A stretch of DNA of 56,558 nt from Bacteroidota bacterium (lineage in GTDB: Bacteria; Bacteroidota; Bacteroidia; Chitinophagales; Chitinophagaceae). Positions 1-56,558 of this stretch are shown here, in pieces. The stretch spans positions 1 through 56,558 of the forward strand of contig JAKQJH010000058.1 in NCBI GenBank assembly GCA_029561255.1, given 5' to 3'. Numbering within the stretch: the stretch's first letter is position 1; every line of letters starts with the position of its first letter. The translations under genes and the position numbers were made by a program. The notes beneath the pieces are model-generated. The model had not been told where the DNA came from. It saw nothing but the letters and a program-made list of their open reading frames with translations, and did no database searches.

Positions 1-30
1 TTAATCGACTAACGCATAACCTGAATAAAC

Positions 31-855
31 ATGGGTCAAAAAGCAAATCCGATTGGTAACAGGTTAGGTATCATCCGCGGATGGGAATCTAACTGGTACG
101 GCAGCAAGAAAGACTATGCTGGTAAACTAATCGAAGATCACCGGATCAGAACTTATCTGAATGCACGTATCAACAAAGGCGGTATCTCCAAGATTGTTAT
201 TGAGCGCACCCTGGGTAAACTGATCATTACCATTCATACATCCAAGCCTGGTATTATTATCGGTAAGGGTGGTGGAGAAGTGGATCGCATCAAGGAAGAG
301 CTGAAGAAGCTGACCGGTAAAGATGATGTACAGATCAACATTCTTGAAATACGTCGTCCGGAACTGGATGCGATGATCGTGGGTGATACTATTGCCCGTC
401 AGATCGAAAACCGGATCAATTTCAAACGGGCCACTAAAATGGCGATTGCTTCTGCCCTGCGTATGGGTGCGGAAGGAATCAAGATCAAACTCAGCGGCCG
501 TCTGGCTGGTGCAGAGATCGCCCGTAGCGAAGAATTCAAACAAGGCCGTGTGCCCCTGCATACTTTCCGTATGGATATTGATTATGCCAACGTGTTTGCC
601 CAGACCGTATATGGTAAAATCGGTATCAAAGTATGGATCTGTAAAGGTGAAGTACTGGCCAAGCGTGACCTGAACCCCAACTTCGTAGGTGGAAAGAGTG
701 ATGTAAGCGACCGCAGAGATGGCCGTGGCGAACATGGTGGCGGCGGTGATCGTCGTGATCATCGTGGTGGCGACCGTCGGGATGACCGCAGAGGCGGTGG
801 TGGTGGTGGTGACCGCAGAGGTGGCGGCGGAAGAGGTGGCGAACGCAGGAATTAA
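31..855 (+). CDS. rpsC: 30S ribosomal protein S3 with RGG-rich tail
   Basis: S3 binds 16S rRNA in the small-subunit head and lines the mRNA entry channel. The start MGQKANPIG is typical, and the KH-domain loop IIGKGG lies near residues 76-81. The conserved body ends near residue 225. About 50 further residues are almost only Gly, Arg, Asp and His (GGGGDRR-type repeats), so the protein is 274 residues long against about 233 in E. coli. RGG-type tails in other proteins bind RNA; a similar role here is inference. It is the first complete gene of the ribosomal run in this window. rplV, which normally precedes it, would lie just outside the left edge. Confidence 0.98.
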
Positions 856-864
856 GAAAGCAAG

Positions 865-975
865 GAGCAGCGAGTCACGACGAGTTACGAGCTGCGGACC
901 GTTTCAAATAAAATAAAGAGTTTAATTGCTTTAGGGTAGGGGCTCGAAACCTGTTACTCAAAGCTCAAAGCTTAA
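865..975. repeat. repeat-filled spacer between rpsC and rplP
   Basis: The spacer starts with AGCGAGT-like 7-bp units (865-897) and ends with units like GGCTCGA, TACTCAA, AGCTCAA and AGCTTAA (941-975). The right half aligns with the end of the rpsQ-rplN spacer, both ending CTCAAAGC-TNAAAGCTTAA just before the start codon. Confidence 0.7.
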
Positions 976-980
976 AAGAA

Positions 981-1403
981 ATGTTACAACCGAAAAGAAC
1001 GAAGCACAGGAAAATGCAGAAGGGCCGCATGAAAGGCGACGCCAAAAGAGGTACTACTATTGCATTTGGTTCTTATGCTTTAAAAGCACTGGATCAGCAC
1101 TGGATTACTGACCGTCAGATTGAGGCGGCCCGTCAGGCGCTTACCCGTGAAATGAAAAGGGAAGGTAATGTATGGATCCGCATTTTCCCGGATAAACCAA
1201 TTACCCGCAAACCCCAGGAAGTAAGGATGGGTAAAGGTAAAGGTAACCTCGAATTCTGGGCGGCCGTGGTTAAACCCGGACGTATCATGTTCGAAATTGA
1301 TGGAGTAAGTGAGCAGGTTGCCCGTGCCTCCCTGGCCCTGGCTGCCGGTAAACTGCCGATCAAAACCAAATTTATTGTGCGCCGTGACCTGGTTACCGCA
1401 TAA
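981..1403 (+). CDS. rplP: 50S ribosomal protein L16
   Basis: L16 is a large-subunit protein near the peptidyl-transferase and A-site region. The 140-residue length, the [16 protein letters not shown] start and the segment around [17 protein letters not shown] are diagnostic. It follows rpsC in the standard S10-operon order. The 125-bp gap from rpsC is unusually long for this operon and holds heptamer-type repeats that resemble the gap before rplN. Confidence 0.98.
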
Positions 1404-1424
1404 TCATTAATAAATCGTACAGCG

Positions 1425-1634
1425 ATGTCAAAGAAAGCAGAATTCGTAAAAAGCATTCACGGAATGAACGAGCAGGACCTGAAGGCCCGTCTCGAAGAAG
1501 ACAAACAACGCCTGAAAAAGCTGGAGTTTGCCCATGCGATTTCTCCCCTGGAGAATCCCATGACCATCCGCGGACTGCGCCGTGAAATTGCCCGGCTCCA
1601 AACTGAACTGAAGTTAAAGCAACAGCAAGCATAA
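1425..1634 (+). CDS. rpmC: 50S ribosomal protein L29
   Basis: L29 is a small, mostly helical protein near the exit of the nascent peptide tunnel. The 69-residue length and the RGLRREIARLQTEL segment are typical of the family. It lies 21 bp after rplP in conserved order. The following 67-bp gap carries a small hairpin. Confidence 0.96.
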   Translation: MSKKAEFVKSIHGMNEQDLKARLEEDKQRLKKLEFAHAISPLENPMTIRGLRREIARLQTELKLKQQQA

Positions 1635-1656
1635 TTAGTCTGAAGTCCGGAAAAGG

Positions 1657-1673
1657 GAGTCGGGAATCGACTC
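1657..1673. repeat. hairpin between rpmC and rpsQ
   Basis: GAGTCG-GGAAT-CGACTC is a perfect 6-bp stem with a 5-nt loop, flanked by GTCTGA and TCAGAC, which could extend the structure. There is no T-tract. It lies within one operon, so it is more likely a processing or regulatory RNA structure than a terminator. Confidence 0.55.
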
Positions 1674-1701
1674 AGACAGCCGGTCGTCTAAAAAAAATAA
1701 A

Positions 1702-1959
1702 ATGGAAGCAAGAAATTTAAGAAAAACCAGGATTGGTGTGGTAACCAGCAATAAAATGGCTAAAACCATTACGGTTGCGGTAGAAAGAAAAGTAAAACAC
1801 CCTATCTATGGTAAGTTCGTAAAGAAAACCACCAAGTTCCATGCGCATGATGACAAAAACGAATGCAGCATTGGTGATTTAGTGAAAATCATGGAAACCC
1901 GCCCGCTGAGCAAAACAAAGCGCTGGAGACTGGTGGAAGTGGTGGAGAAAGTCAAGTAA
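1702..1959 (+). CDS. rpsQ: 30S ribosomal protein S17
   Basis: S17 is an OB-fold primary 16S rRNA-binding protein. The 85-residue length, the [19 protein letters not shown] start and the [22 protein letters not shown] region are characteristic (given here in shortened form). It stands between rpmC and rplN, as in other bacteria. A heptamer array starts 9 bp after its stop codon. Confidence 0.97.
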
Positions 1960-1968
1960 GAGAAAGAT

Positions 1969-2066
1969 ACGAGCTACGAGCGTTGAGCTACGAGCCGTGC
2001 TAAGAATAAACAGATTGTATTAATTGCTTGAGCTCGTAACTCGTGGCTCAAAGCTTAAAGCTTAAG
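1969..2066. repeat. paired heptamer arrays between rpsQ and rplN
   Basis: Left array (1969-1996): ACGAGCT, ACGAGCG, TTGAGCT, ACGAGCC. Right array (2032-2066): GCTCGTA, ACTCGTG, GCTCAAA, GCTTAAA, GCTTAAG. The right units are roughly the reverse complement of the left ones, so the transcript could fold into a stem with a 35-nt loop. The right array ends 4 bp before the rplN ATG. Confidence 0.9.
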
Positions 2067-2069
2067 AAA

Positions 2070-2438
2070 ATGATTCAGCAAGAAAGCCGGTTAAATGTAG
2101 CGGACAACAGCGGTGCCAAAGAGGTACTTTGTATCCGTGTACTCGGTAACAGCGGCCAGCGCTATGCCCGGATTGGCGACAAAATCGTAGTAACGGTGAA
2201 AGACGCGATCCCCCAGGGTGGTATCAAAAAAGGTACAGTAGCCAAAGCGGTGATTGTACGTACCACCAATAAGCTTCGTCGTAAAGATGGTTCTTACATC
2301 CGTTTTGATGACAACGCGGTGGTGATCCTGAACCAGTCTGATGAGCCCAGGGGTACCCGTATCTTCGGCCCGGTAGCCCGTGAGCTCCGTGATAAAGGAT
2401 ACATGAAGATTATTTCACTGGCTCCCGAAGTATTATAA
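2070..2438 (+). CDS. rplN: 50S ribosomal protein L14
   Basis: L14 binds 23S rRNA at the subunit interface. The protein has 122 residues, the usual length, and starts [18 protein letters not shown]. An in-frame GTG at 2043 would add nine residues, but these are encoded by the upstream repeat array and have no counterpart in L14. The ATG at 2070 is therefore the likely start. The body and C-terminal motif GPVARELRD are canonical. Confidence 0.97.
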
Positions 2439-2474
2439 TTGATAAAAGGGTAATACCCATTAACGCAAGATAAA

Positions 2475-2810
2475 ATGAAAGCAAGATTTAAACCCAAGTA
2501 TAACATCCGTAAAGGCGACAGCGTGGTGGTGATCACCGGCGATGATAAAGATTTATCTAAACCCCGTACGGTGAAAGAAGTACTGGTGGAGAAAGGTAAA
2601 GTGATTGTGGAAGGTGTGAACATCATTACCAAGCACACCAAACCTTCTGCCCAGAATACAAAGGGTGGTATCGTGAAAAAAGAAGCACCTATAGCGATCA
2701 GCAATGTGATGCTGTGGGATGCCAAAGCCAAGGCTCCTGCCCGGATCACCAGGAAGCGGGAAGAAGGCAAAACTGTAAGAATTTCAAAAAAATCAGGCGA
2801 GAAAATCTAA
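2475..2810 (+). CDS. rplX: 50S ribosomal protein L24
   Basis: L24 is an early-assembly 23S rRNA-binding protein with a KOW motif, seen here as [14 protein letters not shown] near residues 13-26. Its 111 residues fit the family. It sits 36 bp after rplN and 29 bp before rplE, in conserved spc order. Confidence 0.97.
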
Positions 2811-2839
2811 TTTCTGACCTGGCGTAATAAGCGAATAAT

Positions 2840-3415
2840 ATGAGTACAAAAACATATGCCCCGAGACTGGCAGACAAGTACAAAAAAGACGTTGTACCTG
2901 CCCTGGTAAAAAAGTTCAGTTATGCCACTGTGATGCAGGCTCCTAAACTGGAGAAAATCTGCCTGAACCGTGGTGTAAACGGAGCGGTGTCTGACAAGAA
3001 AATGGTGGATATTGCCATCGAGGAACTGACCACCATTTCCGGTCAGAAAGCCGTGGCCACCATGTCTAAGAAAGACATCTCCAACTTCAAACTCCGTAAG
3101 AACATGCCGATCGGCGCCCGGGTTACCCTGCGTGGCGACAAAATGTTTGAATTCCTGGATCGCCTGATTTCCGTGGCACTGCCCCGTGTACGTGACTTCA
3201 AAGGAGTAAATGAAAAAGCTTTTGACGGCCGTGGTAACTATACCCTGGGTGTGACAGAGCAGATCATTTTCCCGGAGATCGATATCGATAAAGTAAGCAA
3301 AATCACCGGTATGGATATCACGTTTGTGACCACCGCCAACACCGATGAAGAGGCTTATGAGCTGCTGAAAGAACTCGGTATGCCTTTCAAAAACGCAAAA
3401 AATAATTCTAACTAA
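2840..3415 (+). CDS. rplE: 50S ribosomal protein L5
   Basis: L5 binds 5S rRNA and helps form the central protuberance and the B1b intersubunit bridge. The 191 residues include [10 protein letters not shown] near the N-terminus and the conserved PRVRDFKGV and [14 protein letters not shown] segments. It is slightly longer than the roughly 180 residues usual in proteobacteria. The order rplX-rplE-rpsN is conserved. Confidence 0.98.
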
Positions 3416-3429
3416 AAGAATAATCACTC

Positions 3430-3699
3430 ATGGCAAAAACTTCTGTAAAAGCCAGGCAGCGGAAAAGAGAAAGAATGGTTGCACAATTTGCAGCTAAACG
3501 CGAAGAGCTGAAAAAATCCGGCGACCTGAAAGCGCTGGATGAGTTACCGAAAAACTCTTCCAAAGTCCGCTTAAAAAACCGTTGTCAGCTGACGGGGCGT
3601 CCTAAAGGTTATGTTCGTTACTTTGGTATTTCCAGGGTAGCCCTGCGTGACATGGCGTTGAATGGCAAGATCCCCGGTTTGAAAAAAGCAAGCTGGTAA
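3430..3699 (+). CDS. rpsN: 30S ribosomal protein S14, zinc-free type
   Basis: S14 belongs to the small-subunit head. This is the long (89-residue) form with a single Cys, so it lacks the CXXC zinc ribbon of the short form. The C-terminal [10 protein letters not shown] is the family signature. It starts 14 bp after the rplE stop. Confidence 0.97.
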
Positions 3700-3735
3700 A
3701 CAAAACAAATTAATTAAACTAAACTTTTCCAATTA

Positions 3736-3755
3736 TCCCGACGCTTCGGTCGGGA
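3736..3755 (+). repeat. hairpin before rpsH
   Basis: TCCCGAC and GTCGGGA pair perfectly around the 6-nt loop GCTTCG. It lies 19-38 bp upstream of rpsH. It may be a stable RNA element in the operon mRNA or a dispersed palindrome of the kind common in this phylum. Confidence 0.65.
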
Positions 3756-3773
3756 CGTAGGAGGGCAATAAAT

Positions 3774-4172
3774 ATGGTAACAGATCCTATAGCAGATTTC
3801 CTGACAAGAATCCGGAACGCACAAATGGCAGGTCACCGTGTAGTGGATATTCCCGCTTCCAACCTGAAAAAGCGTATGACCGAGATCCTGTACAACCAGG
3901 GTTATATCCTTAAATACAAATTTGAGGATGACAACAAGCAAGGCGTGATTAAGATCGCCCTGAAGTATGATCCCGCCACCAAGCAACCCGCTATCCAGAG
4001 CATGGAGCGTGTAAGCCGTCCGGGTCTCCGTCAGTACTCCAAACCGGCTGATTTCCGCCGCGTGAAGAACGGACTGGGTGTGGCCATCCTGTCTACTTCC
4101 AAAGGTGTAATGACTGATAAAGACGCCAAATCCCAGAATGTGGGTGGTGAAGTACTGTGCTACATTTACTAA
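3774..4172 (+). CDS. rpsH: 30S ribosomal protein S8
   Basis: S8 is a central-domain 16S rRNA-binding protein and, in E. coli, the translational repressor of the spc operon. The start MVTDPIADFLTRIRNAQ and the C-terminal motif GVAILSTSKGVMTD are canonical, and the length is 132 residues. The 74-bp leader between rpsN and rpsH carries a short hairpin (3736-3755). Whether S8 binds there cannot be judged from sequence alone. Confidence 0.98.
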   Translation: MVTDPIADFLTRIRNAQMAGHRVVDIPASNLKKRMTEILYNQGYILKYKFEDDNKQGVIKIALKYDPATKQPAIQSMERVSRPGLRQYSKPADFRRVKNGLGVAILSTSKGVMTDKDAKSQNVGGEVLCYIY

Positions 4173-4260
4173 AACTGATGTTGCCGATACATTAAGCCGA
4201 ACCTATATAGGCTGACCGGTTGGTAACGAAACTAATAGATCACTTAATAAAAAATATTTT

Positions 4261-4815
4261 ATGTCCCGTATAGGTAAAAAATCGATCACCATTCCTGAAG
4301 GAGTCAGTATCACCGTAGGAAAAGACAATGTGATTACTGTAAAAGGTAAGCAGGGTGAGCTGAAACAGGCTATCGACCGTGATATCACGGTGGAAATTAA
4401 AGATGGTCATGTACATTTCGTACGTCCTACCGACCAGATCCGTCACCGTGCCATGCATGGTCTGTACCGCGCCCTGATCGCCAACCTGGTGAAAGGTGTG
4501 ACAGAAGGATATGTTCGTAAACTGGAACTGATCGGGGTGGGTTTTAAAGCGGCTAACCAGGGTAATGTACTTGACCTGGCGCTGGGTTACTCTCACAACA
4601 TCATTTTCGAAATCCCCAAGGAACTGAAAGTAGGAACTGCCCAGGAAAAAGGACAGAACCCTATTATCACCCTGGAAGGAATTGATAAACAACTGATCGG
4701 CCAGGTAGCCGCCAAATTACGCAGCCTGCGTAAACCCGAGCCGTACAAAGGTAAAGGGGTTCGTTATGTGGGTGAAGTGGTACGTAAGAAAGCAGGTAAA
4801 GCGGCTGGTAAATAA
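4261..4815 (+). CDS. rplF: 50S ribosomal protein L6
   Basis: L6 lies near the factor-binding site of the large subunit. The 184-residue protein starts MSRIGKKSITIPEGV and ends with the family segment EPYKGKGVRY followed by a Lys-rich tail. Spacing to rpsH is 88 bp and order is conserved. Confidence 0.98.
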   Translation: MSRIGKKSITIPEGVSITVGKDNVITVKGKQGELKQAIDRDITVEIKDGHVHFVRPTDQIRHRAMHGLYRALIANLVKGVTEGYVRKLELIGVGFKAANQGNVLDLALGYSHNIIFEIPKELKVGTAQEKGQNPIITLEGIDKQLIGQVAAKLRSLRKPEPYKGKGVRYVGEVVRKKAGKAAGK

Positions 4816-4866
4816 TTAAACATTTAATTGCATCCTGGCAGCATCAGGATACTAAATACAACAGAG

Positions 4867-5226
4867 ATGAATCCAAAAGTAAAATCACAAAGAAGAAAGA
4901 ACATCCGTTACAGGATCCGCCGCAAAATCAGCGGAACCACTGCCAAGCCCCGTTTATCGGTGTACCGCAGTAACGCGGAAATCTACGCCCAGCTGATCGA
5001 TGATACCACCGGACAGACACTGGCTGCCGCTTCCTCCAGGGACAAGGATATCGTTGCCCAAAAGGTAACGAAGAGTGAGAAAGGTAAACTGGTAGGGGCT
5101 GCCATAGCACGCAAAGCCACTGAACTGGGACTCAAGGATGTAACTTTTGACCGTGGTGGATACCTCTATCATGGACGGGTAAAATCAGTAGCCGACGGAG
5201 CCCGCGAAGGGGGTCTTCTGTTCTAA
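4867..5226 (+). CDS. rplR: 50S ribosomal protein L18
   Basis: L18 binds 5S rRNA together with L5. The protein has 119 residues from the ATG at 4867 ([12 protein letters not shown]) and ends [17 protein letters not shown], the family signature. An in-frame ATG at 4828 would add 13 residues with no family counterpart and would start 12 bp after rplF, so the later start is chosen. Confidence 0.97.
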
Positions 5227-5259
5227 ACAATCCATTCAAACTTTTAATTACAAGTATAA

Positions 5260-5778
5260 ATGTCAAAGTTTAACGTAAACAGGGTAAAAGCCGGTGACCT
5301 GGAACTGAAAGATAAAGTGGTAGCCATCAACCGTGTGGTTAAAACAACCAAGGGCGGACGTGCGTTCAGTTTCTCTGCCTTAGTGGTGGTCGGTAACGAA
5401 AACGGAGTGGTAGGCCACGGTCTTGGTAAAGCCAAAGAAGTTCAGGAAGCAATTACCAAGGGGATTGAGGATGCCAAAAAGAACCTGATCAAGGTTCCCG
5501 TTATGAAAGGTACCATTCCTCATGACCAGTGGGCCAAAGAAGGTGCAGCCAAAGTGCTGATCAAGCCTGCCGCTCATGGTACCGGTGTGATCGCCGGAGG
5601 TTCCATGCGTGCCGTGCTGGAAGCAGCTGGAGTAACAGACGTACTTGCCAAATCGCTGGGTTCTGCCAATCCGCATAACGTGGTGAAAGCAACCTTTAAA
5701 GCATTGGCTATGCTGCGTGAACCCATCCATGTGGCTAAAACCCGCACCATGGGATTAAAGAAAGTATTCAACGGTTAA
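5260..5778 (+). CDS. rpsE: 30S ribosomal protein S5
   Basis: S5 is involved in decoding accuracy and mRNA unwinding at the entry channel. The segments [30 protein letters not shown] and [12 protein letters not shown] are canonical. Length is 172 residues. It lies between rplR and rpmD in the usual spc order. Confidence 0.98.
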
Positions 5779-5843
5779 ATCATAAATAAAGAATACCTGA
5801 CCCCGGCAACAGCTGGCAAAAGGGATTTGAAAACAGGAATTTT

Positions 5844-6026
5844 ATGAAGAAGATAAAAGTAACATTGGTGAAAAGTCCGATTGACAGACCCGAACGCCAG
5901 AAGCTCACGCTGCAGGCACTGGGACTGAACAAAACGAATTCTTCCCGTGAAATGATTGCCACTCCTCAGATTCTGGGCATGGTGCACAAAGTGACCCACC
6001 TGGTAAAAGTGGAAGAGGTGAACTAA
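5844..6026 (+). CDS. rpmD: 50S ribosomal protein L30
   Basis: L30 is a small (60-residue) large-subunit protein. It contains VTLVKSPIDRPERQK near the start and a C-terminal MVHKVTHLVKVEE. It lies between rpsE and rplO, where L30 is expected. A GCCCC/GGGGC hairpin follows its stop. Confidence 0.96.
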   Translation: MKKIKVTLVKSPIDRPERQKLTLQALGLNKTNSSREMIATPQILGMVHKVTHLVKVEEVN

Positions 6027-6061
6027 TCCGGATTTCCGGATTCTGACAAACAAAAATGCGA

Positions 6062-6080
6062 GCCCCGACGCTTTTGGGGC
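6062..6080 (+). repeat. hairpin between rpmD and rplO
   Basis: GCCCC and GGGGC form a 5-bp GC stem around GACGCTTTT. It lies in the 75-bp gap between rpmD and rplO; no promoter or terminator features accompany it. Confidence 0.45.
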
Positions 6081-6101
6081 GATGAGTAAAAAATAAAAGC
6101 A

Positions 6102-6551
6102 ATGAAATTACACGAATTAAGACCTGCAAAAGGCGCAACACACAAGACAAAACGTATCGGCCGCGGTGATGGTTCCGGACATGGTGGAACTTCAACAAGA
6201 GGTACTAAAGGAGCTCAGGCCCGTACAGGTTTCAAGAATAAAATGGCCCACGAAGGTGGCCAGATGCCGATCCAGCGCCGTATCCCCAAACGCGGTTTCA
6301 AGAATCCCCATCGTATTGAATACAAAGTAATCAACCTCGGACAGGTGGAGCAACTGGCAGAAAAATATAATATCACTGAATTCACACTCGAAAACCTGTA
6401 CATCAACGGACTGATCGCGCAGACAGACCGCGTGAAAGTGCTGGGTAATGGTGAACTGAAAGAAAAATTCACCTTCCGGGTAAATGCAGTAAGTGATAAA
6501 GCCAAAGCGGCCATCGAGGCAGCAGGTGGTTCGGTGGAAATAGTAAAGTAA
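6102..6551 (+). CDS. rplO: 50S ribosomal protein L15
   Basis: L15 is a late-assembly large-subunit protein. The Gly-rich N-terminus with RIGRGDGSGHGGTSTRG and the segment GGQMPIQRRIPKRGF are diagnostic. Length is 149 residues. It is followed by secY after 69 bp, with a hairpin between them. Confidence 0.98.
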   Translation: MKLHELRPAKGATHKTKRIGRGDGSGHGGTSTRGTKGAQARTGFKNKMAHEGGQMPIQRRIPKRGFKNPHRIEYKVINLGQVEQLAEKYNITEFTLENLYINGLIAQTDRVKVLGNGELKEKFTFRVNAVSDKAKAAIEAAGGSVEIVK

Positions 6552-6567
6552 TTTCACTAAATTGCAC

Positions 6568-6588
6568 GACGCATTTAATGCGTCTTTT
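6568..6588 (+). terminator. hairpin between rplO and secY
   Basis: An 8-bp perfect inverted repeat, GACGCATT/AATGCGTC around one central base, is followed by only four T residues. It could be a weak terminator or attenuator that lowers secY transcription relative to the ribosomal genes, or simply an mRNA processing structure. secY has no clear promoter of its own, so read-through is likely. Confidence 0.45.
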
Positions 6589-6620
6589 ATGTTTTACGTG
6601 CTTTAAACTTTTATATCCCC

Positions 6621-7958
6621 GTGAAGAAATTTATACAGACACTCAAGAATATCTGGAGCATCGAAGAGTTGCGCGGCAAGATCCTGTTCACCATGATGAT
6701 GATCGCGATCTATCGTCTGGGTGCTCACATTGTTTTACCGGGTATCAATCCGAATAAAATGTCGGAAACCGGTGACAGCAACACAGGTATCCTTGGATTG
6801 ATCGACGCCTTCTCCGGAGGAGCTTTTAACCAGGCTTCTATCTTTGCATTAGGTATCATGCCTTATATCTCTGCCTCTATCTTTATGCAGCTGATGACGG
6901 TACTGGTACCCCGCTTCCAGAAAATGCAGAAAGAAGGGGAAAGCGGACGGAAAAAAATTAATCAGTATACCCGTTACCTCACTGTAATCGTTACCATCTT
7001 ACAAGCGTCCGCGTATGTAACCTACCTGCAAGGTATGACCCAGCAGAGTGGTGCCATCATGGCCGGATACGCCGGATTCTTCTGGTTATCCACCGTAGTG
7101 GTGCTGACTGCCGGTACTATGTTTGTTATGTGGATGGGTGAAAAAATTACGGATAAAGGACTTGGAAATGGTACTTCCCTCATTATCATGATCGGAATCC
7201 TGGCCCGTCTCCCGCAATCATTCCTGCAGGAGCTGAGTGCCAAATCCGTTCGGAACGGTCTTATCCTTGTATTTATCGTGGAAATCGCCATCCTGATCGC
7301 TATCATCATGGGATGTATCCTGCTGATCCAGGGGGTGCGTAAAGTACCGGTAAACTATGCCAAGCAAATTGTAGGAAACCGCCAGTTTGGTGGTGCCCGT
7401 CAGTTCCTTCCCCTGAAGGTCAACAGTGCAGGTGTAATGCCGATCATCTTTGCCCAGGCGATCATTTTTATTCCGACCATTTTCGCGAATTACGATACAC
7501 AGGCCAGCGGTTTCTTACGGGCTATCACGGATCACAGTAATGTGTGGTATATGTTGATTTATTCAGTGGTGGTGATCGGATTTACTTTCCTTTACACTGC
7601 CTTGATCTTTAACCCCAAACAGATAGCTGATAACCTGAAGCAAAACAACGGATTCATCCCCGGTGTGAAGCCCGGTCAGCCCACTGCCGATTATATCGGA
7701 TCAATCATGGATAAAATCACATTTCCGGGAGCTATCCTCCTGGCATTTGTAGGTATCCTGCCCGGTATCGCAGAACGGTTAGGTGTAACCCAGCAATTCT
7801 CCACTTTCTTCGGCGGTACTTCACTGCTGATCATGGTGGGTGTAATCCTGGATACCCTGCAGCAGATTGAAACGCAACTGCTGATGCGCCAGTACGACGG
7901 ACTGATGAAGAGTGGCCGTATTCAGGGCCGCCAGACTACTTCTGCCGTTCAGATGTAA
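6621..7958 (+). CDS. secY: protein translocase subunit SecY
   Basis: SecY forms the membrane channel of the general secretion pathway with SecE and SecG. The 445-residue protein shows about ten hydrophobic segments, the GLGNGTSLIIMIGI signature near residue 185 and the C-terminal LLMRQYDGLMKSGRIQGR. The start is a GTG at 6621. It is the last gene of the spc operon here, since a strong terminator follows 20 bp after its stop. Confidence 0.98.
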   Translation: MKKFIQTLKNIWSIEELRGKILFTMMMIAIYRLGAHIVLPGINPNKMSETGDSNTGILGLIDAFSGGAFNQASIFALGIMPYISASIFMQLMTVLVPRFQKMQKEGESGRKKINQYTRYLTVIVTILQASAYVTYLQGMTQQSGAIMAGYAGFFWLSTVVVLTAGTMFVMWMGEKITDKGLGNGTSLIIMIGILARLPQSFLQELSAKSVRNGLILVFIVEIAILIAIIMGCILLIQGVRKVPVNYAKQIVGNRQFGGARQFLPLKVNSAGVMPIIFAQAIIFIPTIFANYDTQASGFLRAITDHSNVWYMLIYSVVVIGFTFLYTALIFNPKQIADNLKQNNGFIPGVKPGQPTADYIGSIMDKITFPGAILLAFVGILPGIAERLGVTQQFSTFFGGTSLLIMVGVILDTLQQIETQLLMRQYDGLMKSGRIQGRQTTSAVQM

Positions 7959-7979
7959 TACCCGATAAACTCATTCAGG

Positions 7980-8013
7980 ACCCGGTAAGACCACTTGCCG
8001 GGTTCTTTTTTTT
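7980..8013 (+). terminator. terminator of the ribosomal protein/secY operon
   Basis: A 10-bp stem, ACCCGGTAAG paired with CTTGCCGGGT (one G-U pair), closes a 4-nt loop and is followed by TC and nine T residues. This is a classical intrinsic terminator. It separates secY from map, and the -33 element of the map promoter lies inside its right arm. Confidence 0.9.
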
Positions 8014-8024
8014 AAAGATATTTG
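7994..8024 (+). promoter_or_regulatory. predicted leaderless promoter of map
   Basis: A TTG element at 7995-7997 is separated by 19 bp from GATATTTG at 8017-8024, a one-mismatch match to the Bacteroidota -7 consensus TAnnTTTG. The box ends 4 bp before the map ATG. The transcript would thus start at or within a base or two of the ATG. Confidence 0.6.
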
Positions 8025-8028
8025 CAAC

Positions 8029-8826
8029 ATGATTTTGTATAAAACAGATGAGCAGGTGGAACAGATGCGGAAAAGCGCCCTGCTGGTGAGTCACACGCTC
8101 ACCCAGGTAGCTGCCATGCTGAAGCCCGGGCTCGATACCCTTTCTATAGATCAACTCATTGGTACCTATATCCGGGATCATCAGGCAATCCCTTCTTTCC
8201 TGAATTATCATGGCTATCCTTTTAATTCCTGTATCTCCGTCAACGATGTGGTAGTGCATGGATTTCCCAATAAACGCGAATTAAAAGATGGCGATATCAT
8301 CACCGTGGATGTAGGAGTGATTCTGAATGGCTGGCATGGTGATCATGCTTATACCTTTGCCATCGGAGATCCCGGTAAAGACGTGATGAAACTGATCCAG
8401 GTGACCAAGGAATCGCTTTACAAAGGCATAGAGAAGGCAGTGGCCGGTAACCGGGTGGGTGATATTGGTTTTGCTATTCAGGATTATACCGAGAAGAAAC
8501 ATGGCTATGGCGTGGTTCGGGAACTGGTTGGTCATGGCTTAGGTAAAGACCTGCATGAAGACCCGCAGGTACCCAATTATGGCAAACGGGGAAGCGGGGC
8601 CAAATTAAAAGAAGGCATGGTACTCGCCATTGAACCGATGATCAATATGGGAAAAAAGGAAGTGTATACCGAAGAAGATGGCTGGACTGTCCGCACCCGC
8701 GACGGCAAACCTTCTGTGCATTTTGAACATGATGTATGCATCCGGAAAGATAAGGCGGATGTTTTGTCAGATTATGGCCCTATTGAAAAAGCAGAAGCCT
8801 TGAATAGTAATTTGTTTACTTATTGA
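8029..8826 (+). CDS. map: type I methionine aminopeptidase
   Basis: It removes the N-terminal Met from nascent proteins. All metal and catalytic residues of the family are present: His77, Asp94, Asp105, His169, Glu202 and Glu233, in the motifs VDVG, GDHA, GHGLG, IEPM and FEHD. Length is 265 residues. It follows secY as in many genomes, but it lies behind a terminator and has its own promoter. The usual next genes (infA, rpmJ, rpsM and so on) are absent; the next gene is on the other strand. Confidence 0.97.
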   Translation: MILYKTDEQVEQMRKSALLVSHTLTQVAAMLKPGLDTLSIDQLIGTYIRDHQAIPSFLNYHGYPFNSCISVNDVVVHGFPNKRELKDGDIITVDVGVILNGWHGDHAYTFAIGDPGKDVMKLIQVTKESLYKGIEKAVAGNRVGDIGFAIQDYTEKKHGYGVVRELVGHGLGKDLHEDPQVPNYGKRGSGAKLKEGMVLAIEPMINMGKKEVYTEEDGWTVRTRDGKPSVHFEHDVCIRKDKADVLSDYGPIEKAEALNSNLFTY

Positions 8827-8941
8827 TTTTTTTTCGGTAACCTAATTTATTTTCAAGGTACCAGGTACGAGTTTTGTGTTGCGAGAGAATTTTAAAAGGG
8901 AGCATCAGTTTGTTAATGAAGAACTACTTACTTAGGAGGCC

Positions 8942-8969
8942 CTGACAACTGACAGCTGACACCTGACAA
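8942..8969 (-). repeat. heptamer array (CTGACAN)4
   Basis: Four exact 7-bp units follow each other on the plus strand: CTGACAA, CTGACAG, CTGACAC, CTGACAA. Read on the strand of the papain-like gene, the array begins 8 bp after that gene's TGA stop. It belongs to the heptamer arrays seen in several other gaps of this window. Confidence 0.85.
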
Positions 8970-8977
8970 CTTATTCC

Positions 8978-9568
8978 TCACAGCAGCCGGTACTTAATTT
9001 CCACCCGTTCATCTTTCCAAATCTCCTGCGGACTGATATAGGTGTCATTCATTTTAAAGAGCACACCGGATTTGGCATACGCGTCACGTACCAGTTCTGA
9101 GCAGATATAACTTTTATTCCGTTCCCTTTTTCCTTTCCGGAACAGGATCCGTAACATGATACGGATGATCTCCCAGTTGTCATAGGGCCGGGTCAGCTGA
9201 TCGAGGCCAAAGCTGATGGCTTTATTCAGCTGCTGTTCTTCCAGCTGGCTGTTGAGCCGGGCAATCACCACCTGACCTTTATACGGCCTTTTTTTACCCT
9301 GGTAATTCCGGAGATAATTCGATAGCGGGATCATCCGGATTCCCACCCTGGGTTCCGCTTCCAGTACCAGCACTCTTCCCAGTTTTTCATCTTTGTAAAC
9401 GATGGCCACATGACTCCATACACTTTTGGTCAGCCGCTGAATCATGCCGGAAAAAGTATAACTCCCGGAACTGAAAAAGATATGTCCGGTCTGCAGATAG
9501 TCCCTGATTTTATCATAGGGCACCACGGGTATTTCCTGGAGTTCTTTTTTAGTAAGCTGTCCTGCCAT
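8978..9568 (-). CDS. permuted papain-like hydrolase (YiiX/YaeF type)
   Basis: A 196-residue protein without a signal peptide. The segment SVWSHVAIVYKDE (near residue 70) and the later YICSELVRDAY (near residue 155) supply the His and Cys of the circularly permuted NlpC/P60-like papain fold. Here the His precedes the Cys in sequence. Family members are thought to act as amidases or thioesterases on lipids or cell-wall peptides, but the substrate is unknown. It is divergent from the BaiN-type flavoprotein gene, with 63 bp between their starts. Confidence 0.72.
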   Translation of the reverse strand: MAGQLTKKELQEIPVVPYDKIRDYLQTGHIFFSSGSYTFSGMIQRLTKSVWSHVAIVYKDEKLGRVLVLEAEPRVGIRMIPLSNYLRNYQGKKRPYKGQVVIARLNSQLEEQQLNKAISFGLDQLTRPYDNWEIIRIMLRILFRKGKRERNKSYICSELVRDAYAKSGVLFKMNDTYISPQEIWKDERVEIKYRLL

Positions 9569-9631
9569 AAGCGAATTATTGTCGTAGAACGAACTTAATT
9601 AAATTTCATCGTTCTTTGCAAAAAACAATAC

Positions 9632-10858
9632 GTGGCTAAAAAACTGGTCGTGATCGGAGGAGGGGCTGCCGGAATTTTCTGCGCCGTGAATGCAGCCCGG
9701 ATGAATCCGGTGCTGGATGTGATCCTGCTGGAGAAATCATCAAAATTTTTATCTAAAGTACGGATCAGTGGTGGAGGCCGTTGCAACCTGACCCATGCCT
9801 GTTTTGACAGGGAGGAGATGAGCCGGCATTATCCCAGGGGCCAGCGTTTTGTGAAGAAGGCCTTTCATCGTTTTTTTACCACCGATACAATACAATGGTT
9901 TGAAGAACGGGGAGTCCCCCTGAAAACGGAGGCCGATGGTCGTATGTTTCCCCAGTCGGATAACTCAGAGAGTATTGTCAGTTGCCTGCTGAAAGAAGTG
10001 AACCAATACAAAGTGGATATCCGGATGAATGCGGAAGTGCTGCAGTTGCAAGAAAAAGAAAATGGGTTTGCCTTACTGCTCAGTCAGGCTAAAACGCTGG
10101 AGGCGGATTATGTTTGTGTGGCTTGTGGCGGATATCCTAAAACGTCCATGTTTGATTGGTTGCTTCAGACCGGTCATACTATTGAACCACCGGTACCTTC
10201 ACTTTTTACATTTAATATTCCTCATCATCCGGTAACCGGACTGATGGGGGTCAGTGTGCCGGCCGCCACTGTAAAAATAAGTGGAACGAAAATGGAAGAG
10301 ACGGCCCCTTTACTGATTACCCATTGGGGATTGAGTGGGCCAGCTGTGTTAAAACTCAGTGCCCGCGGTGCCCGGGAATTGGCGGAGCGGAATTACCATT
10401 TCTCTGTAATTGTAAACTGGTTGCCGGGGCAACAGGATCAGCAACTCGCCATACAGTTCCGCAGCATACGAACGGAACTGGCTGCTCAAAAAATCAGTCT
10501 CCGGAATCCTTTTGGTTTACCACAACGGTTATGGGATCTGTTACTTGAATTATCAGGAATTGATAAGGAGAAACGTTGGGCTGATCTTCCCGCAAAGGAG
10601 CAAAATAAATTAGTGGCGAATATCGTACACTGTTCTTTTGACGTGAAAGGCAAAACGACATTCAAAGAGGAGTTTGTTACGGCTGGCGGGATCAGTCTGA
10701 GTGGTATTGATGTAAATACCATGCAGAGTAAAACAGTACCCGGACTCTATTTTGCCGGGGAAATCATGGATGTGGATGGCGTGACCGGCGGGTTTAATTT
10801 CCAGCATGCCTGGACCAGCGGATTCATTGCGGCGAGCGCGGTAGCTGGAAGAGAATAA
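9632..10858 (+). CDS. BaiN/HI0933-type NAD(P)/FAD flavoprotein
   Basis: A 408-residue oxidoreductase starting with GTG at 9632. The N-terminal VVIGGGAAGIFCAVNAAR is the FAD-binding Rossmann motif. VRISGGGRCNLTHA near residue 45 and the C-terminal GLYFAGEIMDVDGVTGGFN are signatures of the HI0933/YhiN family. The physiological substrate of most members is unknown. Its TAA stop lies 2 bp before a long heptamer array. Confidence 0.88.
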   Translation: MAKKLVVIGGGAAGIFCAVNAARMNPVLDVILLEKSSKFLSKVRISGGGRCNLTHACFDREEMSRHYPRGQRFVKKAFHRFFTTDTIQWFEERGVPLKTEADGRMFPQSDNSESIVSCLLKEVNQYKVDIRMNAEVLQLQEKENGFALLLSQAKTLEADYVCVACGGYPKTSMFDWLLQTGHTIEPPVPSLFTFNIPHHPVTGLMGVSVPAATVKISGTKMEETAPLLITHWGLSGPAVLKLSARGARELAERNYHFSVIVNWLPGQQDQQLAIQFRSIRTELAAQKISLRNPFGLPQRLWDLLLELSGIDKEKRWADLPAKEQNKLVANIVHCSFDVKGKTTFKEEFVTAGGISLSGIDVNTMQSKTVPGLYFAGEIMDVDGVTGGFNFQHAWTSGFIAASAVAGRE

Positions 10859-10860
10859 GG

Positions 10861-10916
10861 AATGAGTAATGAATAATGAGTAATGAGTAATGAATAATGA
10901 GTAATGAATAATGAGT
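10861..10916 (+). repeat. heptamer array (AATGARW)8, left arm
   Basis: Eight exact 7-bp units, each AATGAGT or AATGAAT, start 2 bp after the stop codon of the flavoprotein gene. The array ends in AGCT at 10920. It is matched by an inverted array at 11041-11072, so the two could pair across about 120 bp. Confidence 0.95.
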
Positions 10917-10997
10917 AGCTCGGGAAGATACTTTTGTTATAGTTGCTGGCAGAAATGCGGAATATTTAAAAAAAAAATAAAGATGATGTTTTTGTCA

Positions 10998-11023
10998 CGT
11001 TCAAAAAACTGGGTGTTTGAACG
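10998..11023. repeat. inverted repeat between the paired arrays
   Basis: CGTTCAAA and TTTGAACG form a perfect 8-bp inverted repeat with a 10-bp spacer, inside the segment between the two inverted heptamer arrays. With the arrays it would give a nested stem between two convergent genes. It has no T-tract of terminator type directly after it. Confidence 0.55.
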
Positions 11024-11040
11024 TTTAGTTCAATTCGATC

Positions 11041-11072
11041 AGCTACTCATTACTCATTACTCATTACTCATC
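11041..11072 (-). repeat. heptamer array (ACTCATT)4, right arm
   Basis: AGCT is followed by four 7-bp units ACTCATT, ACTCATT, ACTCATT and ACTCATC. This is the reverse complement of the left array. The TAA stop of the minus-strand acyltransferase (11057-11059) lies inside it, so the last residues of that protein (MSNE) are encoded by the repeat. Confidence 0.95.
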
Positions 11073-12025
11073 TGAGCTTTTACCTGCACATAGGCCCATG
11101 CGGTAAACAAAGCCACTATAGGAAACAAAAAGCTCCACCAGCTATGGCTGATCAGCAGGAGCGTAATCGTCAGCAACAAAATATACAAAGGGTAGGTCAG
11201 CAATAAGATGCCCATGACTACGGAATCGTAGTGACCGGGTTCTTTCAGGCGGCTGATCGCATTTTTCCTGGCAAAAATAAAAGGAGGGACATTGATCAGC
11301 CAGCCGAGACAACCGGGAAGGAACAGGATTATTTTTTTCAGGGAGGATACTGGAACTGATAATTTTTCTTTCCGTTGTTTAATGTCGGTGGAAGGAATTT
11401 CATAAACCCCTTTTTCCAATTCCTGTCGCAGGCGGTTATTAAATTCGAGGTTACGGGGGCCATCGGCTGTATGGGCTGCGATCACATCGGAAGTGATGAT
11501 TTCCCCGAAGTTTATAAAAATATTTTTTCCAAACCGTGTGAAGGAACTGTAATTCAAGGCAACCGGTAACACCCGTAGTGGAATATTTTCTTCCCAGGCT
11601 TTGATCGCCAGCCGGGCGGTTCCTTTTTTCAAGGGCCGCAGGTGCCACTCGTTGATGCATTTCCCTTCACTGTAAATAGTGATGATGCCGTTTTGTTTAA
11701 ACAATTCCATACAGGCATCAAAGGTTTTATAATTTTCAGAAAGGTTTTCCACGCCTTCACTGGTCCGGTATACGGGAAGAATTTTCACCGCAGTCAGGAG
11801 TTTGCGGAACAATGGTTTCTTAAACACATCGCCGCGGGCCAGCGACCACACAGGCTGCCGGAATATGGTATTGAGTAAAACAGAATCGAGGAAAGAATTG
11901 GGATGATTGGATGCCAGCAGGAGGGGACCTTTCTCACGCAATCTTTCAGGGTGATTGATGACAATTTTCCGGAAAAAAACACGGATGGCAATCCCGGCCA
12001 TTAATTTCAGGTAGTGGTAGAGCAA
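11057..12025 (-). CDS. lysophospholipid acyltransferase family protein (PlsC-like)
   Basis: A membrane acyltransferase of phospholipid synthesis or remodelling. SNHPNSFLDSVL near residue 40 is the catalytic H-X4-D motif, and IYSEGKCINEWHLRPLKKG is the later substrate-binding block. Hydrophobic segments near the C-terminus suggest membrane anchoring. The start is a TTG at 12025 (322 residues) or the ATG at 12001 (314 residues). The reading MLYHYLK before the ATG looks like family N-termini, so the TTG start is slightly favoured. The C-terminus is formed by the heptamer array. Confidence 0.85.
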   Translation of the reverse strand: MLYHYLKLMAGIAIRVFFRKIVINHPERLREKGPLLLASNHPNSFLDSVLLNTIFRQPVWSLARGDVFKKPLFRKLLTAVKILPVYRTSEGVENLSENYKTFDACMELFKQNGIITIYSEGKCINEWHLRPLKKGTARLAIKAWEENIPLRVLPVALNYSSFTRFGKNIFINFGEIITSDVIAAHTADGPRNLEFNNRLRQELEKGVYEIPSTDIKQRKEKLSVPVSSLKKIILFLPGCLGWLINVPPFIFARKNAISRLKEPGHYDSVVMGILLLTYPLYILLLTITLLLISHSWWSFLFPIVALFTAWAYVQVKAQMSNE

Positions 12026-12190
12026 TGGTGCGCAATAGTGGCCTGAGCCGGTTAAAAATTAAAAATGGCAGCAAATCCCCGGAAACCAGGCACTAAACGG
12101 TTTGCAAGGGTCGCTAAATCAGCGTGTTACAAGAGGGAAACTAACGAAAATTCTTCGTCCTGAAAAGCGTTTTTCCCCATTTTTTTAAAT

Positions 12191-12198
12191 TATCTTTG
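12191..12198 (+). promoter_or_regulatory. -7 box of the rpsA promoter
   Basis: TATCTTTG is an exact match to the Bacteroidota -7 consensus TAnnTTTG. It lies 36 bp upstream of the rpsA ATG, giving a leader of roughly 30 nt. No clear -33 TTTG is seen, only T-rich sequence. Confidence 0.65.
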
Positions 12199-12234
12199 CT
12201 GCCCCGAAATAAAACCATTCGGGAAACAAATATC

Positions 12235-14145
12235 ATGTTTGAAAACAACATTAAAAAACAATTAAACGCTGATGTACAGGAGTCCGGTGCCGAAGAGACC
12301 GTGGCTGCAGCGACAACAACAGCACCTGTGGTAGCCGCGGCTACTGCCCACGACGATTTCGACTGGAGCGTGGACAAACGTAATGTCACTTCTTATACCA
12401 AAGAGGAAAAAGAGAAGTACGACAAAGTGTACGAAAATACATTTGTACAGCTGAATGATGGCGAACTGATGAAAGGTCTGGTTGTTGGTCTGACCAAAAC
12501 GGATGTGGTGCTGAACATCGGATTCAAGAGTGATGGTCTTATTTCACTCAACGAATTCCGTGACATCCCCAACCTGTCAATCGGTGATGAAGTGGAAGTC
12601 ATGATCGTGGAGAAAGAAGACCGGGAAGGTCATCTGAACCTCAGCCGCCGCCAGGCACGTATTACCCGTGCATGGGAGCGTATCGTTGAAGTACACAAAA
12701 CAGGTGAAGTAATCACCGGTACCGTGACTTCTAAAACCAAGGGTGGTCTGATCGTGGATGTGTTTGGAATGGAAACATTCTTACCCGGATCACAGATCGA
12801 CGTTAAACCGGTTACCGATTACGATCAGTTTGTAGGAAAGACCATGGAATTCAAAGTGGTGAAGATCAACGAAACCATCAAGAACGCCGTAGTTTCTCAC
12901 AAAGCCCTGATCGAAAGTGATATCGAAGCACAACGTGCAGAGATCATGAGCAAACTGGAGAAAGGCCAGGTGCTCGAAGGAACTGTGAAGAATATCACCG
13001 ACTTCGGTGCATTCATGGACCTGGGCGGACTCGATGGTCTGCTGTATATCACGGATATTTCATGGGGCCGTATCTCTCACCCGTCTGAGGTGCTGAAACT
13101 TGACCAGAAGGTCAATGTGGTGGTACTTGATTTCGATGATGAGAAAAAACGTATCAGCCTCGGTCTGAAACAACTGACTCCGCATCCTTGGGATGTACTG
13201 GGTGAGAACATTGTTGAAGGCAATGTAGTAAAAGGTAAAGTGGTGAATATTGAAGATTACGGAGCTTTCCTGGAAATTCAACCGGGTGTTGAAGGGCTGG
13301 TGCACGTAAGCGAAATCACCTGGGCCAATACCCCGATCAATGCCAAAGAGTTCTTCAAATTAGGTGATGAGCATGAAGCAAAGATCGTTACCCTGGATAA
13401 AGACAGCCGCAAGATGAGTCTCTCTATCAAGCAGCTTTCTGCTGATCCATGGAATGATATCGAAACAAAATTTGCTGAGGGCAGCCGTCATACCGGCCTG
13501 GTGAAAAACATCACCAATTACGGTGTGTTTGTGGAACTGGCTCCTGGTATCGGTGGTATGATCCATATCAGCGACCTGAGCTGGCTGAAACGCTTTAATC
13601 ACCCGAGTGAATACACGAAAGTGGCTTCAAACATTGAAGTAATCATTCTCGGTATTGATAAAGACAACCGCAAACTGCAACTCGGACACAAACAACTGGA
13701 AGAAGATCCCTGGAATACGCTGCAGGATACCTTTGCAATCGGCAGCATTCATGAAGGAACCGTAACCCGCCGCGATGATAAAGGCGCCACTGTACAGCTG
13801 CCTTATGGCCTGGAAGGTTTTGCCCCTAACCGTCACCTGAACAAGGAAGATGGTAAGAGCATCGGTGCGGATGAAACCAACCAGTTCATGGTCATCGAAT
13901 TTGACCGCAATGAAAAACGCATTGTAGTCTCTCATACCCGCATCTGGGAACAAGGCAAGGTTGAGGAAGTAGAGTCCGCCAAGAAAGAGGCCAGGGCTGA
14001 AGCTGACAAAACCAAAAAAGCCGTGAAGACCATCCAGAGTAAGGTAGAGAAAGCCACCCTGGGCGACCTGGGCGTGCTGGCTGACCTGAAAAAGAAAATG
14101 GAAGGGAATACTGAAGAAGGTGCCGCTGAAGCTAAACCTGAGTAA
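12235..14145 (+). CDS. rpsA: 30S ribosomal protein S1
   Basis: S1 helps mRNA bind to the ribosome. The protein has 636 residues from the ATG at 12235 (MFENNIKKQLNADVQ) and six S1 (OB-fold) repeats. Each repeat shows the GxxxxGxVxxxxxxGxxV pattern, and repeats 3-5 end in the ITDISW, VSEITW and ISDLSW type. An in-frame TTG at 12196 lies at the promoter box and is not a plausible start. The C-terminus is a charged Lys/Glu-rich helix. A strong terminator follows. Confidence 0.96.
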   Translation: MFENNIKKQLNADVQESGAEETVAAATTTAPVVAAATAHDDFDWSVDKRNVTSYTKEEKEKYDKVYENTFVQLNDGELMKGLVVGLTKTDVVLNIGFKSDGLISLNEFRDIPNLSIGDEVEVMIVEKEDREGHLNLSRRQARITRAWERIVEVHKTGEVITGTVTSKTKGGLIVDVFGMETFLPGSQIDVKPVTDYDQFVGKTMEFKVVKINETIKNAVVSHKALIESDIEAQRAEIMSKLEKGQVLEGTVKNITDFGAFMDLGGLDGLLYITDISWGRISHPSEVLKLDQKVNVVVLDFDDEKKRISLGLKQLTPHPWDVLGENIVEGNVVKGKVVNIEDYGAFLEIQPGVEGLVHVSEITWANTPINAKEFFKLGDEHEAKIVTLDKDSRKMSLSIKQLSADPWNDIETKFAEGSRHTGLVKNITNYGVFVELAPGIGGMIHISDLSWLKRFNHPSEYTKVASNIEVIILGIDKDNRKLQLGHKQLEEDPWNTLQDTFAIGSIHEGTVTRRDDKGATVQLPYGLEGFAPNRHLNKEDGKSIGADETNQFMVIEFDRNEKRIVVSHTRIWEQGKVEEVESAKKEARAEADKTKKAVKTIQSKVEKATLGDLGVLADLKKKMEGNTEEGAAEAKPE

Positions 14146-14170
14146 GTAAAAATCCTACTGATACGACTGA

Positions 14171-14205
14171 AGGCTGTCTTTTTTTAAAAGACAGCCTTTT
14201 TTTTT
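14171..14205 (+). terminator. rpsA terminator
   Basis: A 12-bp perfect stem (AGGCTGTCTTTT with AAAAGACAGCCT) closes a 3-nt loop, followed by eight more T residues. It lies 25 bp after the rpsA stop. Confidence 0.93.
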
Positions 14206-14404
14206 AAGATAAAACACTCATTTACGTATAAATACTATGAATTTAATGCTGTTTAAACTTGCATATACCGCAAGTGATTATTTTCTTTGTTGTACCATCC
14301 TTTTGAATATGCCATCAAGTGATTTCAGTAAGATTACCCTTTTCTGATTTGTACTTAAGCATCCTTTGTCCTGGAGAGCAAGCTACCGTACCAAACTTAA
14401 GATT

Positions 14405-15139
14405 ATGAACACTCTTATGTCCAGGATGTATTTTGTCCTTTTCAACTTCATCCGCCCTTATAGCCTGTTGTTTTTCATCCTGTTTGTTTCCCTGCAAGTA
14501 AGAGGGAGCGGACATTCAGCTGCACATATTCATTCATACACATCTCAGCAATTATATAAAGTGGACACCGGTGGCGGGATACTGCCGCTGCATAATTTCA
14601 CACTAACGGTGACCCTTAAAGAAAATACCGTTTTCCTGAAGTGGGTGGCCGAAAATGAAATGAATACAGAGAAGTTTGTCATCCAACGGAGCACGGATGG
14701 GAATTCCTTTAAAAACATGGGGGAACTTCCTCCCACAGGTCCGATCAATATCCTGACGGAGTATAACAGTGCAGATGATATTCAGGGAATAGTCAGCAAT
14801 GTGGCATACTACCGGATCAAAGCGGAAGACAACCGGGGTAATTTTGCCTATTCCAATGTGGTGCCTGTTCGCTTAACCAAAGCTGACGGATTTAGTTTCT
14901 GGCCCAATCCATTCAGTACGTCACTGAATCTTTCCTATAATGCCAGCCTTTCTACTTCTATCCGGGTTGAAATGTATGATAATAGCGGTCGCCGGGTCAT
15001 CCAGCAATTGTTCAATGTAAACAGGGGGATGAACCAGTTATCAGTAAACGGGGCCGCGGGTCTGTCGCATGGATTATACCATGTACGTATCATTGACTTG
15101 CTGACCAATGAGGTTTCTTTTTCTAAAATGGCGAAATAA
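14405..15139 (+). CDS. secreted protein with T9SS type A sorting domain
   Basis: A 244-residue exported protein from the ATG at 14405, with a hydrophobic signal segment near residues 15-35 (SLLFFILFVSLQV). The middle resembles a fibronectin-type or beta-sandwich module (LKWVAENEMNTEKFVIQRS), common in Bacteroidota T9SS cargo. The last 80 residues begin FWPNPFSTSLNLSY, contain VEMYDNSGRRV and end with GLYHVRI. This is the type A C-terminal domain that directs proteins through the T9SS pore. Its function beyond surface display or secretion is unknown. Confidence 0.82.
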   Translation: MNTLMSRMYFVLFNFIRPYSLLFFILFVSLQVRGSGHSAAHIHSYTSQQLYKVDTGGGILPLHNFTLTVTLKENTVFLKWVAENEMNTEKFVIQRSTDGNSFKNMGELPPTGPINILTEYNSADDIQGIVSNVAYYRIKAEDNRGNFAYSNVVPVRLTKADGFSFWPNPFSTSLNLSYNASLSTSIRVEMYDNSGRRVIQQLFNVNRGMNQLSVNGAAGLSHGLYHVRIIDLLTNEVSFSKMAK

Positions 15140-15227
15140 GCCTCCTTCTTATTTGTTGTCTATTTTTTCATCAGGTTTCTGCACATTTTCTTAATTTCAG
15201 CCGTGAAAGGTTTACCAAAACTTCGAC

Positions 15228-15995
15228 ATGGCTGCTATATTGAACCGTCTGAAATATTTTAACCCGGTCCGGAAACTGGTGTACATGATTGTGGGAGCTG
15301 CTTCCTATCCGGGGCTGGCGATCATTAACAAACTGAGCATTTCCGGTACGGAGCATCTGAAAGGCCTCCCACGCGAAAAAGTATTATTCGTCAGTAACCA
15401 CCAAACTTATTTTGCCGATGTCATTACTTTCCTGCAGATATTCTGTGCAGTGAAATGGGGTAAAATGAACAGGCTGGGTGTGCCCTATTACCTGTTGAAT
15501 CCTTTTACCCGAGTCAATTATGTGGCAGCAGAGGAAACCATGAAGGGCAGCCTGATCAGTCGCTTGTTTTTACTGGCTGGCGGACTTACGGTAAAGCGAA
15601 CCTGGCGGGCAGAAGGAAAGGAAGTAAGAAGAGGGCTGGATCCTTCCGATACCCGGAAAATTACCAGGGCCCTGGAAAGAAACTGGGTCATCACCTTTCC
15701 ACAGGGAACCACCAAACCTTTTGCGCCAGGCAGAAAAGGGACAGCCCTTATTATCAAGCAGGTAAAACCCATCGTGATCCCGGTCGTCATAAACGGATTC
15801 TGGAGGGCCTTTAATAAGAAGGGGCTTAAGTTTAAAAAGAAAGGTTCTTTGTTATCCGTAACCTTTAAAGCCCCGCTCGAAATTGATTATGAAGCACCTG
15901 CCGACGTGATCCTCGCACAACTGATGGATGCGATCGAACAGAGTAAGAAGTTTATGATGATGGGGAAACATCACTGGCAATCCACGGATAAGTAA
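15228..15995 (+). CDS. 1-acyl-sn-glycerol-3-phosphate acyltransferase-like protein
   Basis: A 255-residue PlsC-family protein. VSNHQTYFADVITF near residue 55 is the catalytic block, but His and Asp are separated by five residues instead of the usual four. TFPQGTTKPFAPGRKG near residue 155 is the FPEGTR-like block. It lacks a signal peptide. It is convergent with the thioesterase gene, with the two stops directly adjacent. It probably acylates lysophosphatidate or another lysolipid, but the altered motif leaves the substrate open. Confidence 0.78.
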   Translation: MAAILNRLKYFNPVRKLVYMIVGAASYPGLAIINKLSISGTEHLKGLPREKVLFVSNHQTYFADVITFLQIFCAVKWGKMNRLGVPYYLLNPFTRVNYVAAEETMKGSLISRLFLLAGGLTVKRTWRAEGKEVRRGLDPSDTRKITRALERNWVITFPQGTTKPFAPGRKGTALIIKQVKPIVIPVVINGFWRAFNKKGLKFKKKGSLLSVTFKAPLEIDYEAPADVILAQLMDAIEQSKKFMMMGKHHWQSTDK

Positions 15996-16511
15996 TCAGT
16001 CTTTCATAAAGAACGCTTTTAATTCCAACGCGTCATCCGGTTTCATTTTGCCACCCAGTATCAACCGCAGCTGTCTTCTTCGCAATGCACCCTCAAATAA
16101 CTTTTTCTCTTCCTCATTTTCTGCAATTACCGCGGGAACCGGTCTTGGTTTACGGTTAGGATCAAGGGCTACAAACGTATAATAGGCTTCATTGCTTTTG
16201 TATCGGAATTGCTGCGTCATGTCTTCACCCCATACTTTCATGTGGATCTCCATGGAAGTATTAAACGCGCGGGTTACCTTGGCTTCGATATGCACTGCAT
16301 TGCCCAGTTTAATCGGGTTTTCAAAAGAGATATTATCAACCGAGGCAGTGACCACCGGGGCATTGCAATGTTTCTGCGAAGCAAGTGCTGCCGCAATATC
16401 CATCCAGTACATCAGCCGGCCACCCATGAGGTTGCCAAATACATTGGTGTCATTGGGGAGTACGATTTCAGTCATGATCGTCAGGCTGGCCGACGCTTTT
16501 CTTGCATCCAT
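15996..16511 (-). CDS. acyl-CoA thioesterase (hotdog fold)
   Basis: A 171-residue hotdog-fold thioesterase of the YciA/BACH type, which hydrolyses acyl-CoA. The signature LPNDTNVFGNLMGGRLMYWMD near residue 17 (shown by its key residues N, G and D) and the following helix AALASQKHC are typical. It is convergent with the acyltransferase, which fits a lipid-related pair, though they do not form an operon. Confidence 0.88.
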   Translation of the reverse strand: MDARKASASLTIMTEIVLPNDTNVFGNLMGGRLMYWMDIAAALASQKHCNAPVVTASVDNISFENPIKLGNAVHIEAKVTRAFNTSMEIHMKVWGEDMTQQFRYKSNEAYYTFVALDPNRKPRPVPAVIAENEEEKKLFEGALRRRQLRLILGGKMKPDDALELKAFFMKD

Positions 16512-16524
16512 ATCTTCTTTTTTG

Positions 16525-16532
16525 CAAATATA
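16525..16532 (-). promoter_or_regulatory. -7 box of the thioesterase gene
   Basis: On the minus strand the box reads TATATTTG, an exact TAnnTTTG match. It lies 13 bp before the ATG, and the short leader contains AAGAAG. Confidence 0.6.
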
Positions 16533-16563
16533 GGCAGTTAAATATCAGTCATCCGTTTGTCTG

Positions 16564-16806
16564 TCATCCCGGGACAGGTTCTATTTGTTGCGGCAACGCT
16601 TTCTGCAGTATTTTACCTGCTCCCATTTTAATAAGATAATTGCTGCCGCTGATGTAAGGCTTGGTGGTCATCAACCCGCCGTCAGCAAACTGGGTCATGC
16701 CGTATACATTAGGTACCATCACCCAGTTATAGCTGTCGGAAAACATTTCCATTGGTGCGGGAAAATTAGTGTGAGCTGTAACATCACCGGGGAGAACAAA
16801 TGGCAT
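16564..16806 (-). pseudogene. remnant of a FeS-type photolyase/cryptochrome gene
   Basis: An 80-codon frame in which residues 19-61 (16624-16752) read like the C-terminal region of deoxyribodipyrimidine photolyase-related (FeS-BCP) proteins, with the key segments NWVMVPNVYGMTQFADGG and TKPYISGSNY. The intact family has about 500 residues. Here the similarity stops abruptly on both sides: the upstream part is replaced by the promoter region of the SDR gene, and the downstream part is an unrelated Gln/Pro-rich run to a stop. A decayed fragment of a lost DNA-repair gene is the best reading. The family assignment is from memory of its motifs. Confidence 0.72.
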
Positions 16807-16835
16807 TTGTATTTGTTGACGTGTAAACAGTTTAT

Positions 16836-17552
16836 ATGGAATCCCTGAAAGGAAAATCGGTATTGATCACCGGGGCCACCGGTGGTATTGGAGCGGCTAC
16901 AGCCCGTTTGCTGGCTGCCAGTGGGGCGCAAGTATTTATCACCGGCCGGAATGAAGAGCGGTTAAAAGCGTTGCAGCAGGAATTACAATTGCCGGCTGAT
17001 CGTTTTTTTGCGGCTGATCTCAGTTCAGCATCAGAGGTAGACAAGCTGAAAGAGCGGTTTCATGCAGTATTTCCCACGATAGATATACTGGTCAATGCAG
17101 CCGGGGTGGGGATTATCAAGCCGATTGACACCCTGACAGGGGAAGAGTTTATGACTACCCTGCAGGTCAACCTGGTTGCACCTTTTCTGCTGATGAAGGC
17201 ATTCCTTCCAGCCATGAAGGATGTAAAAAAAGGGCTGATCATAAATATTCCAGGGGTTTTGGGCAAAGTGCCAATGGCCGGGGCTGCAGCCTACAGTGCC
17301 AGTAAGTATGGATTGACCGGTATGATGCAGAGTATCCGCGAAGAGCTGAAGAGGACGGATATACGAATCACCAATCTCTTCCTGGGAGGGGTGGACTCCG
17401 CTTTTTGGGATCATATTGACCTGCGGGTACAGCGGGAAAAAATGATCCGGGCAGAAGAAGCGGCAAAATCTGTCTGGTTTCTCTGCCAGCAACCGCTCAG
17501 CGGGGTGGTCAGTGAGATGGTATTGCAGCCTTTTAATCACCAGGCGATCTGA
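16836..17552 (+). CDS. short-chain dehydrogenase/reductase (SDR)
   Basis: A 238-residue classical SDR using NAD(P). It shows the cofactor motif TGATGGIG near residue 13, the NAAG motif (VNAAGVG) near residue 87, and the catalytic YSASK near residue 150. The usual catalytic Ser about 13 residues before the Tyr appears replaced by Gly/Val in the segment NIPGVLGKVPMAG. The substrate cannot be told from sequence. It may form an operon with proline dehydrogenase, but that gene has its own promoter. Confidence 0.88.
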   Translation: MESLKGKSVLITGATGGIGAATARLLAASGAQVFITGRNEERLKALQQELQLPADRFFAADLSSASEVDKLKERFHAVFPTIDILVNAAGVGIIKPIDTLTGEEFMTTLQVNLVAPFLLMKAFLPAMKDVKKGLIINIPGVLGKVPMAGAAAYSASKYGLTGMMQSIREELKRTDIRITNLFLGGVDSAFWDHIDLRVQREKMIRAEEAAKSVWFLCQQPLSGVVSEMVLQPFNHQAI

Positions 17553-17579
17553 CAAAACTCATAAATGTTTGTATGGGGC

Positions 17580-17610
17580 TTTGGATTAATTTTGGAGCCA
17601 CTTATCTTCG
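17580..17610 (+). promoter_or_regulatory. predicted leaderless promoter of proline dehydrogenase
   Basis: TTTG (17580-17583), a 19-bp spacer and TATCTTCG (17603-17610) fit the Bacteroidota TTTG/TAnnTTTG promoter, with one mismatch. Only 4 bp separate the box from the ATG at 17615, so transcription should start at about the start codon. Confidence 0.7.
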
Positions 17611-17614
17611 TTTT

Positions 17615-18844
17615 ATGGATAACAAATACCCCGACATATCATTTGACAATACGGAGTTTGCCTTTGAGTACAAATCCGACAAAGACTTAAAAAAGGCACA
17701 TTTTCTTTTCACCATGATGGGGAAGCCCTGGCTGGTGAAGATTGGCACAAGACTGGCACCTTGGGCGATTAACATGGGTTTGCCGGTAAAAGGTATGATC
17801 CGCAATACGATTTTCTCCCAGTTTTGCGGGGGCGAATCGCTGGAAAAGACTGTTGGGGTAGCACAAATGCTGGCCAAATACAATGTGAAGATTATACTGG
17901 ATTACGGGGTGGAGGGCAAGGAAGGGGAAGCCAATTTTGACCAGGCCAGTGATGTATTTATTAAGGTAATCGATTATGCGGCTACCCAGCCCAATATACC
18001 TTTCATGAGTGTGAAAGTAACGGGATTTGCCCGTCATGCGCTGTTGGAAAAGATTGATTCCATGATGAAAGCCGGGGAAGGCAGTCTGAATAACCGGTTT
18101 GAAAAAGCGCTTTATGACCTCGTACCCGAAGAGCGGTCGGAGTGGGATCGAATACATCATCGGGTAAACAGGGTCTGTGCCGCCGCTGCCGCCAAATCGA
18201 TCGGAGTGTCCATTGATGCGGAAGAAACCTGGATTCAGGATCCGGTGGATATGCTGACGATCCTGATGATGGAGAAATACAATAAGGAGAAACCAATTGT
18301 ATATAATACCCTGCAACACTATCGACACGATCGACTTAAGTTTCTGGAAGACAGTTATAATGCAGCGGTTGCCCATAATTTTATTTTAGGTTCAAAGCTG
18401 GTCCGTGGGGCTTATATGGAGCGGGAGCGGAGAAGGGCTGCAGAGAAAGGGTATCCTTCACCCATCCAGCCGGATAAAGAAAGTACGGACCGTGATTTTA
18501 ATGCCGGGGTGAAATTTTGTATCGACCATATTGACCGGGTTGCGCTTGTAGTCGCTTCTCATAACGAGTATAGTAATTTTTATGCCACGCAGCTTTTAAA
18601 GGAAAAAGGCCTGCCTCTGAGTCATCCTTATGCGCATTGGAGCCAGTTATATGGCATGAGTGATAATATCACATTTAACCTGGCACACGCCGGTTGCAGT
18701 GTCAGTAAATACCTGCCTTTTGGACCCATTAAGGATGTGATTCCGTACCTGATGAGGAGAGCACAGGAAAATACTTCAGTGAAGGGACAAACCGGGCGTG
18801 AACTGGGACTGATCGACCGGGAATTGAAAAGGCGAAAACTCTGA
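17615..18844 (+). CDS. proline dehydrogenase
   Basis: A single-domain FAD enzyme (PRODH, beta-alpha-barrel) that oxidises proline to pyrroline-5-carboxylate, the first step of proline degradation. The 409-residue protein contains FILGSKLVRGAYMERER near residue 260, the family's Arg/Tyr substrate segment, and the C-terminal RELGLIDRELKRRK. The ATG at 17615 follows the promoter box; an earlier in-frame ATG at 17573 lies upstream of the promoter. No linked P5C dehydrogenase is seen. Its TGA stop directly abuts the stop of the convergent gene. Confidence 0.92.
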   Translation: MDNKYPDISFDNTEFAFEYKSDKDLKKAHFLFTMMGKPWLVKIGTRLAPWAINMGLPVKGMIRNTIFSQFCGGESLEKTVGVAQMLAKYNVKIILDYGVEGKEGEANFDQASDVFIKVIDYAATQPNIPFMSVKVTGFARHALLEKIDSMMKAGEGSLNNRFEKALYDLVPEERSEWDRIHHRVNRVCAAAAAKSIGVSIDAEETWIQDPVDMLTILMMEKYNKEKPIVYNTLQHYRHDRLKFLEDSYNAAVAHNFILGSKLVRGAYMERERRRAAEKGYPSPIQPDKESTDRDFNAGVKFCIDHIDRVALVVASHNEYSNFYATQLLKEKGLPLSHPYAHWSQLYGMSDNITFNLAHAGCSVSKYLPFGPIKDVIPYLMRRAQENTSVKGQTGRELGLIDRELKRRKL

Positions 18845-19237
18845 TCAGAGTTTCAGCAGGGCTTTCAACCGGACCAGGTAATTTAATTCTTCATGGTTGA
18901 TTTTACGAACGCACTCCGCGATATGCCGGGCGCTATTGAATATTTTAATACGGCTGGCCGCATCAAAATTCTTTTCATTTCCCAGGTAATAGGTTTCAAA
19001 TAGCTGATAAGCGTTTTCAGCAGTAACAGCATCATCTTCCAGTGTTTCAAATTCAAATTCGATCAGGAAGGCCCGGTCTGAACCGAAACGATCTGTGCTG
19101 TTTTCATGATGTTTCCAGGCAAATAGTATTTCGTCATGAAGGGTCTTCTTTTCTTCGGGCCTGATTTTTTTATCGGCGGCTGCAATAGCGTAAAACAAGT
19201 TTCCCAATTCTCTATATAATTCTCTTGGGTTTTGCAT
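18845..19237 (-). CDS. hypothetical protein, possibly TerB-like
   Basis: A 130-residue cytosolic, mostly helical protein. The N-terminal segment LFYAIAAADKKIRPEEKK resembles the Asp-rich helix-hairpin of TerB-like (tellurite resistance family) proteins, but I cannot confirm the fold. The C-terminal half is helical with no motif that I recognise. It is convergent with proline dehydrogenase and has its own promoter box. Confidence 0.7.
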   Translation of the reverse strand: MQNPRELYRELGNLFYAIAAADKKIRPEEKKTLHDEILFAWKHHENSTDRFGSDRAFLIEFEFETLEDDAVTAENAYQLFETYYLGNEKNFDAASRIKIFNSARHIAECVRKINHEELNYLVRLKALLKL

Positions 19238-19241
19238 ATCT

Positions 19242-19249
19242 TAAAGCTA
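19242..19249 (-). promoter_or_regulatory. possible leaderless -7 box of the TerB-like gene
   Basis: On the minus strand TAGCTTTA matches TAnnTTTG with one mismatch. It is followed by 4 bp and then the ATG, the same spacing as in the other leaderless candidates. Confidence 0.45.
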
Positions 19250-19376
19250 GAATCTTTTCGGAAATAAAGGAATGACCTTTATCATGCTACTGCCTGAAGC
19301 GGATTGCTCGCAGTATATACCATCTTCAGGGTATTAATAAACGACTCTTGCTTCGTATTTTACAAAAAAAACAAAC

Positions 19377-20276
19377 ATGCGGAATCTCCTGCTTATAACC
19401 GCCTTAATTTGGGTTGTTGAATTAAACAGTCAGGGTAATGTACTGCCCTCCGGGGAACTGGGTACCTCTTTTTTATCCTCCCTTCAGCTGGGTAAGTTCG
19501 GTCCGCTGGAAAAATATATTCCAACTGTTGCCTTTTATAAATCACTGGGCAAGGAAATGGCCGGCCGTTCAGATAAAGAGATCGGACAGTTAAGGGATCA
19601 AAGTACCACCCGATTAAAAGAGAACTGGAAGCAGATTCTTGAGCGTGTCCGCAAGGATGGGATTGACTTAGCGGGAGTTTTGATCCGTGAAACACTTGTA
19701 TATGATATTATGCCAGGCAAACCCATGCAGGGAATGGTGGTCGTGTATGGGTATAAGGGCCATGAGTATGATGACCTGAGTTTAATTGTCAATCAGCAGC
19801 CTGGAAAAACCTGGCTGCTCGAGATCCCCAATTCCACCCGTGTATTTAAAATGGACGATTCCACCCTGCGTAACAGCAAACAAGCCCGGCAGGTGATTGC
19901 GCTTTCAGATCCTCAGTTGAAAAAGCAGCTGGAAAGCCAGGTTAAAGCGATGATCCGCCAGGCAAAAGGGGATAGTTTACAGGCATTCGGGTCACAGGTT
20001 ATTTTTCGGGGTGAACCGGCATCAAAAAACTGGAAATCTGCACTCAATATGAATTTGCCGGAAGAAGTGGAGCAGGCAGAAAGACTGATGAAGCAGGTCA
20101 GTAAAGCAATGGCCGGCTGCAGTGACTATAAAATGGAATCGATGCGGGTGGAAAAGGAATCGGAAGGAAACTGGTTGGTTCAGCCGGTGAAATGTGGCAG
20201 TAAGAAAGTATACTTTGCCTTTCTCATGACCGGTTCAGGATTATTGCTGGGTGATCTGGATACGGAATCAGAATAA
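19377..20276 (+). CDS. hypothetical secreted protein
   Basis: A 299-residue protein with an N-terminal hydrophobic signal (MRNLLLITALIWVVELNS). The rest alternates charged helices (near residues 70-100 and 170-190) with beta-rich segments such as MVVVYGYKGHEYDDLSLIV. I recognise no catalytic motif. It stands alone between the TerB-like gene and thyA. The only Cys residues, near positions 246 and 271, could form a disulfide in the periplasm. Confidence 0.65.
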   Translation: MRNLLLITALIWVVELNSQGNVLPSGELGTSFLSSLQLGKFGPLEKYIPTVAFYKSLGKEMAGRSDKEIGQLRDQSTTRLKENWKQILERVRKDGIDLAGVLIRETLVYDIMPGKPMQGMVVVYGYKGHEYDDLSLIVNQQPGKTWLLEIPNSTRVFKMDDSTLRNSKQARQVIALSDPQLKKQLESQVKAMIRQAKGDSLQAFGSQVIFRGEPASKNWKSALNMNLPEEVEQAERLMKQVSKAMAGCSDYKMESMRVEKESEGNWLVQPVKCGSKKVYFAFLMTGSGLLLGDLDTESE

Positions 20277-20321
20277 TACGGGGCAGTAGCCCGGATTTTT
20301 CCACAGGGTGCTACCCGGCAC

Positions 20322-20354
20322 GGCTGCAAGCAGCATTCTCCCTAACTTGCAGCC
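20322..20354. promoter_or_regulatory. inverted repeat over the thyA promoter
   Basis: GGCTGCAAG-N15-CTTGCAGCC is a perfect 9-bp inverted repeat. The right arm ends at the base before the thyA ATG and overlaps the -7-like box TAACTTGC (20343-20350), which ends 4 bp before the ATG. It could be an operator for a dimeric regulator or an RNA hairpin if transcription starts further upstream. Confidence 0.5.
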
Positions 20355-21149
20355 ATGCAAAATTACTTAGCGTTATTGCAGCATATTCTGGATCAGGGTA
20401 CCGATAAAACCGATCGTACCGGTACCGGCACCCGTAGTGTTTTCGGATACCAGCTACGGTATGATTTACAAAAAGGATTTCCGCTGGTAACCACCAAAAA
20501 AGTTCACCTGAAAAGTATTATTTATGAACTGCTCTGGTTTTTACGGGGTGAAACCAATATTGCTTATCTTAAGGAAAATGGGGTCTCTATCTGGAATGAA
20601 TGGGCCGATGATAATGGCGAACTGGGACCCGTGTACGGTAAACAATGGAGAAGCTGGGAAGGCAAGGATGGTAAAGTGATTGACCAGGTAACGGAACTGA
20701 TCGCCCAGATTAAAAAGAACCCGGACAGCCGCCGGCTGATCATCAATGCCTGGAATGTAGCCGATCTTCCGGAAATGGCCCTGATGCCCTGTCATACGAT
20801 GTTTCAATTCTATGTGGCCGATGGTAAACTCAGTTGCCAGTTGTACCAACGCAGTGCGGATGTTTTCCTGGGTGTTCCTTTTAATATTGCCTCCTATGCT
20901 TTACTGACCATGATGGTGGCCCAGGTCTGTGATCTGCAGCCGGGTGATTTTGTCCATACATTCGGGGATGTACATATTTACAAGAATCATATGGATCAGG
21001 TAAATCTTCAGTTGAGCCGGACACCTTTTCCTTTGCCACAAATGAAGATCAACCCGGCAGTTAAGGATATTTTTGGTTTTCATTTTGAAGATTTCACGTT
21101 GGAAAATTATCAGTCACACCCGGGGATTAAAGCACCGGTGGCGGTATAG
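20355..21149 (+). CDS. thyA: thymidylate synthase
   Basis: It methylates dUMP to dTMP using methylene-tetrahydrofolate. The 264-residue length equals E. coli ThyA, and the catalytic Cys is Cys146 in [12 protein letters not shown]. The motifs [21 protein letters not shown] and [13 protein letters not shown] are all present. folA lies about 115 bp downstream, a common and logical pairing because ThyA produces dihydrofolate. Confidence 0.98.
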
Positions 21150-21265
21150 CTTAAATGGCCCTGCGGGCGGCGCTAAAGAGTAAAAAAGAGATCGAATGAG
21201 AGAAAAGAGAGCGTGATATTAGTAAAATCTTTCTAAACGCCAAACGACTAAACAACTAAACTCAA

Positions 21266-21760
21266 ATGATTATATCCCTAGTAGTTGCTGCAGCTTCCAA
21301 TAATGCCATTGGCAAAGAGGGCCAAATGCCCTGGCACCTGCCCAATGATATGAAGCATTTTAAAAACGTAACCTGGGGGATGCCGGTGGTCATGGGTCGT
21401 AAAACCTTTGAATCGCTGGGGAAAGCGTTACCGGGTCGGAAAAATATTGTGATCACCCGGCAGGAGGGCTGGACTGCGGATAATACGGTGGTCGTGAAAA
21501 CGCTGGAAGATGCTTTGTTTGTCGCTGGTCAGACGGATGCGCTGGAAGTGATGGTGATTGGAGGTGGTGAAATTTATAAAGCTTATTTTGAAAAGGCAAA
21601 GCGGATATATATGACCCGGGTGGAAGCCACACCGGATGCGGATACTTTTTTCCCGGTGATCGAGGGTAAACAGTGGCAGCTGATCAGTCAGCGCAATCAT
21701 GAAGCGGATGAGAAAAATCCCTTCAATTATTCTTTCCAGCAATGGGAAAGACTGGGATAG
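21266..21760 (+). CDS. folA: dihydrofolate reductase
   Basis: It regenerates tetrahydrofolate from the dihydrofolate made by ThyA. The 164-residue protein has NNAIGKEGQMPWHLPNDM near the start (with the catalytic Asp), VVMGRKTFESLG, and VMVIGGGEIYKAYF near residue 95. The 115-bp upstream gap contains an A/C-rich repeat with period 7-8 (TAAACNN-type) directly before the ATG. The methyltransferase that follows starts 18 bp after its stop. Confidence 0.97.
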   Translation: MIISLVVAAASNNAIGKEGQMPWHLPNDMKHFKNVTWGMPVVMGRKTFESLGKALPGRKNIVITRQEGWTADNTVVVKTLEDALFVAGQTDALEVMVIGGGEIYKAYFEKAKRIYMTRVEATPDADTFFPVIEGKQWQLISQRNHEADEKNPFNYSFQQWERLG

Positions 21761-21777
21761 TTTTCAATCAACAGTAC

Positions 21778-22575
21778 ATGTATAGTCTTCCCCAATTAGC
21801 GCTTCGCTACCTGCAATACCGGTTACGTGCCTCGAATGGCCGGGGACATGGCATGCATTCTCCTTTTGTATTTGATTTTATTACCCGGGTGTTGAATGAC
21901 CGCAGCCTTTACCCGGCTTATAAAGACATAGAATCATTACGTCATCAGTTAAAACAGGACCGGCAGGTCATCGGGGTTGAGGATTTCGGGGCTGGTTCTG
22001 TGTACCGCTCCCAACAACAGCGGAGCATCGGGTCAATTGTCCGTAATGCAGCCAAGCCTGCGAAATACGGGCAATTACTGCACCGTATGGTAAAATATTT
22101 TCAACCGGCAAACATACTTGAGCTTGGTACATCGTTGGGCATTACCAGTGCTTACCTGGCCACTGCGGCTCCCGGCTCCCGGGTGGTCACAATGGAAGGC
22201 GCCAGTGAAATTGCCAGCAGGGCCCGCAAGAATTTTTCCATGCTGGGCCTTAAAAATGTGCAGGTAGTGGAAGGTAATTTTGAGGTCACCCTGCCAGCTT
22301 TTCTGGAGACAACAGGGGTGATTGATTTTGCTTTCATCGATGGCAATCACCGGAAAGAACCAACTCTTCGTTATTTTGAACAATTGCTGGCCCACCAGGG
22401 AAACGAGAGTATTTTCATCTTTGATGATATTCACTGGAGTGCGGAGATGGAGGAAGCATGGGAAATCATCCGGAAGCATCCATCTGTACAGTGCAGCATT
22501 GATCTGTTTTTTATCGGAATCGTGGTTTTCCGGAAGGAATTCAGGGAAAAACAACAGTTTGAAATCCGGTTCTGA
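21778..22575 (+). CDS. class I SAM-dependent methyltransferase
   Basis: A 265-residue protein from the ATG at 21778. An earlier in-frame ATG at 21742 would overlap folA and is less likely. ILELGTSLGITSAYLA near residue 120 is the SAM-binding motif I, VVTMEGASEIA is motif II, and FAFIDGNHRKEPTLRYFE fits the O-methyltransferase_24 pattern. The target is unknown. It could be translated with folA, as the spacing is 17 bp. Confidence 0.8.
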   Translation: MYSLPQLALRYLQYRLRASNGRGHGMHSPFVFDFITRVLNDRSLYPAYKDIESLRHQLKQDRQVIGVEDFGAGSVYRSQQQRSIGSIVRNAAKPAKYGQLLHRMVKYFQPANILELGTSLGITSAYLATAAPGSRVVTMEGASEIASRARKNFSMLGLKNVQVVEGNFEVTLPAFLETTGVIDFAFIDGNHRKEPTLRYFEQLLAHQGNESIFIFDDIHWSAEMEEAWEIIRKHPSVQCSIDLFFIGIVVFRKEFREKQQFEIRF

Positions 22576-22696
22576 CTGACGAACAACAGCTGCGAAGGTG
22601 AAGAAAATCAATGCAATTGAAGGCGTCCCTCCGGAGGAAATTCAATATCTTCACATCTATAGAAAATTCTATTTTCTCTCCTAACAAGATCAACTT

Positions 22697-23806
22697 ATGA
22701 CGATCGGTTTATTGAAAGAACCAGCCCACGAAACCAGGGTCTCCCTCCTGGCAGAAGCCGTGGCCACACTGACAAAAAAAGGAATTACTGTACTTACCGA
22801 AACCGGTGCCGGAGAGCGGGCTTTCTGCAGCGATGCGGATTATGTCAAAGCGGGTGCTACAGTAAAAAGCCGGGCGGAAGTATTACAATCGGCCGAACTG
22901 CTGTTGACGATCCATCAGCCAGATCCCGGTGAAATAAGCGGATTATCGGGTAAAATACTAATCGGTGTATATCAGCCCTTGTTCAATACAGACCAGATGA
23001 AGACCTGGGCGGTCGGGGGGCTGACTTCTTTTTCTCTGGATATGCTGCCGCGTACCACCCGGGCACAGGCCATGGATGTGCTGAGTTCGCAGGCCAATAT
23101 TGCCGGTTATAAAGCGGTGCTTACTGCGGCCAATGCCTATGGCCGTTACTTCCCGATGTTTATGACAGCGGCGGGTAGTATCGCCCCGGCGAAGATGTTG
23201 ATTCTCGGAGCAGGCGTGGCCGGTTTACAAGCCATTGCCACATCAAGACGTTTAGGAGCAGTAGTGGAAGTATTTGATACCCGTCCTGCAGTTAAAGAGG
23301 AAGTCATGAGTCTCGGAGCCAAATTTATAGAAGTGGAAGGCGCCGCGGATGCGAGCAAGGCGGGTGGGTATGCCGTGGAGCAATCCGAAGATTTTATGCA
23401 ACGTCAGAAAGCGAAAATTGCGGAATCTGCGGCCAAAGCGGATATAATCATTACGACGGCACAGATACCCGGCAGGAAAGCCCCCATCCTGATTACGGAA
23501 GAAATGATCAATGCCATGCGGAATGGTTCCGTGATTATTGACCTCGCAGCCGCTACCGGTGGTAATACACCTCTGACAAAGAATAATGAAACGGTGGTGC
23601 ACCACGGTGTGACCATCATTGGAAATTCCTCCCTGCAATCCACCATGCCTTCGGATGCGAGTAAGCTTTACGGTAAAAATGTGCTGAACTTCCTTCACCT
23701 GATTATTACCAAGGAAGCCGCCCTGCAGCTCAATTGGGATGATGACCTGGTAAAGGGCAGCTGTATTACACATGAAGGACAAATCATTCACGAAAGATTA
23801 AAATAA
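22697..23806 (+). CDS. pntAA: NAD(P) transhydrogenase subunit alpha, part 1
   Basis: The soluble NAD(H)-binding domain of proton-translocating transhydrogenase. The 369-residue protein shows GLLKEPAHETRVSL at the start, the nucleotide-binding LILGAGVAGLQAIATSRRLGA near residue 170 (glycines key), and the AlaDH/PNT-like DIIITTAQIPGRKAP. It is the first gene of a three-gene operon in which alpha is split, as in Rhodospirillum. The enzyme couples the proton gradient to NADPH production. Confidence 0.96.
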   Translation: MTIGLLKEPAHETRVSLLAEAVATLTKKGITVLTETGAGERAFCSDADYVKAGATVKSRAEVLQSAELLLTIHQPDPGEISGLSGKILIGVYQPLFNTDQMKTWAVGGLTSFSLDMLPRTTRAQAMDVLSSQANIAGYKAVLTAANAYGRYFPMFMTAAGSIAPAKMLILGAGVAGLQAIATSRRLGAVVEVFDTRPAVKEEVMSLGAKFIEVEGAADASKAGGYAVEQSEDFMQRQKAKIAESAAKADIIITTAQIPGRKAPILITEEMINAMRNGSVIIDLAAATGGNTPLTKNNETVVHHGVTIIGNSSLQSTMPSDASKLYGKNVLNFLHLIITKEAALQLNWDDDLVKGSCITHEGQIIHERLK

Positions 23807-23810
23807 ACGT

Positions 23811-24128
23811 ATGGATTCAATATTAACCTGGATAGCACAGAACCAGCAAATCATTTATATCGTGATCCTGATGATTTTTGTTGGGATCGAAGTAATCGGT
23901 CATGTACCCAGTGTACTGCACACGCCCCTGATGAGTGGCGCCAATGCCATCCATGGGGTGGTGATCATCGGGGCCATCATTGTTATGGGGAAAGCGGAGT
24001 CCGATAATTACCTCGCCCTCGTACTGGGTTTCCTGGCGGTGATCCTGGGGACTATCAACGTGGTAGGTGGTTTTGTGGTAACGGACCGTATGCTGGAAAT
24101 GTTTAAAAAGAAAAAGAAAAACGGATAA
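23811..24128 (+). CDS. pntAB: NAD(P) transhydrogenase subunit alpha, part 2
   Basis: The membrane part of the split alpha subunit, with 105 residues and three hydrophobic helices. The segments IEVIGHVPSVLHTPLMSGANAIHG (key His and Ser/Asn of the family) and LGFLAVILGTINVVGGF are typical. It starts 4 bp after pntAA. Confidence 0.95.
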   Translation: MDSILTWIAQNQQIIYIVILMIFVGIEVIGHVPSVLHTPLMSGANAIHGVVIIGAIIVMGKAESDNYLALVLGFLAVILGTINVVGGFVVTDRMLEMFKKKKKNG

Positions 24129-24194
24129 GCCGTTATACAGGATGTAATGATGCTGTAAGCTGTATCTAGTAAGACTAATTTTAAAAGATTTACA

Positions 24195-25610
24195 ATGGAA
24201 CTGAGTATACTGACCTTTTGTTACCTGATCGCCTCGGTTACTTTTATACTGGGTTTAAAAATGCTTTCCAATCCTGCTACAGCCAGAAAGGGTAACCTGG
24301 TGGCCGCGGCGGGTATGACGATCGCCATTATCGGTACCATTTTTCTCTATGAAGAGGAAGGGGTAAAGCTGGGTAATTACGGATGGATATTCGGGGGGAT
24401 TGCCATTGGGTCCATCGTTGGTACATTGGCGGCAAAAAAAGTGAAGATGACCGCCATGCCCGAAATGGTAAGTATGTTTAACGGAATGGGGGGAGCTTGT
24501 GCGGCCCTGATCAGTATTGTGGAGTTCAATCACCTGGTGCATGCGGCAGACGGAGATCTTTCGGCGCATATCCCAACACTGCTCATCATCTTATTGGGAC
24601 TGATCATTGGTTCGGTTTCATTTGCCGGTAGTATGATTGCCTGGGGTAAACTGAATGGAAAAATAAAGGATATCGTATTTCCGGGTCAGCACCTGCTGAA
24701 TATCGGATTGTTGCTGGTGATCCTCGCACTGGCGGTTTATATAATCGGATGGACACCTGCCAATCCTAGTGTAATCTTCTATGCTATCTTCGCCATTTCC
24801 ATTTTATATGGTGTATTCTTCGTTATGCCAATCGGAGGTGCGGATATGCCGGTGGTGATCTCCCTGCTCAACTCATTTACCGGGGTGGCAGCTGCCTGTG
24901 GTGGATTCCTGTATGATAATAAAGTTATGCTCACGGGTGGTATACTGGTTGGTGCCGCGGGTACCTTGCTGACAATTCTTATGTGTAAGGCGATGAACCG
25001 TTCGCTGACCAATGTATTGATTGGTTCTTTTGGTGGTGGTCATAAAGAAGCCGGCCCTGCGGGAACCAAACAACAGGGATCGGTAAAGGAAATCTCATTA
25101 AGTGATACGGCCGTGGTGATGGCCTATGCCAGTAAAGTATATATCGTTCCCGGATACGGACTGGCGGTGGCCCAGGCCCAGCATGCCTGTCATGAACTGG
25201 AAAAATTACTGGAAGCAAAAGGGGTGGAAGTGAAGTATGCCATTCACCCGGTGGCGGGCCGTATGCCCGGGCACATGAACGTATTGCTGGCCGAAGCCGA
25301 TGTGCCTTATGATAAGCTCCAGGAAATGGAACATGCCAATGAGGAGTTTGCCGGTACGGATGTGGTCCTTATTCTCGGGGCCAATGATGTGGTGAACCCG
25401 GCGGCCAAAACAGATCCGGCTTCCCCGATCTACGGTATGCCGATACTGGATGTGGAACTGGCGAAGAATGTTATCGTCAATAAACGCAGTATGAAACCCG
25501 GGTATGCCGGTATTGAAAACGATCTGTTCTTCCGTCCCAAGACCTCGATGCTTTTCGGTGATGCCAAGAAAGTATTACAGGATCTGATTGCGGAGATCAA
25601 AAATTTATAA
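24195..25610 (+). CDS. pntB: NAD(P) transhydrogenase subunit beta
   Basis: The 471-residue beta subunit has eight to nine membrane helices in its first 270 residues and a C-terminal NADP(H)-binding domain. It shows VYIVPGYGLAVAQAQH, HPVAGRMPGHMNVLLAEA and DVVLILGANDVVNPAA. The conserved His/Asn region of the proton path lies in the helices. It is 66 bp from pntAB and completes the operon. Confidence 0.97.
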   Translation: MELSILTFCYLIASVTFILGLKMLSNPATARKGNLVAAAGMTIAIIGTIFLYEEEGVKLGNYGWIFGGIAIGSIVGTLAAKKVKMTAMPEMVSMFNGMGGACAALISIVEFNHLVHAADGDLSAHIPTLLIILLGLIIGSVSFAGSMIAWGKLNGKIKDIVFPGQHLLNIGLLLVILALAVYIIGWTPANPSVIFYAIFAISILYGVFFVMPIGGADMPVVISLLNSFTGVAAACGGFLYDNKVMLTGGILVGAAGTLLTILMCKAMNRSLTNVLIGSFGGGHKEAGPAGTKQQGSVKEISLSDTAVVMAYASKVYIVPGYGLAVAQAQHACHELEKLLEAKGVEVKYAIHPVAGRMPGHMNVLLAEADVPYDKLQEMEHANEEFAGTDVVLILGANDVVNPAAKTDPASPIYGMPILDVELAKNVIVNKRSMKPGYAGIENDLFFRPKTSMLFGDAKKVLQDLIAEIKNL

Positions 25611-25655
25611 TCAGCCAGGGCGACAGCTATGCAGCAGAAATAAAATTATTGTACC

Positions 25656-25663
25656 TAGTTTTG
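25656..25663 (+). promoter_or_regulatory. predicted leaderless -7 box of the rRNA methyltransferase gene
   Basis: TAGTTTTG is an exact TAnnTTTG match and ends 4 bp before the GTG start at 25668. No clear -33 TTTG is visible. Confidence 0.6.
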
Positions 25664-25667
25664 CCGG

Positions 25668-27035
25668 GTGACTTTACCAGCCGCATTTTTAAAATCACTA
25701 CAGGGCATTATTGGGTTTTCCCCGGAAGCCTTTGAACAGGTTCACCAGTCAGGTAAACAGGTCACTTCAGTACGACTCAATCCAGCCAAGACGGATGGAG
25801 TACTACCCCCGGAATTTGTCTCACTGGCGGAAGCGATTCCCTGGACCGGCCTCGGTTACTATCTCAGGCAACGCCCCTCATTTACGTTTGATCCGCTGTT
25901 TCATGCGGGTAATTATTATGTGCAGGAAGCTTCTTCGATGTTTCTGGAACAGGCCCTGCTACAACTCACTCAACGTGCAGAGCCGGTTAAAGTACTGGAT
26001 CTCTGTGCATCCCCTGGTGGCAAATCCACCCATCTTCAATCCCTGCTACCTGCTGGCAGTTTGCTGGTCAGCAATGATGTGATACGTTCCCGGGCAGCTG
26101 TGCTCAGGGATAATATCGTAAAATGGGGGGCTGAACAGGTAGTGGTTACCAATAATGACCCGAAAGATTTTGCGGGGCTGGAGAGTTTTTTTGATGTGCT
26201 GGTGGTGGATGCGCCCTGCAGTGGCAGCGGTTTGTTTCGCCGCGATCCGGAAGCGATCGGTGAGTGGAGTCTCAATAATGTGCAGTTATGTTCACAGCGG
26301 CAGCAACGGATACTGGCCGATTGCTGGCCTGCTTTAAAAGAAAACGGGTTACTGATCTATTCTACTTGTTCCTATTCCCGGGAAGAAGATGAAGAAATTA
26401 TGGATTGGATTAAACAGGAACTGGATGCGGAGAATTGTCCATTAACTATAAAGGAAGAATGGGGCATAGTTGAAACAGAATCTCCGGGAGGCAGCCTGGG
26501 GTATCGATTCTGGCCGGATCGGATAAATGGGGAAGGTTTTTTCCTTGCCTGTTTCCGGAAAAGGAATGGAGATGAACCAGGAAAAATGAATTCGAAGAAG
26601 CAACCGGAACGAGTGACCCGGGCGGAAAAAGAGTGGGTGGCCCGTTGGATGAATATAGCGGGTAAGGAATTGATCAAATACCAGCAGACCGTGTATGCCT
26701 GGCCCGAAGACCATTTTCAAGATTTTTCAATTTTATTGGAAAAAATGAGGGTGATCTATTCCGGGGTGAAGTCGGGTGAGCTGATGCGGGATAAAATGGT
26801 TCCGGATCATTCGTTGGCTATGAGTGGCCTGGTTCTTGCCGATGTACCCGGGATTGATTTAGTGGCGGAAGATGCCATCCGGTACCTGCAACGAAAGGAA
26901 ATCCGGCTGGAAGGAGTTCCAACAGGCTGGTCACGGGCTTGTTTTGCCGGTAAATCACTGGGCTGGATGAATATTCTTCCCGGGCGGATCAATAATTATT
27001 ATCCCAAGGAGCTCCGTATCCTGAAGGATATTTAG
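25668..27035 (+). CDS. rRNA (cytosine-C5-)-methyltransferase, RsmF/NOL1-NOP2-Sun type
   Basis: A 455-residue RNA m5C methyltransferase starting at GTG 25668. VLDLCASPGGKSTHLQSLL near residue 108 is the SAM motif, DAPCSGSGLFRRDPEAI near residue 182 holds the motif IV Cys, and YSTCSYSREEDE near residue 230 holds the catalytic motif VI Cys. The C-terminal third resembles the RsmF PUA-like extension that binds rRNA. It probably modifies a 16S rRNA cytosine; the exact position is unknown. Confidence 0.9.
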   Translation: MTLPAAFLKSLQGIIGFSPEAFEQVHQSGKQVTSVRLNPAKTDGVLPPEFVSLAEAIPWTGLGYYLRQRPSFTFDPLFHAGNYYVQEASSMFLEQALLQLTQRAEPVKVLDLCASPGGKSTHLQSLLPAGSLLVSNDVIRSRAAVLRDNIVKWGAEQVVVTNNDPKDFAGLESFFDVLVVDAPCSGSGLFRRDPEAIGEWSLNNVQLCSQRQQRILADCWPALKENGLLIYSTCSYSREEDEEIMDWIKQELDAENCPLTIKEEWGIVETESPGGSLGYRFWPDRINGEGFFLACFRKRNGDEPGKMNSKKQPERVTRAEKEWVARWMNIAGKELIKYQQTVYAWPEDHFQDFSILLEKMRVIYSGVKSGELMRDKMVPDHSLAMSGLVLADVPGIDLVAEDAIRYLQRKEIRLEGVPTGWSRACFAGKSLGWMNILPGRINNYYPKELRILKDI

Positions 27036-27084
27036 CCCGCAAAACGCTAAAAAAACTGCATCTTTGCTCACAAATCTTGTCGGT

Positions 27085-28089
27085 ATGAAGAATGGCATTC
27101 TTATAGTTCTGGTTTTGTTGTTTTCTTCTATTCTCCTGCAGGCGCAAAAGGCCGACTTATATGTGAAGTCAGGTGAGAAGGAGCTTTGTCTGGAACATAA
27201 GGTAGCCCCGAAAGAAAGTTTTTTTTCCATCGGCCGTTTGTACAATGTACATCCCCGGCATATTGCTTCATATAATAAACTGGATATTAATAAAGGGTTA
27301 CAGATTGATCAGCGTCTTCGGATTCCGCTGACCGATACCAATTTTACCCAAAAGGGAAACAGTGGCACCCCGGTGTATTATAAACCGTCCGCAGTAATAG
27401 CTCTGGCTGATATCAGCCGCGCACACAATAATGTTCCGGCTACGAGTTTGAAATCCTGGAATGGGTTATCCGGTGACCAGGCGAAGAAAGACAATAAGCT
27501 GATCATCGGCTTCCTGCTCAGTAAGGAAATGCCTTCAGTGACCATCAAGGCAAAACCGGTACCGGCAACTGAGGATAAAGTGGAGAACAAACCGTTGCCC
27601 CCGGTGCTGGTGGAGGAGAAAAAGGAGCCGGCAAAGCCGGTGGTGGAACCCGCGCCTCAGCCTGAAACCAGGCAACCGGAAGTGATAAAGCAACCAGAAA
27701 TACGTCAGCCGGAAAAGAAAGAGGAAAAGCCGGTCGCACAGCCCGTGAGTAGTTCCGGAGATAATGCACAAGGGTACTTTAAGGTTTCATTTAATCAACA
27801 GGTGAAAAAAGCGCCTTTGTCAAAAGAAGAAACGGTGACTTCCGGTATATTCAAAACGGCCAGTGGCTGGCAGGATCAAAAATATTATATGCTGATTGAC
27901 GGGGTGGCCCCTGGTACCATTATCCGGATCAGCAATCCTTCCAATACCCGGGTGATTTTTGCCAAAGTCCTGGGGGAAATGAATGGGATCCGTCAGAATG
28001 AAGGGTATACTATCCGCATCAGCAATGCCGCTGCCTCTGCACTGGCCATCACCGATACAGAAAAATTTATCGTGAAGATCACTTACTGA
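27085..28089 (+). CDS. secreted LysM domain protein with C-terminal beta domain
   Basis: A 334-residue exported protein starting MKNGILIVLVLLFSS with a cleavage site after LQAQ. A LysM domain lies near residues 35-80 (FFSIGRLYNVHPRHIASYNK), which binds peptidoglycan. A linker of Pro, Glu, Lys and Val repeats covers about residues 160-225. A C-terminal domain of about 100 residues (IDGVAPGTIIRISNPSN) has a double-psi/RlpA-like beta appearance. Earlier in-frame start TTG 27064 overlaps the -7-like CATCTTTG box. The gene's last 11 bp overlap the convergent DUF1080 gene. Confidence 0.85.
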   Translation: MKNGILIVLVLLFSSILLQAQKADLYVKSGEKELCLEHKVAPKESFFSIGRLYNVHPRHIASYNKLDINKGLQIDQRLRIPLTDTNFTQKGNSGTPVYYKPSAVIALADISRAHNNVPATSLKSWNGLSGDQAKKDNKLIIGFLLSKEMPSVTIKAKPVPATEDKVENKPLPPVLVEEKKEPAKPVVEPAPQPETRQPEVIKQPEIRQPEKKEEKPVAQPVSSSGDNAQGYFKVSFNQQVKKAPLSKEETVTSGIFKTASGWQDQKYYMLIDGVAPGTIIRISNPSNTRVIFAKVLGEMNGIRQNEGYTIRISNAAASALAITDTEKFIVKITY

Positions 28090-28882
28090 TTTTCTTCCGC
28101 TTGTATTTTTTGCTGAGGTCAATGATCTCCACTTTCCTGAACTCAATCGGGGAACTTTCGCTTTGTAAGGCGATATATCCGCCCGTCAGGGGTTTTCCAT
28201 CCGGTTTGGCAGACGGATCAAAATTGTTTACTACGCCACCTCCGATACTGGGTTGATGATAGACCAGCACGGTATCTCCGTTTACAATATGTTTAATCAC
28301 GGAATCCCCGAGTACCAGCATTTCTGCCCGGATCCATTCCCCGTTACGGTAAGTGGGAGAGGAGGATTTGATACAGTGTTCCGACGGTTTTTTCCCATTG
28401 ATCATTACCTCAGTACCGGGGGTACATAAGTTACAGGTTGGACGGACACCCGTGGAATCTCCTTCGAGAAACTGGTTTTCGAGTGAAATGGGGAAGTCCT
28501 GATTAGTGGTCATACTGGATGGCGCCTGGCAATGCAGCATCACCCCGCTGTTTTTATACGCCCAGGAAGGGCCACCACTGACCTGGGTGCCGGTAAAACG
28601 GTACTCAATGGCAAGCAGGTAATGTGTGAAGGGTTTTTTGTAAAAGAGATGACCGAACCGGTTATTAAATCCTTCATACTGGTCATAGGAAACCACCAGT
28701 TTGCCGTCTTTCACCCGGAACGTATTTCCGAAATTATTCCCCAGGCTATAGCCCGTAATTTTAGCGGTCCATCCTTTCAGATTCCGGCCGTTAAACAGGG
28801 ATTTCCACTTTTTATTTTTCTGGGCCGATACCGTCAGGCAACTGGTAAGCGCCATTAGCAGAACTAAATTGCGAATATTCAT
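28079..28882 (-). CDS. DUF1080 (3-keto-disaccharide hydrolase-like) exported protein
   Basis: A 267-residue protein with signal peptide MNIRNLVLLMALTSCLTVSAQ (key residues shown) and the DUF1080 core: SLFNGRNLKGWTAK near residue 28, NSGVMLHCQAP near residue 108 and GGYIALQSESSPIEFRKVEI near the C-terminus. The fold is a concanavalin A-like jelly roll; some members hydrolyse 3-keto-glycosides. It starts 11 bp after fmt and is probably in its operon, which looks incidental. It is convergent with the LysM gene and overlaps it by 11 bp. Confidence 0.88.
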   Translation of the reverse strand: MNIRNLVLLMALTSCLTVSAQKNKKWKSLFNGRNLKGWTAKITGYSLGNNFGNTFRVKDGKLVVSYDQYEGFNNRFGHLFYKKPFTHYLLAIEYRFTGTQVSGGPSWAYKNSGVMLHCQAPSSMTTNQDFPISLENQFLEGDSTGVRPTCNLCTPGTEVMINGKKPSEHCIKSSSPTYRNGEWIRAEMLVLGDSVIKHIVNGDTVLVYHQPSIGGGVVNNFDPSAKPDGKPLTGGYIALQSESSPIEFRKVEIIDLSKKYKRKKISK

Positions 28883-28893
28883 TTACGTTAGTT

Positions 28894-29826
28894 TTAGGCA
28901 AATCGGTAACCTCGGAGAAATTCAGTGATCTCCATTTTCTTTTTCCCTTCCAGCTGGATATCGAGCAGGTGAATATACCCATCGGTACAGGCAATTTTAA
29001 GGAAGGTTTTTCCATCCGTCTCATATTCGCCGGCTGAACTTTTCGGGCTGACTACTTCTTTTTCACAACGGAATATCTTCAGCATTTTTTCATTGAGGAT
29101 GGTGAAGGCGGCCGGATGGGGACTGAGTCCGCGAACCCGGTTATAAATTTCTCCGGCAGTCAGACTCCAGTTGATCCGGCAGGTATCCGTATGGATTTTC
29201 GGGGCATGCTTTAACATATCCGGATTGCCGGTCTGGGGCTTTTCAGTTAAAGTGCCTGCCGCCAGCCCGGTAACCGTTTTTACCAGTAAGGAAGCCCCGA
29301 TCTCTTTCATCCGGTCGTGAATAGTGCCGGCCGTATCCTGTTCTGTTATCGGGAATGATTCCTGCAATAGGATGTCACCGGTATCAATTTCATGTTTGAG
29401 TTTAAATGTAGTGACCCCGGTTTCTTTTTCCCCATTAATCACGGCCCAGTTTATAGGCGCGGCACCCCGGTATTGAGGGAGCAGACTGCCATGCAGATTG
29501 ACGGTACCCATCGGGGGCATATTCCAGACTATCTCCGGGAGCATCCGGAAAGCCACCACGATCTGGAGGTCGGCATTTAATGCCGTTAATTCGTTGATGA
29601 ATTCGGGATCTTTGAGCTTCAGTGGCTGAAGCACAGGTATACTCTTGTCAACCGCATATTTTTTTACCGCACTTTGCTGCAGCTGCATGCCACGTCCGGC
29701 GGGTTTATCCGGGGCGGTTACAACACCCACTACCTGGCAGCCCGCTCTAACCAGGGCATCCAGGCTGGCAACGGCAAATTCAGGTGTTCCCATAAATACA
29801 ATCCGTAAACGGTTGAGCTGATCCAT
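28894..29826 (-). CDS. fmt: methionyl-tRNA formyltransferase
   Basis: It formylates initiator Met-tRNA for translation start. The 310-residue protein has IVFMGTPEFAVASLDAL near the start, GRGMQLQQSAVK, and the catalytic Asn110, His112 and Asp149 in VNLHGSLLPQYRGAAPINWA and HEIDTGDILL. The C-terminal OB domain for tRNA binding is present. A predicted leaderless promoter precedes it, and DUF1080 follows closely. Confidence 0.97.
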   Translation of the reverse strand: MDQLNRLRIVFMGTPEFAVASLDALVRAGCQVVGVVTAPDKPAGRGMQLQQSAVKKYAVDKSIPVLQPLKLKDPEFINELTALNADLQIVVAFRMLPEIVWNMPPMGTVNLHGSLLPQYRGAAPINWAVINGEKETGVTTFKLKHEIDTGDILLQESFPITEQDTAGTIHDRMKEIGASLLVKTVTGLAAGTLTEKPQTGNPDMLKHAPKIHTDTCRINWSLTAGEIYNRVRGLSPHPAAFTILNEKMLKIFRCEKEVVSPKSSAGEYETDGKTFLKIACTDGYIHLLDIQLEGKKKMEITEFLRGYRFA

Positions 29827-29830
29827 AGCA

Positions 29831-29838
29831 CGAAGGTA
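29831..29838 (-). promoter_or_regulatory. predicted leaderless -7 box of fmt
   Basis: On the minus strand TACCTTCG, one mismatch from TAnnTTTG, lies exactly 4 bp before the fmt ATG. No clear -33 element is seen. Confidence 0.5.
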
Positions 29839-29921
29839 AGTAAAGCCGGATTATACCCGGATCAGCCACCATATCTTCTTAGGGTTGTGCAGGGTTCCAT
29901 TCTGCTGAACCTGTCTTGTCT

Positions 29922-31739
29922 TTAATAATCCACCACAATGTTTTTCAGGTAGAACACATCGTTTTTATTATCACTGTTATCCCCTTTGTAGCGGCTGAAC
30001 GTGTAAAGATTGTATTTAACGGAAGGGAGAAATACGTCAGGAATTTCTGCTTCCTTTTTGTTGTTGATGGTGATGATGAGGGATTGCCCGGCCCGTTGTA
30101 CTTTCAGTTGATGTACATTTTTTGTAAGATAGAAATCAGGGAGTGTTATGCGTTTGTTTACCTTGATGTTTTCTGTTTTATCATAGGAGTAAACTGTCAG
30201 TAATCCACCTCCGTTCCAGTAAGGATCAAACCACAGCATTACCCTGTTAAATTTACCAACATAACTATCATACAGACTCCAATACATGTTTTGATTATCA
30301 TCCAGCCGGTAACGTTCTCCGGTATTGTCATAATCCACTTCTGCCAGGGTGACTGTAAATGATCCGCTATTATATGCAATATCCTTATTCCAGGCCAGGT
30401 CAAACGATAAACTGAATCTGTCTTTTATATCTTTATTATATTGCTGTGGATACCAGTAACCGTCCCTGGTTAGTGCCAGCCAGTTATTATTTTCAAATGG
30501 TTTCACCTGGCTGTTTTTCACGCCGTTCCATCCTTGCGGGAACCGGTTTATTTCACTCTGGTCAAAACTGTATCGGTAGTTGTTAATGGTGGTTTGGTTT
30601 ATTGCTGAACCGGCCTTAGCGCTATTCAAAGAAGCGTTTAATGAATTGATGCCGCCTGGCTTTTTCGCAGGCTCACCCACCATCCTGCCTAGTACATCCA
30701 GGTTAAATTGACTGTAAAACAGCTCCATGAAATTCTTTTTGGGAATATCTGTATCCTGCTTTCGTGGGTATAATGCAATGCATTGTGGTTCGTCTTTTGG
30801 TTTTGTTTTATCAAAAAAATCCAGATTATCGACCCAGGCATAGTAGCCGTGACCCGGACTGGCTGTTAGTTTATCCGGATAAAAATGCGACTCATTGATG
30901 CTGATAACATAGGCGGTAGACTGAAGATCTGGCTGTTTTAATGCGGCGGTATACCAGGTGATAATTTTTTTATGTTCGTCTTTATAACGCTGCAGTATCT
31001 CTTTGTTTTTCCGGATGATTTCCGGCCAATAGGTTTGTTGCTGCTTTTTGGCGGAAGAAAGGCTGTTGAATTTTTTCTCATCATCGGATACCAGTTTTTC
31101 AAACCGGGCTATTTCCTTTATCACTCTGGTTTCATGATGGGCTTTGTAAGCCGTGAATAATTCTTTGTTGTTCAGCTTTCTCCAGGGCAGGTTTTTTCTG
31201 GATGAAAAAAAATAACAATGTTTGATGGTTTCATCCGGTCTGTAATTACTGTAAATCACTTTGTTCCCGGCTGCATCGGTCTGCACCTCAATATTGGTAA
31301 CCCGGATTCTTGATTCGTTAAAAATCACCCCGGTTCCCTGCTCGGGCATGGGGAATTTTTCTCCATCAAGCTGGTTAACCGAAAAATGTACCCAGCAGCT
31401 TGTTTCTCCTTCCTGTTGTAATGTATTATATCCTTTGAGGCATTCATATTTTTTCAGCATCAGGTAATACTCATACGCAGCCGGGCTTTTGGTATACCAG
31501 AAGGTGGCCTGATCGCCAAAGGCAATACTGCTGGTGGCATGTAAGCCGTCCAGTGCCACAGGCATGATGCGTTGCATCTCCTTTCTGAGCGGATCACCAT
31601 ATTGCCATTGTGCACCATAACCTGCTCTTTGCCAGACCCATTTTCCCGGTACTTTATTAATCTCCAGTGTAGCGCAGTTGACCTGGGCCATAGTCATGAT
31701 GCAAGAACAAAGCAACAGGGCTAAGAAAGTTATTTTCAT
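29922..31739 (-). CDS. large secreted protein with C-terminal lectin-like domain, copy A
   Basis: A 605-residue protein I cannot assign to a characterised family. The signal peptide ends near LLCSCIMTMAQ. Residues around 30-190 form an N-terminal domain with several Cys. Residues about 195-270 are a charged coiled-coil-like helix (EKLVSDDEKKFNSLSSAKKQQQ). The C-terminal 210 residues (from YRYSFDQSEINRFPQGWNG) look like a concanavalin A-like jelly roll. The layout equals that of the proteins at 38090-39988 and 40009-41826. Its start overlaps the stop of the upstream gene by 4 bp, so the two form an operon divergent from kinase 1. Confidence 0.75.
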   Translation of the reverse strand: MKITFLALLLCSCIMTMAQVNCATLEINKVPGKWVWQRAGYGAQWQYGDPLRKEMQRIMPVALDGLHATSSIAFGDQATFWYTKSPAAYEYYLMLKKYECLKGYNTLQQEGETSCWVHFSVNQLDGEKFPMPEQGTGVIFNESRIRVTNIEVQTDAAGNKVIYSNYRPDETIKHCYFFSSRKNLPWRKLNNKELFTAYKAHHETRVIKEIARFEKLVSDDEKKFNSLSSAKKQQQTYWPEIIRKNKEILQRYKDEHKKIITWYTAALKQPDLQSTAYVISINESHFYPDKLTASPGHGYYAWVDNLDFFDKTKPKDEPQCIALYPRKQDTDIPKKNFMELFYSQFNLDVLGRMVGEPAKKPGGINSLNASLNSAKAGSAINQTTINNYRYSFDQSEINRFPQGWNGVKNSQVKPFENNNWLALTRDGYWYPQQYNKDIKDRFSLSFDLAWNKDIAYNSGSFTVTLAEVDYDNTGERYRLDDNQNMYWSLYDSYVGKFNRVMLWFDPYWNGGGLLTVYSYDKTENIKVNKRITLPDFYLTKNVHQLKVQRAGQSLIITINNKKEAEIPDVFLPSVKYNLYTFSRYKGDNSDNKNDVFYLKNIVVDY

Positions 31740-33094
31740 AAAGCAATTTTTATAAGCGTATAATTCATAGCAGGGTTTTCACTATCGGACAAATAGAGCA
31801 GGTACCCGTTCTTCACCGCAATAAACTGTGCATTGAACTGGGTTGTTTTTCCTTTGTACCGGTTTTCTGCCCGGATAGCCCAGTCTGTTACCTGATATTT
31901 ACCTTTATAATCGATGGCACCGAAACGGGTACTACCCTGGCTGGAACTGGCAGATCGGTAGGCACTGGTATAAGTGCCGTCTGCATTGAAATGGAAATCA
32001 TCAGAAGTGGAGATGGCACTCATCCCGGCATACGTCCCGTTATAGGCATTGTAGTATTCAACACCAGCGCCGGAACCACCTGTCCATTTCCCGGTCAGAT
32101 CAGCGGCTGACAGGGCGAATTTGTTATAATTCAGCATGCGGTCAAGGTCATTTGGATGGGGGTATTGCTTACGGAATTGTGGCTGATCGGAAGCAATGAC
32201 CAGGATAGGGCGGGCCCCGCCACTATACACTATTTTCAGGGCCACATGGCAGGGTTTGCCCGTTGACAGATTGATGCCGCTGCCTTGCATGAAATAAATG
32301 ACCGGGTATTCCACCCCGCTCCATTTTTCCACTTGTGCTATCTGAAAGTATGGACTAACATACTCATTCCAGTAATAATCGGCGGCATCTGCTGTATTCG
32401 GCCTGGCCTGATCCAATGCATTATTGATATACATCAGCCGGACTTCAGTATTTTCTTTTACCAGTTGGACATAATTATCATTGGGGGTGGCCATCCAGCC
32501 ATCATCAAAACGGGTGGTGGATTTAGTAATGCTCTTGCCGGAGGTATGAGATGCAGATTGATTTTGAGTGGTGGAAGATTGTTCAGTAGTGGTTTTCTTG
32601 CTGGTATACAGTTGGAGGTCTGGTTGTATACTATTGGTAAAGTCCTGGACAGCCGGTAAATATTTCTGGTCAGAAAAAACGGAAGCGGTGTAAAAGCTGA
32701 TTTCCCCGTTACTCAGGGTAGTCAGGGTGAGCACATATGATTTGTTTCCAAACCGTCCTTTGGCAGCTCCCATTATTATATGCCATCCGTTGGCTGTATC
32801 CGTTTCTTTGGTTTCAGGATCATTCACTCCCTGCCCGCTGTTTCGGGCAAAGCTGTTCCAGTTTGTATCGAAATCTGCATCCGGAGTTCCGACAGATGCA
32901 GTAGCCGGATACAGAAACAACTGGCAATAGGATTTGCTGTCTTTTTTTGAATAAAACAGCGCGGCATCCAGTTTTTGAAGACTAAATCCCTTGGGTGCCT
33001 GGTAGGAAAAAATATCGTAGTTTTTTAACTGACCTTCCATGGAAAGGCCGGTTAACAGAAACAAGGAAATGAGGAAAGTGTTTTTCGGTTTCAT
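31736..33094 (-). CDS. secreted protein with C-terminal lipocalin-like domain
   Basis: A 452-residue exported protein from the ATG at 33094 (MKPKNTFLISLFLLTG, cleavage near MEGQ). Residues 20-150 resemble a beta-rich domain, followed by a Ser/Thr/Gln linker near residues 155-185. The last 130 residues begin LTGKWTGGSG and contain FHFNADGTYTSAYRS, a lipocalin-like pattern also seen in small Bacteroidota lipoproteins. It is the first gene of a two-gene operon, and a TCCC-N8-GGGA palindrome lies 73 bp upstream. The role is unknown. Confidence 0.72.
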   Translation of the reverse strand: MKPKNTFLISLFLLTGLSMEGQLKNYDIFSYQAPKGFSLQKLDAALFYSKKDSKSYCQLFLYPATASVGTPDADFDTNWNSFARNSGQGVNDPETKETDTANGWHIIMGAAKGRFGNKSYVLTLTTLSNGEISFYTASVFSDQKYLPAVQDFTNSIQPDLQLYTSKKTTTEQSSTTQNQSASHTSGKSITKSTTRFDDGWMATPNDNYVQLVKENTEVRLMYINNALDQARPNTADAADYYWNEYVSPYFQIAQVEKWSGVEYPVIYFMQGSGINLSTGKPCHVALKIVYSGGARPILVIASDQPQFRKQYPHPNDLDRMLNYNKFALSAADLTGKWTGGSGAGVEYYNAYNGTYAGMSAISTSDDFHFNADGTYTSAYRSASSSQGSTRFGAIDYKGKYQVTDWAIRAENRYKGKTTQFNAQFIAVKNGYLLYLSDSENPAMNYTLIKIAL

Positions 33095-33166
33095 GTGGTT
33101 GCTTTTCATGTACAAATCTTCTTTATTTTAGAAGAACGGACAATCCCCTGAATCCATGTTTTTTCA

Positions 33167-33182
33167 TCCCCTGAACAGGGGA
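33167..33182. promoter_or_regulatory. TCCC-N8-GGGA palindrome between copy A operon and kinase 1
   Basis: TCCCCTGAACAGGGGA is a near-perfect palindrome midway between two divergent starts (73 and 63 bp away). A half-site, TCCCCTGAA, recurs at 33144-33152, 23 bp earlier, about two helical turns. Identical outer bases occur in three other promoter regions of this block. It is the best candidate operator for one or both linked response regulators (inference). Confidence 0.62.
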
Positions 33183-33244
33183 TTTTAAAGTAAAACTTGG
33201 AATTATGAAGCAGGTATGTGAATTTTAAGTTACTAATAATATTT

Positions 33245-35200
33245 ATGCATATACGAACCGGAATCCTGATGCTGATTTTTCCTGCTTTGTTGGCAGCGAA
33301 TGGGGTATATGCCCAATCCGGGGCGGCGGACAGTATCCGCAATCTCCTGCAGGGCGGGACGGAAGATAGTATAAAAGTATTCCGCTATTATCAGTATGGT
33401 GAGCTTTATGAACAGTCAAAGCCTGACTCTGCCGATTTTTATTTCAGGAAAGGGCTGGAACTGGCAAAGAAATTAAACTATCAAAAGGGGATTTTTTCAT
33501 ACACCAGTTATGCCATTGTATTATTGAATAACAAAGGGAAATACCTCGAAGGACTGGCGCTTACGCAGGAATCTGTTGAACAGGCTACTCAGTTCGGGAA
33601 TATCCGGGATCAGGCCACTGCTTATATCAATGTGGCTAATGAATGGCAATACCTGGGGGATCTTGAAACAGCTGCTGCATTTTATCTGAAGGCCGCTGAA
33701 CAGGCGTCCGGCTTGCCGGAAAAGAAATTTGAAAGGGTGGCGCTGAACAACCTGGCTTCCGTTTTTATAGAGCTCAAAGACTGGGATAAAGTGATTGCCT
33801 ACGCTAGCAAAGCGCTGTTCATTGCCCGGCAGATGAAAGATGACTATTCGATTGCTTCTTGCCTGATTAACCTGGCAGTAGGGAAAACCAATAAAGGTCA
33901 AATTGAAGAAGCAATTGCCTTGTATAACCAGGTATTTACAATCGGACAGCAAACGGAGGATTATATTCTCCGGCTGGATGGTTTAAACGGTTTGGGGGAA
34001 GTGTTCCTGGCCCGTAAGGACCTCAAAACAAGTGTCCGCTATTTCCATCAGACCCTGAAGCTGGCGGGTGAAAATGAAGATCCGGTGTATGCCATGTATG
34101 CGAATGGGGGATTGGCGTCTTCCTTTTCCGGAATCGGACAACGGGATTCAGCTGTCTATTATGTGTTGCAGGCCATACGGATTGCCCGGGAGAACAATGC
34201 CTCGCTTGAACTAAAAAATTACTGCCTGGAAGCATCTGGTTTGTACGAGCAGATGGGCAACTTTAAAGCAGCATTGGATTACCAGAAGCAGTTTCAGCTG
34301 CTTAGTGATTCATTGCTGGGAGAAAAAAGTAATTCAGCCATCTTGCTGGCGGAAGCAAAGTTTCAGGGAAAGCAAAAAGAGCAACAGTTGTTGTTACAGC
34401 AATCCTCCATCAGGCAGAAGAGTATGCTGAACTATGTATTTATAGGAAGTACGATTGCTTTACTCCTGATCTCCCTGCTAACTTACCGAAATTACCGGCA
34501 GAAAAGAAAGCTGTCTGATCAGCGGATTGCTGACCTGGAAAGAGAAAAACAATTATCAGCCACACAGTCATTGCTCCGCGGACAGGAAGAGGAGCGGAAC
34601 CGGATGGCCCGGGATCTGCATGATGGTCTTGGGGGATTACTAAGTGGGGTTAAACTACAATTAGGCGCTATGAAAGGAAACCTTGTTTTATCGGAAGAGA
34701 TGGGACGGACATTTAACAACGCCCTGAACAAACTGGATGAGTCGATTAACGAAATGCGCAGGGTGGCACATAACATGATGCCGGAGGCCTTACTAAAACT
34801 GGGACTGCAACAGGCATTGCAGGACTATTGTGATGGTTTATCGGAGTCGTCAGGCGGTTTCAGGATCACCGGGGAGTTTCATGGCCTTGATAAGCGGCTG
34901 GATGCATCGACCGAAGTGGTGGTATACCGGATCGTCCAGGAGTTATTAAATAACGCCGTCAAACATTCCGGGGCTGATCAGATACTTGCACAGGTGATGC
35001 GGCAGGAGCAGGCACTCACGATTACGGTGGAAGATAATGGGAAAGGATATGATATAGCAGACCCTGATTCGAAGTCAGGGGCCGGTCTACGAAACATCCG
35101 TTCCAGGGTGGATTACCTGAAAGGACAGCTGGATATTCAATCACTACCCGGTAAAGGAACTTCAATACATATAGACTGTTTAATTGATAACCATGAATAA
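33245..35200 (+). CDS. TPR-containing sensor histidine kinase 1
   Basis: A 651-residue kinase with signal peptide MHIRTGILMLIFPALLAANG and start at ATG 33245. About six TPR-like helix pairs (residues 30-370) are predicted outside the membrane. One membrane helix near residue 400 (YVFIGSTIALLLISLLTY) follows. The cytosolic part has a HisKA_3 dimerisation helix with the phospho-His in MARDLHDGLGGLLSG and an ATPase domain with VEDNGKGYD and GAGLRNIRSRV. The 3' end overlaps the regulator gene by 8 bp. The signal sensed is unknown. It is clearly a paralog of the kinase at 45862-47808. Confidence 0.9.
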   Translation: MHIRTGILMLIFPALLAANGVYAQSGAADSIRNLLQGGTEDSIKVFRYYQYGELYEQSKPDSADFYFRKGLELAKKLNYQKGIFSYTSYAIVLLNNKGKYLEGLALTQESVEQATQFGNIRDQATAYINVANEWQYLGDLETAAAFYLKAAEQASGLPEKKFERVALNNLASVFIELKDWDKVIAYASKALFIARQMKDDYSIASCLINLAVGKTNKGQIEEAIALYNQVFTIGQQTEDYILRLDGLNGLGEVFLARKDLKTSVRYFHQTLKLAGENEDPVYAMYANGGLASSFSGIGQRDSAVYYVLQAIRIARENNASLELKNYCLEASGLYEQMGNFKAALDYQKQFQLLSDSLLGEKSNSAILLAEAKFQGKQKEQQLLLQQSSIRQKSMLNYVFIGSTIALLLISLLTYRNYRQKRKLSDQRIADLEREKQLSATQSLLRGQEEERNRMARDLHDGLGGLLSGVKLQLGAMKGNLVLSEEMGRTFNNALNKLDESINEMRRVAHNMMPEALLKLGLQQALQDYCDGLSESSGGFRITGEFHGLDKRLDASTEVVVYRIVQELLNNAVKHSGADQILAQVMRQEQALTITVEDNGKGYDIADPDSKSGAGLRNIRSRVDYLKGQLDIQSLPGKGTSIHIDCLIDNHE

Positions 35201-35816
35201 AATTAATATCGTAATCGTGGATGATCATCCGATGGTGCTGGAAGGGATGAAAGCGATGCTGAATCAGATTTCATTTGTCACACTAAACGGTATTGCCAGT
35301 AATGCCTTTCAGGCCATTGAATTGCTGAAAGGGTGCGAGCCTGATATCCTGATCACGGATATTAATATGCCGGAAGTGAGCGGTATCGAACTTACCTTAA
35401 AAGTACGGAAGGAATTTCCACAGGTAAAAGTGATTGCCATGAGTACTTTCAAGGAACGTAGCTATATATCGCAGATGATTCAGAACGGGGCATCCGGCTA
35501 CCTGGTGAAGAGCGCTTCCAAAGAAGAAATTGAAGAAGCGATCCTGTCTGTTTATGAAGGTAAATTGTATATGAGCCTCGATGTAAATCTTTCTGCATCG
35601 GATAAACAGGAAATGACCAATGTTCCGGTATTAAGCAGCCGGGAAAAAGAAGTGCTGCAACTGATCGGGGAGGGGCTGACCAATCCCCAGATTGCAGCCA
35701 AGTTATTTATCAGTCTTCATACGGTGGATAGTCACCGGAAAAACCTGCTCACTAAATTCGGAGTAAATAATACTGCCGGTTTAATTAAACAGGCGGCAAA
35801 GCATAACATGCTTTAA
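35193..35816 (+). CDS. LuxR/NarL-type response regulator 1
   Basis: A 207-residue two-domain regulator. The receiver has VIVDDHPMVLEG at the start and the phospho-acceptor Asp in DILITDINMPEVSG. The C-terminal HTH has LSSREKEVLQLIGEGLTNPQIA and HTVDSHRKNLLTKFG. It overlaps kinase 1 by 8 bp and so forms a two-component pair. The start at 35193 is chosen over an in-frame ATT at 35184. It likely binds the nearby palindromes (inference). Confidence 0.93.
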   Translation: MNKINIVIVDDHPMVLEGMKAMLNQISFVTLNGIASNAFQAIELLKGCEPDILITDINMPEVSGIELTLKVRKEFPQVKVIAMSTFKERSYISQMIQNGASGYLVKSASKEEIEEAILSVYEGKLYMSLDVNLSASDKQEMTNVPVLSSREKEVLQLIGEGLTNPQIAAKLFISLHTVDSHRKNLLTKFGVNNTAGLIKQAAKHNML

Positions 35817-35827
35817 CCGGCTGGGGT

Positions 35828-36634
35828 TTACCGGGGATTATAATACGTCGCTTTAATTTCCGGAATCAGTTCATTTAGTTTTTTAATCCGGGTATCATCG
35901 CTTGGGTGAGTAGACAGGAATTGCGGGAGCTTACTGTTATTGAGCGCAGCCATTCTTTGCCAAAAGGGTATCGCTTCAGCCGGATCATAACCGGCCATAC
36001 TCATAAAGATCAGTCCAAGTTTATCGGCCTCAGATTCCTGCATCCGGCTGTTGGGTAAGGAAAGGGCCAGGTTCGAACCCACCATATACAGCCCGAGGAA
36101 TAAAAACTGGGTTTCCTGCTTTTTATCTTTCAATGCTTCCTCTAGCACAAGACCTCCCAGGTTAATCAGCAGGCTTTCACTCATCCGCTCATTACCGTGC
36201 CGGGCAATCGCATGGGCAATTTCATGTCCCATGACCACCGCTAGTCCGCTTTCATTTTTTGTCACCGGTAAAAGACCCGTATAAACCACCACTTTTCCAC
36301 CCGGCATACACCAGGCATTGATGGTGTTTTCATGAATGGTATTGAATTCCCAATTGAAATTTTTTAATTCCCGGCTCAGGTTGTTTTGTTGCATATATTT
36401 CTCAACGGCCATCCGGATATTCGTACCCACTTTTATTACTTCCTGGGCCCGCTGATCGGTTGACGGAAGAGTAGGACTGATCTTCAATACGGAGTCATAG
36501 GCTGAAAATGACATGGTGGTGATCAGGCTGTTGGGGACCAGGTTCAGTTGTTTGCGGCCGGTAACAGGGACCCTTTTACAGGCACCAGCCAGGAGCACTA
36601 CACAAAGGAGAACGATTAAGCGGGAGTTGTACAT
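35828..36634 (-). CDS. M48-family zinc metalloprotease, probable lipoprotein
   Basis: A 268-residue protease with the zinc motif HEIAHAIARH near residue 139 and a third ligand Glu in MQESEADKLG near residue 200. The N-terminus MYNSRLIVLLCVVLLAGACKR has a lipobox (LAGAC), so it is probably an envelope lipoprotein of the BepA/LoiP kind that trims misfolded outer-membrane proteins. It is convergent with regulator 1. A TCCC-N8-GGGA palindrome lies 50 bp upstream of its start. Confidence 0.92.
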   Translation of the reverse strand: MYNSRLIVLLCVVLLAGACKRVPVTGRKQLNLVPNSLITTMSFSAYDSVLKISPTLPSTDQRAQEVIKVGTNIRMAVEKYMQQNNLSRELKNFNWEFNTIHENTINAWCMPGGKVVVYTGLLPVTKNESGLAVVMGHEIAHAIARHGNERMSESLLINLGGLVLEEALKDKKQETQFLFLGLYMVGSNLALSLPNSRMQESEADKLGLIFMSMAGYDPAEAIPFWQRMAALNNSKLPQFLSTHPSDDTRIKKLNELIPEIKATYYNPR

Positions 36635-36683
36635 ACAGCATGTTTTAGATCTGTAAAAGTAACAGGCGCTGGAAAGAAATCTC

Positions 36684-36699
36684 TCCCTTAAAAAGGGGA
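36684..36699. promoter_or_regulatory. TCCC-N8-GGGA palindrome upstream of the M48 protease
   Basis: TCCCTTAAAAAGGGGA is identical over all 16 bp to the site at 45798-45813, 9 kb away. It lies between the end of a SET-domain gene and the start of the protease gene, in the promoter region of the latter. Confidence 0.65.
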
Positions 36700-36722
36700 A
36701 AAAGAAGGATTACCGGAAAATT

Positions 36723-37124
36723 TTATTTTTCCCTGAATTGTATATTTCTCGATTCAAACCATTCGGTATAGGTTACTCCCTGCTCACCGGAATAGTTGAT
36801 GTTTATTTCTTTTCCGGCAGGAATATCCTCAAGCGCATAGTAGATCATGGTGCGGCTTTCCCTGTCCAGCTGGTAAGCGGCATTGGAGTGTATGGCATGG
36901 TTGTATAATGAACCGAATCCCAGTACAAGTGTGAGGGTCCGGTCTTCTTTAACAAAATTAAAGAAGTAATCCGCCAGGCGGGAAGAAACGGCTGTGTCAT
37001 AATCACTGGCTGGCAGTACGATCAACTGGCAGATTTCTATGACTTCATCCCGGAGGATGGGTTCCTTGCAGAATACACCACGGCCTTTGCCTTTGATATT
37101 TTTTATGTAGAGTTGATGGCTCAT
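36723..37124 (-). CDS. small SET-domain protein 1
   Basis: A 133-residue protein that is almost only a SET domain, the fold of SAM-dependent protein-lysine methyltransferases. KGRGVFCKEPILRDEVIE near residue 12, LYNHAIHSNAAY near residue 74 (the NHSxxPN block) and DIPAGKEININYSG near residue 104 are the defining blocks. No signal peptide is present. Its ATG overlaps the stop of the second SET gene by 4 bp. Bacterial substrates of such proteins are mostly unknown. Confidence 0.86.
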   Translation of the reverse strand: MSHQLYIKNIKGKGRGVFCKEPILRDEVIEICQLIVLPASDYDTAVSSRLADYFFNFVKEDRTLTLVLGFGSLYNHAIHSNAAYQLDRESRTMIYYALEDIPAGKEININYSGEQGVTYTEWFESRNIQFREK

Positions 37125-37534
37125 ACATCTGCCGGAGGAAAGTAAACAGGTGATGGGTCATTGGGACGACCATTATAGTTGAGGGTGATCTCCTCGCCGG
37201 GCGTAACAGGCTTACAGGCGATGATTTCCAGGTATTCTTTTTTTACATTAATCCTGTAACGGGCATTCGCTGCGGATGAATGGTTATAAAGTGAGCTAAG
37301 TCCAAGTCCGAGTGCTGCCGGTGTTTTCGGATTGTCTACTACAAAATAGTAATGATACAACCGGGTATATTCAAGCAATTCTTTGTCACTTTCTTTCAAC
37401 AGAATGAGGGGGGCTTTTTCTATGACATCATTTATAGTGAATGATTTTTCTGCAAAAACGCCCAACCCATGCAAGGGGCTTGGTTTTGCCAATATGCCTG
37501 CAGGTTGTGGGATGGTGGAATTCCAAAACACCAT
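37121..37534 (-). CDS. small SET-domain protein 2
   Basis: A 137-residue SET-domain protein related to its neighbour. It shows HGLGVFAEKSFTINDVIE near residue 25, LYNHSSAANARY near residue 82, and PVTPGEEITLNYNG near residue 112. It starts 5 bp after the stop of the heptad-repeat gene and overlaps SET 1 by 4 bp, so the three genes are one operon. The pair probably arose by tandem duplication; it may act as a heterodimer or on two sites (speculation). Confidence 0.87.
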   Translation of the reverse strand: MVFWNSTIPQPAGILAKPSPLHGLGVFAEKSFTINDVIEKAPLILLKESDKELLEYTRLYHYYFVVDNPKTPAALGLGLSSLYNHSSAANARYRINVKKEYLEIIACKPVTPGEEITLNYNGRPNDPSPVYFPPADV

Positions 37535-37539
37535 ACTTA

Positions 37540-37923
37540 TTATTTCAGGTTAGTTTTTTTCAAAGCGGGCACATCTTTCATAGCCTTGGCTCCGGTGATT
37601 TTGATTGCTTTTGAGGTCGTGTCATTCGTCTCTTTAAATTCTTTTAACTGTAACTCATTTTTTAATTTAAGCGTATTCCCTGTTTGTTTGATTGTTGTAT
37701 TGGTTTTTTTAAACCGGCTGTTTGTTTCTTTAATAGTACCGGTGGTGTTTTTAATGTGGGTATCGGTGGCATTTTTGTCGCCTTTGACAATAGCCGTATC
37801 ACTGACAGGTGTTTGCTCTTTTTTTACCGGGGGAGCGGTTTCTTTTCTAACCGTGGGTATGGTCTGGGCTTTAAGACCGGCGGCAATCAGCAAAGAGCCG
37901 ATGATAGCGAATGTTTTTTTCAT
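37540..37923 (-). CDS. exported Lys/Thr-rich heptad-repeat protein
   Basis: A 127-residue protein with signal peptide MKKTFAIIGSLLIAAGLKAQ. A Pro/Lys/Thr segment is followed by consecutive 7-residue units of the type hydrophobic-Lys-x-Thr: IKNTTGT, IKETNSR, FKKTNTT, IKQTGNT and LKLKNEL. Lys follows the hydrophobic residue in each. The protein is unusually rich in Lys and Thr and lacks Cys and Trp. It is the first gene of an operon with two SET-domain genes, and a TCCC-N8-GGGA palindrome lies 81 bp upstream. I know of no matching family. Confidence 0.75.
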   Translation of the reverse strand: MKKTFAIIGSLLIAAGLKAQTIPTVRKETAPPVKKEQTPVSDTAIVKGDKNATDTHIKNTTGTIKETNSRFKKTNTTIKQTGNTLKLKNELQLKEFKETNDTTSKAIKITGAKAMKDVPALKKTNLK

Positions 37924-38003
37924 TTGATTAATTTTTAGTTTGAATTACGGGAGTATGATTTTGTGATCTGAATTAAAATTAATTGTAATCCGGAATGATG
38001 TTC

Positions 38004-38019
38004 TCCCCCGAAAGTGGGA
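38004..38019. promoter_or_regulatory. TCCC-N8-GGGA palindrome upstream of the SET operon
   Basis: TCCCCCGAAAGTGGGA matches the outer bases of the other three sites, with a less symmetrical centre. It lies 81 bp upstream of the heptad-repeat gene, in the gap after the large secreted protein at 38090. Confidence 0.55.
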
Positions 38020-38089
38020 TTTTTTGCTTTTTTAGGTTACACCCGTCTTCCACCAGCCTCATTCCAGGAGAAGTCCGTATCTGAAAAGC

Positions 38090-39988
38090 TTAGAGCCGGA
38101 TACGGACATTGCTGATGAATAGTCCCGTATTTTCTGCATCATTGGTGATATTACGGAAGTTCAGGGTGTTGAAACGGGTACCGGATGGCAGTTTGCATCC
38201 GGGGCATTCTTTACCATAACTCATTTTAAAGTCTGCCAGAGTTGCCACGGCCTGGTCATTCATAAATAGGCTGATATTTCCATTTTTAACATCCAGCTTA
38301 ATATGTGTTTTGGTTTTTTTATTCGTCAGTAACCGGGTAGCTGTTTTAAAGTATAATCCCTCGGCGTAATTTTCTTTGTAGATAGCCGGTTGGCTATGCA
38401 ATTCCATTCGGATTTCACCCCTGAAATTATTGTTAGTCAAATCAGCTTCATTGCCTGCTTGAATGATAAGATCCAGCGAATAGCCGGGAGATCCGCTTTT
38501 TTCCCTTCCATCTTCCAATAAAGGATACGAACTGAGGTGCAGCTTTACCGCCCCTCCGGTTCGGGTTGAAAAAGTATCGGTTACCAGGTCAAATTCAAGC
38601 GTAAATTGTTCAGGTATCGGTTTCTTCAAAAAGGCAGGTGTGACGTCCGAGTTATATCCCAGTTTCAGCCATTTGCCCGGATATTTTTTGTGCGTGGAAA
38701 TGGTGGAGTGTTTACCATAACTGGAGAAATACCATCCGGCAGGTTTGCTGCCTTCTGCATTGCCCGAGAAGTCATCTTTAAAATAGAGGCCTTCCGGTAA
38801 GTTTTGCAGCGAAGCGGGCATTCCCTGATTTCCTTTATTCCGGTAGTTGTCGAGCCTGGCCGCTAATTCTTCTTTATTGGATGCGAAATAGGAAATCCCT
38901 TTGTTTTTTTCCGGACTAAAGAAATGATTGTAAACGTATTCGTAATTGAAATTTTCAGTTACACTTTGATACATTTCCCACAGTTGATTACCGTTTTCTT
39001 TTGTTTCAAACGGCACCCATATGGCAATCCATTGCGGCTCACTTGTTTTACATTTTTCAAGAACTTCCGGACTGATTTTATATATCGGGAAATACGATTT
39101 TAACCGGTTGTCCTGTGCGGTGATGGTAAACGGATCCGGATCCAGTTGAAAACTGTACATGGTTGGCTGCATTTCCCGGGTTACTGCGGGTTCATTCAGC
39201 CTGTTTTTATGCCGGACACGGAGTTGTTGAATGTTGACCCGGTGTTTTTCAACGGTGTTTTTCCGATAGGCAAAAGCATCCTGTTGTGCTTTCAGGTTAC
39301 CCGGCCATTTGGCTTCCACGTCTTTACGTTCATTTTCAAGCTGCCGTTCCAACGACGCTTCGGCCATATCCAGGTATTCTCCCAGTTTAACCGGGATAAA
39401 CGGTAATTTGTTACCCGGGGCCAGGTAGACGGTTACCACTTCATTGACATGGGTGATAAACTTATTGGCATTTGCATGAATACCCTGATCCAATTGGTTT
39501 CTATTCCTGGCGGCTTGTTCATTGGGACTATAGCCATCCGGTTGCCAGGTAAAAACATATTGCCCCGGTTTATTGATAAATCCAATGGGGAAACTGCCTG
39601 TTATCGAATTGATGTAAACACCGAATTTTGTCAGTTCCTCCGGAATTGGCCTGAACTTTCCTTTGTTATCCAGCCATTCTTTGTTAAAACTCACATTCCA
39701 GACGGCAAATTGTACCCCATAGTTATTGGTGTTTATAAACCGGGTATACGTGCCAAGTCCGGCTACCGGAGTATAACTTTTTTTCATCCATTCCACCAGT
39801 TTGTCCAAGTGGTCGATTTTTCTTTTCCGGTCCGGATTGTTTTCCGCAGTTAGTTTTTTGTCAAATTTCAGGTTATCCCACCAGCCAATCACGCTGTCTT
39901 CAATCCGCTGTTCGGGGGTGAATTGAGCCAGTAAGGCGGAGGAGAATAAAATGGTGATGATACAGGTCAGAATTGTCCGGTATTTCAT
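38090..39988 (-). CDS. large secreted protein with C-terminal lectin-like domain, copy C
   Basis: A 632-residue protein of the same layout as its neighbour at 40009-41826: signal peptide (cleavage near SALLAQ), an N-terminal domain with WMKKSYTPVAGLGTYTRF near residue 68, a charged helix near residues 205-270, the shared block YVYNHFFSPEKNKG near residue 350, and a C-terminal beta domain of about 210 residues starting YFKDDFSGNAEG. The beta domain resembles concanavalin A-like lectins/glucanases. No catalytic motif is seen. It is the last gene of a five-gene run headed by the astacin gene. Confidence 0.75.
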   Translation of the reverse strand: MKYRTILTCIITILFSSALLAQFTPEQRIEDSVIGWWDNLKFDKKLTAENNPDRKRKIDHLDKLVEWMKKSYTPVAGLGTYTRFINTNNYGVQFAVWNVSFNKEWLDNKGKFRPIPEELTKFGVYINSITGSFPIGFINKPGQYVFTWQPDGYSPNEQAARNRNQLDQGIHANANKFITHVNEVVTVYLAPGNKLPFIPVKLGEYLDMAEASLERQLENERKDVEAKWPGNLKAQQDAFAYRKNTVEKHRVNIQQLRVRHKNRLNEPAVTREMQPTMYSFQLDPDPFTITAQDNRLKSYFPIYKISPEVLEKCKTSEPQWIAIWVPFETKENGNQLWEMYQSVTENFNYEYVYNHFFSPEKNKGISYFASNKEELAARLDNYRNKGNQGMPASLQNLPEGLYFKDDFSGNAEGSKPAGWYFSSYGKHSTISTHKKYPGKWLKLGYNSDVTPAFLKKPIPEQFTLEFDLVTDTFSTRTGGAVKLHLSSYPLLEDGREKSGSPGYSLDLIIQAGNEADLTNNNFRGEIRMELHSQPAIYKENYAEGLYFKTATRLLTNKKTKTHIKLDVKNGNISLFMNDQAVATLADFKMSYGKECPGCKLPSGTRFNTLNFRNITNDAENTGLFISNVRIRL

Positions 39989-40008
39989 TTATTTTTTTTA
40001 AATGGTGA

Positions 40009-41826
40009 TTATTCGTTCATTATTTTAATATTATCAATAAAATATTTTTCATAATCACTGTCACTTCGTGAATGGGAAAATCCAATTCCCCGGATAGTTA
40101 TACTATTTTCAGTAAAAGCATTGGTATTACTGAATACCTGCTTTTGATTCACCCATAATTCCAGCAATTGCCCTTTTTTTCGTACCTGTAGCTGATATTT
40201 GTTAATGGGCATATTATTGGAAAAGCCGGGAATCGGAATTTCTGATGCCTTGGCCGTGCTGCCTTGCTGCAAAATGCTGGATCCGAAATCGTCAGGTCCG
40301 GCGTACAGGAATCCGGGATTTCCATCATACCCGGGCCGCATACTCACGAGGAAAGAGGCTTTGTCGGTTCCAAAACGGATCACCAGCCGTTTGGCTCCCC
40401 AGGTATATCCCTTTGGAACGGCTATGTCGCAGGTAAATGTAAAATTTGCCGGTAGATTGATTTTCTCTTTTTGTTCCAGTTGCTGTCCTTTTATGACAGC
40501 CCATTGATCGCCATTTTCAGGATGCAACTCAACCTTTGCCGGTTCACCATAATAATTGTTTCCGGATTTCCAGCTGACAGGCGTTTTCCCGGGTAGTGTA
40601 TTGGAAAAATCATCAAACAGGATCGTGCCCGGTACTGCTTTCTGTTTAATGGCATTGGCAGATTCAGTTTTCGCTGCCGGGTCTTCTTTCCTTACAGGAG
40701 GACGGAGTGGCAGGTAAGGGTTACCTTTTATTTTTTCCGGGTCAAAAAAGTAATTATAGATGTATTCAATATCCAGGTTATTCAGCATGGAAGAATGCAG
40801 GTTTTTAAATGATTCATCATACATTTCACCGCCTCCCCAACCGATGGTGATCCATTGTGGCCTGTCCGTACTGGCATTGGCGGTACGGGCAGGGTCAAAT
40901 TTGTATACCGGTATTTTATCATTGGTACTTCCGTTCCCTTCAAACAGGTCAGGGGTGTATTCCAGATGCACGGAGGGCTGTTCGGTGTAGATCGTGGCTT
41001 TCTCATTCAGCCGGTTTCTGTATTTTTCTTTCTGGCCGGCCAGTGCATCCATCCTTCTTTTATACAGAGCTGATTCATTCTCTAAAAAACTTTGTTTTCT
41101 TTTTTCATTGTAATCCTCATTAATTTTTTTCAGGTTTTCGGTATGAGTCCGGTTGATGGATTTTTCAAGTTGTTCAAGGAACTCTCCTTTAGTAATCTGC
41201 ACCCAGGGTCGTTCATTGTTTTGGCTCAATATCACATTGTATTGGGAGAGAAAGCGGATACTTTTTGGCTGGTAATAATGAATATACCGGCTGAATGCCG
41301 GATGGGTATTAAATCCCATGAATTGCTGGTTGGAACGGGCATATTCATCATTTGATTGAACAGCGGGTATATAGAAATAGTACTGTTCGGTGGAACTGAT
41401 TACATCCACATGATCTCCCACTAACCCGTTGGCGGTAACACGCAGGAAAAGTCCAAGGTTGTTTTCCGGGGTCCAGCCACCACCGGCTTTTTTCTTCAGG
41501 AATACATAGGTGGGCAGGAATGCACCATAGTAATTATGGAGGGACCGGGTGTACTGATTATAAGGACTTAGTTTTTCATTGGCAAACCGGCGTCCTTCAC
41601 CCAATCCGCCTTTGGGCATATAGCTGGCCTGTATCCAGCTGATAAACAGGTTACAGGTGGAAAGTTGTTTAGCAGAATACTGCCGGTGATCAACCCGGGC
41701 CGGTTTTACAGGATCAGCGGCATTAATTTTTCTGATCCAGCCGAGGTATTGATCACTGTATTCCGTTTGGGTGTTTCCGAAAACACCGGATAGAATAAAG
41801 GCAGATAACAGGATAATCTTTTTCAT
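40009..41826 (-). CDS. large secreted protein with C-terminal lectin-like domain, copy D
   Basis: A 605-residue paralog of the protein at 38090. Matching blocks include WIQASYMPKGGLGEGRRF near residue 64, RPQWITIGWGGGEM near residue 320 and YIYNYFFDPEKIKG near residue 350. The signal peptide ends near GNTQ, a Lys/Glu-rich coiled helix spans about residues 215-285, and the C-terminal lectin-like domain starts LFDDFSNTLPGKTP. It lies 20 bp upstream of copy C and 22 bp after the 328-residue gene, so they are co-transcribed. The role is unknown. Confidence 0.75.
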   Translation of the reverse strand: MKKIILLSAFILSGVFGNTQTEYSDQYLGWIRKINAADPVKPARVDHRQYSAKQLSTCNLFISWIQASYMPKGGLGEGRRFANEKLSPYNQYTRSLHNYYGAFLPTYVFLKKKAGGGWTPENNLGLFLRVTANGLVGDHVDVISSTEQYYFYIPAVQSNDEYARSNQQFMGFNTHPAFSRYIHYYQPKSIRFLSQYNVILSQNNERPWVQITKGEFLEQLEKSINRTHTENLKKINEDYNEKRKQSFLENESALYKRRMDALAGQKEKYRNRLNEKATIYTEQPSVHLEYTPDLFEGNGSTNDKIPVYKFDPARTANASTDRPQWITIGWGGGEMYDESFKNLHSSMLNNLDIEYIYNYFFDPEKIKGNPYLPLRPPVRKEDPAAKTESANAIKQKAVPGTILFDDFSNTLPGKTPVSWKSGNNYYGEPAKVELHPENGDQWAVIKGQQLEQKEKINLPANFTFTCDIAVPKGYTWGAKRLVIRFGTDKASFLVSMRPGYDGNPGFLYAGPDDFGSSILQQGSTAKASEIPIPGFSNNMPINKYQLQVRKKGQLLELWVNQKQVFSNTNAFTENSITIRGIGFSHSRSDSDYEKYFIDNIKIMNE

Positions 41827-41848
41827 ATACTGTTTTTAGAATGAGTGT

Positions 41849-42835
41849 TCAGAATCCGGTAGCTTTTTTCAGTTTATTCAGCAATGATTTTTTTTCCTTT
41901 ATGGGTTTGGCAATTGTATCGGTCTTTGAAGTGCTGGCAGGCGAAGCAACTGGTCCGGATGCAGGAGGGGGGGCTGTTTCCGCCGGCTTAAAATCAGGCA
42001 TTTTGATTTTCTCTTTGCTGATGATGTCCCCTTTCAGCCACTCTTTTACAAAAATGGTTATGATATCGTTTACTTCTTTTCCAGCCCTGAAGCAGGCTTT
42101 CCATTTCAACGATTGCTTTTCATAGGCGGGGTTCACAAACTTCACTTTTTTGTATTTGTCCGGAGCGGTTAGTGCTGCATCAAAATCCACGGAAGCAACA
42201 AGAGCCAGGTAGTCCTGAAGTTTTTGCTTTACCAATGGGGCAGGGTCTGCCGGATAATGTTTCTCCCAGCGGGTAAGGTTCGGGTGGGGATCTTCCCAGT
42301 TGGCCAGGTTTTTTTTCTGGTCCTGAATTCCTTTTTCATAGGCAGCAATAATATCCGGCGATATTCCTTTTTGTTTTTTTAAATCCGCCAGTTGTTTATC
42401 CATTTCTTTTACAGATTGACGCTGGCTTTGGATCATTTCAGCATCCGGTCGCCAGGGTTCGGTAGTGGGTTTGGCGGCATCCCTTCTTTTGTTGTAATCG
42501 TTCATAAAATCTGAACTGTTTACATACATTTTTACATAGGAACAAAGTTCCCGGGCCGCCCCGTTCTTGTCTCCTTTTATGACGGCTGGCAACAGACGGG
42601 CATAGGGAATGCGGAATGATTTCATCTGATCATACGCATCTGCATTACTCCCTCCATCTTCCTCATTTTCTTCCATCGGGCCCTCTTCAAAACTTCCGGC
42701 CAGGTTGCTGAGGATATAATAGCGGGCTGTTTTATGTTCAAGTCCAAGCCGGGTTATGATCGTATCTGCAGCGATAAAAGCGCTGAAAAGCAGCAGACAG
42801 CCCATTAAGGCAACCCCAGTTTTATTTCTATTCAT
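41849..42835 (-). CDS. hypothetical exported protein with charged helices
   Basis: A 328-residue protein with an N-terminal hydrophobic segment (VALMGCLLLFSAFIAADT). It contains an acidic stretch near residue 55, the block RIPYARLLPAVIKGDKNGAARELC near residue 75 (key residues R, P, Y and C), a long helix near residues 140-190, and a Pro/Ala/Ser-rich linker before a Lys-rich end. I recognise no family of known function. It lies between copies D and the 429-residue gene with gaps of about 21 bp. Confidence 0.68.
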   Translation of the reverse strand: MNRNKTGVALMGCLLLFSAFIAADTIITRLGLEHKTARYYILSNLAGSFEEGPMEENEEDGGSNADAYDQMKSFRIPYARLLPAVIKGDKNGAARELCSYVKMYVNSSDFMNDYNKRRDAAKPTTEPWRPDAEMIQSQRQSVKEMDKQLADLKKQKGISPDIIAAYEKGIQDQKKNLANWEDPHPNLTRWEKHYPADPAPLVKQKLQDYLALVASVDFDAALTAPDKYKKVKFVNPAYEKQSLKWKACFRAGKEVNDIITIFVKEWLKGDIISKEKIKMPDFKPAETAPPPASGPVASPASTSKTDTIAKPIKEKKSLLNKLKKATGF

Positions 42836-42856
42836 GGTAAAATGGTTTATTTTTTC

Positions 42857-44146
42857 TTAGTTGCTTATTTTTTTCATAATCCATTTTCCGGTCTTATAAT
42901 ATCCGGAACCGGTACAGGTCCAGCTGCCGCTGAGTTCACCTGTTTGTGTGTTGTACCCCGTGGAAGTATATATCCATTTCCAGTTATTACTGTCAGTATA
43001 GCTTCCTGTGAAATTTCCGTTTTCAAAATTATATCCCCCTGCCACTACCGCTGTTCCACTGCCGTTGTTATTCAGCAGCCAGAATCCATAGTTGCTGCAT
43101 TTGAAGTTCAACGGACCGTCTGTCGCACTGGTCATTGTTCCGGTTGTTCCTTTCCAGACACCCGACATCAGTTCATTATTAACCGGGACAGATGCTATTT
43201 TAATACCCGTGGTTTTAACCGGAATGGATTGTTTAACCGGGCGGGGTGGATTAACGAATACATTGTTGTTTCCGGCGGGAGCAGGTGCGGGTGGTGGTGC
43301 CGGTTTGCTGAGATCCTTTTCAAACGTGAAATGAAACCGCAACATATAGATCCCATGATCCCTGGTATTCCCCATTGATTCTTCATTTATGACAAAATCG
43401 TTATAACTCATGCTATAGGTTTTGCCATCAATCGGGTTGTTTTTATTCTGCGTAATAATCATTTGCGATTTAAGCGAAAAAACGATTGGGCTAAACTCAC
43501 CGGCTTTACTTATCCCTATCGGACGGCTGCCGTTGACCCCATTAACCGATTTAAGAAGGTCGGCAAAAGTGGGCATTCGGATCACACTTAAGTTATTGAA
43601 CTGATAACATTTATAACTCCCATAACAGTATTGCAGTATTCCTGGAATCGGCTGATTGATACTATTGAATGAATTGATTATACGGCTGTCAATAGAATTC
43701 TGTAGCTGACTATTGCTGTTATTATCCCATTCCCAGATCGTCGGGATTACCGTTATATAATCCCCGGCTTCCAACCGGACACGGCGGATATTGGGAAATT
43801 CATTACCGGGGAAAAACTGGCTGCCGGTGGAGAGCCCCCCTTTATTATCTGGGTTGGCATGGCCAGCCAGCACCCGGTCCGGAAAACGGTACGTATCCCC
43901 GTAAGTTTTGGACACCACTTTATTTGTATAGCGGGTAACCCCGTTTTTATCCAGGACCGAATAATAGATCACAAAATAGACTTCGTCGCCAAAGCCATCA
44001 AAATTCAGGAAATCATCATTGGTGGCTTTCTGGCACATAAAGCTATTCAGGTCAATAGTGATCCAGCCGGCTGGTGAGGATTCATTCTGGGCCATGGCGG
44101 ATTCAATCAGCAGAAATAAGAACAACAACGGGAAGAACTTTTTCAT
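42857..44146 (-). CDS. hypothetical secreted beta-rich protein
   Basis: A 429-residue exported protein (signal MKKFFPLLFLFLLIESAMAQ). The first 270 residues contain a beta-rich domain with several Cys and a block YCYGSYKCYQFNNL near residue 190. A Pro/Ala linker lies near residue 285. The last 105 residues begin MSGVWKGTTGTM and show repeated Gly/Trp strands (GGYNFENGNFTGSYT, GELSGSWTCTGSG), as in small avidin-like or lipocalin-like barrels. Function is unknown. It follows the astacin gene after 149 bp holding two hairpins. Confidence 0.7.
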   Translation of the reverse strand: MKKFFPLLFLFLLIESAMAQNESSPAGWITIDLNSFMCQKATNDDFLNFDGFGDEVYFVIYYSVLDKNGVTRYTNKVVSKTYGDTYRFPDRVLAGHANPDNKGGLSTGSQFFPGNEFPNIRRVRLEAGDYITVIPTIWEWDNNSNSQLQNSIDSRIINSFNSINQPIPGILQYCYGSYKCYQFNNLSVIRMPTFADLLKSVNGVNGSRPIGISKAGEFSPIVFSLKSQMIITQNKNNPIDGKTYSMSYNDFVINEESMGNTRDHGIYMLRFHFTFEKDLSKPAPPPAPAPAGNNNVFVNPPRPVKQSIPVKTTGIKIASVPVNNELMSGVWKGTTGTMTSATDGPLNFKCSNYGFWLLNNNGSGTAVVAGGYNFENGNFTGSYTDSNNWKWIYTSTGYNTQTGELSGSWTCTGSGYYKTGKWIMKKISN

Positions 44147-44233
44147 AATTGCAATTTGTTGTGTAAATATGGAATTTACCGGTGAGCCAGGTTATCCCTG
44201 AAAACCATGAATTTTAGCGAAAACGGTACATGC

Positions 44234-44277
44234 GAAAGTCCTGCAAACAGCGTGTTTCAGCGATTGGCAGGACTTTC
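44234..44277. repeat. 11-bp inverted repeat after the astacin gene
   Basis: GAAAGTCCTGC and GCAGGACTTTC pair perfectly with a 22-bp spacer, just downstream of the astacin stop codon. A second hairpin, TGCCGG/CCGGCA around GTTTTA, encloses that stop codon at 44296-44298. No T-tract follows, so they may be processing or pausing structures rather than true terminators. Confidence 0.6.
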
Positions 44278-44295
44278 AGTAGATATTGCCGGGTT

Positions 44296-45609
44296 TTACC
44301 GGCAGGAGTCATTTTTCCATACCAGTCTTACCCTTGAGCCACCAGGCAGTGCGCTCAGCACATTCCAGCGATAGCCAAGCAGGGTATGTACCCCAAAGGC
44401 TTTTGCTTTCCAGAATGCAATTCCATTCGCTTTGTCCAGGTCATTTACATTGATAAGTGCATTGGTCCAGGTCAGGTTTTCAGAAGCAATCAATGAATGG
44501 TTTTGCACCCATAGTTCCTGTTTCCGGTTGTTTCTTAGTGGTATGCTTATCTGTTTCCACCAGGTAACGGCCACATTGTTCCTTTTGCCCAGTTCAAGGA
44601 TGAATTCAATTTTGTCACTGGCCACAACATCGTATTCGACGGTGAAATCCACCATGTCGCAATCATCACCGGTTTGCAACAGGCCGCTGCTGTTACCTGG
44701 CTTGAAGGGGAAAGGGTATACCTGGCGGGCAAAAGTGATGTCCATCGGAGAGAAGTCATAATTCACTCCAACTGTAAATCCATCGAGGGTCAGTCCTTTA
44801 TCGATCGAATAGTGCATGATCGATTTGGGATCATACCTGGAAGAATTGGTACTCCCCGCATTGTATTTTGCAAAGAGATTGATGTCCACTTCTATACCTG
44901 ACCAGTTATTAGGCGGGCCTGCGTAGTACTTGTATACCTCTGGTTTATTCCACTGTATATTATTGGCTGGTGACTGGTGTTCATGTATAAATCCGAGGGC
45001 ATGGCCGAATTCATGCAAAATCGTTTTTTTGAATTCTGTTTCTTTCGTATTGCTGTCGAACCATCCAAAGTGCATGGTATAAAAACCGAGCGGGTTGAAC
45101 AAAACATCACGTCCTATCCAGGACCAGCTCCTGTTGTCGTCAGAGAACTCCACTTTGATCTGTGCATCATTAATGTTGTTGGTGAAGCTGAATTTAATAT
45201 TGGCGATCGTTTCCCATTTTTTTGCATAGGTTATCACTTTTTGCCGGATCAGCTCGGAGCCGTTATTCGTACTTAAGTAAACGCCGATGACTTGTCCCGG
45301 GTTCCACATCTTCATGGTTTCACCTGCGAGGGGTTGTCTGGTTACGCCAACGGAAGGTACCGTTCCATCCGCATTGATTCTGGGTGGGGGCTGTACCTGT
45401 GAGTTGTCTCTTGGAGGGAAATTACCCGTGGAAGGATATCGGTCCACACACATTCTGACCGGGTCCTGAACCAATATGGCCTGATTCAGTTTTACCGGAC
45501 GTTCAAGTTGTACCGGTTTGCCAACCTTTTGAGGTTGTACCCGTTGGGCAAGAACGGACATCGCCAGGCAAAACAGGATGAGTCCGGTAAAAGTTATTTT
45601 TTTGAACAT
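44296..45609 (-). CDS. astacin-type secreted zinc metalloprotease
   Basis: A 437-residue metzincin protease. The full zinc motif HEFGHALGFIHEHQ lies near residue 200 and the Met-turn SIMHYS, with its Tyr ligand, near residue 255. The signal peptide MFKKITFTGLILFCLAMS is cleaved near VLAQ, and residues 25-90 form a Pro/Val-rich stretch that may act as a propeptide. The C-terminal 130 residues form a beta domain with two or more Cys. It heads a five-gene run and is divergent from kinase 2, about 250 bp apart. Confidence 0.9.
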   Translation of the reverse strand: MFKKITFTGLILFCLAMSVLAQRVQPQKVGKPVQLERPVKLNQAILVQDPVRMCVDRYPSTGNFPPRDNSQVQPPPRINADGTVPSVGVTRQPLAGETMKMWNPGQVIGVYLSTNNGSELIRQKVITYAKKWETIANIKFSFTNNINDAQIKVEFSDDNRSWSWIGRDVLFNPLGFYTMHFGWFDSNTKETEFKKTILHEFGHALGFIHEHQSPANNIQWNKPEVYKYYAGPPNNWSGIEVDINLFAKYNAGSTNSSRYDPKSIMHYSIDKGLTLDGFTVGVNYDFSPMDITFARQVYPFPFKPGNSSGLLQTGDDCDMVDFTVEYDVVASDKIEFILELGKRNNVAVTWWKQISIPLRNNRKQELWVQNHSLIASENLTWTNALINVNDLDKANGIAFWKAKAFGVHTLLGYRWNVLSALPGGSRVRLVWKNDSCR

Positions 45610-45760
45610 AGTTTAGTGTTTATTTGGTTAATGGTAATACAAGGACCTCACCCCGGGTTTAAAGGGCAGCTTGATTTTTTTCATATCATACATTATAAAG
45701 ATTCAAGCATCTTTTCTGACCCGAAGAGGTAAAACTGTTTTTATTTTATGATAGTTCCTA

Positions 45761-45776
45761 TCCTGTAAAAACAGGA
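45761..45776. promoter_or_regulatory. TCCTGT/ACAGGA palindrome upstream of kinase 2
   Basis: TCCTGTAAAAACAGGA is a perfect 6-bp inverted repeat with the same overall length as the TCCC-N8-GGGA sites. It lies 37 bp before such a site in the astacin-kinase 2 gap and may be a second, weaker copy of the same operator. Confidence 0.45.
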
Positions 45777-45797
45777 ATTTCCACAGGTATCGAAAAA

Positions 45798-45813
45798 TCC
45801 CTTAAAAAGGGGA
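45798..45813. promoter_or_regulatory. TCCC-N8-GGGA palindrome between astacin gene and kinase 2
   Basis: TCCCTTAAAAAGGGGA is identical to the site before the M48 protease. It lies 49 bp upstream of the kinase 2 start. A T-rich box CTTTATTTG follows at 45833-45841, possibly the -7 region. Confidence 0.65.
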
Positions 45814-45861
45814 GGCTGCATACGGGGTTGTATCCTTTATTTGCAGTATAATGCTGGAAAA

Positions 45862-47808
45862 ATGAATTGGAGGAAGATTATATTGACAAGTGTTACCGCA
45901 CTGTTCTGTGTTCCTCTGCTGCTGTGGGGGCAGGGTACCCCAAAGACGGATAGTCTGCTTAAAGCGTTGGCAGTTGCCAAAAAAGATACCAGTAAAATTT
46001 TATTGTTGTATGCTATCGCGGAGCAATATGAAAATTCTGAACCCGATAAAGCGAGAAAATATATTAAACAGGGCGGTGAATTAAGCCGGGAGATCAATTA
46101 TCAACCCGGCATTATGAAGTCATACCGGATGCTTTCTTATGTATACTCTTTCCAGTCAAAATTCGATTCAGTTATTTATTACAATAGACTGGTGTTGGAT
46201 ATCGCCCGCAGCCGGAATGATTCATTTAATATCGGGGTTTCATTTTTTAATATCGGGATCGGCTTCCGGTTTATGTCCGAACTGGATAGTGCGGTGGTTT
46301 ATACCCTGCAGGGGGCAAAATTACTGGAGGGGAAGGGGTACAGTAATATTGAAAGCAGCATAAATGACGGGCTGCAGACCCTCTATATGACCCTGGGTCA
46401 ATACGAAAAAGCGATCAGTTACGGGAACAAAGCGGTTGAGCTGGCCCGTAAACTGGAAGACCAGTCTGCACTGGCTAACAGTCTTTCTAACCTGGGGCTT
46501 TCTTATTCGGAAACCAATCGGGTATCAGAGGCAAAGAAAATATATCTGGAGGCCCTTCAGATTGCAGAATCAACTAATAATAAATCCATCCAGGCGGTGG
46601 TGCTGAATAATCTTTCGGATATCGCTATTAAGGAAAATCAGTTTGACCGGTTAAAGACATATGCCGAAAGAAGTATAGCCCTGGCAGGCGAAATGGAAGA
46701 TGAGGGTACACTGATCAGTGGCAAACTCAGCCTGGCGGCTTATCTGCTGAGCCGGCAGGAATATGTGGCGGCACAGGAACAGGCTTTAGCAGCTCTTGCT
46801 TTGTCTGAAAAGCAGAACCTGCTGGAGGGGAAGACCACTTCGCTGGGTATGCTTTCTGCCATTGCTTTTTCCCGGCAGGATTACAAAAAAGGGTTTGAAT
46901 ATTATTACCAGAAAATGGATTTTGAGGGAAAGGTATTCAATCAGTCGCTCCAGCAAAAAGAGGCGGCACTCAGGATCCGGTATGAAACGGAGAAAAAAGA
47001 TACACAGATACTGCTTCAACGGACCGAACTTCAACGGAAAACAGTTTTTAATTATCTCCTGATCGGCGGCGCGGCGGCCCTGTTGCTGATCACACTCCTT
47101 TCTTATCGTACGTACAGGCAGAAGCAGAAATTACAGCAACACCGGATCGAAGAACTGGAAACACAGCAACAATTATTGGCAGCCGAAGCAGTAATGAAAG
47201 GGGAAGAACAGGAGCGAACCCGCCTGGCAAAAGACCTCCATGACGGATTAGGAGGGATGTTGTCGGGTATTAAATACTCATTTCAGACTATGAAAGGAAA
47301 CCTGATTATGACGCCGGAGAACCAACAGGCGTTTGAACGAAGCATGGATATGCTGGACAGTTCAATTAAGGAAATGCGCCGTGTGGCACATAATATGATG
47401 CCTGAAGTTTTGGTGAAATTCGGACTGGATACGGCCATGAAGGATTTCTGTGATGACATTAACAGGTCCGGAGCCCTGCGGGTGGTTTATCAGTCATTGG
47501 GGATGGACCTGTTACAGGTTGAACAGACAGCCGCTATTGCTGTTTACCGGATAGTACAGGAATTGCTGAATAATACCATGAAACATGCAGCGGCTAAAAC
47601 GGCCATTGTACAACTGAGCCGGACCGATGCCGGAATTAATATTACAGTAGAAGATGACGGAAAAGGATTTGATCCGGTAATTTTGAGCGGGGGGAAAGGA
47701 ATAGGCTGGAGTAATATTCAAAGTCGTGTGGAATACCTCAAAGGCAAGATGGATGTCAGGTCTACTCCGGGCAACGGGACTTCGGTAAACATTGAATTTA
47801 ATTTATGA
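45862..47808 (+). CDS. TPR-containing sensor histidine kinase 2
   Basis: A 648-residue paralog of kinase 1: signal peptide MNWRKIILTSVTALFCVPLL, TPR-like helices over residues 30-370 (SNLGLSYSETNRVSEAKKIY near residue 215), one membrane helix near residue 400, the HisKA_3 motif LAKDLHDGLGGMLSG with phospho-His near residue 460, and an ATPase domain with VEDDGKGFD and GIGWSNIQSRVEYL. The ATG at 45862 gives a proper signal peptide; an upstream TTG at 45841 is in the promoter region. Its TGA overlaps the ATG of regulator 2. Confidence 0.9.
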   Translation: MNWRKIILTSVTALFCVPLLLWGQGTPKTDSLLKALAVAKKDTSKILLLYAIAEQYENSEPDKARKYIKQGGELSREINYQPGIMKSYRMLSYVYSFQSKFDSVIYYNRLVLDIARSRNDSFNIGVSFFNIGIGFRFMSELDSAVVYTLQGAKLLEGKGYSNIESSINDGLQTLYMTLGQYEKAISYGNKAVELARKLEDQSALANSLSNLGLSYSETNRVSEAKKIYLEALQIAESTNNKSIQAVVLNNLSDIAIKENQFDRLKTYAERSIALAGEMEDEGTLISGKLSLAAYLLSRQEYVAAQEQALAALALSEKQNLLEGKTTSLGMLSAIAFSRQDYKKGFEYYYQKMDFEGKVFNQSLQQKEAALRIRYETEKKDTQILLQRTELQRKTVFNYLLIGGAAALLLITLLSYRTYRQKQKLQQHRIEELETQQQLLAAEAVMKGEEQERTRLAKDLHDGLGGMLSGIKYSFQTMKGNLIMTPENQQAFERSMDMLDSSIKEMRRVAHNMMPEVLVKFGLDTAMKDFCDDINRSGALRVVYQSLGMDLLQVEQTAAIAVYRIVQELLNNTMKHAAAKTAIVQLSRTDAGINITVEDDGKGFDPVILSGGKGIGWSNIQSRVEYLKGKMDVRSTPGNGTSVNIEFNL

Positions 47809-48425
47809 TGGCAACAAAAGTTTTTATAGTAGATGATCATTATATGGTTATCGAGGGCATCCGTTCCCTGCTGCAGCATGAAAAAGGGATGGAATGGTCC
47901 GGGCATGCGCAAACAGCGGCTTCCTGCCTGGCCTACCTGCAACGGGAACAACCGGATGTGATCCTGATGGATATCAACCTGCCGGATATGAGTGGAATAG
48001 ATCTGTGCAAGGAGGTGAAAACAAAATATCCTTCGGTTTTCATTATTGGACTGAGCACATTTAACCAACAGAGCTTTATTCAGAAAATGATGGAGAACGG
48101 GGCTTCCGGGTATGTATTGAAGAATGCCACCCAGGAAGAGCTGACCGAAGCAATCGCAATGGTTTGCCGGGGTAAAATTTATTTAAGTGAGGAGGCCAGT
48201 TATGCACTGAGGGAACAACCTTCAGTAACGATCATTCTTACCCGGCGCGAAAAGGAAGTACTCGAGCTGATAGCAGAAGGGATGACCAATAATGAGATTG
48301 CCGTAAAACTGTTTATCAGTGTGACAACCGTCGATACACACCGTAAAAACCTGCTATCCAAGTTTGAAGCCAAAAACGTAGCTTCCCTTATCAGGGCCGC
48401 CATAAAATTGCAACTGATAAAATAA
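47805..48425 (+). CDS. LuxR/NarL-type response regulator 2
   Basis: A 206-residue paralog of regulator 1. The receiver has FIVDDHYMVIEG and the phospho-acceptor Asp in VILMDINLPDMSG. The HTH has LTRREKEVLELIAEGMTNNEIA and TTVDTHRKNLLSKF. It overlaps kinase 2 by 4 bp (ATGA). The start could also be the second ATG at 47808. The two regulators have similar HTH recognition regions, which fits shared binding sites (inference). Confidence 0.93.
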   Translation: MMATKVFIVDDHYMVIEGIRSLLQHEKGMEWSGHAQTAASCLAYLQREQPDVILMDINLPDMSGIDLCKEVKTKYPSVFIIGLSTFNQQSFIQKMMENGASGYVLKNATQEELTEAIAMVCRGKIYLSEEASYALREQPSVTIILTRREKEVLELIAEGMTNNEIAVKLFISVTTVDTHRKNLLSKFEAKNVASLIRAAIKLQLIK

Positions 48426-48469
48426 CCGGTAGGACTATAATTGATCCGCGTAAGGAATGCGCTTCTCCT

Positions 48470-49723
48470 TTAATCAAAATCAGGATAAAGAAGATATTTT
48501 TTCCGGATATTCTTGAATTGATTCAGGGCTGGCTCCCAGCTTTTGCGAATTTCTTCTTCTGTTTTACCTTCCTTAATCTGCTGCCAGAGATCATTATTGC
48601 CTGCCAGTTTATTGAAAAAAGACTGATCCATTTTGCCCGATTTCGGGACAATAAAGAACTTGTCTTTTTCCGGGAAAAGCCGGTAGGCTTCCATTAACCA
48701 TTGCAGTTGAATCCGGTTGCCGGTTTTTGCTCTCACTTCCTCCGTGCTACCGCCTAAATCCCACCCATAACAGATTTCGCCATACCATTTTGATTTTTTG
48801 GCCCCTTCATTTGGCTGCGGGGTAAACGAATACAGATGTGCCGGAAGTTTCGGATGGCCGAAAACCTGAAAAGGCCGGCTGGTCCCTCTTCCTTCACTCA
48901 GTACAGTTCCTTCAAAGAAACAGGTAGAGGGGTACAGGTAAATGGATTGAATATCGGGCAGGTTAGGAGAGGGTCTTACCGGTAATTGATAGACGCTGTT
49001 ATGGGTATAATTGGCGCATTTGATCACCTGGAAATGAAAAGGAGTATCCACTGAATTCTGTGCGGTCCGGTAATAATCATGACGGGCATTGGCCTTTTCA
49101 CTCAGCCATTTTTCGCCCGCAATCATCATGGCGTATTCGGCAATGGTCATCCCATACACGACCGGTACCGGTTGCATTCCTACAAATGACTTATATGTTT
49201 TATCCAGTACTGGTCCGTCCACATAATGTCCATTGGGGTTAGGCCGGTCCAGGATTATCAGGGGTTTGCCCAGTTCAAATGCCGCTTCCATAAAATCCTG
49301 GAGGGAAGAAATAAAAGTATAAAACCGAACCCCAACGTCCTGTATATCGAACAGGAGCAGGTCAACCTCTTTCACATCTTCAGCGGTGGGTTTTCGTTTG
49401 CCGCCATAGAGGGAAATGACCGGTATACCGGTTTGCGGATCTGTATAATTGCCCACTTTTTCACCGGCGTCTGCCGTACCCCGAAATCCATGCTCGGGCC
49501 CGAAAATCACTTTTATATTTATACCCAGTTTTCTCAGGGTATCCACGAGATGGGTTTGGCCCACCATAGAGGTCTGATTGGCAAAAATGCCCACTGAATG
49601 TCCTTTAAGCAAAGGGAGATATTCAGCAATTCTTTCTGCACCGGCGATTATCTTTTGTACCGGAACCTGTGCACGGGAAGTCAGGGTGGACAGGAGAAAT
49701 AAAACGGTAAATACTTTCTTCAT
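48470..49723 (-). CDS. namZ: exo-beta-N-acetylmuramidase NamZ (DUF1343)
   Basis: A 417-residue exported protein (signal ending near TSRAQ) of the DUF1343/NamZ family, which removes terminal MurNAc from cell-wall fragments. The signatures GHSVGIFANQTSMVGQTHL near residue 40, FGPEHGFRGTADAGEKV near residue 93 and LIILDRPNPNGHYVDGP near residue 155 are clear. It helps recycle or digest peptidoglycan in the periplasm. It is convergent with regulator 2 and not part of the upstream run. Confidence 0.92.
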   Translation of the reverse strand: MKKVFTVLFLLSTLTSRAQVPVQKIIAGAERIAEYLPLLKGHSVGIFANQTSMVGQTHLVDTLRKLGINIKVIFGPEHGFRGTADAGEKVGNYTDPQTGIPVISLYGGKRKPTAEDVKEVDLLLFDIQDVGVRFYTFISSLQDFMEAAFELGKPLIILDRPNPNGHYVDGPVLDKTYKSFVGMQPVPVVYGMTIAEYAMMIAGEKWLSEKANARHDYYRTAQNSVDTPFHFQVIKCANYTHNSVYQLPVRPSPNLPDIQSIYLYPSTCFFEGTVLSEGRGTSRPFQVFGHPKLPAHLYSFTPQPNEGAKKSKWYGEICYGWDLGGSTEEVRAKTGNRIQLQWLMEAYRLFPEKDKFFIVPKSGKMDQSFFNKLAGNNDLWQQIKEGKTEEEIRKSWEPALNQFKNIRKKYLLYPDFD

Positions 49724-49848
49724 ATTGATGGCTTTAAATCATTGGTAAAATACGGCAAATCAGGATACAGACGGGGGGGTAACTTAAAATGGATGCATTT
49801 GACATTTTAACCTACCTTGCAGCCTTTATTTTAATCAAAATTAATATT

Positions 49849-50304
49849 ATGTCTCAAGTTAAAAGCGGTGATAAAATCAAGGTACATTATCATGGTAAAT
49901 TAGCCAACGGTGAAACATTTGATTCTTCTGCCGGCCGCGAGCCCCTGGCATTCGAAGTTGGAAGCGGAATGGTAATCAAGGGTTTTGATGATGGCGTGAC
50001 CGGTATGACAGTTGGGGAGAAAAAGACGATCCAGATCCCTTTCATGGAAGCCTACGGCCCCCGCAATCCGGAGATGGTGATCGAAATGCCCAAAGACCGT
50101 TTCCCAGCCGAAATGGAAGTTGAAATGGGAATGCCCCTGGTGATGAGCGATGGTCAGGGACAGCAGTTCCAGGTGACCATTGTGGAAATTAAAGAGGCTT
50201 CCGTCATGCTGGATGCCAATCATCCCCTGGCCGGGCAGGATCTGACTTTTGACCTCGAACTGGTGGAGATTGAAGGCGGAAGTCCGCTGATTATTATGCC
50301 ATAA
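49849..50304 (+). CDS. FKBP-type peptidyl-prolyl isomerase, SlyD-like
   Basis: A 151-residue cytosolic isomerase from the ATG at 49849. VHYHGKLANGETFDSSAGREPL and VIKGFDDGVTGMTVGEKK are FKBP blocks (key Asp, Phe and Gly), interrupted by an insert-in-flap domain near residues 65-125 as in SlyD. It lacks the His-rich metal-binding tail of E. coli SlyD. It assists folding at prolyl bonds. The next element is a strong terminator. Confidence 0.9.
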   Translation: MSQVKSGDKIKVHYHGKLANGETFDSSAGREPLAFEVGSGMVIKGFDDGVTGMTVGEKKTIQIPFMEAYGPRNPEMVIEMPKDRFPAEMEVEMGMPLVMSDGQGQQFQVTIVEIKEASVMLDANHPLAGQDLTFDLELVEIEGGSPLIIMP

Positions 50305-50325
50305 GTAATTCGGCAAAGTATATTG

Positions 50326-50360
50326 AAAAAAAGATCAACCGGACAGGTTGATCTTTTTTT
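50326..50360. terminator. bidirectional terminator after the FKBP gene
   Basis: GATCAACC and GGTTGATC form an 8-bp stem around a 5-nt loop, extended by seven A and seven T residues. It can terminate transcription of the FKBP gene and of the convergent membrane-protein gene. Confidence 0.92.
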
Positions 50361-50368
50361 ATATAGTT

Positions 50369-50410
50369 ACGAGATTCGAGCCCCCATTTCCTAATTCCCA
50401 CTCCCTACTT
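50369..50410 (-). repeat. heptamer array at the 3' end of the membrane-protein gene
   Basis: Read on the minus strand it gives six consecutive 7-bp units: AAGTAGG, GAGTGGG, AATTAGG, AAATGGG, GGCTCGA, ATCTCGT. The first unit contains the TAG stop of the gene. The units are degenerate but strictly in 7-bp register. Confidence 0.75.
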
Positions 50411-50959
50411 CCCCTTATTCAACCACCAGCCCAGCCAGATACCCGTTAGTCCCCAGGCTACCAGAGAGTCGATGAACGGGCCATATAAATCTGCAACCGG
50501 TGTTTGAAACCAGACATGTTCATTGTAAGCACCCCATAAGAAGGTGACCAGGCCCATTGCAATTGAAGCGGCGAATATCAGAACACCTGCAGGTGTACCA
50601 CCTCTGGTCACGATATAAATCAGGCAAAAAACAAGTACCAGGCCCACCAGGAACCCACGGATCATGGGGCGGGTCATATTATGGGTATAACTGGTACGAT
50701 AAGTCAGGGTAGCCCAGGGCTTTCCATCCATTGTTTTACCCAATTCTTCTGCCGCTTCCTGAGATGAACCAGGCGGAACTGTGGGCAGCATATAGGTGCC
50801 GGTTTCCTTGAACTGGCTGCTGAGATACTGCAGAATAGAATCCTGGGCCGGAGTGTATTTTGCCTCGGCTTCGTGCAACTGAAATACTGTCCAGGATAAA
50901 AATTGCCAGACAAAAATGAGGATAGCTCCGACAAAGGAGCCAATGAGCCATTTTTTCAT
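50405..50959 (-). CDS. hypothetical membrane protein
   Basis: A 184-residue protein from the ATG at 50959 (MKKWLIGSFVGAILIFVWQF). One N-terminal membrane helix is followed by an external loop of about 80 residues (residues 30-105), then three more hydrophobic helices. The start at 51013 used by a longer reading adds 18 polar residues and is less likely. The topology is N-in, helix, periplasmic loop, three helices. I recognise no family. Its stop codon lies within a heptamer array. Confidence 0.7.
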   Translation of the reverse strand: MKKWLIGSFVGAILIFVWQFLSWTVFQLHEAEAKYTPAQDSILQYLSSQFKETGTYMLPTVPPGSSQEAAEELGKTMDGKPWATLTYRTSYTHNMTRPMIRGFLVGLVLVFCLIYIVTRGGTPAGVLIFAASIAMGLVTFLWGAYNEHVWFQTPVADLYGPFIDSLVAWGLTGIWLGWWLNKGK

Positions 50960-51065
50960 GTTGGTTGGTTTTGTTGAGGTAGAAAAGTTAACCATTTTCT
51001 TTGTTTTTGTCAACCTTCAGCGGCTTTCTCTTTCGTCGTATCTTCGTTATTCATTCTAAATAACT

Positions 51066-52313
51066 ATGTTTCAAGAATACAGATTCACTGCGGCAGAACG
51101 GTTTATGCGTTATGTTCAGGTTGATACACAAAGCGATCCTCAGTCATCCGCTTCTCCAACTACCGAAAAGCAAAAAGACCTGGGCCGGTTACTGGCGGCC
51201 GAATTAAGGGAAATGGGTATTGAAGATGCGCATATGGATAACTATGGGTATGTATATGCGACCATTCCCGCTACTACGGAAAAAAAGGTACCCGTTATCT
51301 GTTTTTGTGCCCATGTGGACACCGCTCCGGATTGCAGTGGCACGGGGGTTAAACCGATACTTCACCGGGATTACCAGGGACAGGATATTGTACTTCCCGA
51401 CGATCCTGCACAGATCATAAGGATGAGTGAATATCCTTACCTGCGAAAACTGACAGGGCATGATATTATAACTGCTTCCGGGACTACTTTACTCGGGTCG
51501 GATGATAAAGCTGGTGTGGCTGAGATTATGGACCTGGCCAATTTTTTAATAAACAATAAACAAGTAAAGCACGGAACAATAAAAATACTGTTCACCCCCG
51601 ATGAGGAAGTAGGAAAGGGTACAGACAAAGTGGACCTGCAAAAACTGGGGGCTGATTTCGGCTATACACTGGATGGTGGAGAAGCCGGATCACTGGAGGA
51701 TGAAACATTTAGTGCGGATGGTGTACAGGTAGTCATCCATGGCGTAATTGCCCATCCGGGTTATGCCAAGGATAAAATGATTAATGCGATGAAGATCGCC
51801 GGAGAGATATTGGCAGCACTGCCAAAAGACCGGCTTTCCCCGGAATCCACTGAAGGGAAAAGAGGATTTATACACCCGGTGAGGGTAGATGGAATTGCGG
51901 AGAAATGCACGATTGATTTTATCATACGCGATTTTGAAACAGAGGGGTTGAAAAAGAAAGAGGATTACCTGCGGACGCAGATTGAGGAACGGATGCGGAC
52001 TTATCCCAAAGCCAGCTTCGAATTCAATGTGACCGAACAGTACCGCAATATGAAAGAAGTTTTGGATAACCATCCGCATGTGGTTGATTTTGCCAAAGAA
52101 GCCATTGCCCGCGCCGGACTTGACCTGAAGATGGAAAGTATACGTGGGGGCACCGATGGCAGCCGGCTGTCTTTTATGGGACTGCCATGTCCCAATCTCT
52201 TTGCCGGGGAACAAGCCATCCATTCCAAGCTGGAATTTATCAGTGTGCAGGATATGAATAAAGCAGTGGAAACACTGGTTTACCTGGTGCAGGTATGTGA
52301 GGAAAAAAGTTGA
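51066..52313 (+). CDS. pepT: peptidase T (tripeptide aminopeptidase)
   Basis: An M20-family zinc aminopeptidase that releases the N-terminal residue of tripeptides. The 415-residue protein has CAHVDTAPD near residue 78 and GSDDKAG near residue 140 (metal-binding His and Asp), TPDEEVGKG near residue 178 (catalytic Glu), and a late SIRGGTDGSRLS. A TATCTTCG box (51039-51046) lies 19 bp before the ATG. It is not in an operon with its neighbours. Confidence 0.95.
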   Translation: MFQEYRFTAAERFMRYVQVDTQSDPQSSASPTTEKQKDLGRLLAAELREMGIEDAHMDNYGYVYATIPATTEKKVPVICFCAHVDTAPDCSGTGVKPILHRDYQGQDIVLPDDPAQIIRMSEYPYLRKLTGHDIITASGTTLLGSDDKAGVAEIMDLANFLINNKQVKHGTIKILFTPDEEVGKGTDKVDLQKLGADFGYTLDGGEAGSLEDETFSADGVQVVIHGVIAHPGYAKDKMINAMKIAGEILAALPKDRLSPESTEGKRGFIHPVRVDGIAEKCTIDFIIRDFETEGLKKKEDYLRTQIEERMRTYPKASFEFNVTEQYRNMKEVLDNHPHVVDFAKEAIARAGLDLKMESIRGGTDGSRLSFMGLPCPNLFAGEQAIHSKLEFISVQDMNKAVETLVYLVQVCEEKS

Positions 52314-52361
52314 CCCCGTACCCCTTAACTTATCGTAAATTACATTTCTAAAATTAAAATT

Positions 52362-53303
52362 ATGGACGCTGCAAATTGGATTTCTCATTATTGGTGGATA
52401 TTAGTATTGGCCTTTATCGTTTTCAGCGGGCTGTTTACAATCAGCCAGGGGTATGTCGGTGTAATAACCCGGCTGGGCAGATACACCCGGGTGGCAAGAC
52501 CCGGATTGAATTTTAAGATCCCGTTGCTCGAATCAGTAGCCCGGAAAGTATCGATTCAGAATCGTTCGGTGGAATTGGAGTTCCAGGCAGTAACGGCTGA
52601 TCAGGCCAATGTGTATTTCAAGAGTATGTTGCTGTATTCAGTTCAGAATGCAGAAGAAGAAACTATAAAAAAAGTGGCTTTTAAATTCTTCGCTGATAAG
52701 GATCTGATGCAGGCCTTGATAAGAACCATTGAAGGTAATATCCGGTCTTTTGTTGCCACCAAAAAGCAGGCAGAAATTCTAGCTCTTCGGAAAGAAATTG
52801 TTGAATATGTAAAAACCGAAATAGACCTGCAATTAGAAACCTGGGGTTATCATTTACAGGATCTCCAAATCAACGATATTACTTTCGATAAATTGATCCT
52901 GGACTCCATGAGCAGGGTAGTAGCTTCCAATAACCTGAAAGCCGCTGCTGAAAATGAAGGACAGGCATTGCTCATCACCAAAACAAAAGCCGCCGAAGCA
53001 GAAGGTAATGCCATCAAGATCTCCGCCGAGGCAGAGAAAGAAGCGGCCCGTCTCCGCGGCCAGGGTGTGGCCCTCTTCCGCCAGGAAGTAGCCAAGGGTA
53101 TGACCGAAGCGGCTGAACAAATGAAACAGGCCAATCTCGATACCAATGTGATCCTGTTCAGCATGTGGACCGAAGCCATAAAGAATTTTGCGGAATACGG
53201 CAAAGGCAATGTGATCTTCCTGGACGGCAGTCCGGACGGTATGGAAGGAACTATGAAACAGATACAGGCGCTGATGGTGAAGCAGGCAGGAGTAGGGAAG
53301 TAG
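52362..53303 (+). CDS. SPFH/band 7 membrane protein (stomatin/HflK-like)
   Basis: A 313-residue protein with one N-terminal membrane helix (WWILVLAFIVFSGLFTI) and an SPFH domain (residues 30-190: GYVGVITRLGRYTRVARPGLNFKIP, key Gly/Arg/Pro). The second half is a long Ala/Glu coiled coil (AENEGQALLITKTKAAEAEGNA). Such proteins form ring-like scaffolds in the membrane and often control proteases. No partner protease is adjacent. Its TAG stop overlaps the heptamer array at 53302. Confidence 0.88.
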   Translation: MDAANWISHYWWILVLAFIVFSGLFTISQGYVGVITRLGRYTRVARPGLNFKIPLLESVARKVSIQNRSVELEFQAVTADQANVYFKSMLLYSVQNAEEETIKKVAFKFFADKDLMQALIRTIEGNIRSFVATKKQAEILALRKEIVEYVKTEIDLQLETWGYHLQDLQINDITFDKLILDSMSRVVASNNLKAAAENEGQALLITKTKAAEAEGNAIKISAEAEKEAARLRGQGVALFRQEVAKGMTEAAEQMKQANLDTNVILFSMWTEAIKNFAEYGKGNVIFLDGSPDGMEGTMKQIQALMVKQAGVGK

Positions 53304-53336
53304 TCGGGAGTTAGTAGTTAGTAGCCGGGAGTCTTT
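53302..53336 (+). repeat. heptamer array after the SPFH gene
   Basis: Five 7-bp units are seen in register: AGTCGGG, AGTTAGT, AGTTAGT, AGCCGGG, AGTCTTT. The array starts inside the SPFH stop codon. A similar unit, AGTAGGG, lies 4 bp out of register at 53291. Confidence 0.75.
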
Positions 53337-53663
53337 GTTTTATTAAAAGACCTTGAAGACTGGCTTCTTTAGATAAAAAGGTCCCGGGGAATCATTTCAT
53401 CGAGCAAATGATACCCCGGGACCTTTTCCATGGGGGTAATGGGTTGGTGTTATCAACATCCGAAATCGAATCTTAAGGTTGGGGTATTGGGTTGGTGTTA
53501 TCACCAACCCAATATCCCTGTTAAAGATCTCTAAATCTTGCCCCCTCCATACAACGTGGCACGCTTTTTCCCGTTCTTACCCCCAAATACTGACAGGTGT
53601 TGAAAACAAACAAAAACCATTTTAACCGTCTTACATTACTTTTACCCACCTAAAGAGACCAAT
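53304..53663. other. 360-bp gene-free gap with several hairpins
   Basis: No credible gene is present. From left to right it holds the end of a heptamer array, a 52-bp hairpin ending in TTTT (53376-53427), a direct repeat of GGGTTGGTGTTATCA (53441-53455 and 53489-53503), and an imperfect hairpin ATTGGGTTGGTG/CACCAACCCAAT (53485-53512). The last 100 bp before the ExbB start are T/C-rich and should hold its promoter. I see no open frame with coding character. Confidence 0.75.
53376..53427. terminator. long hairpin terminator
   Basis: The arms AAAAGGTCCCGGGG and CCCCGGGACCTTTT pair perfectly over 14 bp and, after one A-A mismatch, seven further pairs (ATCATTT/AAATGAT) close an 8-nt loop. The total stem is about 21 bp. 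The A and T runs at the ends make it a terminator for transcription from either side. Confidence 0.8.
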
Positions 53664-54359
53664 ATGATCGACTTATTGCAGATTACCGATTCTTTGACAA
53701 AAGCCACACAGAGCCTGTCCGGGGATGCCAATCACGATGGACAATTGAGTTTTTTCGAATTATTGCAGATGGGCGGCTGGATCATGATTCCCCTGGGAGC
53801 CATGATGCTGCTGGGGATTTACATTTTTGCCGAACGGTATATTGCCATCCGGAATGCGGCCAAGATCGATGCGAATTTCATGAACATCATAAGGGATAAT
53901 ATTATCAGCGGCAATGTAACTGCCGCCCGGAATTTTGCCAAGAATACCAATAACCCGGTAGCCAGGATCATTGATAAAGGCATCCAGCGGATCGGTAAGC
54001 CGATTGATGGCATTGAAAAAAGCATGGCCAATGTGGGTCAGCTGGAAATGTACAAACTGGAGAAAAACCTGGATATCCTGTCCGTTATTTCAAAAGCAGC
54101 CCCCATTTTTGGTTTCGTTGGTACCCTGATCGGTCTGATGCAGTTGTTTTCAGGTATCACTTCCTCCAATAAGTTTGATGTGAGTATTATATCCGGTGGT
54201 ATCTATACCAAACTGATTACTTCCATTTCCGGACTGGTGATTGGTCTGATCGCTTACCTGTGCTACAGTTACCTCAATACCCAGATCGACAAGACCGCCA
54301 ATAAAATGGAAGCGGCTTCTGCTGATTTCCTGGACATCCTGCAAGAACCCACCCGATAA
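53664..54359 (+). CDS. MotA/TolQ/ExbB proton channel protein with EF-hand-like loop
   Basis: A 231-residue inner-membrane proton-channel subunit with three helices: near residues 38-58 (GGWIMIPLGAMMLLGIYIF), 145-165 (APIFGFVGTLIGLMQLF) and 190-210. With ExbD it forms a motor energised by the proton gradient, driving TonB or a Tol-like system. The external N-terminus carries DANHDGQLSFFE (residues 21-32), a textbook EF-hand calcium loop with Asp1, Asn3, Asp5, Gly6, hydrophobic 8 and Glu12. ExbD starts 9 bp downstream. No TonB gene is near. Confidence 0.9.
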   Translation: MIDLLQITDSLTKATQSLSGDANHDGQLSFFELLQMGGWIMIPLGAMMLLGIYIFAERYIAIRNAAKIDANFMNIIRDNIISGNVTAARNFAKNTNNPVARIIDKGIQRIGKPIDGIEKSMANVGQLEMYKLEKNLDILSVISKAAPIFGFVGTLIGLMQLFSGITSSNKFDVSIISGGIYTKLITSISGLVIGLIAYLCYSYLNTQIDKTANKMEAASADFLDILQEPTR

Positions 54360-54368
54360 TTTACCTAC

Positions 54369-54770
54369 ATGAAATTCAGAAAGAAACATAGAAAAGAATC
54401 GGAGGTCTTTACGGACTCGCTGAATGATATTCTCTTCATCCTGCTGATGTTCTTTTTGATCGTGGCTACACTGGCGAACCCCAACGTGGTTCCGGTAGGA
54501 CTACCCCGGGGTAAGAAAGAAACCAAGGCCAAGCAGGATATCATGGTGTCCATTAATAAAGACCAGGAATACTTCATAGGCTCTACTAAAGTCGATGCCG
54601 CCAGTTTTGATTCACTCCTTAGCCTCGAAATCAGGAAACAAAAAGCTTTTGTGGATACGCCAACGGTGGTGATCAATGCCGATACCAGTGCTTTTTACGG
54701 GGGGGTGTTTCATGTCATGGGTATTGCTAAGAAAGACACGGCGAAAGTGGTGGCGAGAGTGCAGCAGTAG
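54369..54770 (+). CDS. ExbD/TolR biopolymer transport protein
   Basis: A 133-residue partner of the ExbB-like protein, anchored by one N-terminal helix. TDSLNDILFILLMFFLIVATL near residue 15 contains the membrane Asp (D21) essential for proton flow in the family. The periplasmic domain has KKETKAKQDIMVSINKD and the later TPTVVINADTSAFYGGV. It is 9 bp after ExbB, an operon. Confidence 0.92.
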   Translation: MKFRKKHRKESEVFTDSLNDILFILLMFFLIVATLANPNVVPVGLPRGKKETKAKQDIMVSINKDQEYFIGSTKVDAASFDSLLSLEIRKQKAFVDTPTVVINADTSAFYGGVFHVMGIAKKDTAKVVARVQQ

Positions 54771-54781
54771 AGAAGTCGATA

Positions 54782-54805
54782 GCCTGCCTGCCGGCAAAGG
54801 CAGGC
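54782..54805. repeat. GCCTGCC/GGCAGGC hairpin after ExbD
   Basis: A 7-bp perfect inverted repeat around TGCCGGCAAA, just after the ExbD stop codon. Short GC-rich palindromes of this type recur in Bacteroidota intergenic DNA (general knowledge). There is no T-tract. Confidence 0.6.
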
Positions 54806-54922
54806 CCATATTGTAGCTGGTTGGGATACCAGTTTTGGGTGTGGAATTCAGGGTAAATACGGCGTAATACTACCACGCATTTCCCAGGGGGGATGACTAC
54901 TTTTACCGGGTCAATCCTACCA

Positions 54923-55288
54923 ATGAAACGAGTTGCAATCATCCTCTTCTTATCCGTCTTCTTTTTTTCATGTAAAAAGGAAACCAATATTTCAATTGTC
55001 GGCAACTGGATTGAAGACGCGAATTATTACATGGATAGTACCGGTCAATATACCTGGGGCCCATCAAGCCGCTGGCCATTAAACCTGACCTTTACAACGG
55101 ATGGCACTTGCGAATTTTTCCAGGAAATGGCTGGAAGCACCTGTTCCTACTACTATAATCCTTCTACAAGGGAATTAATTTATGACAGCAATGCTGCACC
55201 CGCTTACAAAGTTTCCCTGCTGAACGAAGAATTTTTAATTCTGGATAGTCATTATCCCGGAGAGAAAACGAGGTACAGGAGAAAGTAG
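54923..55288 (+). CDS. small lipocalin-like lipoprotein
   Basis: A 121-residue lipoprotein. The signal MKRVAIILFLSVFFFSCKKE has its lipobox Cys at residue 16 or so. The rest, with VGNWIEDANYYMDSTGQYTWG and LTFTTDGTCEFFQEM, follows the lipocalin-like pattern (W, then a GT-C-F strand) seen in many Bacteroidota surface lipoproteins. The earlier in-frame start 54893 would precede the signal peptide and is rejected. A heptamer array begins soon after its TAG stop. Confidence 0.78.
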   Translation: MKRVAIILFLSVFFFSCKKETNISIVGNWIEDANYYMDSTGQYTWGPSSRWPLNLTFTTDGTCEFFQEMAGSTCSYYYNPSTRELIYDSNAAPAYKVSLLNEEFLILDSHYPGEKTRYRRK

Positions 55289-55297
55289 GGCGTCGGT

Positions 55298-55353
55298 AGT
55301 CAGCAGTCGGCAGTCAACAGTCGGCAGTCGGCAGTCAGCAGTCAGCAGTCGGC
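55298..55353 (+). repeat. heptamer array (AGTCRRC)8
   Basis: Eight perfect 7-bp units of AGTCAGC, AGTCGGC or AGTCAAC are in strict register, starting 9 bp after a TAG stop codon. A partial unit CGTCGGT precedes them. The unit differs from that in every other gap of the window. Confidence 0.95.
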
Positions 55354-55492
55354 AGCCCATTCTAAAAAGGATTGTCTAAACCTTCTAAACCCTTCATTAA
55401 AACGCTATCTCCTTTCGGCCTTTATAAACCGTACTTTACTACTCATTCTGCTTTAATACGCTATAAACTCTTCTTTAAATCGCTTTCTTCAG

Positions 55493-56356
55493 TCAGCCTT
55501 CTAAACTCTTTCTTCCCATTACCATCCGGTCTTTTCCCTGCATGTCTTTCTTTATTTCTGACATAAATCCTGCTGCGGATAGGAGTTCCGTTACTTCCTT
55601 TCCCAGGTTTTCATGAATTTCAAAAAAGAGGAGACCTTCCAGGGTAAGTTTTGTTTTTGCCAGGGCAATGATGGCTTTATAAAACAATAATGTATCCTGA
55701 TCCGGGACAAACAAAGCGTTGTGCGGTTCGAACTCCAACACATTCGGATGCATGGATGCTTTATTGTTTTCAGGTATGTAAGGCGGGTTACTGATGATGA
55801 TATCTGCCGTTTTCAGTATGGCCCATTGAGCGGGGTCCAGTATATCCAATTGGATGAATTCCACTTCGGCTCCCAGTTTGGCCGCATTTCTTTGGGCCAC
55901 CGTTAAAGCCCCATCACTGATATCCAGGGCCGTGACCTTTGCTTTTCTCAGTCTTCTTTTTAATGAGATGGGAATACAGCCACTGCCTGTGCCAATATCC
56001 AAAATGGATAAAGTGTCAATAGGAAACCTGCAATTGGAAATGACCCATTCCACCAGTTCTTCTGTCTCAGGGCGTGGGATCAATACGTTTTCATCCACAT
56101 AAAACTTCAGCCCGCAAAACCAGGATTCATTCAGCACATATTGTACGGGTGTATGTTTTAAGAGTTTTGCGGCATATCCATGGAGCTGTTCTTCCTCCTC
56201 CGGTGTAATGGGGTTGTTTTTGTAGATCATCCGTTCGGTCTTGTCTGAACCGGTCAGCGATTCCATTACCCAATCACCTATAGCAGAAGCTTCTCCTTCA
56301 TCATAAACGGTGCGGAGTTTATTCAATAAAAAAAAGCCAGCTTCCTGTAAAGTCAT
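55493..56356 (-). CDS. prmC: peptide chain release factor N(5)-glutamine methyltransferase
   Basis: PrmC methylates the GGQ glutamine of release factors RF1 and RF2, aiding termination. The 287-residue protein from the ATG at 56356 has LDIGTGSGCIPISLKRR (SAM motif I) near residue 117 and IIISNPPYIPEN near residue 185, the NPPY motif typical of amino-group methylation. An in-frame TTG two codons upstream is not needed. Its 3' end is followed by AT-rich CTAAAC-type repeats (55375-55500). It is divergent from ribD. Confidence 0.95.
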   Translation of the reverse strand: MTLQEAGFFLLNKLRTVYDEGEASAIGDWVMESLTGSDKTERMIYKNNPITPEEEEQLHGYAAKLLKHTPVQYVLNESWFCGLKFYVDENVLIPRPETEELVEWVISNCRFPIDTLSILDIGTGSGCIPISLKRRLRKAKVTALDISDGALTVAQRNAAKLGAEVEFIQLDILDPAQWAILKTADIIISNPPYIPENNKASMHPNVLEFEPHNALFVPDQDTLLFYKAIIALAKTKLTLEGLLFFEIHENLGKEVTELLSAAGFMSEIKKDMQGKDRMVMGRKSLEG

Positions 56357-56359
56357 TCG

Positions 56360-56367
56360 CAAATATA
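56360..56367 (-). promoter_or_regulatory. predicted leaderless -7 box of prmC
   Basis: On the minus strand TATATTTG is an exact TAnnTTTG match and ends only 3 bp before the prmC ATG. The transcript would begin at or near the ATG. Confidence 0.6.
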
Positions 56368-56377
56368 GTTAATAGTG

Positions 56378-56456
56378 GAGTGGTGAGTGGTGAGTGGTGA
56401 GTGGTGAGTGGTGAGTAGTGAGTGGCTCCTAACAGCTAACAACTAACAGCTAACAA
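56378..56456. repeat. two heptamer arrays between prmC and ribD
   Basis: Seven units of GAGTGGT type (last two GAGTAGT and GAGTGGC) run from 56378 to 56426, followed by four units CTAACAG, CTAACAA, CTAACAG, CTAACAA at 56429-56456. This is the only array here that sits between two divergent start regions instead of after a stop codon. Confidence 0.93.
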
Positions 56457-56464
56457 CCTTCTCT

Positions 56465-56472
56465 TATCTTTG
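56465..56472 (+). promoter_or_regulatory. -7 box of ribD
   Basis: TATCTTTG is an exact TAnnTTTG match, 15 bp before the ribD ATG. It begins 8 bp after the second heptamer array. Confidence 0.6.
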
Positions 56473-56487
56473 CGGGATTAACTGAAA

Positions 56488-56558
56488 ATGACCACCGACG
56501 AAAAATACATGTACCGCTGCATCGAACTGGCCCGGAAAGGAGCTGGTTATGTGGCGCC
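56488..56558 (+). CDS. ribD: riboflavin biosynthesis protein RibD, 5' fragment
   Basis: Only the first 23 codons lie in the window: MTTDEKYMYRCIELARKGAG and following VA. The YMxRCIELARKGAG pattern is the N-terminus of RibD, the bifunctional deaminase/reductase of riboflavin synthesis. The gene is cut by the right edge. It is divergent from prmC. Confidence 0.8.
   Translation, partial: MTTDEKYMYRCIELARKGAGYVA

Follow-up and report, generated by a model that had tools for sequence, protein, structure and literature searches.

Within the 56,558-nucleotide contig stretch analysed here (the window, from a member of the Chitinophagaceae), two TPR-containing sensor kinases are each followed by a LuxR-type response regulator, and the palindrome TCCC-N8-GGGA recurs in gaps between genes of the same block. 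Are these dyads the sites through which the regulators control their own genes and the neighbouring secreted-protein genes? A preliminary description had taken four copies as marks of one regulon, bound cooperatively and under control of both regulators. We report that what was seen in the DNA is confirmed, while the interpretation is partly supported. Specifically, the comparisons below suggest that the 16-bp palindrome is very probably the DNA site of the two neighbouring signal regulators, and that the block is served by separate operators rather than by one shared set.

Palindromic sites in the window

The four copies of TCCC-N8-GGGA (33167, 36684, 38004 and 45798) are exact and all intergenic. 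Their distances to start codons, given earlier as 49-81 bp, were measured to be 48-80 bp: 62 bp from 33182 to the kinase-1 ATG (33245), 57 bp from 33167 to the ATG at 33109, 49 bp from 36684 to the start at 36634, 80 bp from 38004 to the start at 37923, and 48 bp from 45813 to the kinase-2 ATG (45862). The same 16 bases make up the dyads at 36684 and 45798, and no third exact copy of this 16-mer exists in its own genome (3.63 Mb, 76% complete). Both the half-site at 33144 and the TCCTGT/ACAGGA dyad at 45761 are present as described. A fifth exact copy, absent from the preliminary description, is located at 43731-43746 inside gene 42857-44146 on the minus strand.

The five matches compare with 1.35 expected, and at least five were seen in 1 of 100 shuffled windows. 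The claim that the cluster exceeds chance holds for TCCC itself, with four intergenic copies within 13 kb in none of 300 shuffles; for any 4-mer/N8 dyad, at least four were reached in 22 of 100 shuffles, and the cluster therefore loses its significance when the freedom to choose the motif is allowed for. The case for the dyads as real sites is thus settled by comparison between loci and not by the raw cluster. Genome-wide, the bare 8-base pattern occurs at 67 places versus 34 for the reversed control, and of 15 places inspected nine are within ORFs; all 15 score 12.9 bits or less with the refined motif. It thus comes near to what the preliminary description had set as its refutation, background frequency and frequent placement inside genes, and we rejected it as a regulon marker: it is too loose, and the signal is carried by a 22-bp motif together with the -7 box.

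The refined motif was built from 31 sites chosen by eye in 18 loci, without the -7 box region. It ranks 45798, 45761, 33167 and 36684 at the top of the window (25.8-20.2 bits) and adds a site at 44195 (17.8 bits), which had not been described before and lies 48 bp from an ATG with TTTA 27 nt downstream. The maxima in ten resampled windows were 12.3-18.1 bits, so that neither 44195 nor 38004 (12.9 bits, within noise) stands above them by score; two things back 38004: its spacing to a -7 box, and a dyad resembling it in the matching gap of genome G027. All features are listed in Table 1.

Table 1. Candidate regulatory sites and genes of the block (positions in the window)
Feature	Position	Strand	Score, spacing or basis
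Secreted protein, signal peptide by eye	31736..33109	-	sequence
-7-like box AAGATTTG of 31736-33109 operon	33113..33120	-	TTTG fits, TA does not
Half-site (degenerate dyad) before secreted operon 31736-33109(-)	33144..33159	-	TTTG 27 nt downstream
Kinase-1-type dyad TCCCCTGAACAGGGGA, in the gap separating kinase 1 from the divergent secreted operon	33167..33182	.	22.4 bits
Kinase 1: TPRs, HisKA_3, HATPase_c	33245..35200	+	Pfam; ORF opens at 33218
Response regulator 1: Response_reg + GerE, helix HTVDSHRKNLLTKF	35184..35816	+	Pfam
M48 peptidase, lipoprotein-like N-terminus by eye	35828..36634	-	Pfam
-7-like box TACTTTTA of M48 promoter	36654..36661	-	spacing to dyad
Kinase-2-type dyad, M48 lipoprotein-protease promoter	36684..36699	-	20.2 bits; TTTA 26 nt downstream
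Heptad protein (37540-37923) and SET-domain genes (37121-37534, 36723-37124)	36723..37923	-	Pfam
-7-like box TAATTTTA of heptad/SET operon	37974..37981	-	spacing to dyad
Weak dyad TCCCACTTTCGGGGGA before heptad/SET/SET operon	38004..38019	-	12.9 bits; TTTA 26 nt downstream
Secreted protein, family unassigned, signal peptide by eye; predicted 44195 target	42857..44146	-	
-7-like box CATATTTA of gene 42857-44146	44164..44171	-	spacing to dyad
Further dyad TCATGGTTTTCAGGGA before secreted gene 42857-44146	44195..44210	-	17.8 bits
Astacin-like metalloprotease, signal peptide by eye	44296..45609	-	Pfam
-7-like box CAGTTTTA	45730..45737	-	~120 nt upstream of astacin ATG
Distal kinase-2-type dyad TCCTGTTTTTACAGGA	45761..45776	-	22.7 bits; TTTA 27 nt downstream
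Proximal kinase-2-type dyad, predicted kinase-2 operator	45798..45813	+	25.8 bits, best in the window
-7-like box TTTATTTG of kinase-2 promoter	45836..45843	+	spacing to dyad
Kinase 2: TPRs, HisKA_3, HATPase_c	45862..47808	+	Pfam; ORF opens at 45841
Response regulator 2: Response_reg + GerE, helix TTVDTHRKNLLSKF	47805..48425	+	Pfam

Both kinases, which carry HisKA_3 and HATPase_c domains, have a signal peptide and a TM stretch (by eye); the SET proteins, inspected likewise, lack a signal peptide. The two regulators match Pfam PF00072 and PF00196 above cut-off, i.e. a receiver and a GerE (LuxR) helix-turn-helix; regulator 1 probably starts at 35193. The phospho-acceptor Asp is in place, with D56, I57, N58 and P60 invariant in an alignment of five regulators. 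Among solved structures, regulator 2 is closest to VraR, DesR, DevR and NarL, with VraR as the best PDB relative.

Conservation of the dyad and its dependence on regulator subtype

We compared homologous operons in which a TPR-HisKA_3 kinase is paired with a LuxR-type regulator. Of 26 parsed loci of the same order outside the training set, 25 have a dyad of at least 15 bits before the kinase (two of them weak: L109 at 15.3 and L123 at 15.2 bits), as have all five loci from other orders (three families). Individual sites of the window have counterparts too. G004, G027, G014, G028 and G058 each have a dyad like that at 33167 in the matching gap, and AATCCCC(C/T)(G/T)AAC stands at the place matching the 33144 half-site in three loci (L071, L072 and L088). 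G027 has sites in the gaps corresponding to 36684, 38004 and 45761/45798, including TCCCTTAAACAGGGGA upstream of its M48 orthologue (L091:16958) and TCCCCTGAAAGCGGGA in the gap matching 38004 (L091:15100), where a 168-aa gene lies in between. G004 carries a dyad identical to 45761 (L050:7857).

The form of the site follows the recognition helix of the neighbouring regulator. TC(A/G)TT arms were found in 7/7 loci with TVNTHRKS (Asn-type; three of the seven belonged to the motif training set) and in 0/34 TV(D/E) (Asp/Glu-type) loci with a site, a contrast that overstates independence because the change of helix and half-site represents one evolutionary switch (bootstrap not fully settled). Among matches of at least 16 bits, the TC(A/G)TT arm is present in 17/17 in seven Asn-type stretches, a count from which locus L182 (three matches) was left out, and in 0/42 in 14 Asp/Glu-type stretches. 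L182, in G231, has the switched sites but no regulator gene beside its kinase. Two genomes, G059 and G014, each hold both half-site versions, each at its own locus. For regulators of subtype RTVETHRKNIFRKT, a site of at least 13 bits was present in 0/7 loci, with a 13.1-bit match as the only one in an eighth. Five of 35 Asp-type loci are without a site: in L017 the upstream DNA lies on another contig, which carries a dyad, L042 has a pair more than 300 bp upstream, and in L027, L028 and L101 no dyad was found at the kinase locus. The proposal that the LuxR-type regulators are the likely binders is, on sequence grounds, supported by this conservation and subtype dependence.

Sites also precede secreted-protein genes beyond the window, and the regulon appears to reach outside the block. 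A protein search of two genomes (G000 and G027) for paralogues of secreted protein 31736-33109 gave nine, and all nine have a dyad upstream with TTTR at 26/27 nt, three of these sites being weak (12.7, 13.2 and 15.1 bits) and not above the null maxima. For the protein itself no Pfam or NCBIfam family was found at E 0.01, and a Foldseek search with its predicted fold (mean pLDDT 49.5) gave nothing with an E-value of 0.001 or lower. In 42 genus genomes, a composite of dyad and -7 box gave 58 matches versus 18 for the reversed control in the 18 genomes with kinase 2, and 9 versus 13 in the 24 without a kinase-2 match (threshold E 1e-70; Fisher p 0.003). The proposed enrichment before secreted-protein genes is supported both in the window and in other genomes. 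In the own genome 3 of 11 composite matches are inside genes. A profile search of its contigs with model R1 (26 training sites from relatives, which match by construction) returned E-values of 0.006-2, which do not separate true from false matches. Of the 14 R1 matches four are in the window, and those on C205, C116, C267 and C161 are promoter-placed; those on C164, C216 and C81 are within ORFs, C164 having a promoter-placed second dyad 165 bp on, and PWM rescoring of C129, C365 and C68 gave nothing above 14.5 bits.

Promoter geometry and alternative readings

Downstream of the dyad edge, TTT[AG] is found at 26/27 nt in 33 of 39 kinase promoters (3.0 expected) and in 49 of 62 others (1.5 expected), i.e. 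in 82/101 pairs; the remaining 19, kinase 1's own promoter among them, have no TTTR at this distance. TTTA is commoner than TTTG at non-kinase promoters. Bacteroidota promoters have TAnnTTTG at -12 to -5 (PMC9723704), which would place the dyad centre at -42.5/-43.5. A site near -41.5 at a fixed distance to the core promoter defines class II activators, and the dyads, predicted to be centred near -43, have this geometry.

We consider it likely (probability about 0.87) that the dyads are operators from which NarL/FixJ-type regulators activate their own kinase/regulator and secreted-protein operons. From the sequence comparisons we infer that a phosphorylated regulator dimer would bind the 16-bp dyad directly, as two 7-bp half-sites with a 2-bp spacer, at about -51 to -35 and directly upstream of the Bacteroidota -7 box TAnnTTTR, where the bound activator could touch RNA polymerase and offset a weak -33 element. 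The predicted operators are of the type TCCCCTG-AA-CAGGGGA for kinase 1 and TCC(C/T)NNAAAANN(A/G)GGA and relatives for kinase 2; TCCCCTG-NN-CAGGGGA is a full 7-2-7 inverted repeat of 16 bp, and the kinase-2-type dyad is equally long, its inner positions being imperfect. Each system would activate its own kinase/regulator operon, the neighbouring secreted-protein operon would be switched on from another operator between the two divergent genes, and further operators would drive the M48 protease, the heptad/SET operon, gene 42857-44146 and scattered paralogues of the secreted family.

That the regulators instead repress from these dyads (autorepression or silencing of secreted genes) is improbable: the centre near -43 and the rigid -7 spacing fit class II activation, and repressor sites are usually less strictly spaced. 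In favour of repression, the dyads adjoin the -33 region, and NarL represses frdA from a 7-2-7 site near the start (PMC4549865). Palindromes are typical of many factors, regulator binding is deduced from sequence comparison, and L182 has its sites without a neighbouring regulator gene, all of which would suit another dimeric transcription factor co-regulating the two-component systems and the secreted genes; however, the half-sites switch together with the neighbouring regulator's recognition helix, both versions coexist in G059 and G014 at their own loci, and genus genomes without a kinase-2 match have no excess of the composite, and we regard such a factor as clearly less probable still.

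Activation by the regulators is also favoured over readings that involve no protein. RNA hairpins (terminators, attenuators or structured leaders) could form, with 6-bp stems and A-rich loops (by eye) and T runs after 38004 on the plus strand. But the dyads at 33167, 45761 and 45798 lie between divergent genes, some recurrent variants (for example TCATGG...AGGGGA) would make poor stems, and the dyads are outside the transcript they would control because they are upstream of the -7 box. A terminator, attenuator or REP function was rejected on the promoter gaps and the fixed spacing, and the hairpin reading is very unlikely. Least probable of all is a chance cluster or an interspersed (REP-like) repeat family: the bare pattern is a poor genome-wide marker and its clustering loses significance with motif choice, but the sites are conserved across families and orders, keep a fixed promoter spacing and precede all nine paralogues found, and in the upstream regions compared the shared part is limited to the 16 bp with flanking A/T, with no longer unit.

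A single regulon shared by both regulators is not supported as the default: the dyad styles differ, and the two loci are separate in G027 (contigs of 254 and 153 kb), although each regulator may also read the other's sites. A half-site accompanies TCCC(C/T)TG-NN-CAGGGGA at kinase-1-type promoters, and most kinase-2-type promoters have two dyads about 37 bp apart. G004 is uninformative here since the short contigs of its two loci may adjoin at their ends. Dyad pairs 27-41 bp apart occur in many homologous loci, and the 37 bp between 45761 and 45798 is the spacing of the G004 pair. The 45761 dyad and the 33144 half-site, which had been taken as support for cooperative binding, each have their own -7 box at 27 nt on the divergent side, and therefore look like operators of the divergent secreted-protein promoters. 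We thus replaced cooperative tandem dyads by one operator per divergent promoter; 45761 is the probable operator of the astacin-like gene.

Relation to known systems and implications

The regulators share their architecture with E. coli NarL, whose half-site is TACYYMT; the half-sites here, TCCC(C/T)NG-like or TC(A/G)TT, differ from it. The -7 box TAnnTTTR is phylum-specific, the sensor is of TPR type and not NarX/NarQ, and the targets are mostly secreted proteins. The operators are alike in layout: the DNA sites of NarL are 7-2-7 dyads of 16 bp, for example TACCCCTAAAGGGGTA, and its operators (napF, yeaR, the narG -89 synthetic dyad) share with the present sites the heptamer repeat with a 2-bp spacer, the C-rich left and G-rich right arms and a dyad near -43 at activated promoters, napF being activated from -40/-49 and yeaR from -38/-47 (PMC4549865). 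Promoters of sigma-ABfr have TAnnTTTG at -7 and TTTG near -33 (PMC7366714, PMC9723704); a similar box follows most of our dyads, but here the position of the -33 element is adjoined or overlapped by the dyad. In Porphyromonas gingivalis, the Bacteroidota two-component system FimS/FimR is described as an activator of fimA and a regulator of mfa1 (PMC5431200). Over their TPR part, both kinases match NCBIfam FimS (1.2e-26 and 3.5e-20), at 93.2 and 71.8 bits, far below the curated cut-off of 600; this comparison covered the proteins. At the protein level too, both regulators have MctR and MadR among their best NCBIfam matches, below curated cut-offs.

Pairs of a TPR-type sensor kinase and a LuxR-type regulator are recurrent in genomes of Bacteroidia, and our search of the open-access literature (subscription literature was mostly outside it) gave no description of their targets or of such an operator. 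We give even odds to the generalisation that these systems throughout Bacteroidia are self-activating switches with a 16-bp dyad at fixed -7 spacing, each of them serving its own set of secreted proteins, with paralogues insulated by the recognition helix, where a change from Asp to Asn (and from Asn to Ser five residues on) in one lineage goes alongside that from TCCC to TC(A/G)TT operators. If true, the regulon of each orphan TPR-kinase/LuxR system in Bacteroidia would be predictable from sequence, since a defined operator with fixed promoter spacing makes regulons readable from genomes. Moreover, the dyad ties an uncharacterised family of secreted proteins to a probable periplasmic sensor. 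Finally, Asp/TCCC versus Asn/TC(A/G)TT provides a natural regulator/operator pair for studying how two-component paralogues are insulated from each other.

Palindromic sites in the window and their distance to promoters

All four TCCC-N8-GGGA palindromes (dyads) claimed in the preliminary description, at 33167, 36684, 38004 and 45798, were found and are intergenic; a fifth match lies within a gene (5 observed, 1.35 expected). Their clustering had been judged far above chance, which did not stand: once any 4-mer with N8 is allowed, an intergenic 13-kb cluster of equal size turned up in 22 of 100 resamplings, and the raw cluster taken alone is therefore weak evidence. The pattern is in excess across the window's own genome (67 places vs 34 for the reversed control; 3.63 Mb in 413 contigs, 76% complete), but nine of 15 examined places were inside ORFs; none of the 15 scored above 12.9 bits with the refined motif. 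This 22-column weight matrix was built from 31 sites, chosen by eye, in 18 relative loci with the window excluded, and null maxima per window were 12.3-18.1 bits (10 resamplings). The five top-scoring sites of the window are, in descending order, 45798, 45761, 33167, 36684 and 44195.

Dyads (by start) and associated genes of the window, with 22-column matrix scores and the strand on which TTTR follows at 26/27 nt
Feature	Position	Score (bits)	TTTR at 26/27
Secreted protein, divergent from kinase 1	31736-33109		
Half-site	33144		(-)
Dyad	33167	22.4	
Kinase 1	33245-35200		
Dyad	36684	20.2	(-)
SET-domain gene pair	36723-37534		
Dyad	38004	12.9	(-)
In-gene copy (gene 42857-44146)	43731		none, either side
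Dyad	44195	17.8	(-)
Astacin	44296-45609		
Dyad	45761	22.7	(-)
Dyad	45798	25.8	(+)
Kinase 2	45862-47808		
NamZ-like exo-muramidase	48470-49723		

Promoter geometry was assessed on 101 distinct dyad/gene pairs at 54 loci, those of the window among them, by reading along the transcribed direction from dyad edge to ATG; starts were picked so as to lie 34-75 bp from the dyad. TTT(A/G) stands 26 or 27 nt past the dyad in 33 of 39 kinase-labelled pairs and in 49 of 62 other pairs, which hold a few kinases missed by label, vs 3.0 and 1.5, respectively, expected from other offsets. These boxes fit TAnnTTTR, the -7 element of Bacteroidota promoters, which PMC9723704 places at -12 to -5; the dyad hence spans about -51 to -35. 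Since TTTR follows on their (-) side, the secreted-protein genes on the divergent side appear to have 45761 and 33144 as their operators. The promoter of kinase 1 itself is without TTTR at 26/27. Promoters of this type (window 33183-33245; loci L088 and L071 in relatives) share an AAA(A)CTTGGAA-like sequence ~10 nt after the dyad, with TACTTTTA-like boxes further downstream, perhaps a layout with a -33 element and the dyad one step further upstream.

Dyads in relatives and the regulator recognition helix

Among genus relatives, the divergent gap next to the kinase-1 homologue likewise holds a 16-bp dyad in genomes G004, G027, G014 and G028; in G005 the dyad lies upstream of that homologue. In G004, the region of the kinase-2 homologue carries TCCTGTAAAAACAGGA and TCCCTAAAAAAGGGGA 37 bp apart, as the window does at 45761/45798. 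In G027, block L091 is largely syntenic with the window and keeps the gene order astacin, 42857, 41849, 40009, SET, M48; a dyad pair precedes kinase 2, TCCCCTGAAAGCGGGA lies in the gap corresponding to 38004, and TCCCTTAAACAGGGGA precedes the M48 orthologue (81% identical). This block has an extra 168-aa gene and no labelled homologue of 38090-39988. The two small adjacent SET-domain genes, without signal peptide and within the predicted regulon, recur in G027 (57% and 70% identical). The NamZ-like gene adjoins kinase 2/regulator 2, without a good dyad by the matrix in the window, and is at the same place in G004, G014, G021, G024, G062, G020 and G018, and one gene further in G059. G059 also encodes what is apparently a second, longer kinase-like copy (L089:5527-8412; 961 aa, 42% like kinase 2), which runs convergent to the kinase-2 operon. 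A kinase-2 homologue in G161 (C25:12214-14088) has one in-frame TAA, reflecting either a pseudogene or a sequencing error. Small-genome genus members (1.5-2.1 Mb; G002, G003, G006, G007 and others) gave no kinase matches at 1e-60 and 1e-70.

The order-wide search (298 genomes) returned 28 new loci among the 50 matches listed; of the 26 parsed as distinct, 25 carry a site scoring 15 bits or more, two of these only just. Five loci from other orders (three families; class-wide search, 295 genomes) all have the dyad, with best scores of 18.1-25.3 bits, upstream of the kinase frame or, where the start is uncertain (L235), near the frame start. Sorted by regulator helix, all 64 parsed loci, including those used to train the matrix, reach 15 bits in these proportions: Asp 30/35, Glu 4/4, Asn 7/7, RTVET 0/7, regulator not parsed 5/10 and other 0/1. 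None of seven kinase loci with helix RTVETHRKNIFRKT has a site, and an eighth reaches only 13.1 bits.

Regulators of most TCCC loci have the helix TV(D/E)(T/S)HRK, and in the three genus loci with TC(A/G)TT dyads it is PTVNTHRKSLLEKF. The TC(A/G)TT arm was found in 7/7 Asn-type loci vs 0/34 Asp/Glu-type loci having a site; counting sites of other genes, it accounts for 17/17 matches of at least 16 bits in seven stretches around Asn-type systems vs 0/42 in 14 stretches around Asp/Glu-type systems. The L106 regulator combines Asp with Ser at position two and goes with a TCCC dyad; this points to the Asp/Asn position, which aligns with a DNA-contacting lysine of NarL, as the one tied to arm type. 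Asn-type regulators form one clade (tree support 100/99; bootstrap rough), and thus there was one switch only. Both types coexist in G059 and in G014, at separate loci. An eighth stretch, at a G231 kinase (L182:8543-10489) with upstream TC(A/G)TT dyads, has 3/3 sites switched; no regulator gene was found beside this kinase, and its regulator may be encoded elsewhere. Half-sites TCACG...CATGA with helix ATIDTHRRH (L120/L025, G041) and TCACCCG...GTGA with FTVDSHRKN (L021/L081, G024) are possible other specificities.

Predicted regulon and its control

The composite pattern TCCNNNTTTNNNRGGA-N26/27-TTTR matched 67 times in 42 genus genomes (reversed control, 31). The 18 genomes in which kinase 2 has a match at E 1e-70 account for 58 of these (control, 18), and the other 24 genomes for 9 (control, 13). 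The window's own genome has 11 matches (reversed control, 2). Eight of these precede gene starts (three in the window, the others in C33, C116, C161, C205 and C267), and each of the eight genes begins, by eye, like a signal peptide, in keeping with the proposed enrichment upstream of secreted-protein genes; the remaining three lie inside genes. Paralogues of 31736-33109, sought by protein alone (E 0.001), number four in the own genome and five in G027; all nine have TTTR 26/27 nt beyond an upstream dyad, which in C352 and C28 is the half-site. Their sites score 12.7-26.2 bits, those of C23:46784, C33 and C267 being weak alone and supported by the composite. For seven of the 11 proteins of 29922-45609 (kinase and regulator excluded) there was no Pfam match above cut-off.

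By eye, the core of both kinases is preceded by a signal peptide, TPRs and a transmembrane stretch, a layout that suggests periplasmic sensing. Regulators 1 and 2 are both Response_reg+GerE proteins (Pfam), an architecture shared with NarL; according to the passages of PMC4549865 concerned, NarL occupies 16-bp dyads of 7-2-7 layout, with activation from -40/-49 and -38/-47. On these grounds the dyads are read as predicted operators for activation by regulators 1 and 2, from which the regulators would activate their own operon and, likewise, the secreted-protein operons.
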